From: a virus
Reading direction: 5' to 3' (one strand)
DNA: 32,729 nt
IMG/VR virus record: IMGVR_UViG_3300046791_000214
Coordinates: 1 to 32,729 of that record
Numbering within the stretch: the first letter of the stretch is position 1; the number at the start of each line of letters is the position of its first letter. The notes below the pieces were generated by a model. It saw nothing but the letters and a program-made list of their open reading frames with translations, was not told the DNA's origin and made no database searches. This document shows, piece after piece, positions 1-32,729 of the stretch. The position numbers were made by a program, and so were the translations under genes.

Positions 1-2018
1 CGCCCGGTCAAATCGCTTGCCCGGTTGACCGTGATGCCGTGAGTGAAGCCCGCCTTGCCGGCATCAATGCCCAGCCCGATGCCGATCAATTCAACGCCGC
101 GTTGCTGGGCATACGATCCCGCCCATTTCACGCCGCGCTGGCCGTTGTTGCATTCGCCGTCCGTCAGGGCCAGCACGACACGGCGCGTAAGGTGGGGCAT
201 GCCCGCCAGCGTGTCGGCGCAAGCCATGATCGACCCTGACAAGGGCGTGCCGCCGTGACCGTCCAGGCGGGCAATGCCTGCCGCCGCTGCCGCGCCCTTG
301 GTGCGCCAATCTTTCAGGGTTTTGAGTGCCACGCTTTTGCCCGCGTCATGGCATGTCAGAAAATCGCCGAATGTCACCACGGCGCATTGCGCCCCAGCGG
401 CATCGCACGCGTCTGCTAGGTGAATGCCCAGCGTCCTGGCCATTAGCGTTTGGCCCCACCCCATGCTGCCGCTGTTGTCCAGCAACAGCATCACGCCAAC
501 CTCGATGCTCGGCGTTTCATGCCGCTGCGAGAATACGTCGCGGGCGCCGATTGCCGCCCGCGACAATGCCCGCCGGTCAAGGCGCCCGGTCGTGAGGCGG
601 CGCTCAAAATCGATGCGCCCAGGCGCCCGCAGCATCTGGCGAATTTTCGCTTTGAGCGTGCCGGGGTTTTCGATTGCGCCGCGCGCCTGGGCGGCGGCGC
701 CTGGGGCGGGCGGCTTGTCGCATGGCACTGTGATGTGCCCGCGCCAATTGGATAGTTCGGACACAAGGCTGTTGCTCGCCTTGGCCCCGTCAGCCATGGC
801 ATCGGCGCCATTGCGTTCACGTATGGCGTCCAAAATCGTGGCCAGCGGATCGGGCGTGCCGTCGTGTGCCTTTTCGCGTGTCGGATCGGCGCGGCTTGCC
901 GCGCCCTTGCCCTTGCCGCCCTTGCCCTTGCCCTTGGCGGGCGCCTGGGCGGGCGCCTGGGCATCCTGGCCCTCGCCTTGGCCCTCGCCGTCCTGGCCCT
1001 CGCCTGGGGCGTCCTGGCCCTCGCCTGGGCCATCCTGGCCCTCGCCTTGGCCCTCGCCGTCCTGGCCCTCGCCTGGGGCGTCCTGGCCCTCGCCTGGGCC
1101 ATCCTGGCCCTCGCCTTGGCCCTCGCCGTCCTGGCCCTCGCCTGGGGCGTCCTGGCCCTCGCCTTGGCCCTCGCCGTCCTGGCCCTCGCCGCTATCGCCT
1201 TGCTCGCCGTCGTCACAGGGTTGGCCCTGGCCGGGTTGCTCGGTTTTGGGTTGCTCGGGCTTGGGTTGCTCGGGCTTGGGTTTGTCCTGTTTCGCCTGGG
1301 CAGCGGCGGCGCGTATCGCGGCGCAAAACCGTATGGCCACGTCGTGAACATCTTTCGTGTCACGGCAGGCGGGCAATGCCCCCAGCGCGGCGCGCACTGC
1401 CGGGCGCGCCCAGGCTGGCAGCATTGCGTCCAGGCGGGCGGCGCTGGGGATATCGTGATGCCCCAGATAGGCGCGCCCCAGGACGGCAAGCGTGTAGGGC
1501 ATCGAACCAACGTTGTGCGGCTTGAACCCGTCAGCCAATGCCCGCAACAGCAAAAATTCATCGTGCTCGGACCATAGGGCGCGGGCGCCTGGAATGTTCC
1601 CTTCCACGATGCCCGCCGCTTCGATGCGCGCATCCTCCAACCCGTTCACAACGTCACGCAACAGCGTGTCACCAGTGCGAACGACGCGCCGCCATTCGTT
1701 TTTGTCCGTCCGTATCGCGTGCTGCAATTCGTGCGTCAGATAAGCAACCATCCTATCGGCATCGGCGCGCGACAAGAGTGTGTGCGGCGCGAGCGTCGGC
1801 ATGTTCACAGTGCATTGCACGCCGCCATGCCCTTGCACGTTCCAATCGATTGAAGCGGTGCGCCCGCCCAGCGTGGTGACATTGGCATGGAATACTTGCC
1901 CGCCCGCCTGGGCATTGCCCAGGCGCTCGAACGTGGCACGGGTTGCGCTGATAACCTTGTGGTATGGCACCAGCCTGCCGGGCGGCAGCGCAATGGTGGT
2001 TTCGGTTTCGGCATTCAT
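1..2018 (-). CDS. CobT-like von Willebrand factor A (VWA) protein, partial at the left edge
   Basis: Partner protein of the AAA+ ATPase encoded just upstream. From ATG 2018 the frame is open to the window edge (at least 672 residues), so the C-terminus is missing. Seen in the sequence: an N-terminal region with an HELQHA motif, a KPEQP-type repeat linker, a long acidic Gly/Glu/Gln/Asp repeat (see the repeat at 963), a basic KGKGGKGKG stretch, then a VWA domain. Its metal-ion-dependent adhesion site is complete: DNSGSMG at residues 514-520, Thr in GGTPLSG near 591 and Asp in LTDGE near 620. An acidic middle plus a C-terminal VWA domain is the plan of CobT, the partner of CobS in cobalt chelatase. 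No CobN chelatase subunit is visible, so a MoxR/VWA-type chaperone or remodelling role is equally possible. The start is supported by GAAAGGAACC upstream and a 15-nt gap to the ATPase stop. The family assignment is firm; the function is inferred. Confidence 0.85.
963..1190. repeat. 69-bp tandem repeat inside the VWA gene
   Basis: Two exact 69-bp copies (963-1031 and 1032-1100) are followed by a third that matches up to about 1163 and then switches to shorter 12- and 15-bp sub-units ending near 1190. The sub-unit core CTGGCCCTCGCC encodes GEGQ on the minus strand, so the repeat produces an acidic, flexible [11 protein letters not shown] linker of the protein. Because the unit length is divisible by three, copy-number change would keep the frame. 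A second, shorter 15-bp periodicity (about 1240-1280) encodes PKPEQ repeats. Confidence 0.9.
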
Positions 2019-2033
2019 GGTCCTGGGTTCCTT

Positions 2034-3614
2034 TCAGATATCGGTAACGCTGGTGAAGCCATGGCGCGTGGCATCGTCATGGGCGGCAGGCTGGGGCGTG
2101 GCATCGGGCGGGGGCGCATTGCCCGCCGCCACGTCAATTTGGCCAGCGGGGGCGTGAGTGGCCAGCAATTGCAGCAATTGCGGCACCGTGTCGGCGGGCG
2201 CGGCATTGATGAATGCCAAGTGCGCGGCTTGATCGGCGGGCACGCCGTCCATCAAACGTTCCGCCCATGACAACAGTGAGCGCAACCCCAGACCCGCGCT
2301 CAAATCGCCGCTTGTCGCCTTGGTGCGCGTGATGCGGGCAAAATCCACCAGCAATGTCGCCAGGGCGGCGGGCGCCGTGGTTTTGGCCCGCAGGACGGCG
2401 CGCTCTGCGGCGGCGGGCAAATAGTCCACCAGTTCGAGCGCGCCCATGCGGTTGATCAGTGCCGCCGATATCGGACCAGTGCCGACATAGTGCCCGCTGG
2501 TGTCGCCGCTGCCGTTGGTATTGTCGGCAAAGATAAAAACGGCATCGTCATGAATGGCCACGCGCTCGCCAGTCTCTTCGATGGTCACGGCGCGCGAGCC
2601 GTCCAACAACGATTGAAAAGCATACAGGCTGCCGCTGCGAGCAACCGTTGGTTCGTCAATCAGTATGATCGCGCCCGGCTTGCGGAGTGCCGCCGTCAGG
2701 CTGCCGTCCTGCCATGTCACGCCGCCGCCCGCGCTGGGCACGGTCATGCCCAACAACGTTGCCGCTTCCGTGGTCGCGGTGCATGTCAAACGCACGAAAG
2801 GGCGCCCCAGGCGCGCCGCCAATTGTTCCGCCCAGGACGTTTTGCCAGTGCCCGCAGGGCCAGCGAGCCAAATCGGTTTGCCGTGCCGGAACAAACAAGC
2901 GAGCAACGCCCCTGTGGCATCAATCCACACATAGTCCGGATCAATCGCGGGCGATTGCGTGCCGTCGTAAACCGGCATCGAAACGGTGCCCAGCTTGCCC
3001 GCAATTCCGAATAGTTCGGCGCTGGTGGTTTGCCCAATCCGTTTGGACACTGGCAGTGCCGGGCGCGCGAATGCTGCCGAAACGGTTGGCGCCTGGGCGC
3101 CTGCCCCAGGCGCGTGAACGATAACTTCCCGCACGATTTCAACGGCGGGCTTGTTTGCCAATATCGTCAGTTCACGCAAGCGAGTTTTAAAACCGATTGG
3201 GTCCATGTTGGCCCACAATCCGGCCAATTCGTTGAAATCGCGTTCCGCTGCGGCGTCCAGCGGATCGGCGCTTGCCTGGGCCAGGGCGGCATCGTCAGCG
3301 GGCGCCTGGGCATCGTCAGCCTGAGCATTGTCATCATCACGGTTGGCGGCGCTCGCCTGCCACTCTGCCGCCATGGCTGGGCCATTGGCGCCCATGCCAG
3401 TGCCCGCGTTCGGGTTCTGGGCCAGCCATTCCGCTTTTGCAGCGGCTTGGATGGTTGCCACGTCCAGCCCCAGGCTGCCCGCTGCCGCGAACATCTGATC
3501 CCTTGTCATGCCTGCCAGGGCGCCCAGCGGGCGCGCCTGGGCGGCGGCGGCATCGGTCAACGCACGGCGCATGAGGCGCCGCAAAATCTCTGAATAGCGT
3601 TCGGGTTTTGTCAC
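2034..3614 (-). CDS. CobS/MoxR-like AAA+ ATPase
   Basis: A 526-residue AAA+ ATPase. The Walker A motif GPAGTGKT is at residues 252-259 and Walker B is IILIDEPT with the key Asp near residue 320; they are followed by a sensor-like FADNTNG and an arginine-finger-like segment (ALINRMGAL). This is the arrangement of the MoxR/CobS clade, which works with VWA partners. The N-terminal 230 residues are Ala/Gln/Asp-rich and not recognised. The frame stays open upstream to 4196, but the likely start is GTG 3614, preceded at about 7 nt by AAAGGAACC, the same ribosome-binding sequence used by the VWA gene 15 nt downstream. CobS is a known auxiliary gene of many phages; whether this one serves cobalt insertion or another AAA+/VWA task cannot be read from the sequence. 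Confidence 0.87.
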   Translation of the reverse strand: MTKPERYSEILRRLMRRALTDAAAAQARPLGALAGMTRDQMFAAAGSLGLDVATIQAAAKAEWLAQNPNAGTGMGANGPAMAAEWQASAANRDDDNAQADDAQAPADDAALAQASADPLDAAAERDFNELAGLWANMDPIGFKTRLRELTILANKPAVEIVREVIVHAPGAGAQAPTVSAAFARPALPVSKRIGQTTSAELFGIAGKLGTVSMPVYDGTQSPAIDPDYVWIDATGALLACLFRHGKPIWLAGPAGTGKTSWAEQLAARLGRPFVRLTCTATTEAATLLGMTVPSAGGGVTWQDGSLTAALRKPGAIILIDEPTVARSGSLYAFQSLLDGSRAVTIEETGERVAIHDDAVFIFADNTNGSGDTSGHYVGTGPISAALINRMGALELVDYLPAAAERAVLRAKTTAPAALATLLVDFARITRTKATSGDLSAGLGLRSLLSWAERLMDGVPADQAAHLAFINAAPADTVPQLLQLLATHAPAGQIDVAAGNAPPPDATPQPAAHDDATRHGFTSVTDI

Positions 3615-3717
3615 GGTTTGGTTCCTTTCGGCGGTCCCGGCGGTTTGTGGTAAAACCGGGCCGCGCCCACCTTGTATACTGTGTGGGCGCCCGATGCAAC
3701 AGAACGTTAGGACATGA
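3615..3717. promoter_or_regulatory. divergent intergenic region, possible promoters
   Basis: This 103-bp gap separates the minus-strand ATPase/VWA pair from the plus-strand small genes, so it should hold promoters for both. A -10-like TATACT lies at 3675-3680, and its complement gives TATACA on the other strand; no convincing -35 box is seen at the usual spacing. An inverted repeat CGGTTT...AAACCG (3641-3658, loop about 6 nt) lies in the ATPase leader and could be an operator or an RNA hairpin. Confidence 0.35.
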
Positions 3718-4203
3718 ATGGCTGATTTTAGCGGCTTACAGGATCGAACGCGGCATGCGCGCATCACGCCGGAAACGGCGCCGATTTTCAAAGCCAAGGC
3801 GGCGCGCTGCCAATGGTGCGGGCAAATGGCGTTGCGCGGCATGCGCTGGTGCAAACGGCATGGGCCAGGGATGGCAGCGGATCGGCGCAAGCCGCAACAG
3901 CGCGGCAAGCCGGAACGCGATGCGCGCATCGTGCTGGTGGCAACGGAGTATGGCGCGGAGGGCGCCTTGCCCGCCTGGGCCAGGGCATGGCCCCCCATCG
4001 CGCGCATCCTGGCCACGCTGCCCAGGACGCGCCGCCCGGTTGGTATTGCCACGCTGTTACACGCCCTGGTGACGGCAGCCTGTGGCGATGGCGCGCCATG
4101 GGCGGCAGCGTGCCACGACATGCGGCGCCTGGGCATCATGTTGCCGGACGATCCGCCGCTGGCCCAGGCGCGCCTTGCGGGGGCTGACAATGGCAAAGCG
4201 TGA
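3718..4203 (+). CDS. small phage protein with a C-x2-C...C-x2-H zinc-type motif
   Basis: A 161-residue protein, first gene of the short plus-strand cluster. Residues around 31-48 read CQWCGQMALRGMRWCKRHG, a Cys-Cys-Cys-His pattern like the zinc knuckles of phage and mobile-element proteins that end in an RxC...HGG motif. The remainder (Ala/Arg/Trp-rich helices) is not recognised. ATG 3718 has AGGA five bases upstream. The gene overlaps the next one by 14 nt, which indicates translational coupling. DNA or RNA binding is a reasonable guess from the motif, but no function is established. Confidence 0.65.
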   Translation: MADFSGLQDRTRHARITPETAPIFKAKAARCQWCGQMALRGMRWCKRHGPGMAADRRKPQQRGKPERDARIVLVATEYGAEGALPAWARAWPPIARILATLPRTRRPVGIATLLHALVTAACGDGAPWAAACHDMRRLGIMLPDDPPLAQARLAGADNGKA

Positions 4204-4450
4204 CACGGGGCCAGATGCCGACATTGCCTTGGCCCTTGCCACGCTCAGGACCGTTTGCCGCCTGGACGATGCCCAACCGTCAGCGCGTGCCGGGGCAGCT
4301 AGGACATTGCTTGAATTTTACGGAAGCATCGGGGCAGGGCGCACAAAAGCGCCGCCCGATAGTGCCCGAGCCGATGCTGAATTGACACGTTCCGAACTCG
4401 TAGAACGTGCCAAAACGCTACGTGCCAACGGGGCCAGGACGTTGACATGA
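4190..4450 (+). CDS. small helical phage protein, unrecognised
   Basis: An 86-residue protein starting at ATG 4190 inside the end of the preceding gene and ending in an ATGA overlap with the next one. The sequence looks helical, with ATLRTV..., SARAGAARTLLEF and ELTRSELVERAKTL segments. Small phage proteins of this style include some small-terminase-like and DNA-associated proteins, but no helix-turn-helix is evident, and the gene is far from the large terminase at 17430. A longer in-frame start at 4082 would add an unlikely Arg/Trp-rich extension fully overlapping the upstream gene. Confidence 0.55.
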   Translation: MAKRDTGPDADIALALATLRTVCRLDDAQPSARAGAARTLLEFYGSIGAGRTKAPPDSARADAELTRSELVERAKTLRANGARTLT

Positions 4451-4746
4451 CGCACCATCCCGCCCCCTGGCCAATCCACACACCAGGGGGGTGCGCTTGC
4501 CAACGTTGCAGCGTGGCGCTTGTGCTTTGCCCATCGTGTCAACGTGGCAACGCATGGCAACGCGTGACAATGCGGAACGCGGGCTGGGCACTGGCCCCCA
4601 GGCTGGCCCCGGCCCCCCGGCCTCGGCCGGCCCGCGCCCACTTTTGGTTTACGGACGTGCGCGGGAAATTTGGTTGCGTAAAAATTAGTGTTTATGGCGT
4701 AACGGCTTTGGTGTTTGGACACTTTACGTTACCAATATATCGTTGA
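4447..4746 (+). CDS. small zinc-ribbon-like protein, extent uncertain
   Basis: The start overlaps the preceding stop as ATGA. The N-terminal half contains two CxxC-type pairs (CACQRC and CPSC), which suggests a small zinc ribbon. The second half becomes Pro/Arg/Ala-rich where the DNA forms very G+C-rich inverted repeats (about 4590-4640), then AT-rich, so the real protein may be shorter or the tail non-native. The frame ends at TGA 4744-4746. Function unknown; the gene may belong with the other Cys-motif gene at 3718. Confidence 0.45.
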   Translation: MTHHPAPWPIHTPGGCACQRCSVALVLCPSCQRGNAWQRVTMRNAGWALAPRLAPAPRPRPARAHFWFTDVRGKFGCVKISVYGVTALVFGHFTLPIYR

Positions 4747-4873
4747 AAATGGGTAACTGCTCTCCCGTCCGAGCACCCACCGCCATGCCAACCGGAAATC
4801 GCGCCACCAGACCATTTCTTGCCCCCGCCATGACAACGGCCTACAAGCCTGAAACCCTTACGGGAGCGTGCCC
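4747..4873. other. leader region of the late/tail operon
   Basis: A 127-bp stretch with no supported gene. Together with 4660-4746 it is the most AT-rich part of this end of the window. Upstream lies an inverted repeat GTAACG...CGTTAC (4699-4704 with 4727-4732) and a TATATC box at 4736-4741, so a promoter for the long plus-strand operon may sit here; no -35 box at good spacing is clear. Just before the first tail gene, GGGAG (4862-4866) is the ribosome-binding site. Confidence 0.3.
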
Positions 4874-6559
4874 GTGTCAACGACCCTACCACCCGGAACC
4901 CGCGCCGCGATACCCCCGGATGTGACCCGTCAGTATTCCTTCACTGGCCATTCGGTGAACACTCCGAGCGTGCCCCAGCCAGGGGATCGTCTCGATGGCG
5001 AGATTGACCGGACGAACGCCGCCGTCAACGAATTATCAAATTTTCTTGAGCAAACCTTCGACGCCAACGGCAACCTGCTCCCAGGATCAGTGGCGTTGGA
5101 CAGGCTGGAAGAGGGTGCCATCCAGACCATCGAGGTGCTGGTGGCCCCCAACCTCCAGCCTTTCGTCACCAGGGCCGAAGCCCATGCCATCTACGCGGGG
5201 GTTGCCGCCACCGATGCCGACGCGTCAGCGCAGGAAGCGGCTGCCCACGCGCAATCGGTCCTGGCCAACGCCGAACTCGCCAAGGCTGCGGCTGACGCCG
5301 CTGCCCTGCTTGGCCGTCAGGTTCGCGAAGATGCCGCCACGATCACGGTCACCCAGACCGAGATCGATAACTTTACAAATGACGCCGAAGGGTTTGCCAA
5401 CAGCGCACACAATGATGCCCGCTTGGCCGGTGCGTGGGCGGAATACATGGAGGGTGGCAACCCCCTGCCCGCGATGGTCTTTGCCCATACCTCGATCACG
5501 GGTCAGCATTGGTCCTCCCGCTGGTGGGCCACGCAAGCCGCCGCTGCGTTCGGTGCGATGTCCAGCCTTTACCTTGGGGCATGGCCCACGCCTCCCAGCA
5601 CGACCGCCACCGGCCAACCCATCCCCATCGGTGCGATCTATTACAATACCACCAACCATCAGGCTTACGTCTGGGACGGCACCGCCTGGAACCCGTTCTA
5701 TGCCCCGACCAAGGCACTCACCCTTACCCTGACCTACATCGCGACTGCCGATCAGACCAGTCTCAGCCTGCAAACTCCCGATATCACGGGCAATATCTTC
5801 GTGCTCGATGCCGTCTACACCGAACCTCTGGAAGTTCACCTCAACGGCGTCCGCACTGTCTACGATGCCCCTGCCGGTTCGGGCGACTATCTCGTCAACG
5901 GTGCCACCTCGACCGTGACTTTTTCCAGACCGCTGGCCCTCGGCACGGTCATTGGCGTTGATATCCTCGCCAGCGTGAACACCCTGCCGCCCAATCGCAC
6001 GACCACCCGCCTTCTCCTGGACTTCAACGTCGATCCGGTGACCGGCACTCCCGGCCAGATCGATGGAATTCGCAAAACCTTCCCCCTGGCCCTTGCCACC
6101 GGCTCCCACAGTGCCGTCACCGTGGCCGCTTCGACCGAAATCCTGGTATTTATCGACGGCGTTACCCAGCAACCCGATGTCGCCTATACGACTTCAGGCA
6201 CAAATATCACTTTTACCGAGGCGCCCACGGTAGATTGCGTGAATTGGACGACGTGGTTCGCCCCCGGCGCGATACCGCCTGCCGCAAGAGACGAAAACGG
6301 TGACCCGATACCCGGAAATTCCCCCGCCATCCTGCAAGGCGCGGGAAACTGCCCGTGCGGCCTTGGCACCGTGACCTTTTCCCTGCTCAACGAGACGGAT
6401 TTCATGGCCACTCTCTCGGCCAATGACGCTTACGCGTGGCGCGCCGCTGATGGTTCCTCGATAGCGGGCACCGATCTTGCCACGCACCTCAACCGGGACA
6501 CGCTTGACATGATACCAACTCAAAACGGCCTGCACGCGTATGTGAGGGTCATGGCATGA
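4874..6559 (+). CDS. tail-fibre anchor-like virion protein
   Basis: A 561-residue protein opening the tail block. The N-terminus (about residues 10-55) resembles virion-anchor segments of podovirus fibres: QYSFTGHS..., PQPGDRLDGEIDRTNAAVNEL. It is followed by an Ala-rich coiled-coil-like region (about 90-180) and a Trp-rich GAIYYNTTN..AYVWDGTAWNPF motif seen in many tail proteins. The C-terminal 300 residues are Thr/Val-rich, β-strand-like repeats. The start is GTG 4874 with GGGAG seven bases upstream, preferred over GTG 4868, which sits almost on that site. The gene ends in an ATGA overlap with the S74 fibre gene, so the two products are probably made together; attachment of fibres to the tail is the inferred job. 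Confidence 0.7.
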   Translation: MSTTLPPGTRAAIPPDVTRQYSFTGHSVNTPSVPQPGDRLDGEIDRTNAAVNELSNFLEQTFDANGNLLPGSVALDRLEEGAIQTIEVLVAPNLQPFVTRAEAHAIYAGVAATDADASAQEAAAHAQSVLANAELAKAAADAAALLGRQVREDAATITVTQTEIDNFTNDAEGFANSAHNDARLAGAWAEYMEGGNPLPAMVFAHTSITGQHWSSRWWATQAAAAFGAMSSLYLGAWPTPPSTTATGQPIPIGAIYYNTTNHQAYVWDGTAWNPFYAPTKALTLTLTYIATADQTSLSLQTPDITGNIFVLDAVYTEPLEVHLNGVRTVYDAPAGSGDYLVNGATSTVTFSRPLALGTVIGVDILASVNTLPPNRTTTRLLLDFNVDPVTGTPGQIDGIRKTFPLALATGSHSAVTVAASTEILVFIDGVTQQPDVAYTTSGTNITFTEAPTVDCVNWTTWFAPGAIPPAARDENGDPIPGNSPAILQGAGNCPCGLGTVTFSLLNETDFMATLSANDAYAWRAADGSSIAGTDLATHLNRDTLDMIPTQNGLHAYVRVMA

Positions 6560-8283
6560 GCCGCGCTTTCGACTTTTCCCAGCTTCCCAAAGGCGGCGTC
6601 ACGGTTCTTCCCAACCCGGCCACGGACATTCCGGTCGCGGGGGACGTGCTTGCCTACCTTAGCACCGACGCCAAGGGTAGAATTCTCACGGAATGGCGAG
6701 TTGGCGGCTCTGGCGGGGGCGGTGCGGGCACCGTCACCTCCATTACGGCCGGTGGCGTGCTCACCGGAGGCACCATCACCACGTCAGGCACCATTGGCCT
6801 CAACATCAGCACCGGCCTGATCAACAACGCGGGCACGATTTCCAACTCGGGCGTGATATCCGTGGGCGGCACGACGGGCAACGTCGCCCTTGGCACCGGC
6901 CTTGTCCTCAACACCCAGACCATCGCCGTCCGTCCCGCCACCACTGTCGCCCTCGGTGGTATTTCCGTGGGTGCTGGCCTCGCGGTTGACGTGAATGGTG
7001 TTCTCACCGTGACGGGAGGCACCGGCAGCGGGGGCGCCACGATCCAGCCCACGCCTCCCGCCGCCGCTGCCGGTGCCCTGTGGTGGGACAACACGGGCGG
7101 GCAACTCTATATCCGTTACGACGATGGCAATTCCCAGGAATGGGTCGCCGCTTCAGCACCTGCGGGTGCCGGGGGCGCCGGTTTTGTCCCCTCGGCTGGC
7201 GGCACCATGACGGGTCCACTGGTCCTGTCGGGCGATGCGACCGCCAACCTCAACCCGGTGCCCCTGCGCCAACTGAACACCACCCTGACGGCCTACGCCC
7301 TGACCTCGACGGTGCCGCCGCCGTCCTCGTCACTCCCCCTGATGGACAGCATCGCCGCCATCGGCAGCGCCGCGAATTTCGCCCGTGCCGATCACATACA
7401 CCCCACCGACACCTCCCGTGCCGCCACCAGCGCCATCCCCGTGGCCTCCGTGACAAACCCCCTGATGGACGGCACCGTTGCCATCGGTTCCTCCCTGAAC
7501 TGGGCCAAGGCCGATCATATTCACCCGACCGATACCACCCGTTACGCCGCGTCCAACCCCAGCGGCTACCAGACTGCCGCGCAACTGGCGGCTTACCTGC
7601 CGTTGGTCGGCGGGACATTGGCCGGGCCGGGCAACGTGAGTGGGACCAACATCAATCTTTCAGGCAACCTGACCGCCGGTAATGTGGTGGCCGCAGCGTG
7701 TTTCGCGGGGCAGCCGACTGTTACCGACTTTAATCTTGGGATTGGCGGCAATGTCCGTGCCCTCGCATGGCGTGGCGGTGTCTATGCCATGCAATTCGAC
7801 AACGCCATTGGGACGCTCAATATAATCGGCAATAGCCTCGTCACCTGGGCAATCGACTTTGGCGGCAACGTGAGCATGCCGAGCGGCAACCTCACGCTGG
7901 GCCAGGGCCACGGATACCAGCCGGGCGCCGGTCCTTGGCTCGGCACGTCTGACGCCAGAGTCAAGCGTAAGGTTGCGAAATACGAGACAGGATTAGCGGA
8001 AGTCACCGCGTTGGAGCCGGTAAGCTATGAGTATAACGGCCAAGGCGGAACCACGGATGACGGCAAGACATACTACGGGTTGATTGCCCAACACACAGCA
8101 AAAGTCATGCCGGAACTTATATTCACCATGCCATCTACCACTGACGAACACGGCAAGCGAACCGATAAGCTGCTGGATGGACAGCTAGGCACTAACCTTG
8201 GGCCGCTTACGATGGCCCTGGTCAACGCCGTGAAGACCCTCAACACGCGCCTTGCCGCCCTGGAGCAAGCCAATGGCGCTTGA
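6556..8283 (+). CDS. tail fibre with C-terminal S74 peptidase/chaperone domain
   Basis: A 575-residue fibre. The middle is Gly/Thr/Val-rich β-repeat. A 41-residue periodic repeat containing ADHIHPTDT occurs twice (about residues 262-290 and 303-331), a hallmark of alphaproteobacterial phage fibres. From about residue 464 to the end lies a Peptidase_S74 intramolecular chaperone: SDARVK with the nucleophilic Ser, a YYGLIAQ segment and a terminal helix (LNTRLAALEQ) that would trimerise. In this family the chaperone folds the trimer and then cuts itself off before the Ser of SDxRxK. ATGA coupling to the upstream gene; 11-nt overlap with the next. Confidence 0.88.
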   Translation: MSRAFDFSQLPKGGVTVLPNPATDIPVAGDVLAYLSTDAKGRILTEWRVGGSGGGGAGTVTSITAGGVLTGGTITTSGTIGLNISTGLINNAGTISNSGVISVGGTTGNVALGTGLVLNTQTIAVRPATTVALGGISVGAGLAVDVNGVLTVTGGTGSGGATIQPTPPAAAAGALWWDNTGGQLYIRYDDGNSQEWVAASAPAGAGGAGFVPSAGGTMTGPLVLSGDATANLNPVPLRQLNTTLTAYALTSTVPPPSSSLPLMDSIAAIGSAANFARADHIHPTDTSRAATSAIPVASVTNPLMDGTVAIGSSLNWAKADHIHPTDTTRYAASNPSGYQTAAQLAAYLPLVGGTLAGPGNVSGTNINLSGNLTAGNVVAAACFAGQPTVTDFNLGIGGNVRALAWRGGVYAMQFDNAIGTLNIIGNSLVTWAIDFGGNVSMPSGNLTLGQGHGYQPGAGPWLGTSDARVKRKVAKYETGLAEVTALEPVSYEYNGQGGTTDDGKTYYGLIAQHTAKVMPELIFTMPSTTDEHGKRTDKLLDGQLGTNLGPLTMALVNAVKTLNTRLAALEQANGA

Positions 8284-9535
8284 TTTCCCCAACGCCCCGA
8301 TCACGGGCGCGACTTTCCCTGGACCGAACGGCGCCCTGTGGCAATGGGACGGCGAAAAGTGGACCGCCGTGTCAACGTCCTCGACCGGGGGTGGCGGCGG
8401 TGCCTCCATTGTCATGCAACCCTCGCCTCCCGCCCTCGCGGCCAACGCCCTCTGGTGGGACACCATCGGGGGCCAGCTTTACGTCTGCTACGACGATGGC
8501 GTCGGACCCCTTCAATGGGTCACCGCCGCGAACATCCCCGGACCCCCTGCCTCCCAGGTCACCCAGACCGACGTGGCAAGCGCCCAGCGCAACGTCGGCC
8601 GCAACCTCATTCATAACGGTTTGTTTACGGTATGGCAGCGCGGAACGACTGCCGTGACGACCCATCTCGGATATTCAGCCGACAGGTGGCAAGGGTTGGT
8701 TGCCGCGCCTGATACGATAAGCCTGACGCGCGTGTCGCTTACGGATGCCGACCGGGCGGGGATCGGGGACGAGGAAGCCCGGTATGCCTTTCAGAACACT
8801 TTTGTCGGCAACACGGGCGGCTATTGTGGTTTCCAGCAACGGATTGAAAACGTGCAGCGTCTTGGCAACAAGACGGTCATCATAAGCTTCTACGCTGTTG
8901 CGGCATCCGGTACGCCTAAGATCGGCATCAACCTTTACCAAGTCTTCGGCACGGGCGGTTCCCCATCCGCCACTGTGATCGTGCTTGCCACCGGCCTCGC
9001 TGTCACCGCTGGCACCACCTGGGTCCGCTATTCCGTGACGATCCCGCTGCCCAGTGTTGCGGGGAAGGCTTATGGCACCAACAACGATGACTACACGCTG
9101 CTGCGGATTTACAATTCGGCAGGCACCACACAGAACCAGCAGGCAGGCAATATCGGCGTCCAGTCCGGCATCATAAACATCTGGGGCGTCCAGCTGGAGA
9201 TCGCCGCACCGGGACAGGTCGCGCCCACGCCGCTGGAGAAGATGGACGCCCAGCAGACCCTTGCGGTTTGCCAGCGGTTTTACTGTACTGGTAATTGGAT
9301 CGTAAGCGGCTATGGCACGTCGGGCTTGACCCCGGCACCGAATGCCATGCACTCGTTGCCTGTCCCCATGCGCGCACAGGCTCAGATTGCTGTCGCCGGG
9401 ACGCCGACCCTGACGAATGCCAGTGCCCCTGGGATAACGCCGTGGAACACCGCGCAATTCAGTGTCTATCTCACGGTGACGGCGACCGGAGCATATCAAG
9501 GCTACGGCGGATACACCGCAACGGCGGACCTCTGA
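8273..9535 (+). CDS. tail protein, receptor-binding-like paralogue 1
   Basis: A 420-residue protein, first of three tandem paralogues. Residues 1-35 form a short module with MALDFP...GPNG..W.WDG.KW, shared by all three and by other phage tail proteins. A second WWDTxGGQLYV.YDDG segment follows. The main domain begins at GRNLIHN (about 112) and runs through DRW, IGDEEARY, ENVQRLGNKTVIISF and AGNIGVQSG to WGVQLEIA (about 303), TPLEK and CQRFYC, a predicted β-sandwich common at the tips of tail proteins. The C-terminal tail after CQRFYC differs between paralogues. The start ATG 8273 lies within the end of the S74 fibre gene. Host-surface binding is inferred. Confidence 0.75.
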   Translation: MALDFPNAPITGATFPGPNGALWQWDGEKWTAVSTSSTGGGGGASIVMQPSPPALAANALWWDTIGGQLYVCYDDGVGPLQWVTAANIPGPPASQVTQTDVASAQRNVGRNLIHNGLFTVWQRGTTAVTTHLGYSADRWQGLVAAPDTISLTRVSLTDADRAGIGDEEARYAFQNTFVGNTGGYCGFQQRIENVQRLGNKTVIISFYAVAASGTPKIGINLYQVFGTGGSPSATVIVLATGLAVTAGTTWVRYSVTIPLPSVAGKAYGTNNDDYTLLRIYNSAGTTQNQQAGNIGVQSGIINIWGVQLEIAAPGQVAPTPLEKMDAQQTLAVCQRFYCTGNWIVSGYGTSGLTPAPNAMHSLPVPMRAQAQIAVAGTPTLTNASAPGITPWNTAQFSVYLTVTATGAYQGYGGYTATADL

Positions 9536-9537
9536 TC

Positions 9538-10779
9538 ATGGCCCTCGATTTCCCCAGCGCCCCGACCATCGGCCAGACTTACCCCGGCCCCAACGGCGTC
9601 ACCTGGGCCTGGGATGGCGCCAAGTGGACGACGGGCGCCACCTCCGGACCCCCGAACGGCGCCCTCATCGCCGCGACCCCGCCTTCATCGCCGGTCGGCA
9701 CCCTGTGGTGGGACACCACGGGTGGCCAGCTTTACGTGCTCTACAATGATGGCAACTCAACCGCCTGGGTGCCCGCCTCCAACATCACCGGCCTCGCCAA
9801 TGCCGCCACCAAAGCCGATGTCGGGCAGGCGCTCAACGATGTCGGGCGCAACCTCATCCACAACCCGCTGATGGCAGTCGCCCAAAGGGGGGTGGTGTCG
9901 GTGACAACCAGCGGCGGCTATCCGGTAGATCGTTGGCTTGTGTCCGCAACTCTGGATGCGATCTCATTTGCGCAAGGTGTCGGGGGCGATGCGGGCCGCG
10001 CGGCAATCGGGGATGAAGAGTTCAACTTCTTCCTGGGCAATACTATCACCGGCAACGGTGGCCCAACCGCGTTCAACCTCATCGCCCAGCGCATCGAGAA
10101 TGTCCGGCGCCTCGCGGGCAAGACGGTGATCATCAGCTTTTGGGCCAGCTGCGGCGCAGGCGCGCTCAAGCTGGGCATCAACATGCTGCAGAGTTTGGGT
10201 GCGGGTGGCTCTCCTGCAACCGTGCAGGTGCTTACAACCGGCAATAGTGTGACGCTTTCCACGACCTGGACGCGATATTCAACGACGATTGCTATCCCCA
10301 GCCTTGCGGGCAAAACCGTGGGCACATCACCGGGCAACGACCACTTCACTGCGTTGCAGTTTTTTTATTCGGCGGGCGCGAATACCAACCAAGTTGCCGG
10401 CAATATCGGTGTCCAGGGGCCGAATGTTCAGTTCTATCTCTGGGGCGTCCAGCTAGAGATCGCAACAGCGGGCCAGACCACGCCGACCCCGCTGGAGAAG
10501 CCGGACCCCCAGCAAGACCTTGCGAAATGCCAACGGTTTTATTGTGTAGGCGCTATACTTTGGGGCGGCTACTGCACCGCAGGCCAGCCATACTATGCGT
10601 CCACGTTCCTGCCGTCGATGCGGGCGCTGCCCGTTCTCACCCCCATTAGTGACACGTCTAGCAATTTCGGGGCCAGGACGCTGGCTGCGGCAGGGGGCAT
10701 GGCTTACGTCAATGCCAGCGCCACGGCGGCAGCGGCCGGAACGCTAAACGTTTCGTTTTCTGCCAGCGCGGACCTATAG
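9538..10779 (+). CDS. tail protein, receptor-binding-like paralogue 2
   Basis: A 413-residue paralogue of the genes on either side, with the same order: the MALDFP N-module, a WWDTTGGQLYVLYNDG segment, GRNLIHN near residue 105, RIENVRRLAGKTVIISFWA, WGVQLEIA near 301, TPLEKPDPQQDLAKCQRFYC, and a divergent C-terminal part ending in SADL. It starts two bases after the TGA of paralogue 1 with no clear Shine-Dalgarno sequence, so re-initiation or coupling is likely. It ends in TAG; the next gene begins two bases later. Confidence 0.75.
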   Translation: MALDFPSAPTIGQTYPGPNGVTWAWDGAKWTTGATSGPPNGALIAATPPSSPVGTLWWDTTGGQLYVLYNDGNSTAWVPASNITGLANAATKADVGQALNDVGRNLIHNPLMAVAQRGVVSVTTSGGYPVDRWLVSATLDAISFAQGVGGDAGRAAIGDEEFNFFLGNTITGNGGPTAFNLIAQRIENVRRLAGKTVIISFWASCGAGALKLGINMLQSLGAGGSPATVQVLTTGNSVTLSTTWTRYSTTIAIPSLAGKTVGTSPGNDHFTALQFFYSAGANTNQVAGNIGVQGPNVQFYLWGVQLEIATAGQTTPTPLEKPDPQQDLAKCQRFYCVGAILWGGYCTAGQPYYASTFLPSMRALPVLTPISDTSSNFGARTLAAAGGMAYVNASATAAAAGTLNVSFSASADL

Positions 10780-10781
10780 AC

Positions 10782-11969
10782 ATGGCCCTAGATTTCCCCG
10801 CATCCCCCGCGACCGGCGCCACCTACACCGGCCCCAATGGCGTCATCTGGTCATGGGATGGCGCCAAGTGGCTCGCGGGCACCAGCGCCAACGTCTACGC
10901 CCCGCTCACCGATCCGTTCTTCCAGGGTAACCCACAGGCCCCCAACCCGGCCGTGGGCGATGCCGACCAGACCGTGGCAACGACCAAGTTTGTCACCGAC
11001 GCCGTTGCGACCTCGCTGCATGATGTTGGCAGGAACTACATCCACAACAGCATGTTCAATATCTGGCAGCGTGGTCCTGGCCCCTTTACCACCACCACTT
11101 CTGCATACACCACAGATCGCTGGATATTCGTCAATTCCGCAGGGATAGGATCATTCACAGTAACACGGGCAACACTCAGTGATGGTGATCGTGCTGCGAT
11201 AGGCGACGAAGCTGCGCGCTATTGTATGCAGAACAACTTCACAGGTAACGCAGGTACTACAGCGCATGATTACGCTGATCACCGCATTGAGGATGTGCGT
11301 AGGCTCGCTGGTAAGACAGTGATCGTCAGCTTCTGGGCCATGAGTAGTGGAGGGGGAGTGAAGCTGGGGCTTAATATGTTCCAGCTATTCGGCTCTGGTG
11401 GTTCGCCATCCCCCTTTGTTCAGGTGCAAGTCACAGGAACAGCAATCACGACAACAGCAAGCTGGGCGCGTTATTCCACGGTGTTCACAATACCATCGAT
11501 AGCAGGTAAGACACTCGGGACAGATGGAAGCGATGCAACATGGTTGCGCTTCAGCTACACATGCGGTGCTACGAACAACCAGTCAACAGGCAATATCGGT
11601 GTTCAATCTGGTATCGTGAACGTCTGGGGCGTCCAGCTTGAACTCGGCACCGTCGCCACGCCGCTCGAAAAACTCGATCCGGTTACGCAACTGCAACAGT
11701 GCCAGCGGTTTTATTGCAGAACGGAAATTCATGCGCTGGGCACCGCTGGGGGAGCAAGCTACTATCTGGGCGTAAATGGCGTCTTCCCGGTCACGATGCG
11801 AGCCGTGCCGACCTCAGTGACATCCATTCAAAACATAGGCGCGGATATGAATGTCGCCGGTTTCGCCATCGACAGCCTTCATGTTGGTGGGTTTCGTGCT
11901 TTCGCCTCCTCAAGCGCGGCGAGCCAAATTCAGTATGACCGGCTCATAGCCGCCAGCGCGGACCTATAA
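10782..11969 (+). CDS. tail protein, receptor-binding-like paralogue 3, mosaic composition
   Basis: A 395-residue paralogue. The MALDFP N-module is retained, but the WWD..GGQLYV segment is replaced by a shorter NPQAPNPAVGDADQTVATTKFVTDAV linker of the kind common in fibres. The main domain runs from GRNYIHN (about residue 84) to WGVQLELG (about 281), TPLEK and CQRFYC. Its central DNA is markedly poorer in G+C and uses different codons from both flanks and from the other two copies: 125 of 240 bases (52%) in 11101-11340 against 83 of 120 (69%) in 10801-10920. This points to acquisition of the binding module by recombination. The protein ends in SADL like paralogue 2. Confidence 0.75.
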   Translation: MALDFPASPATGATYTGPNGVIWSWDGAKWLAGTSANVYAPLTDPFFQGNPQAPNPAVGDADQTVATTKFVTDAVATSLHDVGRNYIHNSMFNIWQRGPGPFTTTTSAYTTDRWIFVNSAGIGSFTVTRATLSDGDRAAIGDEAARYCMQNNFTGNAGTTAHDYADHRIEDVRRLAGKTVIVSFWAMSSGGGVKLGLNMFQLFGSGGSPSPFVQVQVTGTAITTTASWARYSTVFTIPSIAGKTLGTDGSDATWLRFSYTCGATNNQSTGNIGVQSGIVNVWGVQLELGTVATPLEKLDPVTQLQQCQRFYCRTEIHALGTAGGASYYLGVNGVFPVTMRAVPTSVTSIQNIGADMNVAGFAIDSLHVGGFRAFASSSAASQIQYDRLIAASADL

Positions 11970-11971
11970 CC

Positions 11972-13771
11972 ATGACCTCACGCATCCAGGCACAGCGTTT
12001 CAGCCTCACCAACAACAAGCCCACGGCGGGTGTGCGAACACCCGGTGAAATCTACCTGAACTTCCCCGACCTTCGCCTTGGCATGATCGACGCCTCCCGT
12101 AATCCGGTTGACATCCTTGCCATGCGTCGTCACGCACCGACCGCTTCCTACACCACGGGCGACCACGTCGTCGCCAACAGCCTCATCTACGTCGCCAAGA
12201 CCGATCTGGCGCCCAAAGCCTTCGCCGCCACTGACTGGAACTCCTACCTCCCGGTGGTGAACAACACGATCCCCGCCATTACGTCCTCGGGCAACATCAC
12301 GGGCCAGACCCTGATCTCGAACAATGGCCGCATCATCTCGTCCATGACGGGCGCGGGCAACTCCCCGTCCTTCTCGATGTGGAACATCACCAACGCCAAG
12401 GCTGCCGGGTTCTGGTCGAACAACGGCGAGATCAATTTCGGCGCCATGGATGGCGCGGGCGTGCCTGCCGTCTATTACGGCGGCGTCGATGCGAACAAGA
12501 ACCTCTACATGACCGGTGCCATAACCACCGGCAATTACCTCGCTTCGGCCAACGGCATTTACTACGCCAACTTCAATGGTTCCGAGTGGCACAGCTATAT
12601 CGAAACCAACTCCAACGACAAGATCACGTCCTACCGTTCGGGCTGGTATGACCGCTGGCAGAACAGCACGGGCGCGCGCTACTGGGCCGGGCCATCCGGC
12701 TACCTGCTGACCCTTGATGGGAGCGGCACCCTGGTCGCCTCGGGCGTGGTGCGCGGCTCCCAGCTATGGGCTTCGGTCTTCGACAACAGCAACGGCATAT
12801 ACACCTCCGGTGGCGGGCGTTGGCGGAACTGGCAGGTAAGTACCGATGGCTGGCGCTGGCAGTGGGACAACACCAACGGCTGGATGCAATACATCAACAG
12901 CGGCGGCACCGCCCTGTTCACCATAGACGGCGGCGGCTCGATCACCGCCCTCGGCAATATCAATACGGGCAACGACATCGGCTGCCGGTCGCTGTATGCC
13001 AGCACCAACGTGCAGGGCGCGTGGCTTCATTCCACCGGCAGCGCCCAGATCGACGGCAGCATCGGCGTCAGCGGCAACGTCAACTGCGCCAATTCGGTCA
13101 CGGGCGGCTATGTGCGCTCCACCGGCACCGTCCAGGCCGATGGCAACTTCAATGGCAACCAGGGCATCATCGTCGCCGGAAACATGGTGGGCAACGCCAT
13201 CTTCTGCGCCAATGGCCTGTTCGCGGGCGGCAACGGCGATACCTCCCTCGGCGTCTATCGCGGCGGCAGCGGGCGCGTCATGCAGATGGCGGGCGGCTGG
13301 TATTGGGACTGGAACGGCGGCAACGGCACCATGATCTGGATGCGTGACGGTGCTGGTCCCTTCTGGGTGATGTATTCGCCCAGTTCGCTTTGTTATAATA
13401 ATTCCGGCCCGATTGGCGGCACCAACTTCTTCCAGACCAGCGACCAGCGTTTCAAGCAGGACGTGCAGCCCCTGCAAAGGGGCCTGTCGGAAATCCTGCG
13501 CTTGCAGCCGGTCAGCTACCGCCGCCTGCGCGCCGTCAATACCCAGGTCGAGGGCCGTGCGATCCCTGGTCCCGAACCCCAGACCGAAGTGGGTTTCGTC
13601 GCCCAGGCCGTGCGCGCCATTCTCCCCGAGGCGGTGGTCGAAATGCCCATCGAGACGCCCGATGGCGATCCCAACTCGCTGGCCCTGGCCTACAGCACGA
13701 TCACGGCCACCCTGGTGCGCGCGGTGCAGGAACTCACGGCGCGCGTCATCGCCCTGGAGGCACCGGCATGA
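11972..13771 (+). CDS. second tail fibre/spike with C-terminal S74 chaperone
   Basis: A 599-residue protein with a Gly/Asn/Trp-rich repetitive β body (for example repeated W..N...G and GN.. motifs) and a C-terminal Peptidase_S74 domain starting near residue 489: TSDQRFKQDV with the nucleophilic Ser, VGFVAQAV, and a final helix (VRAVQELTARVIALE). The N-terminus (RIQAQRFSLTNNKPTAGVRTPGEIYLNFPD) is of the kind that attaches fibres of these phages to the virion. It shares only the chaperone type with the fibre at 6556; the bodies differ. Two bases separate it from paralogue 3 and ATGA overlap couples it to the small membrane gene. Confidence 0.85.
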   Translation: MTSRIQAQRFSLTNNKPTAGVRTPGEIYLNFPDLRLGMIDASRNPVDILAMRRHAPTASYTTGDHVVANSLIYVAKTDLAPKAFAATDWNSYLPVVNNTIPAITSSGNITGQTLISNNGRIISSMTGAGNSPSFSMWNITNAKAAGFWSNNGEINFGAMDGAGVPAVYYGGVDANKNLYMTGAITTGNYLASANGIYYANFNGSEWHSYIETNSNDKITSYRSGWYDRWQNSTGARYWAGPSGYLLTLDGSGTLVASGVVRGSQLWASVFDNSNGIYTSGGGRWRNWQVSTDGWRWQWDNTNGWMQYINSGGTALFTIDGGGSITALGNINTGNDIGCRSLYASTNVQGAWLHSTGSAQIDGSIGVSGNVNCANSVTGGYVRSTGTVQADGNFNGNQGIIVAGNMVGNAIFCANGLFAGGNGDTSLGVYRGGSGRVMQMAGGWYWDWNGGNGTMIWMRDGAGPFWVMYSPSSLCYNNSGPIGGTNFFQTSDQRFKQDVQPLQRGLSEILRLQPVSYRRLRAVNTQVEGRAIPGPEPQTEVGFVAQAVRAILPEAVVEMPIETPDGDPNSLALAYSTITATLVRAVQELTARVIALEAPA

Positions 13772-13965
13772 TTTCGTTGTTGATATATGTGTTGATCTTA
13801 TGCCTGATCTTTGGGGTGGTGTATTACGTCATCACCCTCCTGCCCTTGCCCGCGCCGTTCGGCCTGATCGTGCAGGTGATCCTTGCGCTGATCCTCGTGC
13901 TTGTATTGCTGGACCTGTTGCTTGGAGGCCGTTTCGTCGGGCTGGCCCCGTTGAGGCTCCAGTGA
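13768..13965 (+). CDS. small two-helix membrane protein (holin-like or unknown)
   Basis: A 65-residue, very hydrophobic protein. Two predicted transmembrane helices (about residues 3-24 and 31-53) are joined by a short LPLPAPFG turn. Similar small proteins next to phage structural or lysis genes are annotated as membrane proteins or holin candidates. It starts in an ATGA overlap with the S74 fibre gene. The last 11 residues (RFVGLAPLRLQ) are encoded by DNA that is also the sense strand of the antiparallel RHH gene, so the natural end may be nearer LLLGG. Confidence 0.6.
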   Translation: MISLLIYVLILCLIFGVVYYVITLLPLPAPFGLIVQVILALILVLVLLDLLLGGRFVGLAPLRLQ

Positions 13966-14094
13966 CAGCCCGCGCTCCAATAACTCGCGCACGGCGGCGG
14001 CACGGCTCACCAATCGCCGCGTGTGCCAGTATTCGTCAATGCGTGCCGCTAACGCCGTTGATATACGCAAGGGCATTGTCACGAAAATATCCAT
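13798..14094 (-). CDS. ribbon-helix-helix (Arc/MetJ-type) regulator
   Basis: 98 residues on the minus strand in an otherwise plus-strand operon. Residues 1-43 have the RHH pattern: a short β-strand (IFVTMPLRIS), helix 1 (ALAARIDEYWHTRR), an SRAAAVRELLERGL helix 2 with the typical SR/A..RELL spacing. Such proteins bind DNA as dimers, often as autorepressors. These 43 residues occupy exactly the DNA not used by the membrane gene; the remaining polar tail (Gln/Asp/His-rich) runs antisense through that gene and may be dispensable. A strong promoter-like sequence and a palindrome precede it. The RHH domain is convincing; the target is inferred to be the shared divergent region. Confidence 0.72.
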   Translation of the reverse strand: MDIFVTMPLRISTALAARIDEYWHTRRLVSRAAAVRELLERGLSLEPQRGQPDETASKQQVQQYKHEDQRKDHLHDQAERRGQGQEGDDVIHHPKDQA

Positions 14095-14100
14095 GTAGCG

Positions 14101-14110
14101 GTGATATCAC
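14101..14110. promoter_or_regulatory. palindromic operator candidate
   Basis: GTGATATCAC is a perfect 10-bp palindrome six bases upstream of the RHH start codon and just downstream of the predicted minus-strand transcription start. RHH dimers usually bind short palindromes, so this is the natural candidate site for autorepression. Confidence 0.5.
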
Positions 14111-14122
14111 ATGACGGATTTC

Positions 14123-14152
14123 TTTACACCCGTGGCAACGTGGCAATGTCAA
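14123..14152 (-). promoter_or_regulatory. σ70-like promoter for the RHH gene
   Basis: On the minus strand a perfect -35 box TTGACA (14152-14147) is followed after 18 bp by TGTAAA (14128-14123), a four-of-six -10 box. It would start transcription around 14116, just ahead of the palindrome and the RHH start at 14094. This is the best σ70-type promoter seen in the window and suits a gene transcribed independently of the late operon. Confidence 0.5.
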
Positions 14153-14162
14153 TGCTTTGACA
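14147..14162. promoter_or_regulatory. dyad of back-to-back -35 elements
   Basis: TGTCAA-N4-TTGACA is a perfect inverted repeat that puts a consensus -35 hexamer on each strand. The left half serves the RHH promoter; the right half (14157-14162) could serve the PEP-CTERM gene, although its -10 box around 14180 is weak. The dyad could equally be a regulator site that blocks both promoters. Confidence 0.45.
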
Positions 14163-14197
14163 TCGTTGATAGGCGTGACCCTTGCATCGACCAGGGT

Positions 14198-14214
14198 GCG
14201 CGCGCATCGCGCGC
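14198..14214 (+). promoter_or_regulatory. GC hairpin in the leader of the PEP-CTERM gene
   Basis: GCGCGCG-CAT-CGCGCGC forms a 7-bp all-GC stem with a three-base loop, ending eight bases before the AAGGAG ribosome-binding site. There is no T-run after it, so it is not a typical terminator; an mRNA-stability or translation-control element, or chance in GC-rich DNA, is possible. Confidence 0.35.
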
Positions 14215-14233
14215 TCTAGCCAAGGAGATACCG

Positions 14234-14959
14234 ATGAAGAACCACTATCTCGTAACCGGCGTCCTGGCGGTGGCGATGGCCGCAATCGCCAGTTTTCCTG
14301 CTCACGCTACGCTACAGGTAGCCGCCAATTTCGGCGGCACGACCTTCCTGTGCGTGGATAACACAGGCTGCGACACGAACCTGTCCACCGGCACGATCCA
14401 GATCGCCAACCAGACGATTGGGGGCATCACGGTCAACGGCAGTGTCCAGACTTCGGTTGGCACGCCCGCCAATCCCAACGTGCAGGACATCCTGAACACG
14501 TCCTCGCTCAATCTCATCAACACCTTGGGCATCGCCGTCGCTTACACGGTCACCATCAGCGATACGTTCTTCGCTGCCCCGGTCAACCAGTTCAGCGCCA
14601 CGACTGCGGGCACATGGCAAAACGCCATCGGCTCGACCGCCCAGACCCGCCTTTGGGCCGATGCCACCAACCAGCAGGGCGCTGACAGCATCAACGACAC
14701 GCCCGGCATCCTCTTGGATAATTTCACCTCCACCGCGCTGCTTTCCGCCGACAGCTACAGCCACAACGCCAGCGGCATCTTCAACAGCGCCAACCCGTTC
14801 TCGATCACTGAACAGGTCACCGGTTCATTGTCTGCTGGTGGTCAGCTTATCAATCGTGGGCAGACTGCAATTCTGGAGAATGTGCCTGAACCTGCTTCCA
14901 TGACCATCCTTGGCATGGGCCTGATCGGCCTTGCCACGCTGCGGCGGAAGTGGCGCTAG
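14234..14959 (+). CDS. secreted protein with PEP-CTERM sorting signal
   Basis: A 241-residue exported protein. Residues 1-25 are a Sec signal peptide (basic MKNHY, hydrophobic core, AHA cleavage site). The mature part is Thr/Asn/Gly-rich and β-like with a C..C pair (FLCVDNTGCD). The C-terminus carries VPEPASM (residues 217-223), a hydrophobic helix and a final RRKWR, the three-part PEP-CTERM signal recognised by exosortases, enzymes that cleave and sort proteins to the outer surface or matrix in EPS-producing bacteria. The start ATG 14234 has AAGGAG seven bases upstream; an in-frame extension to 14111 would hide the signal peptide. Its divergent RHH neighbour and position inside a structural operon mark it as a moron-type gene acting in the host. 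The mature domain was not recognised. Confidence 0.85.
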   Translation: MKNHYLVTGVLAVAMAAIASFPAHATLQVAANFGGTTFLCVDNTGCDTNLSTGTIQIANQTIGGITVNGSVQTSVGTPANPNVQDILNTSSLNLINTLGIAVAYTVTISDTFFAAPVNQFSATTAGTWQNAIGSTAQTRLWADATNQQGADSINDTPGILLDNFTSTALLSADSYSHNASGIFNSANPFSITEQVTGSLSAGGQLINRGQTAILENVPEPASMTILGMGLIGLATLRRKWR

Positions 14960-15039
14960 TCTTTCTCATCTTGATCGGCGTGGTGCTCGTCGCGGGCGCC
15001 ACGCTGGCCTATCGAACATGGAACGGCGATTGGGACTAA
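14950..15039 (+). CDS. 29-residue single-pass membrane peptide (candidate)
   Basis: The reading frame GTG 14950 to TAA 15039 encodes a 29-residue peptide with a hydrophobic helix (ALVFLILIGVVLVAGATLA) followed by YRTWNGDWD. It overlaps the stop of the PEP-CTERM gene by ten bases and ends nine bases before the next ATG, filling what would otherwise be an 88-bp gap in a tightly packed region. The Shine-Dalgarno sequence is weak (GGCGGAA, very close). Small membrane peptides of this size occur among phage lysis and accessory genes; no function is assigned. Confidence 0.42.
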   Translation: MALVFLILIGVVLVAGATLAYRTWNGDWD

Positions 15040-15047
15040 GGACACAT

Positions 15048-15218
15048 ATGCAACCGCAACCCCTCCAGCCCACCGACCTTCGCACCGTCACCCTCCAGGC
15101 GCAGGAGTGGAACACCGTCTTCGCCGTGCTCAACACGGTGCAGGCGCTGATCTCGCGCATGGTGGAACAGGTCCAGGCGCCGCCCCCTGGCTTTGAACCT
15201 GTGGTTGATGATGGATGA
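15048..15218 (+). CDS. small conserved-type phage protein
   Basis: A 56-residue protein, helical in the middle (QEWNTVFAVLNTVQALISRMVEQVQ), the style of the small EWN.V...L..L proteins found among podovirus structural genes. ATG 15048 has AAGGA five bases upstream. It overlaps the next gene by 11 bases. Function unknown; it may form a small helical bundle. Confidence 0.6.
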   Translation: MQPQPLQPTDLRTVTLQAQEWNTVFAVLNTVQALISRMVEQVQAPPPGFEPVVDDG

Positions 15219-15561
15219 GGAAAAGCCCAAGCGTCCAACGTGGCTCACCCTGTCGGTGCTGGGCGTCGTCGCCAGCGTCGGGCTTTACGTGTTCGTCATC
15301 GGCGCCGAGATAGGCACGATGCGCCAGCAGATGGTCAGCAACGAGTTCAGGATAACGGCACTGGAGACGCACGGCTCCGGTCCCGTCCAGACGGCTGCGG
15401 CCAAGGTTGAGGCGCTGACCAACCGGGCCGACCGTATCTTGGAGGGCCTGCTGACGCTGCAACAGAAGATGTCCGACCTCCAGGCCACCCAGCAAACGCA
15501 GGGCGTCATCCTCAACCGGCTACAGGAAGATGTCACCAAGCAAGGAGCCAACCCGAAATGA
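15208..15561 (+). CDS. membrane-anchored coiled-coil protein
   Basis: A 117-residue protein with one N-terminal transmembrane helix (about residues 11-31, WLTLSVLGVVASVGLYVFVIG) and a long polar coiled-coil region (heptads in MRQQM..., VEALTNRADRILEGLLTLQQKMSDLQ, LNRLQEDV). A membrane anchor plus coiled coil resembles inner-membrane spanins or holin-like accessory proteins, but no matching outer spanin lipoprotein is seen. ATG 15208 or 15211 may start it; both lie inside the end of the previous gene. ATGA overlap with the next gene. Confidence 0.62.
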   Translation: MMDEEKPKRPTWLTLSVLGVVASVGLYVFVIGAEIGTMRQQMVSNEFRITALETHGSGPVQTAAAKVEALTNRADRILEGLLTLQQKMSDLQATQQTQGVILNRLQEDVTKQGANPK

Positions 15562-15734
15562 GCGAACACCCCCAGCCCCCGCCGCAATACCTGATCGACT
15601 TCTACAACGCGGTGCATGGGTTGATCTCGTCCAACCATGATCCCGATGCGCGCGAGCATCTGTTCCGGTTGCTCGACAGGATGAAGGACGAAATCCTCGA
15701 CCCGCAGCCCCCGGTCCAGCCAACCCAGGAGTGA
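15558..15734 (+). CDS. 58-residue phage protein
   Basis: A short frame with ATGA coupling to the upstream gene and AAGGAG ten bases before its start. The product contains one helical segment (YLIDFYNAVHGLIS..., REHLFRLLDRMKDEIL) between proline-rich ends. Not recognised. Its place between coupled genes and normal codon use support it as real. Confidence 0.6.
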   Translation: MSEHPQPPPQYLIDFYNAVHGLISSNHDPDAREHLFRLLDRMKDEILDPQPPVQPTQE

Positions 15735-15736
15735 GC

Positions 15737-16216
15737 ATGTGCTATCCGGGTGCATTGCAGGGACAGCCTGCCCCACCGGGGCTGGCGGGTGGCGCGCAGG
15801 GGCTGACGCCGGTTAGGGCACTACTGCCGCCGTCAACGTCAGATCAATACGCGCGGGATTACGTCTACGATCCCAGGCCCAACCCCAAGCCGGTGCCTAT
15901 GCCTAACGCCTACCCGAAAGACGCGGGTTTGGGTGACGCCTACGGCCCTGCCGCCATGCCGTTCTATCAGTTGCGTATGCCCGGCGACACGCCTGATCCC
16001 GGTGAATACGATCCGAATGACCCGCCGAGATACTTTGATGCCCCGCGTTATGGTTCTTATGACGACACCCTGGCGCCTTACGACCCGTATCCCAACGCGG
16101 GTCCGCAAATGAAAAACGATATCTTGCGTCCGTATTATTATCGGGGAAGTCGGCAACGGCCTGGGCCGGGACCAGAGTTATACATGCCCGATGAGAATAC
16201 TCTTTGGAAAACCTGA
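15737..16216 (+). CDS. Pro/Tyr-rich phage protein, unrecognised
   Basis: A 159-residue protein rich in Pro, Tyr, Asp and Gly with no predicted membrane segment, probably disordered (YDPRPNPKPVPMPNAYP, YDPNDPPRYFDAPRYG). The start ATG 15737 is placed five bases after AGGAG; GTG 15731 in frame is less likely. It begins Met-Cys, as do three other genes here (17145, 26688, 27654). The composition suggests a structural or scaffolding accessory; no family was recognised. Confidence 0.55.
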   Translation: MCYPGALQGQPAPPGLAGGAQGLTPVRALLPPSTSDQYARDYVYDPRPNPKPVPMPNAYPKDAGLGDAYGPAAMPFYQLRMPGDTPDPGEYDPNDPPRYFDAPRYGSYDDTLAPYDPYPNAGPQMKNDILRPYYYRGSRQRPGPGPELYMPDENTLWKT

Positions 16217-16230
16217 CAGGAGTAACGCCC

Positions 16231-17145
16231 GTGGCCGTGCCCGTTGTCACGACGACCCTGACCACCGCGATGGCAAAGGTGCTCAAGAACCGCACCCGCA
16301 GCATCATCGCGGCCAACGCCGTCTTCAGCGCCGACGATGCAACGGTAACCGTGACGCCCGCGCCCCCGCTGACGGCGACCACGGGCACTCCCCCTTATGC
16401 GACGGCCACGGTCACGGTGACCCTGCTCGACGTGGCGGGGTCTTACCGCTGTCGGCCGGATATCCCCGGCGTCACGGGTAGCTGGTCAACCGCCGTGACA
16501 ACGACCGGCGCGGGTCCATACACGGCGACCTTCACGGGTGTCCAAGTGGGCATCGGCACGGGCATCACCATCGCCGTGTCGCCCGCGTCCCTGCTGGGCA
16601 GCGTTATCTGGCGCAGTGCCGCGTTCAACGTCGTTGCCGCCGTCACGCTCACCGTGGTGGCGGGGGCCGATCCGCTGGATATCACGCTAAGAATGACCAA
16701 CAACGACGGCGCCAACACCACCCAGGCCACGGTGGACTGGGGTGACGGCACGGCGGCGACCACCGATACCATCGCCAACTGGGTCACGGGAAAGGCGCAC
16801 TCCTATGCCACCCCTGGAACCTACGCTGTCATCGCCACCCCCAAGGATGGCGCCAACGCGGTGCGCGGCACGATCACTGCCAGTGTTCCACTGGCTGGCG
16901 TGCGTATCACCGCCACCATGGACGGCTCTGTGGCGCGGCGTGCCCATGCCGCTGTCACCCCGAGCACGCGCGTCTCCTACGTCAGTTCCTATATCCAGTG
17001 GGGCGACAGCCTCGTCACCGGCACCCCCGGCAACACCGGACCCCTGCCCGATATCCCCCACGACTACGCGGCACCCGCCAGCTACCGGATCGTGTTCAAT
17101 ACAAACACCGGTCTTAGCAACGCGGTGACATTGGCGGTGCCGTGA
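16231..17145 (+). CDS. PKD/Ig-like domain virion protein
   Basis: A 304-residue protein, almost entirely Thr/Val/Ala/Gly β-strand sequence. The second half contains a clear PKD-type domain ([13 protein letters not shown] ... [14 protein letters not shown]) followed by a diverged second copy (YIQWGDS ... [13 protein letters not shown]). The first half has Ig-like repeats. PKD and Ig-like domains decorate phage heads and tails and bind surfaces weakly. The start GTG 16231 lies eight bases after AGGAG. It ends in a TGATG overlap with the next gene, directly upstream of the terminase block, which fits a head decoration or tail role. Confidence 0.65.
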
Positions 17146-17429
17146 TGTGCATCCCCAACATGACCCCGGAGATGATGCAGCAACTGGGGCAGGCTTTCGC
17201 CCAGGCCATGCCGGGCATGGCGGGGGCCATGAGCGGGGGCATGCGGGGCAGTCCCCCAGGCTTCAACCCCCCAGGCGGTCCCGTGGTGATCCCGAATAAC
17301 AGCACCTTCGGCATCCCTGGTAATCCCGCTGCCGCACCAGGGGGAATGGCCGTGGCCCGGCCCCAACCGCTGCCGCCATCTTCGCTCATGCCCGGCGCCG
17401 GTCCCCCACCGCCAGGAGCGCAATACTAG
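17145..17429 (+). CDS. small Met/Gly/Pro-rich protein upstream of terminase
   Basis: 94 residues: a Met/Gln-rich helix ([19 protein letters not shown]), Gly/Met repeats and a proline-rich end ([18 protein letters not shown]). It begins MCIPNM at the TGATG overlap. It stops with UAG at 17427-17429, and the terminase frame continues immediately in the same phase. Position suggests a packaging or head accessory, possibly a small-terminase substitute, but nothing in the sequence shows DNA binding. Confidence 0.5.
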
Positions 17430-19076
17430 GTGCGCGCACTCAGACCCGGCGAGCGTGGCCCTTCAGCGCGGGGCCGACGCCTTCAACTGGAAAACCCTGG
17501 TGGCATCATCATGCCGCCGGAACTCTCCGAGGCGCGCATCTACGAGCGCCTGGAAGCGGCCAACAAGGCCAGGGATAACCTCCTGGCTTTCGCGCGCTTT
17601 ATGACCCCTGATCCCCGCGACGTGGATGACACGACGTTGTCACGCTACATCGTGGCAAAGCCGCATCGTGCGGTCGCGGACGCGTTGATGAAGGTCGAGC
17701 GTGGCGACATAAGAAAACTTATTATCAATATGCCCCCGCGCCACGGGAAGACGGAGTTAGCCTCCAAACTCTTTATCCCTTGGCTCTCCGGTCGGAACCC
17801 TTACTGGTCGGTGATATTCGCCACCTACAACCAAACCTATGCCGAGGATATCGGCCGCGCCGTGCGCGAGAACATGACATCTCCCCTGTTCGAGCAGGTG
17901 TTTCCCGATAACGCCTCGCGCGTGCGGGGTGACTCCCAGGCCAGCGACCGCCTCCAGAACAATGTCCACTCCGTGCTGGCCTTCGCCGGTCGCGGTGGAA
18001 CCATCACCGGTCGCGGGGGTAACGTCCTTGTCTGTGACGATCCGATCAAGGACCGCAAGGAAGCCGACTCCCAGCTTATCCGCAACCAGCTATGGGAATG
18101 GATGATGCAGGTGTTCCGCTCGCGCATGATGGACAAGGACGCGCGTATCGTCCTGATCCAGACGCGCTGGCACGCGGATGATCCGGTGGGGCGCATCACG
18201 GACCCCGACAACGAGTTTTACAACCAGTCCGAAGCCGCCGAGTGGCACATCGTTGACCTGCCCGCGCTGGCCCTTGAAGACGATCCCCTCGGGCGCGAGC
18301 CGGGGGACGCCCTGTGGCCCGAGCGTTTCGATAAACCCTTCTTTGAGCAAATCCAGCGCACCGATGCCCGTGGCTTCGCGGCCCTCTACCAGGGCCGACC
18401 GGTTCTTCCCGGCATGCGGTTTTTCGAGGAAAGCTGGATGATGCCCTACAACGGCAAGGAACTGCCCCCGCTGGACCAGCTACGCATCTACGTCGCCTCC
18501 GACCACGCCGTGTCAAGCGACCAGACCCGTGACAAGACGTGCTGCATCCCGGTCGGGGTAGATAGCCAGGGCACGATCTGGATCATGCCCGACGTGTGGT
18601 GGCGCCACGCCAATACCGACGTGGTCGTGGAGGGCATGCTGGCTCTGATCCGCAAATACAAACCCCTGGCTTGGTTCGCGGAACGAGGTCATATCTCCAA
18701 GTCCATCGGACCCTTTCTTCGCAAGCGCATGCTTGAAGAGCGTGTGTTCGCCGCTGTTCACGACATGCCGATTGTGGCCGACAAGCAAACCCGTGCCCAA
18801 TCGATCCAGGGTCGCATGGCGATGCGGCGCATTCGCTTTCCCGCGTTCACCTCATGGTGGTCCGAGGCGCGCAAGCAGATGCTCCAGTTTCCCTTTGGCC
18901 CCAAAGATGACTTCGTTGACGCGCTGGCCTGGGTTGGCCTCGGCCTCGACATGATGGTCGGTGCCCGCCCCACCGCCGAGGCGCCCAGACAATTCTCACC
19001 CTTCACGCTGGGGGCGATCAAGGCTGAAACCAAACGGCGCAACACGGCCCAGTTGTCGCGCATGGGAGGCTTCTGA
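17430..19076 (+). CDS. terL: terminase large subunit
   Basis: ATP-driven DNA-packaging motor and headful/end nuclease. Counting from GTG 17430 (548 residues): Walker A MPPRHGKT at 101-108, Walker B VLVCDDP at 199-205, the coupling motif IQTRWHADD, and an RNase H-type nuclease with Asp in VASDHA (358), Glu in FAERGH, and the terminal KDDFVDALAW acidic pair near 494-497. These cover all expected catalytic residues. GTG 17430 directly follows the TAG of the previous gene and has AGGAG 11 bases upstream. ATG 17511 (521 residues) is an alternative that removes an Arg/Gly-rich lead but would leave an 81-bp gap unusual for this operon. It overlaps the portal gene by one base. Confidence 0.95.
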   Translation: MRALRPGERGPSARGRRLQLENPGGIIMPPELSEARIYERLEAANKARDNLLAFARFMTPDPRDVDDTTLSRYIVAKPHRAVADALMKVERGDIRKLIINMPPRHGKTELASKLFIPWLSGRNPYWSVIFATYNQTYAEDIGRAVRENMTSPLFEQVFPDNASRVRGDSQASDRLQNNVHSVLAFAGRGGTITGRGGNVLVCDDPIKDRKEADSQLIRNQLWEWMMQVFRSRMMDKDARIVLIQTRWHADDPVGRITDPDNEFYNQSEAAEWHIVDLPALALEDDPLGREPGDALWPERFDKPFFEQIQRTDARGFAALYQGRPVLPGMRFFEESWMMPYNGKELPPLDQLRIYVASDHAVSSDQTRDKTCCIPVGVDSQGTIWIMPDVWWRHANTDVVVEGMLALIRKYKPLAWFAERGHISKSIGPFLRKRMLEERVFAAVHDMPIVADKQTRAQSIQGRMAMRRIRFPAFTSWWSEARKQMLQFPFGPKDDFVDALAWVGLGLDMMVGARPTAEAPRQFSPFTLGAIKAETKRRNTAQLSRMGGF

Positions 19077-21373
19077 TGAGCGGTTACGGCCTACCTCCCC
19101 CTGACGAACCGGATATCGGGGGCCAGCCCGACGAAGTGGACCCGGTTGCCCAAGGCATGTTCTCGGGCAACGAACCCAAGACCGACGCCTTCACGGGACA
19201 GGCCAACCCGACCACGGCGATCCCCCGCGAACGGCCCGAACCGGACCCGGCGCGTGCCGCCCTGGTCAAGCAGATACAGGGGGAAATCCGTTCCGCCCGC
19301 AGCAACTGGCAGCCCGTCTTTGACCGCATGCGCGAGGACATGGATTTCGCCATGGGGGTGCAGTGGCCCGGCCAAACCTTGGGCAAGCGCACCGACCGCT
19401 ACATCTGCAACGTGGTGCTGCGCCACGTCCAGCAGCTTACTTCTACCCTCTACGCCAAGAACCCCACGGTGTCGGCACGCAAGCGCAAGCGGTTGATCAA
19501 CACGGTCTGGGACGGCACCGAGGTGAGCCTGCAAGCCGCGATGCAGGCGCTTGCCGTGAACCCGCTGGATCCCAACGCCCTGGCCGTGATGATGGACGCC
19601 CAGAACGTCCGGTCCACGAACCAACTCCTCGACAAGATGGGGTCCACGCTGGAGATCGTCTACAACTACAACGTTGAGGAACAATCCCCGGTCACCTTCA
19701 AACATGGCATGAAGCTGGTCGTGCGCCGGGCGATCATCACTGGCCTTGGTTACGTCAAGCTGGGGTTCCAGCGCGTGGTCAAGCAAGACCCGTCCATGAT
19801 GCGCCACAACGCCGACGCCCTCGGGCGCCTGCACGCCGCGACCCGCATGGCCCAGGACGTGGGCGACAAGCAGGTCGAACTCGATAGCGCCACCGTTGAG
19901 GAACTACGCCTGACTACCCAGGCGCTGGCCCAGGACAAGGAGATCGTGCTGCGCGAGGGCCTTACTTTCGACTACCCCGACAGCATGGCGATCATCCCCG
20001 ACATCAACTGCCGCGACCTGGGTAGCTTCATGGGCTGCCAGCGGGTCACCGAGCAATATCTTCTGACCGTCGCCCAGGTGCAGGAAATCTACGGCGTGGA
20101 CGTGAGCAAGGGGTTCACTTCCTACCAATCCGCGACCCAAGGCGGTTTCGACGCCCGCGACAACGGCATGCCAACCACCCTGCCGCGCAGCGCCATGAAC
20201 CTTGACGGCTATACCAGCGGCGACGATACGCGAGGCAAAGGCTACGTTTGCGTGTGGGAGACATATGACCGCTCCACTGGGTTGGTTTATGAAACCGCTG
20301 ACGGCTACCCGGATTTCCTGACGGAACCCACGCCCCCGGCGGCGCAGACCGAACGCTTCTGGCCCTGGTATGCCTACACCCTGAACGATACCTACCACGT
20401 CGCCACGCCCTATCCCATGTCGGATGTCTCGCTGATGCGTGACATGCAACTGGAAATCAATCGCGCCCGTGAGGGGCTTCGCGAGCATCGCCACGCGGCG
20501 CGGCCCAAGACGCTGATCGCGGCGGGCCAGTTGGACGATGAAGATCGGGATAAACTTAAAACTCACCCGGCCAACGCGATCATCGAACTGAACGGGTTGG
20601 CACCGGGCCAGAAGGTCACTGACCTGCTGTTCCCGTGGCAAGGCCCCGGTATTGATATGAACCTGTATGAAACCAAGTCGGCAATGGATGACATATTGCG
20701 CGTGGTGGGCGTGCAGGAAGCCAACCTTGGCGGCACCTCTGGCGCCACTGCGACCGAGAGTTCCATCGCGGAGAGTTCGCGGGTGACGAGCGTGGACGCA
20801 TCCATGGACGACATGGATGACCTCCTATCCAACATGGCGCGTGCCGGATCGCAGCTTTTATTGTTGAACGTGAGCACCGAGATCGCCCAGCAGATCGCCG
20901 GTCCCGGTGCCGTGTGGCCCCAGGCCAGTGCCTTGGAGGTGGCCGAGGAGATTTACCTTGAGGTCCAAGCGGGGTCGTCGGGACGACCCAATCAGCAGAA
21001 AGAAATCCAGGCGATGACCCAGATGGCGCCCTTGCTCTTGCAGGTGCCGGGCATCAATCCGGAGTGGGTCGCCCGTGCCATGTTGTCACGCGTTGACGAC
21101 CGTGCCCGCATGGATGACGCCCTGGCCGCTGGCTTGCCCTCGATCCAGGCCATGAACTCCGTCATGGGGAACGTGCCGGGGGGTCTTCCCCCAGGCGGTT
21201 CGCCCACCGAGCCGGGACAGGCGGGCGCGGCCGGTCCCGGTGATCCCAATGCCCAAGGTCCACAGGGTGCCAGCAACGCGCCACAGCCTCCAGGCCAGGG
21301 CGGTCCTGGCCCGCGCGCACCCGCACCGCGTCCCGCGATGGGGCCGCAGGGAGGTCGCCCGATGGTGAACTGA
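19076..21373 (+). CDS. portal protein
   Basis: A 765-residue head-vertex ring protein through which DNA enters and leaves. Recognised from position directly after the terminase and from portal-type segments: an N-terminal QWPGQ..GKRTDRYICNVVLRHVQQLTSTLYAKNPTV region, a long central β/α region, MRDMQLEINRAREGLREH with RPKTLIAAG, and an IAESSRVTSVDASMDDMDDLLSNMARAG helix typical of podovirus portals. The last 65 residues are a Gly/Pro/Gln-rich tail (PPGGSPTEPGQ... RPMVN), longer than in most relatives and probably disordered. TGATG coupling to the terminase gene. Confidence 0.9.
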   Translation: MSGYGLPPPDEPDIGGQPDEVDPVAQGMFSGNEPKTDAFTGQANPTTAIPRERPEPDPARAALVKQIQGEIRSARSNWQPVFDRMREDMDFAMGVQWPGQTLGKRTDRYICNVVLRHVQQLTSTLYAKNPTVSARKRKRLINTVWDGTEVSLQAAMQALAVNPLDPNALAVMMDAQNVRSTNQLLDKMGSTLEIVYNYNVEEQSPVTFKHGMKLVVRRAIITGLGYVKLGFQRVVKQDPSMMRHNADALGRLHAATRMAQDVGDKQVELDSATVEELRLTTQALAQDKEIVLREGLTFDYPDSMAIIPDINCRDLGSFMGCQRVTEQYLLTVAQVQEIYGVDVSKGFTSYQSATQGGFDARDNGMPTTLPRSAMNLDGYTSGDDTRGKGYVCVWETYDRSTGLVYETADGYPDFLTEPTPPAAQTERFWPWYAYTLNDTYHVATPYPMSDVSLMRDMQLEINRAREGLREHRHAARPKTLIAAGQLDDEDRDKLKTHPANAIIELNGLAPGQKVTDLLFPWQGPGIDMNLYETKSAMDDILRVVGVQEANLGGTSGATATESSIAESSRVTSVDASMDDMDDLLSNMARAGSQLLLLNVSTEIAQQIAGPGAVWPQASALEVAEEIYLEVQAGSSGRPNQQKEIQAMTQMAPLLLQVPGINPEWVARAMLSRVDDRARMDDALAAGLPSIQAMNSVMGNVPGGLPPGGSPTEPGQAGAAGPGDPNAQGPQGASNAPQPPGQGGPGPRAPAPRPAMGPQGGRPMVN

Positions 21374-21434
21374 TTGACGCCGTGCCCGCAACAGGACCAC
21401 AAGACCAACGCCGTAGAGTTTGGAGCGTCCCGGC

Positions 21435-22559
21435 ATGACCCCTGAAGCGGAAGCGCCAGCTTCCGAACCCCTTGCCCCGGATACCGGTATTGACACGGCT
21501 GCCCCCGTTGACACGGGAGCGTCGTCCGTTGACACGCCTGACCAAACCCCTACGCAAGACCAACCCAAAACCGAAGAACCCACGGACCTCCTCTCGGTCG
21601 TCACGGCGGTTCTCGACAGAAACAAACCTCCCGCCGCTGATGTTCCTGCGGAGGGCGATACAAGTGGTGCTCAGAGCACCACGTCCGGACTGGCCGACCC
21701 CGCGACCGGCATTGCCGCCGGTCAGCAACCATCCACACCCGCCTTCGATGCCAACGGGCAGCAGCTTCGCGAACTGACCGAAGCTGACTTTGCCGACGTG
21801 GAAAAGCCAAGCGTCAAGAAGCGCATCGATGCGCTCTTGTCTCAACGTGCCCAGGCTCGCGCTGATGCTGACAACCTGCGCGGCAATGCCGATCTGTGGC
21901 AGCGGCACGTCGATTACATGCAGGGCAATGCCATCGCCCCGCAGGACGCCCAGACGCTTTACCAAGTTGGGGCTTTGCTATCTCGAGGGGATTTCAAAAC
22001 CTTTGTCGAGGTGGTCAGGCCGTATTACGAAGCGGCGCTGCGGGCCACGGGGGACATCCTCCCGCCCGATATCCAGCAACGTGTGGACGATGGCCAACTG
22101 GCCGAGCAGGACGCATCGGAACTCGCCCAAGCCCGAGCCGCTGCGGCTGCCGCGAACCAGCAGGCGCGTTTCGCCAATACCCGCGTCCAGGCGACCCATG
22201 AGGAACAGGCAGCGGCCCGACAGGCCACGCATGTTCGTTCGGTCCAGCAGGCATTGGTGGAATGGGAGCGCGGGGTCACCACGCGTGATCCGGATTGGAA
22301 CAGGAAGAAGGACGCCGTGACACGCTACGCCCAGGCGATGCGATCCGAGCGCGGGCTACCGCCCGATGCCCAGACCGCGATGCAATGGGCCGAGGAAGCC
22401 TACGCGTCGGTCAACGGTCTGATCAGCCAGAACCGTCCCGCCGTGCAGGCAACTCGCCAGCGACCGTCCAGCGTCTCCCCAGCAACCCAGGCTTTCCCCC
22501 AGCCCAAGACGATGCGCGAGGCAATCGAACTCGCCTTGAGACAGGGGACTGCCGCGTAA
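21435..22559 (+). CDS. scaffolding protein
   Basis: A 374-residue protein between portal and capsid genes. The N-terminal 120 residues are acidic, Pro/Thr/Asp-rich and probably disordered. Residues about 120-290 are helical and charged (VKKRIDALLSQRAQARADADNL, DASELAQARAAAAAANQQARFANTRVQATHEEQ), and the C-terminus has a conserved-looking TMREAIELALRQG helix that could contact the coat, as in other phage scaffolds. ATG 21435 lies nine bases after GGAG. The 61-bp stretch before it (21374-21434) shows nothing else. Confidence 0.82.
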   Translation: MTPEAEAPASEPLAPDTGIDTAAPVDTGASSVDTPDQTPTQDQPKTEEPTDLLSVVTAVLDRNKPPAADVPAEGDTSGAQSTTSGLADPATGIAAGQQPSTPAFDANGQQLRELTEADFADVEKPSVKKRIDALLSQRAQARADADNLRGNADLWQRHVDYMQGNAIAPQDAQTLYQVGALLSRGDFKTFVEVVRPYYEAALRATGDILPPDIQQRVDDGQLAEQDASELAQARAAAAAANQQARFANTRVQATHEEQAAARQATHVRSVQQALVEWERGVTTRDPDWNRKKDAVTRYAQAMRSERGLPPDAQTAMQWAEEAYASVNGLISQNRPAVQATRQRPSSVSPATQAFPQPKTMREAIELALRQGTAA

Positions 22560-22574
22560 ACTTGGGAGGGCCGT

Positions 22575-22952
22575 GTGGCCTTTACCGCAGCGGAACTAGA
22601 CAACATTGCTGTCGCCGCCTTGGATTTTTACTTCAACAAGGGAGACAAATTTCCACAGACCATCCAGACCAAGCCGATGACGGACGCCTTCCTGTCCGGG
22701 GCCAAGACGTTCCCCGGCGGCAAGGGGAATATCTCCTTGGCGGTCAAGGGCGCCTATGGCAACGCGGGTGTCAACGACACCCTCAAAGGCTACACCCATG
22801 ACGATCAGGTGGTGTTCTACACGCCCGCAAATCTCAAGCGCGCCAACTACGCGTGGAAGGAAATGCACATCGGCCTGACCATGACCCACACCGAACTCAA
22901 GATCGACGGCATCAGCGTCACCGATCCTGGGTCGAGCGGGTCCAGCACGTAG
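22575..22952 (+). CDS. major capsid protein, N-terminal part ending at an in-frame UAG
   Basis: The first 125 residues of the major capsid protein: an N-terminal helix (TAAELDNIAVAALDFYF), the KTFPGGKGNISLAVKG.YGN region, HDDQVVFYTPANLKRANYAWKEMHIGLTMTHTELK, then a Gly/Ser loop (DPGSSGSST) and UAG at 22950-22952. The same frame continues with capsid sequence to 23660, so this is one interrupted gene, not a complete short gene. GTG 22575 has GGGAGG five bases upstream. The stop falls in a polar surface-loop-like segment where CAG, GAG or TCG would each be one base away. Readthrough, a recent nonsense mutation and a sequencing error all remain possible. Confidence 0.8.
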   Translation: MAFTAAELDNIAVAALDFYFNKGDKFPQTIQTKPMTDAFLSGAKTFPGGKGNISLAVKGAYGNAGVNDTLKGYTHDDQVVFYTPANLKRANYAWKEMHIGLTMTHTELKIDGISVTDPGSSGSST

Positions 22953-22967
22953 AACCACACCGACCGT

Positions 22968-23660
22968 GTGAAGACCGTTCTGGTCGGCCTGCTTGAGGAC
23001 AAGCTGGAAGACTTGGGCGAGCAATATGCTCGTCAGTTGGACAAGCTGATCCATGGTGACGGTGCCGCCGATCCCAAGGCGCTGTCGGGCATCATGGCAC
23101 TGCTATCGGCCAACCCGGTCACGGGCACGGTCGGTGGCCTCGACCGTGCCACCTATCCCTGGTGGCGCAACCGCGCGCGGACGGCGGCTTCCCTCGCGGG
23201 CGGTGGCCTTGGCGCGGTGACTTCCAGCCCCACCAACGGCGGCGCGCTTTTGCAGGTGCTTCAGCAGGATTACATGCAGTTGACCCGCTATGGCGGCAAG
23301 CCGAACAAGCTGTTCTGCGGCAGTGACTTCCTTGCGGCTCTCCAAACCGAGGTCCGTGCCAACGGGCTTTACTTCTCCAGCGGCCCGAGCGGTGGCCAGT
23401 CCACCTCGGTGGGCAACATCACCATCGTGGGTGGCATCAGCCCCACCTATGATCCGACGCTTGACGATCTCGGCCTCCAGAAACGCGGGATTATCATTGA
23501 TACCTCGGCCATCTACTTGGAGAAGATGGAAACCGAGTGGATGCACATGCACACCCCGTCGCGCCCGTATGACCGGTTCACGCTGTGGAAGTCCATGACC
23601 TCCACGGGTCAGATGTGCGCGTCACGCCTGAACTCGTCGGAAATCATCGATATCGCTTAG
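22968..23660 (+). CDS. major capsid protein, C-terminal part in frame after the UAG
   Basis: The continuation of the capsid frame (from 22953; the first possible independent start is GTG 22968, with no ribosome-binding site). It carries the bulk of the coat fold: LLEDKLEDLGEQYARQLDKLIHGDGAADPKALSGI, a long helix region, NKLFCGSDFLAAL, the ISPTYDPTLDDLG loop, the IIIDTSAIYLEKMETEWMHMHTPSRPYDRFTLW ending and LNSSEIIDIA. Over the whole 362-codon span the UAG is the only interruption, and codon use is the same on both sides, arguing against long decay. It ends in TAG 23658-23660, followed in the same phase by GVTA and the next gene. Confidence 0.8.
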   Translation: MKTVLVGLLEDKLEDLGEQYARQLDKLIHGDGAADPKALSGIMALLSANPVTGTVGGLDRATYPWWRNRARTAASLAGGGLGAVTSSPTNGGALLQVLQQDYMQLTRYGGKPNKLFCGSDFLAALQTEVRANGLYFSSGPSGGQSTSVGNITIVGGISPTYDPTLDDLGLQKRGIIIDTSAIYLEKMETEWMHMHTPSRPYDRFTLWKSMTSTGQMCASRLNSSEIIDIA

Positions 23661-23672
23661 GGAGTTACCGCC

Positions 23673-24062
23673 ATGCAGCTTTTGAGTTGCCACATCGCCA
23701 TCGCGGGCGATGACAATTCCATCGTCGTTCGGGACATCGACAACCCGGTGACCTACCCGGAGATGCTGGTGCTCAAGGCGCTGCATGGCGGCGAGCATGT
23801 CCGTCACGTCGAGGACGTTGGCGAAGTCGAGCGTGACAACGAAACCGAGCGTGCCCGGTTGAACGAAATCTACGGCCTCGACATCGTGCGCCAGTGTTTC
23901 CCCGGCGTGGGGGACATCCCTGAGAAAGACGCCAAGATCAAGGTCCGCAAGGTCGAGGTCACCAAGGTCGAGGTGACCAAGGCCGAAGCCAAGGACAAGG
24001 ACGAGAGCGTGTTCGAGGAAGACAAGCAATCGGCGCTGCCCAGCGTCAAGAACAAGAAGTAA
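23673..24062 (+). CDS. head-associated protein after the capsid gene
   Basis: 129 residues. The N-terminal half is a compact α/β-like segment (MQLLSCHIAIAGDDNSIVVRDIDNPVTYPEMLVLKALHGGEHVRHVEDVGEVE), a type often found directly after the capsid gene in podoviruses. The C-terminal third is Lys/Glu/Val-rich with a repeat (VEVTKVEVTKAEAKDKDE), probably disordered or coiled. ATG 23673 lies eight bases after GGGAG. It is in the same reading phase as the capsid gene, with only the capsid UAG and four codons between, so readthrough would make a capsid fusion. The role is inferred from position. Confidence 0.65.
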   Translation: MQLLSCHIAIAGDDNSIVVRDIDNPVTYPEMLVLKALHGGEHVRHVEDVGEVERDNETERARLNEIYGLDIVRQCFPGVGDIPEKDAKIKVRKVEVTKVEVTKAEAKDKDESVFEEDKQSALPSVKNKK

Positions 24063-24067
24063 CCACC

Positions 24068-24778
24068 ATGGCCTTGGGCGTTCAACTGCGTGACCTGATC
24101 CGGGGCGTGCGCGCCGAAACCGGCAAGTCCCTCAACGTCGCCCACGGCGTGGCCGAACGGGACAGCATCGTTTACCAAATCCAGACCAAGCAGGAATGGC
24201 TCTACTACAATTTCGATTGGGCCAGCCTGGACATGAAGACGACGTTGCAGACCGTGGCCGGGACGGACATCTACAACTTCCCGGCGGCGCTGGCCTTTGA
24301 TTTCATCAACGAAGTCACTTGCAGCGATGACGGGCTATCGGGCTTCTGCCCGGTCAAATACGGCATCGGCCCCGGCGAATACAACTGCACGTCCAAGGGC
24401 ACCCAAGGGTGGCCGGTGCAGGCGTGGCAGGTGGACAGCACCAACGCCCCGAACACGCAGTTCAATGTCTGGCCTGTCCCCAGCAAGGTTGGCACCCTGA
24501 TGTTCCAGGGTCGCCGGGCCTTGATGCCCCTGGTCAACGACGCCGACCCCAGCACCCTGGACGGCACGCTGATCGTGCTCTTCGTCGCCGCCGACATACT
24601 GGCCCGCAACAAGGCCGAGGACGCCGCCAAGAAGCTGGCCGATGCGCGTCAGCACATGCGTAACATCACAAGGCGTCAGGGCGCGAACAAGCGGGCACCC
24701 TTCATCCTGGGTGGCGGCATGGGCGCCGGGGCATACCAGGGGCTAAGGCGCGGCATCGACTACATCGCGCCGGGGTAA
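24068..24778 (+). CDS. head-tail adaptor protein (SU10 type)
   Basis: A 236-residue connector that sits under the portal. The N-terminus (QLRDLIRGVRAETGKSLNVAHGVAERDSIVYQIQTKQEWLYYNFDWASL) matches the style of SU10-type adaptors: an LR..VRAE.G.S start, a helix leading to a tryptophan pair, then AGTDIYNFPAAL. The C-terminus has helical ARNKAEDAAKKLADARQHMRNI. Genome order (after the capsid and before the nozzle) agrees. No strong Shine-Dalgarno sequence; it starts six bases after the previous stop. Confidence 0.78.
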   Translation: MALGVQLRDLIRGVRAETGKSLNVAHGVAERDSIVYQIQTKQEWLYYNFDWASLDMKTTLQTVAGTDIYNFPAALAFDFINEVTCSDDGLSGFCPVKYGIGPGEYNCTSKGTQGWPVQAWQVDSTNAPNTQFNVWPVPSKVGTLMFQGRRALMPLVNDADPSTLDGTLIVLFVAADILARNKAEDAAKKLADARQHMRNITRRQGANKRAPFILGGGMGAGAYQGLRRGIDYIAPG

Positions 24779-24784
24779 CGGCCC

Positions 24785-26197
24785 GTGCCCTACATGGTCA
24801 TCGAAGACTTTTCGGCGGGGGTTGACCTTCGCCGCAGCGCCGTCACCGCGCAGGGACGCAGCTTGCGGAAGCTGGTCAACGCCTTCGTCAATGGCGGCGG
24901 CGAGATCGAGAAGCGGGAAGCGTTCATTCTCGCGGTTCCGGCGGGCAATCTCGCGGGCACCTACGGGTTACGGGCGATATCGGGTGCCCTTTACGTGTTC
25001 GGCGCCGGGAGTCGCCCGGCGGGGCTTAATGCGGGACTAGGCTACCAGCAACTCGCGGGCGCCAGCATCCAGCGCATCTCCGACACCGAGGTGTTCAATA
25101 ACAAACTCTATGTCGTGGTCCAACAGTCACCAGGGGTTTATAAACACTACTACGACGGCGTCCTTGTCACGGAGGCGCCCAACTCGGCCGTTGTCATGGC
25201 CCACCGCTCCAAGATGTATGCCGTGGCCTCCAACATCGTCTACTTCAGCGGCCTGGACGATCCAGTCCACTGGACCTCCGGTTCGGGCGGCACCGTGGGT
25301 GCCGGGTTCATTCAGGTGGACTCGGCTGACGACGGCATGATCACGCTGATGGGCATGTCGCCCTACTATGACCAGCTTGCCCTTCTCGGCCGCAACTCGA
25401 TCCAGTTGTGGTCAATGGACGAAGACCCCAAGCTGAACCAGCTTATCCAGACCCTCGCGGGCATCGGGCTTATCACGCCCCTCGGGGTGGGCCGCTACGC
25501 CACGGGCGACGTGCTGTTCCTGCACGACAGCGGTATCCGCTCGATAAGGGCGCGTGACAGTTCCAACGCCGCCAGCGTGAACGACATCGGTTCGCCCATT
25601 GACGAGGAACTGCGGACCTTCATCCAGACCGCCAAGAACAACAACTCGGGCGGTGCGCCAATTCCCCCAGATTTGGTGGGTATCGAGACGGTGACCGAAC
25701 CCACCACCGGGCAATTCTGGGTCAACATGGGAAATAGCGTCTACGTCCTGTCCATCGCGCCTTCGGCCAAGATCAGCGCGTGGTCGCGCCATGATCCGGG
25801 TTTCAAGGTGGATTACTTCGCGGTGTCGAACTCGTTGCTGTGGCTGCGTTCGGGGGATAATCTTTACACCTATGGCGGGGGCTATGGTGGTTACGACAAT
25901 TCGGTGGCCGAGGTGATCACGCCGATGAACCCCGGCACCTCGCCCGCGACCAATAAGATGTTCACCGCCATGGACGCGGCCCTGGAGGGCACCTGGACCT
26001 TTGAAGTGGGCACCGATCCCTCCATTCCCGACACCCGCGAACTGGTGGCCACGATCACCGGTCCCAGCTTTTCCCAGCAGAGCATCGGCCTGCAAAACAC
26101 GGGCACCCATATCGGCGTGCGGGTGACCAACTCGGATGCCGCGCGCTCCCGTATCGGGAACATGATTTTCCACTACCGGGAAGGAGCCGTCGATTGA
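24785..26197 (+). CDS. tail nozzle / DNA-stabilisation protein
   Basis: A 470-residue protein located after the adaptor. The N-terminus (DFSAGVDLRRSAVTAQGRSLRKLVNAFVNGGGEIEKREAF) is the recognisable opening of podovirus nozzle or stabilisation proteins (T7 gp12 / P22 gp10 type), followed by β-propeller-like repeats (RISDTEVFNNKLYVV, MAHRSKMYAVASNIVYFSGLDDPVHW, LLGRNSIQLWSMD, FLHDSGIRSIRA) and a C-terminal β-domain. It closes the tail tip and holds DNA in. GTG 24785 follows a GGGGTAACGGCCC leader and shares its phase with the adaptor. TTGA overlap with the next gene. Confidence 0.78.
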   Translation: MPYMVIEDFSAGVDLRRSAVTAQGRSLRKLVNAFVNGGGEIEKREAFILAVPAGNLAGTYGLRAISGALYVFGAGSRPAGLNAGLGYQQLAGASIQRISDTEVFNNKLYVVVQQSPGVYKHYYDGVLVTEAPNSAVVMAHRSKMYAVASNIVYFSGLDDPVHWTSGSGGTVGAGFIQVDSADDGMITLMGMSPYYDQLALLGRNSIQLWSMDEDPKLNQLIQTLAGIGLITPLGVGRYATGDVLFLHDSGIRSIRARDSSNAASVNDIGSPIDEELRTFIQTAKNNNSGGAPIPPDLVGIETVTEPTTGQFWVNMGNSVYVLSIAPSAKISAWSRHDPGFKVDYFAVSNSLLWLRSGDNLYTYGGGYGGYDNSVAEVITPMNPGTSPATNKMFTAMDAALEGTWTFEVGTDPSIPDTRELVATITGPSFSQQSIGLQNTGTHIGVRVTNSDAARSRIGNMIFHYREGAVD

Positions 26198-26688
26198 ACG
26201 CGCTCAGTCCCGACCCGAACAGCCGCAAGCGCCACATCGAGGCGCCCACGGCATTGGCCCTGGCCTACATCGCGCGCAACCTGCGGGCCAACGACCACAT
26301 CGAGTGCCTTGCCGGGCGCATCGCCACGGTGGATCAGCTTGCCGCCGAAGCGACCCTTACCCCCGGCCTGTGCGACATCGTCTACCTGGGCGATTACCCG
26401 GTCGCGGCGATTGGGGCGCGCGAGATGTGGAAGGGCGTCTGGTCGGTCTGGGCGTGGGGCACCGAGAATTGGAATGACGTTGCCACGACGTTGACACGCC
26501 ACGCCCTTCGCACCCTAAAGCCCGCCATGCTGGCACGCGGTGGTCATCGCGCCGAGTGCATGTCGTGGACGTGCCATATCCCGGCCCATCGGTGGCTGGA
26601 GTTCCTGGGCTTTCAGCGCGAGGGCGTGCTTCACGCCTATGGCCGCAACCGGGAAGATTTCATCATGTATGCCTGGAGGCTCACCTGA
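26194..26688 (+). CDS. T7 gp13-like internal virion protein (GNAT-like fold)
   Basis: A 164-residue protein. Its last third (TCHIPAHRWLEFLGFQREGVLHAYGRNREDFIMYAWRL) has the F.REG.L.AYG..GEDF..YAW form typical of T7 gp13-type proteins, which have an acetyltransferase-like fold but act in virion assembly rather than catalysis. The start is TTG 26194, unusual but supported by AAGGAG seven bases upstream and the 4-base overlap with the nozzle gene. It lies immediately before the gp14-like genes, as in T7-like order. Confidence 0.72.
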   Translation: MNALSPDPNSRKRHIEAPTALALAYIARNLRANDHIECLAGRIATVDQLAAEATLTPGLCDIVYLGDYPVAAIGAREMWKGVWSVWAWGTENWNDVATTLTRHALRTLKPAMLARGGHRAECMSWTCHIPAHRWLEFLGFQREGVLHAYGRNREDFIMYAWRLT

Positions 26689-27644
26689 TGTGTATCGGCG
26701 GGGGTGGCGGCGGCACGGACAACTCGGTGCTGAACTACCAGCAGCAGCAGGACACCGAGGCGCGCCAGAAGGAGGCCGACCGGCAGGCACGGATCAAGCT
26801 GGGCCGGTCGCAGATCGACAAGCTGTTCGACACCGGCCAGACGCTCAAACCGGGCACGGGCGAGGGCAAGAAGACGATACCTAACCCGGCCTATGTCGAA
26901 GCCTATACCAACGCGACGAAGACCGCCGCCGGTCCTGGGACGGGAGGGCCAGCGACCTACACAAGAACGGGTTTGAACGCCCGGCCCGATGATCCGTTCT
27001 ACGGCACTTCCGACCAGCAGTTGGACGCGCCCAACGTCCAGGGCGCGGGGATGGCTGCCGTCAAGGACATCCCCGTGAACATCGAGCAGGATGTTCCCGC
27101 CGAATGGCAGAACGGCACCGGCACGGCGTTCAACCAGGATTTCTACGATAAGCGCAAGGAAGCCTATCTCAACAACTACCTGCCCCAGCTTGGGGACCAG
27201 TTCAAACAAGCCCGCGAAACCATGGCCTACGCCCTGGCCCGGTCGGGCATGACGCGGTCGTCGGTCGCCGCCGACCAGTATGCCCAGTTGGACAAGAAGA
27301 AGCAGATCGAGGAAGGCACCCTTGCCTCCCAGGCCGAGGGCGATGTGAACACCCTGAAGGGTCAGGTCGAGGACGCCCGCACCGGCCTGATCAATGACCT
27401 GAACATATCGGCCGATCCCGGTGGCGCTGCCAACCTCGCCTTGGCCCGCACCCAGCAAATTGCGGGCACGCCCGTGTCCTATTCCCCGCTTGGGGATATC
27501 TTCGCGGGCGTGGCAAGCGGTATCGGCAACTTTGTCACGGGCGTGCGCCAAGCGGGCATCACCAACATCGCGGGCCTCAACGCGCGCGTGCCCAACCCGA
27601 CACCGCGCGCGGGCGGAAGCGGCGGCACCTCGGTCGTGCCGTAG
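26688..27644 (+). CDS. internal virion protein, gp14-like (first)
   Basis: A 318-residue protein beginning MCIGGGGGG; the Met-Cys start recalls T7 gp14. The N-terminal part is charged and helical (QQQQDTEARQKEADRQARIKLGR), then an IPNPAYVEAYTNATK region, NQDFYDKRKEAYLNNYLPQLGDQFKQARETMAYALARSGMTRSS (helical) and a Gly/Pro-rich end. GGAGG lies nine bases before ATG 26688 and the gene overlaps the previous stop by one base. A longer in-frame start at 26556 would duplicate the previous gene in another frame and is rejected. A core or ejection role is inferred from order. Confidence 0.68.
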   Translation: MCIGGGGGGTDNSVLNYQQQQDTEARQKEADRQARIKLGRSQIDKLFDTGQTLKPGTGEGKKTIPNPAYVEAYTNATKTAAGPGTGGPATYTRTGLNARPDDPFYGTSDQQLDAPNVQGAGMAAVKDIPVNIEQDVPAEWQNGTGTAFNQDFYDKRKEAYLNNYLPQLGDQFKQARETMAYALARSGMTRSSVAADQYAQLDKKKQIEEGTLASQAEGDVNTLKGQVEDARTGLINDLNISADPGGAANLALARTQQIAGTPVSYSPLGDIFAGVASGIGNFVTGVRQAGITNIAGLNARVPNPTPRAGGSGGTSVVP

Positions 27645-27653
27645 GAGGGGACC

Positions 27654-28490
27654 ATGTGCATCGACCCGGCTTCCCTGACCGCCGCTGGAACCGCCGCCGC
27701 TGCCGCTGCGGGCACGGGTGCCGCCGCCACCACCGGCATCAGCGCGGGCACCGCCGCCCTGATCGCCAGCGGCCTTGGCGCCGCCGCCACGGTTGGGGGC
27801 ACGCTCTACAACGCCAGCCAGCAATCCGCGTATGCCGATCAGGCCAACAAGGCCAAGCAAGCGCAGCAACTGGCTTCCGAGCAGGCGCGTCAGGCCGAGG
27901 CCGCGCGCCAGAAGGTATATGACGAGCAATCCATGGCCAACTGGCAGGACCAGCTAGCCGCCCAAGGCCCCCAGACATTCGGTGATCAGGTCACCGGGGG
28001 TGCCCAGTCGGTGCTGGACACCACCAAGCAGATATCCGAAAGCGCGACCCCCGGCCTGTCCGAGGGCATGCTGCCCGGCCAGACCGGGTCCAACGTCTCG
28101 AAGGTGTTCACCGACGAGGTGGCGCGCCAGGGCGCCACGCGCGGAGCCGAAGCCAAGGACCGTATCGCGGCGCTTGCCACGCTGGCGGGCTTCGACCGTG
28201 CCGGTGGCTACGAGCGCGTCTCGGGCAACCGCTTCAAGGCGGATCAAGGGTTGCTCTCGGGCATGGCCGGAAGGTCACTGGCGCTGGGCCAGCAGGAGGG
28301 CAACGTGGCATCGCCCTATGTGGACCCGCCGGATACGGGCTTGGCCAAGGCGCTGACCGGCCTGGGCGGCACCGCGCTCCAGTATGGCGCCTACAAGGGC
28401 ACCGTGGACCCGAACGCGGTGGCGAACCTGAAGAAGGCGTCGGGCACTGACAAGCCCGGTGGCGGCGGCATCTTCAGCAACTGGTTCTAG
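27654..28490 (+). CDS. internal virion protein, gp14-like (second)
   Basis: 278 residues beginning MCIDPASL. Residues about 8-50 form an Ala/Gly-rich hydrophobic region (TAALIASGLGAAATVGGTLY) able to enter membranes, then a charged coiled coil (ANKAKQAQQLASEQARQAEAARQKVYDEQ), the architecture of T7 gp14, which forms the outer-membrane channel during ejection. The C-terminus is Gly-rich and ends GIFSNWF. GGAGG precedes ATG 27654. Same phase as the preceding gene, separated by UAG and three codons. Confidence 0.75.
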   Translation: MCIDPASLTAAGTAAAAAAGTGAAATTGISAGTAALIASGLGAAATVGGTLYNASQQSAYADQANKAKQAQQLASEQARQAEAARQKVYDEQSMANWQDQLAAQGPQTFGDQVTGGAQSVLDTTKQISESATPGLSEGMLPGQTGSNVSKVFTDEVARQGATRGAEAKDRIAALATLAGFDRAGGYERVSGNRFKADQGLLSGMAGRSLALGQQEGNVASPYVDPPDTGLAKALTGLGGTALQYGAYKGTVDPNAVANLKKASGTDKPGGGGIFSNWF

Positions 28491-28502
28491 GGAGGGTAAC
28501 CG

Positions 28503-30824
28503 ATGGCCACGCAGCGCCTGCAAACGGGCGACCCTTGGGCCACCGCCGCGACCACGCTGGGCAAGGCGTTCACCGACGATCCCAACGATCTGGCCCGTGC
28601 GGCTTACTACGGGTCGGCCTCGGCCAAGGCACAAGTCGATGCCCAAAAGATCGTAGACGAGCAAGACTCGGCCCGGCGCGTGCGGGACATGCTGGCACGC
28701 GGCGAGACGGTCACGCCCCAGATGATGGCCGAGATGTATGGCGCGGGCGAGCGTGCCCAACCGTGGGGCCAGTCTATGCTGGCAGTCAGGGGGAACCAGC
28801 CGGGCGCGACCATCTCCAGCCTTGGCCCGTCACAGATCGCTGCCGGGGCGCCGGTTCTCAGCACCACCGAGGGTCAGGCCAACGCCGAGGCGGCGGCGAC
28901 GGCGCGTGCCGCCGCGACCAACGCCACGACCCGCTACGGGTATGACCTAACCTACAAGTCGAGCCAGCGCGGACACGACATCACCGAGGACCAGAACATC
29001 CGGGGTGACGCCACGACACGGCGCCAGCAGGACATCACCCAGCTAACCGAGCGCGAACGGCTGGCCCAGGCGTCACGGCTCAAGGACGAGGAGATCATCA
29101 ACGTCATCCGTGCCGATGGGTCCACCGGCACGGCGACCCACGCCCAGGTGCGGGATGCCCCGGCAGGGATGTTCTTCCCCTATCGTGACGCGGTGGAAGC
29201 CGCCGAGATACGGGCGCGTCTGACGGGCGCGGGCGGTCCCAAGTCAGCGGTGGCGCCGCATCTGTCGGTCAGCGCCATGCGCGATTTCTCGAACATGATC
29301 CAGGGGGCGGTCAACGCGCACCTGGGCCTGCCACAGGACGACAGCCGCATCGCCAACAACGAAATCCACGGCGTGGACCTCCCGGCCATCCGGCGCCGGG
29401 CCGAGGAGTTATACCAGTCGGGACCGCTGGCCCAGAACGTCACGGCGTCCATCGATCAGGCGATAAGCGAGACGGTCGGGCGCGGTCCCGACAAGACCAT
29501 GATGACGCCCAACTGGTGGCGGCGGAACCTGCCCACCATCCTGGGCGGCACGGTCAGCGAGGGTGTGGTCAAACCGGGGGACACGGTGCCCCGGCTGGAC
29601 ACCCCCGGCACCGTCAACGGGCGCGTCCCGCTGCCCGGCACCGGCAAGGGCGGCACCGTTGGCGCGGGTTACGCTCCCGGTGGCGCGGGCCAGCCGGGCA
29701 GTGAGTCGGGCACCCCCACGCCGGGCAGTCCGCAGGCTTACGCGCCGGGCGACCCGCGCGTCGATCCCCGCGACGACAGCCCGCACGGGCGGCGCTGGGC
29801 ACTGGGGCGCAACCTTGAAGCGGTGACCGGCACGCCTGCCTGGATGACGGTTGGCACGCGCATGATGGAAAGCGGCGGGCGCGACACGGCCTCCAGCACG
29901 GTGGGCAGCACGGGCGAAACCGCCTACGGCACGATGCAGATACAGCAAGGTGCCCTGGACGACGTGAACCGGGCCTTGGGCACCAAGTATACGCCCCAGG
30001 ATTTGGAGCGCGATGCGACCGTTTCGGGCCGGGTCGGGGCGACCTACCTGCGCCTGATGCAGAACCGCTACGGCGATGATCGCCTTGCCATTGCCGCCTA
30101 CAACTGGGGTCTTGGCAAGGTGGACGCACTCAGGGACGCCAACGGCGGTGACGCCGAGAAGACCCTCGCGGCGCTGCCGGGCAAGGTCCAGAATTACGTC
30201 AACGCGGTGATGACCTACAAGCCGAACACGCCGGGCCAGCCGCCCAACACCACGCCCTACGCACCCATACCTGTGAACGCGAACCCGGCACCGGTCGCGA
30301 CAACCGGACCCATCCCGCCCGGCCCGAACCCGGTGCCGTCGCTGGCGCCGCCGGGGCCGATCCCGGCACCTTCTCTTGGGGCGATACCCCCCGGTCCTGG
30401 CGCGGTGTCATCGGTGGGGCCGTCCGGGCCGATGCCGGTGCGGCCTGGGCCGGGCGCGCCGGGGCTGCCCGGCTCCAACCTGTCCACGCAGGATGTCAAC
30501 CAGGGATACATGCCCGGTGGCTTCGGCGCGATGGGATCGCCCTTGCTGGCGATGCTGGCGGGCGCTTTCGGTGGACCCTTGGGCGGTGCGCCCGGAGGTG
30601 TCAGCACGCCGCAGCAGCAAGTGGCAGCGCCAGCCGTGACAACGCCACAGCCTGCCGTCGCCGCCAGCACGCCCAGCCCGCGTGGCGCGGTGAACGTGGG
30701 CGGCAAGGCGGTGCCCATCGCCCAGGTATTGTCCGACGCGCGCAGTGCCATCGCGCGGGGCGCGCCGCGCGAGGCGATCATCCGCAAGCTGAAGGCGATG
30801 GGCATCCAGCCGGTAGGCATATGA
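28503..30824 (+). CDS. ejection protein with lytic transglycosylase (SLT) domain
   Basis: A 773-residue protein. The N-terminal half is helical and charged (gp15-like). Residues about 440-580 are a lysozyme-like SLT domain: catalytic Glu456 in RMMESGG, AYGTMQIQ, YLRLMQNRYGDDRLAIAAYNWG with the AYN.G motif near 532. In T7-like virions this activity opens peptidoglycan during DNA entry. Residues about 585-665 are strongly Pro/Gly-rich (PIPPGPNPVPSLAPPGP...), followed by a Gly-rich segment and a conserved-looking helical end (VLSDARSAIARGAPREAIIRKLKAMGI). GGGAGGG precedes ATG 28503 by six bases. Confidence 0.85.
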   Translation: MATQRLQTGDPWATAATTLGKAFTDDPNDLARAAYYGSASAKAQVDAQKIVDEQDSARRVRDMLARGETVTPQMMAEMYGAGERAQPWGQSMLAVRGNQPGATISSLGPSQIAAGAPVLSTTEGQANAEAAATARAAATNATTRYGYDLTYKSSQRGHDITEDQNIRGDATTRRQQDITQLTERERLAQASRLKDEEIINVIRADGSTGTATHAQVRDAPAGMFFPYRDAVEAAEIRARLTGAGGPKSAVAPHLSVSAMRDFSNMIQGAVNAHLGLPQDDSRIANNEIHGVDLPAIRRRAEELYQSGPLAQNVTASIDQAISETVGRGPDKTMMTPNWWRRNLPTILGGTVSEGVVKPGDTVPRLDTPGTVNGRVPLPGTGKGGTVGAGYAPGGAGQPGSESGTPTPGSPQAYAPGDPRVDPRDDSPHGRRWALGRNLEAVTGTPAWMTVGTRMMESGGRDTASSTVGSTGETAYGTMQIQQGALDDVNRALGTKYTPQDLERDATVSGRVGATYLRLMQNRYGDDRLAIAAYNWGLGKVDALRDANGGDAEKTLAALPGKVQNYVNAVMTYKPNTPGQPPNTTPYAPIPVNANPAPVATTGPIPPGPNPVPSLAPPGPIPAPSLGAIPPGPGAVSSVGPSGPMPVRPGPGAPGLPGSNLSTQDVNQGYMPGGFGAMGSPLLAMLAGAFGGPLGGAPGGVSTPQQQVAAPAVTTPQPAVAASTPSPRGAVNVGGKAVPIAQVLSDARSAIARGAPREAIIRKLKAMGIQPVGI

Positions 30825-30825
30825 C

Positions 30826-32729
30826 ATGGGGTTGTTTGACGACCTGATCCCTGCGGAGGGCGACTACGCCAATCGCTATAACACGGCCCTGTCCACCCAG
30901 GACGAGGAGGCTTACCGCCAGTGGATTGCCCAGCAGAACGCGGCGCTTGGGCGTGACATCGGCGCCGACACGGGTGACTACGACATGCGTGGCGCCTTCA
31001 AGGCTGGGGTAAATCCCGCCGAGAACGGGCATTTCCCCGACACTTTCAAAAAACCGAACCACCCGACGTTCAGCGACCAGTCCCAATACCACAACGTGGA
31101 CGGGAACCAGGGCGGGTCGTGGATGAACGTCGATGGCAAGTGGCACTTCACCCCTGGCAAGACCAACCTTGACACGCATGGCGAGCAGGGTTTGCGCGAC
31201 TACATGCAGCGTGGTGACCCCAACGTCCAACTGGACATCCCGCCCCAGCCGGGGATGTTTGACGACCTGATACCGCCATCGGGCGAACAGCCGGGGCCGC
31301 AGGCGCAGGGTCTTCTCGGCCCGCGCGCCACGCCCAGCGTGGCACCAATAAGTGGCGCCGTGGACGAGGCGCCATGGTGGCAGACCCAGCTACGGGCGGG
31401 TGCCGAGAACGTCCTGGGCAGCCTGCAAAGCGCGGGTGCCTCGATGGCGTTGTCACAGGCCGACCGCATGCGGCGGCGCCAGCAGGGGTTCGTTGATCCC
31501 CCTGCCTTCGATGCGCCGATGGGCGCCGTGGATGACCTCGGCTGGTTCGATGGCCTGGACAAGGCGGGCCAGGACAAGGCGATTGCCGATGCCGTGCAGG
31601 GTGGCGTCGAGGGCCTATCGCGCACCCTGCGCTCGCGCGAGTTCGTCGCCAGCCTGGGCCGCGATCCCGGCACCGCGCCCTTTGATGAAGCCAAAGGCGT
31701 GGGCAAGCTGGGTGCCCTGCTGACCAGCCCGGATACCCTCAGATCGGTGTTTCAGGATGCCCTTGCCACGGGCGCACCGGCCATGGCGTTGCCGGTGGCG
31801 GCGGGAACCATTCCCTTCGTGGGTCCGGTCGCGGCGGGTGTGGCCTTTGGCGCGCAGCAATACGGGGGCCGCTTCAGCGACATCATCACCGCCGAGATGA
31901 TGAAGGACAAGATCGACCCGCGTGACCAGCAAGCAGTAACCGCGTGGCTCCAGAACAACCCGGCGAAGGTCAGCGAACTCCAGACCAGGGCGACGGGCGC
32001 CGCCGGGGTCGAGGGCCTTGCCCAGACCGCCATGTTCGGTCTTCCCCGCGTGTTTCCTGCGGTGGACCTCAAGAGCGCGGTTGGGCAGGCGTTCCTCGGC
32101 GCGGGTGCCGCTACCCTCGGAACGATGGGGGGTGACTACGTCGCGGGCACGCCGACCGACCCTGACAAACACTGGGGCGGGTTCCTGGCCAATTTCCCCC
32201 TGGCCCTGGCGATGTCCGCAGCGGGCTTGATAAAGAACCCGCCCAAGGTGCCCTTGCGGTGGAACCCAAGCTGGCGCGGTGATCTCCCTGTTGATGCCGC
32301 GCCGCCGGGCACGCCCCAGTTGGGTGGCCCGCCTCGGCCAGTGGTGAATGAACCGGTTAGTGTCCCCGCTAAGGTGTTCACTCCCGACCCAACAACCCTG
32401 GATACCAGCGGCTACGCACCCCCGCCCGTTGTCACGCCAGCACCCGTTGTCACGCCCCCTGCGCTGGCACTCCCGCCGCCCCCGCGCGCCCTGCCCGCGC
32501 CCCCGCCTGTGGCGCCCTTGCCGCCCGAGGCGCGCGTGGCGCCGCCCGATAGCACCTTGATCACGCCCCCGCCCACGCCGCCCGAGGCGCCAGTGGCACC
32601 GCCCGGTGGTGTTATTTCCCTGCCACAGACAGGAGCCATCGATGCGTCAAGCGGTCAACCCACGCCCGCCGCCGGGACCGGTGGGACCGGGGACGGGGGC
32701 ACCCTCCCCGCGCCCACCGATCTCACGCC
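30826..32729 (+). CDS. very large ejection/internal virion protein, partial at the right edge
   Basis: At least 634 residues, running off the window. Begins MGLFDDLIPAEG; a second copy of the motif (GMFDDLIPPSG) appears near residue 144. Between them, DTFKKPNHPTFSDQSQYH and WHFTPGKTN are motifs seen in large ejection or polyvalent proteins of alphaproteobacterial phages. Residues about 310-350 (ATGAPAMALPVAAGTIPFVGPVAAGVAFGAQQYGG) are a hydrophobic, membrane-active-like stretch. The last 140 residues seen are Pro/Val/Ala-rich linker (PPPVVTPAPVVTPPALALPPPP). It starts one base after the previous stop with a weak Shine-Dalgarno sequence. Domains beyond the edge are unknown. Confidence 0.78.
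   Translation, partial: MGLFDDLIPAEGDYANRYNTALSTQDEEAYRQWIAQQNAALGRDIGADTGDYDMRGAFKAGVNPAENGHFPDTFKKPNHPTFSDQSQYHNVDGNQGGSWMNVDGKWHFTPGKTNLDTHGEQGLRDYMQRGDPNVQLDIPPQPGMFDDLIPPSGEQPGPQAQGLLGPRATPSVAPISGAVDEAPWWQTQLRAGAENVLGSLQSAGASMALSQADRMRRRQQGFVDPPAFDAPMGAVDDLGWFDGLDKAGQDKAIADAVQGGVEGLSRTLRSREFVASLGRDPGTAPFDEAKGVGKLGALLTSPDTLRSVFQDALATGAPAMALPVAAGTIPFVGPVAAGVAFGAQQYGGRFSDIITAEMMKDKIDPRDQQAVTAWLQNNPAKVSELQTRATGAAGVEGLAQTAMFGLPRVFPAVDLKSAVGQAFLGAGAATLGTMGGDYVAGTPTDPDKHWGGFLANFPLALAMSAAGLIKNPPKVPLRWNPSWRGDLPVDAAPPGTPQLGGPPRPVVNEPVSVPAKVFTPDPTTLDTSGYAPPPVVTPAPVVTPPALALPPPPRALPAPPPVAPLPPEARVAPPDSTLITPPPTPPEAPVAPPGGVISLPQTGAIDASSGQPTPAAGTGGTGDGGTLPAPTDLT

Follow-up and report, generated by a model that had tools for sequence, protein, structure and literature searches.

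A phage-borne family of PEP-CTERM proteins and its possible role at the surface of the infected cell

Why would a phage carry a gene for a protein that ends in the sorting tag of bacterial exosortase substrates, and what could such a protein do for the phage? The question is raised by a single gene in the window, i.e., in the whole stretch of DNA that was analysed, a single IMG/VR virus record with a length of 32,729 bases. The roles of most PEP-CTERM proteins and exosortases are poorly known, and phage-encoded substrates in many unrelated viruses would show that the PEP-CTERM surface is contested between phages.

The PEP-CTERM gene of the window

An earlier sequence-only reading had described the gene product as a PEP-CTERM protein with a signal peptide, a beta-rich mature part and a tail, encoded inside a phage structural region. 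Both statements were borne out. The protein scored above the cut-offs of Pfam PF07589 (27.8 bits, cut-off 20.7; match at 14882-14947) and TIGR02595 (18.4 bits, cut-off 16), its C-terminus reads ..VPEPASMTILGMGLIGLATLRRKWR, and residues A23 and A25 of the putative signal peptide are invariant in A1 (a conserved AxA). An AlphaFold2 model (m4559736e345e, mean pLDDT 88.3) predicts a beta-sandwich and a helix at residues 221-240. The tail fibre, terminase, portal and capsid genes of the window are all encoded on the plus strand, as is the PEP-CTERM gene, which is placed between the last tail fibre gene and the terminase gene (Table 1). Prophage moron genes have a promoter and a terminator of their own within a structural operon and belong to temperate phages. 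For comparison, a promoter search at the gene yielded only one sigma-70-like site, which is located within the gene itself, and terminator-like sites were near chance level.

Table 1. Features of the window around the PEP-CTERM gene and of its structural region
Feature	Position	Strand	Remarks
Tail fibre with Peptidase_S74 chaperone	11972..13771	+	462 bases upstream of the PEP-CTERM gene
65-aa membrane protein	13768..13965	+	Holin-like by hydrophobicity only; homologues upstream of the PEP-CTERM gene in many loci
Divergent ribbon-helix-helix-like regulator	13945..14094	-	Conserved first 50 aa of ORF 13798-14094; homologues upstream of the PEP-CTERM gene
Ribosome-binding site AAGGAG	14222..14227	+	Six bases 5' of ATG, by sequence reading
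PEP-CTERM protein gene, family A	14234..14959	+	241 aa; PF07589 and TIGR02595 above cut-off; viral relatives; purifying selection
Putative signal peptide, residues 1-25	14234..14308	+	Ends ..FPAHA; by sequence inspection
Mature beta-sandwich domain, residues 26-215	14309..14878	+	190 residues; predicted, AlphaFold2 model
PEP-CTERM tail, residues 217-241	14882..14956	+	PEP at 14885-14893, hydrophobic helix, RRKWR end
29-aa membrane peptide	14950..15039	+	Overlaps the PEP-CTERM gene end; relatives shortly after the last PEP-CTERM gene
Membrane plus coiled-coil protein (cluster 5)	15193..15561	+	Near the PEP-CTERM gene in 13 loci
Terminase large subunit	17430..19076	+	PF03237, phrog_38
P22-like portal	19076..21373	+	PF16510, phrog_156
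Major capsid protein	22575..23660	+	phrog_9953; one in-frame TAG

A hydrophobic end that is not conserved in relatives would have spoken against this assignment, and the opposite was found. When the 241-aa protein was shuffled 200,000 times, a PEP-CTERM-like end (scored by our own heuristic) arose only once, and among 28 aligned members of the family, which we call family A, 27 matched PF07589 and 26 matched TIGR02595. After further scans, a strict PEP tail was present in 59 of the 61 distinct members with a complete end; the two exceptions read QEP and SEP, with a helix and an arginine end like those of the others. The shuffles, the profile matches across members and the strict-tail counts together rule out a chance hydrophobic tail. 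Comparison of the window gene with five relatives gave dN/dS values of 0.09-0.24, i.e., purifying selection.

The closest structural matches of the fold predicted for family A are carbohydrate-binding modules and domains like them (8okh, Z 9.4; 7kwc, Z 8.6; 2xom, Z 8.2), and a tailspike domain also resembles this fold (8iqe, Z 8.1). For such a model, Z values of 8-9 represent a moderate match of arrangement, which says nothing on function. The family A profile had no match among PDB sequences, and the window protein had none among the PHROGs.

Some other features of the window were observed. The major capsid gene is interrupted after 125 codons by an in-frame TAG (22950-22952). As the homologue in locus L014 is uninterrupted and the PEP-CTERM gene itself terminates in TAG, recoding of TAG is unlikely; the interruption would be either a sequencing error or a real mutation. 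The N-terminal parts (MALDFP...) of three consecutive tail-fibre-like genes at 8252-11969 are related, as though by duplication. By eye, two long frames were noticed on the minus strand, opposite to that of the late genes: the first (3-2018) has a repeat rich in glycine and glutamate and looks von Willebrand-like, and the second (2034-4196) is AAA ATPase-like.

Distribution of family A

Conservation in other viruses had also been at issue. A search of IMG/VR with the single window protein retrieved 12 loci, and a search with a ten-sequence alignment retrieved 62 loci with relatives. The family A profile collected 70 ORFs, including the window and leaving out its duplicate L001, of which 53 are distinct at 95% identity, six being second-gene copies. 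Gene order is most similar to that of the window in L014, where the tail fibres, the PEP-CTERM gene, terminase, portal, capsid and genes further downstream all have homologues arranged as in the window. As this order is shared across the PEP-CTERM gene, a chimera at about 14.0-15.0 kb, which could have undone the whole assignment, and contamination are ruled out for the window.

Homologues of tail fibre, terminase, portal or capsid genes were found in 39 of 64 loci, including the window, within the locus DNA examined. A terminase search (phrog_2) of the whole records for 23 of the remaining 25 loci added nine loci, including two with weak matches (E near 6e-5), so that 48 of the 64 loci have a hallmark gene and none was found in 16 within the DNA searched. 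Among these 16, an Erf-like recombinase is encoded close by in L040, L041, L045, L046 and L054, and an exonuclease in L040, L041, L045, L046 and L049. Of 92 hallmark ORFs in the vicinity of family A genes, 90 point in the same direction as the family A gene. The phrog_2 terminase matches of L026, L023 and L039 each contain one TGA, which might represent recoding, an intein or an error.

The PEP-CTERM proteins are far more alike than their neighbours. The window and L005 share 84% identity in the PEP-CTERM protein and 24% in the terminase, the respective values for L014 are 77% and 42%, and family A genes are found beside differing terminase and portal families. This pattern suggests that the gene has been exchanged between phages. 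Six family A loci (L049, L051, L055, L057, L058 and L062) have tails of the form PEPxxW, which is probably typical of Alphaproteobacteria. The closest relative of the L057 portal is that of an Ochrobactrum phage, followed by those of a Microcystis phage and a Sinorhizobium phage.

Outside uncultured viruses, family A was sought in several collections. Full-length queries of families A, B and C (the latter two are described below) found nothing in 50,697 isolate phages, and one weak isolate-phage match of family D, antisense to a recA-like gene, was taken as chance. A tblastn search of the isolate phages with the tail only was also negative, and it is uninformative, because the same type of query missed an annotated PEP-CTERM protein of the plasmid collection. 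Plasmids gave one weak match (E 1). No family A member turned up when 84,980 species genomes were scanned with sequence patterns, which recover 58 of the 70 family ORFs then known, six being second-gene ORFs. A second cellular scan with one pattern gave one locus, which matched across 28 tail residues. The cellular profile scans covered Pseudomonadota only: profile A5, from which the tail had been cut off, had no match in 398 genomes, 57 of which do contain PEP-CTERM proteins, and it recovered all of the 22 viral records on which it had not been trained. The family C profile matched one of the 398 genomes weakly (E 3e-4), within a 1034-aa frame. Within the collections searched, family A is confined to viruses and is not an ordinary host gene.

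Other PEP-CTERM families, small neighbouring genes and the exosortase

The same tail was found on three further protein families. Family B is a second gene that in several loci has a four-base overlap with the first gene, and family D is an alternative second gene. Family C was first noticed via its tail, and a scan of its own gave 97 viral loci, of which 80 were kept. Strict tails occur in 8 of 9, 56 of 59 and 4 of 4 distinct members of families B, C and D, respectively. Families A and C have no profile similarity (hhalign probability 0.2 percent), and the fold predicted for family C is a beta-barrel (pLDDT 83.0), for which Diels-Alderase and dirigent-type barrels are the closest structures (best Z 9.3, again a likeness of arrangement that says nothing on function); Foldseek found no match to this model at an E value of 0.001 or better. 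As families A and C differ in sequence as well as in predicted fold, the tail is the shared functional element.

Merging of loci with an identical end resulted in 122 groups with 123 gene chains. Family A or C opens the chain in all but eight, the two alternate as the first gene and never occur together in one chain, and 21 of the chains contain two or three PEP-CTERM genes. The shares of the families are not a census, because the loci came from scans for A, B or C. At L075 and L081, two unrelated PEP-CTERM proteins are encoded several kilobases apart on one viral record; this DNA, which could be bacterial or come from the flank of a provirus, was left out of the counts for families A-D.

Small genes recur around the PEP-CTERM gene. 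After removal of repeated contigs and near-identical pairs, the divergent regulator is present in nine loci; one of these has family C, and the remaining eight, among them the window, have family A. The eight copies outside the window are 51-80% identical to that of the window. Two of these relatives reached 17.6-17.7 bits with RHH_1, below its cut-off of 20.5, and the window copy was unmatched; the regulator is called ribbon-helix-helix-like solely because of these two scores. A perfect 10-base palindrome in front of the window copy was considered as an operator and was dropped, as it is present in only one of the nine loci. The 65-aa membrane protein had no Pfam match. Relatives of the 29-aa peptide, 52-86% identical, were found in L014, L004, L027, L072 and L020. 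The group of regulator and small membrane genes is typical of the closest relatives and is missing from most loci.

None of 54 distinct viral records tested contained an exosortase gene, while two were detected in the positive control genome. Therefore, the host would have to supply the enzyme, and we infer secretion, sorting by a host exosortase and surface display of the phage protein from the known pathway. The sequence-only reading had also envisaged display by a lysogenic cell. This idea has been weakened: a tyrosine integrase was found in just 4 of the 48 records tested, and none was found in the window. The scarcity of integrases favours a role in the lytic phase over lysogenic conversion, with the reservation that many of the records are fragments.

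Possible functions and comparison with known systems

The sequence-only reading had proposed that the displayed protein could mask receptors, change the matrix or block superinfection, all of which are treated as hypotheses here. We hypothesize that the displayed protein shields the infected cell. The gene would be phage cargo, and its secreted beta-domain protein would enter the periplasm via the signal peptide, be held by the C-terminal helix, and be cut by the host exosortase and moved to the surface or matrix. Late in infection it would alter the surface of the infected cell, shielding or occupying surface glycans that are used in adsorption, and sibling phages and fresh progeny would not be wasted on the infected cell or its debris, an outcome that T5 Llp reaches by other means. 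We put superinfection exclusion by such a phage-cargo protein, displayed by a host exosortase, a little short of an even chance, and surface shielding is tentatively ranked ahead of matrix binding, decoy, lysis and virion roles. Several observations are in agreement with shielding: the tail is kept across families A, B, C and D while the heads of A and C are unrelated; hallmark ORFs are co-directional, and the adjacency to a tail fibre gene is like that of T5 llp; the head resembles carbohydrate-binding modules; and the PEP-CTERM gene is more alike between phages than its neighbours are, while integrases are few. The reading is weakened by the lack of an exosortase in the tested phages, by the moderate quality of the carbohydrate-binding-like match, and by a tail-fibre neighbourhood that is common but not universal, since a tail fibre gene lies within 3 kb in 14 of 80 family A loci and in none of 85 family C loci (locus DNA examined). 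The present data do not separate shielding from adhesion or a change of the matrix.

One alternative is a matrix or aggregation factor, i.e., a PepA-like protein that would bind exopolysaccharide to the cell and hold infected cells in flocs or a biofilm. The proposed gain, that the next hosts are brought close or that the infected cell is protected, is as unlikely in our estimate as the role itself, although both are far from negligible. The carbohydrate-binding-like fold would fit, bacterial PepA moves polymer from the soluble to the bound fraction and rescues flocculation (PMC9850573), and the window protein has a weak full-length match to NF033554 (35.4 bits, E 9.9e-9), which 22 of 28 family A members share. 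However, this score is far under the cut-off of 80, and 37 of 37 family C members match as well (with the C-terminal two thirds in the member shown), so that it may largely reflect the shared tail and low-complexity composition. The predicted fold of family C is also a different one. Retention of the tail on differing heads, together with the lack of a phage exosortase, would also be expected of a decoy, an abundant phage substrate that saturates the host exosortase, leaves host PEP-CTERM proteins unsorted and thereby makes the matrix looser, so that progeny are set free. Conserved heads would be superfluous in a decoy; the mature part, however, shows purifying selection and is confidently folded in the models, and we regard this role as improbable.

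Equally improbable is an accessory function in lysis, in which the protein and its small membrane neighbours would aid late envelope breakdown: the recurrence of the 65-aa and 29-aa membrane proteins and the membrane plus coiled-coil protein speaks for it, but the neighbour proteins tested match no lysis family, the fold is not enzyme-like, and the group is missing from most loci. The position among tail-fibre genes and the resemblance to tailspike domains (8iqe) would suit a virion component, e.g., a fibre decoration. A signal peptide and a C-terminal membrane helix do not, no PHROG family was found among 50 members, and some loci lie near recombination genes instead of structural ones, which makes such a component very improbable. 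The PEP-CTERM system is bacterial, and the 16 of 64 family A loci without a hallmark gene in the DNA searched could be taken to indicate a bacterial gene on chimeric or misclassified contigs. In view of the hallmark genes of the other 48, the gene order of L014 and the absence from the cellular genomes searched this explanation is hardly credible in general, and it is refuted for the window.

Beyond shielding as such, it is quite conceivable, if somewhat less than probable, that lytic phages have evolved their own modular display system, in which phage-private heads are joined to a host tag, the exosortase is commandeered and the infected cell is coated. With the same reservation, this system would comprise at least four interchangeable beta-domain families, of which two differ in predicted fold, sometimes in tandem and sometimes with a divergent regulator. 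If true, modular display would count as a mechanistically new class of superinfection exclusion or matrix remodelling. The phage proteins would add a surface-acting layer to phage competition and supply a natural set of substrates for tests of exosortase sorting, and it is predicted that phages with a PEP-CTERM gene should infect exosortase-positive bacteria.

Both elements of this proposal, the sorting tag and phage proteins that exclude rivals at the cell surface, are already known. In line with the sequence-only reading, which knew of no phage system built on the PEP-CTERM signal, we found no description of phages using the tag as a system in the open-licence literature. The available text of a study on hot-spring viruses mentions in one sentence 13 viral proteins of the exosortase-linked family TIGR03118 (PMC11003980); this is another protein family, and in that text its members are merely listed as horizontally acquired genes, with no system described. 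In bacteria, PEP-CTERM proteins and exosortases have been tied to extracellular polymer binding and flocculation (PMC9850573 and PMC12188702), and the colony genes of Microcystis include PEP-CTERM genes (available passages of PMC12642866).

The window protein is like exosortase-sorted PEP-CTERM proteins in its signal peptide, PEP motif, helix and arginine-rich end; in contrast to them it is phage-encoded, the viral records lack an exosortase, and the heads are absent from the cellular genomes searched. It shares the layout of the flocculation-associated PepA and has a weak full-length match to it, but its score is below the NF033554 cut-off and it is phage-borne. The superinfection-exclusion lipoproteins Llp of T5 and Cor are likewise small secreted phage proteins, and llp adjoins the receptor-binding gene of T5 on its downstream side (available passages of PMC9586334), a position that resembles that of the window gene 462 bases after a tail fibre gene. 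A lipobox is absent from the window protein, the signal peptide of which ends in AHA with no cysteine there. Llp is a periplasmic lipoprotein that acts on one receptor, whereas the window protein carries an exosortase tag, and its beta domain is much larger.

Follow-up and report, generated by a model that had tools for sequence, protein, structure and literature searches.

What is to be made of a phage major capsid gene that is interrupted by a single in-frame amber codon? Such a gene occupies positions 22575 to 23660 (plus strand) of the window analysed here, that is, the entire IMG/VR-type virus record of 32,729 bases, which is itself a fragment given that both ends fall inside open frames; related records span approximately 45 to 52 kb. 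According to the initial annotation, the amber codon might be read through or suppressed, which would time or tune coat production, or else the phage is defective or a base is in error. We compared the gene with its relatives and weighed these readings along with two others, namely, a coat protein made in two chains and reassignment of the TAG codon.

The interrupted capsid gene

The frame comprises 361 codons, from a GTG start to the terminal TAG at 23658-23660 (plus strand), and the 361-residue translation contains one internal TAG, codon 126 (22950-22952, plus strand), between SSGSST and NHTDRV, exactly as had been described. The GTG at 22575 is preceded, at a distance of 4 nt, by a strong Shine-Dalgarno sequence, UGGGAGGG (22563-22570, plus strand; -10.4 kcal/mol), and the terminal TAG lies exactly at the C-terminal end of the family (DIA followed by the stop). 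Read through the internal stop, the frame matches the PHROG 9953 'major head protein' profile (E = 1.7e-28, residues 40-352) and accordingly belongs to this family. Modeled with AlphaFold2 (mean pLDDT 77.8), the read-through protein includes a long spine helix, residues 130-160, and in Foldseek comparisons matches phage capsids and encapsulins, for example, 6j3q, 7f38 and 2ft1, with a probability of 1.00. The assignment as a major capsid gene is thus borne out by both the profile match and the HK97-fold model, and the TAG aside, the HK97-fold major capsid gene is complete. In the model, codon 126 falls in a low-confidence loop directly ahead of the spine helix, and the 125-residue piece upstream lacks most of the fold, in accord with the earlier view that this piece cannot work as a coat protein.

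The sequence on either side of the stop is that of an ordinary capsid gene, as originally noted. The GC3 is 0.81 before the TAG and 0.80 after it, so that codon use is steady across the stop, and the dN/dS ratios, about 0.1 upstream and 0.16 to 0.25 downstream, are both within the range observed between intact relatives. Judging from these comparisons, both halves of the gene look to be under purifying selection. Such evenness of codon use and dN/dS across the TAG is expected if the nonsense change is recent or exists in the consensus only. The possibility that the gene is in decay was rejected given that neither codon use nor dN/dS shifts at the stop and no additional frame was found to be broken.

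The genes for the terminase large subunit (17430-19076) and the portal protein (19076-21373) and the gene in the usual scaffold position (21420-22559), all on the plus strand, are intact. From terminase through portal and scaffold position to capsid, the genes follow each other as in Microcystis phage Mae-Yong1326-1 (OP028995), which shares with the window the arrangement terminase-portal-capsid-tail. The next gene (23673-24062, plus strand; 129 aa) shares its frame with the capsid gene, the terminal TAG being all that divides the two. In tblastn alignments of the relatives' sense-strand genes, no stop was found in any other conserved gene of the window; the capsid gene alone contains one.

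The amber codon among related capsid genes

Relatives of the capsid protein were collected from scans of viral contigs, genome contigs and annotated phages, with identity ranging from 80% down to about 30%. The nearest ones, 80% identical, align with the window capsid end to end without a gap at the TAG, indicating that the codon interrupts a real gene. Relative to these sequences the gene contains no inserted bases, and it gave no hit in Rfam; on these grounds, an insertion, an intron, an intein and a translational bypass at the TAG were all rejected. The capsids of Mae-Yong1326-1 (61% identity) and Rhizobium phage RHph_N65 (MN988536; 45% identity) are likewise similar over the full length but uninterrupted. 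More generally, none of the 92 relatives inspected for internal stops in the capsid gene has one, and no interrupted capsid was found among the 296 loci with full-length matches, which correspond to 194 distinct proteins; four further loci remained outside the 296 because contig ends cut them or their N-terminus is poorly covered, the divergent one being L096.

The alignment with related capsids that had been proposed in order to identify the residue at this site gives a clear answer: all 194 distinct relatives have a sense codon at position 126, most often for serine (122) or threonine (32; thus, Ser/Thr in 154 of the 194), and for Arg, Val, Ala, Asn or Glu in the rest. The TAG is one base away from a serine codon that 13 of the 92 relatives use at this position. 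On this comparative evidence, the TAG at 22950-22952 is private to this record, at a site where a sense codon, mostly for serine, is the rule. When viral and genome contigs were scanned for the exact pattern of the TAG site, any middle base being allowed in the codon, no second copy was detected, in collections from which the window's own record and its near copies may be missing.

The only other broken capsid copy is frameshifted and belongs to a decayed prophage in a Vibrio hannami contig (L097), in which the terminase, portal and scaffold genes are broken as well. Besides this prophage, apparent frame breaks in core genes were found in two viral contigs, L008 and L050, among 610 gene-contig pairs. 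As far as can be told from the contig sequences, core-gene interruptions in related contigs are thus rare but present.

Point nonsense as the most probable explanation

The explanation that best accommodates these observations, to which we assign a probability of roughly 0.74, is a private point nonsense change in an otherwise ordinary major capsid gene, that is, either a consensus error or a real loss-of-function amber allele. In the former case, the contig consensus would be wrong at one base of codon 126; in the latter, the amber would be present in the sampled genome, for example, in a decaying prophage or in a mutant kept by co-infection, and ribosomes would produce a useless 125-residue fragment. 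In neither case is coat production regulated by the TAG. Taken jointly, the two causes named at the outset, a defective phage and a base error, accordingly remain the likeliest pair, the stop being unique to this record.

Between the two, a consensus error in this single metagenome contig is slightly more likely than a dead allele because a productive virus should not have a lethal capsid change as its consensus, and neither other decay nor a host flank was seen. By the same token, since the consensus of virions should carry no lethal change, a real allele would have to exist in a prophage or alongside a helper, and no sign of either was seen here. If the base error rate is taken to be 1e-4 to 1e-5, which is an assumed value and not one measured on this contig, the 19.8 kb of listed coding sequence should contain 0.056 to 0.006 spurious nonsense codons, so that a scan of many windows would encounter such cases. 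Against an error stands the fact that generally poor quality is not evident in the contig, with all other core genes intact. Against private nonsense of either kind stands the unusual valine at position 132, six codons downstream (see below), which has to be a coincidence, unless both bases were called wrongly within one poor stretch.

Classical amber mutants are known for the head genes of phages, such as gene 23 of T4; these are laboratory mutants that are kept on suppressor hosts. The window resembles such mutants in that a single TAG in the major head gene leaves an N-terminal fragment while the rest of the genome is intact, but differs in that it represents a single contig from an uncultured phage for which no suppressor host is known, and its amber may be a base error. 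The main lesson is a cautionary one: where just one gene of one metagenome contig contains an in-frame stop, and none of 194 relatives shares it, recoding should not be concluded.

Possible readthrough or suppression of the amber codon

If the amber were read through or suppressed, be it by a suppressor tRNA of the host or the phage or by leaky reading, full-length coat protein would be made in limited amounts or late. A precedent comes from phages that use genetic code 15 (TAG to Gln), for example, crAss-like phages and phAss-1, in which in-frame TAG codons occur in structural genes, as is the case here (PMC9523058, PMC10607447). In such phages, however, many ORFs are recoded and suppressor tRNAs are encoded (41 recoded ORFs and 3 suppressor tRNAs in phAss-1; PMC10607447), whereas in the window a single gene is affected, by a lone TAG where serine is usual, tRNAs were not detected and TAG still serves as a stop.

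A tRNA with a CUA anticodon, for which the initial annotation recommended searching the rest of the genome, was not found within the window: neither ARAGORN nor Rfam detected any tRNA in the 32,729-nt window, and hence no amber suppressor there. Among the 18 related records, only one has any tRNA match, and no tRNA gene has been reported in Mae-Yong1326-1 (PMC9503304). Considering the 32.7 kb length of the window against the approximately 45 to 52 kb of its relatives, the unseen part of the genome could carry a tRNA. Efficient suppression would, however, have a further consequence: given that the capsid gene itself ends in TAG, with the next gene following in frame, the capsid and the 129-aa protein would be fused. 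Terminal readthrough of the capsid gene into this next gene was examined as a candidate in its own right and rejected: the two share a frame in the window, but the lengths that are open past the stop vary widely among the relatives.

Two hallmarks of programmed readthrough, conservation of the stop among relatives and a stimulatory RNA structure, are lacking at this locus. The stop occurs in none of the 194 distinct relatives, and the z-scores for RNA folding downstream of TAG 22950 are inconsistent over four frames, ranging from -0.75 to -2.17, compared to 0.60 to -0.81 in stop-free relatives. An RNA stimulator after the TAG was rejected because the short stem is also encoded by a stop-free relative (L002) and the z-scores are unremarkable. 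Altogether, we consider suppression or readthrough quite unlikely, and the proposal that it times or tunes coat production found no backing in the tRNA content of the window, in the relatives or in RNA structure.

A coat protein possibly made in two pieces

The downstream piece had been described as having no good start. This holds insofar as there is no Shine-Dalgarno pairing, but an in-frame GTG does exist at 22968-22970 (plus strand; Val132), 15 nt after the TAG, and its valine is abnormal for the family. Conceivably, then, the capsid could be made as two chains, a 125-residue piece with the N-arm and E-loop that ends at TAG 22950 and a 230-residue piece with the spine helix and the P and A domains that is started by an SD-less restart at the newly evolved GTG 22968. 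Several features fit this scheme. The codon that follows the GTG encodes Lys; the TAG maps to a loop modeled with low confidence that immediately precedes the spine helix; purifying selection is apparent on both halves; and in some gene pairs of E. coli, termination-reinitiation across approximately +14/15 nt retains an efficiency of roughly 20 to 60% (PMC10666635). Moreover, the GTG takes the place of an acidic residue (Glu or Asp) that is present in all 194 distinct relatives, and this is the sole break among the 90 positions that are class-conserved at 98% or more. Position 132 is near the start of the modeled helix 130-160, where S/T/D-x-x-E/D, the pattern at 129-132, is reminiscent of a helix capping box.

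Other observations speak against the scheme. At a looser conservation threshold, ten sites are broken in the window capsid, so that one near the stop is not remarkable, and within the capsid gene an ATG or GTG occurs within six codons after 26% of the codons anyway. A conservation break in the same stretch is found in two or five of the hundred-odd relatives, so that the coincidence between the TAG and Val132 is worth roughly 2 to 25%, estimated post hoc, and is weakly significant. A split coat gene would be expected to have a ribosome-binding site at a start codon near the stop and to be shared by relatives; the GTG at +15 nt has an SD energy of 0, yet the capsid is needed in hundreds of copies, and none of the 194 distinct relatives is split at this place. 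Furthermore, the cut would separate the E-loop from the spine helix, which belong to a single structural element of the HK97 fold (PMC3863775), and our search of the literature for a split HK97-fold capsid gene yielded no case among the papers listed. We therefore regard the two-chain scheme as quite improbable; if true, it would represent a rare HK97-fold coat protein working as two chains.

Reassignment of TAG

That TAG has come to encode an amino acid throughout the lineage, a reading for which nothing speaks beyond TAG 22950 itself, can be dismissed with near certainty because it is contradicted by homologous C-termini at TAG. As had been noted, other genes here stop normally at this codon: TAG ends 6 of the 20 listed genes of the window, including the capsid gene at its family C-terminus (DIA followed by the stop), and terminates the capsid gene in 12 of the 92 relatives. 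Hence TAG is not avoided as a real stop, and rather than recurring in several genes, in-frame TAG occurs once in the conserved alignments, at codon 126. Thus, code-15-style recoding is not supported, in line with the earlier judgment that wholesale recoding is unlikely, TAG being a common stop and no other core gene being interrupted.

Related phages and other genes of the window

Several observations beyond the capsid gene concern the related phages and the gene content of the window. The genome of Mae-Yong1326-1 (L005 / L098, OP028995) contains 71.8% G+C, and by its capsid the phage falls among phages and prophages of Rhizobiales and other Alphaproteobacteria. The G+C content of Microcystis is far lower. 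In view of this discrepancy and the alphaproteobacterial grouping of the capsid, the recorded Microcystis host of this phage deserves a second look. The same phage and the window also share a pair of genes, located in the window at 3-2033 and 2034-4196 on the minus strand, for a CobT-like VWA protein and a CobS-like AAA ATPase.

The window further contains a tail-fibre gene array (6556-13771), in which the products of 6556-8283 and 11972-13771 carry a terminal S74 chaperone domain, and 9532-10779 and 10782-11969 each match phrog_4492, suggesting duplicated fibres. The region 14111-14959 encodes a protein of 282 residues whose C-terminal PEP-CTERM motif (Pfam PF07589) is unusual for a phage. 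Finally, an open frame that runs off the end of the window (30817-32727) matches, over its first 130 residues, a 157-residue protein that in a related record (L003) is encoded directly before the terminase gene, so that this module is placed differently in related phages.
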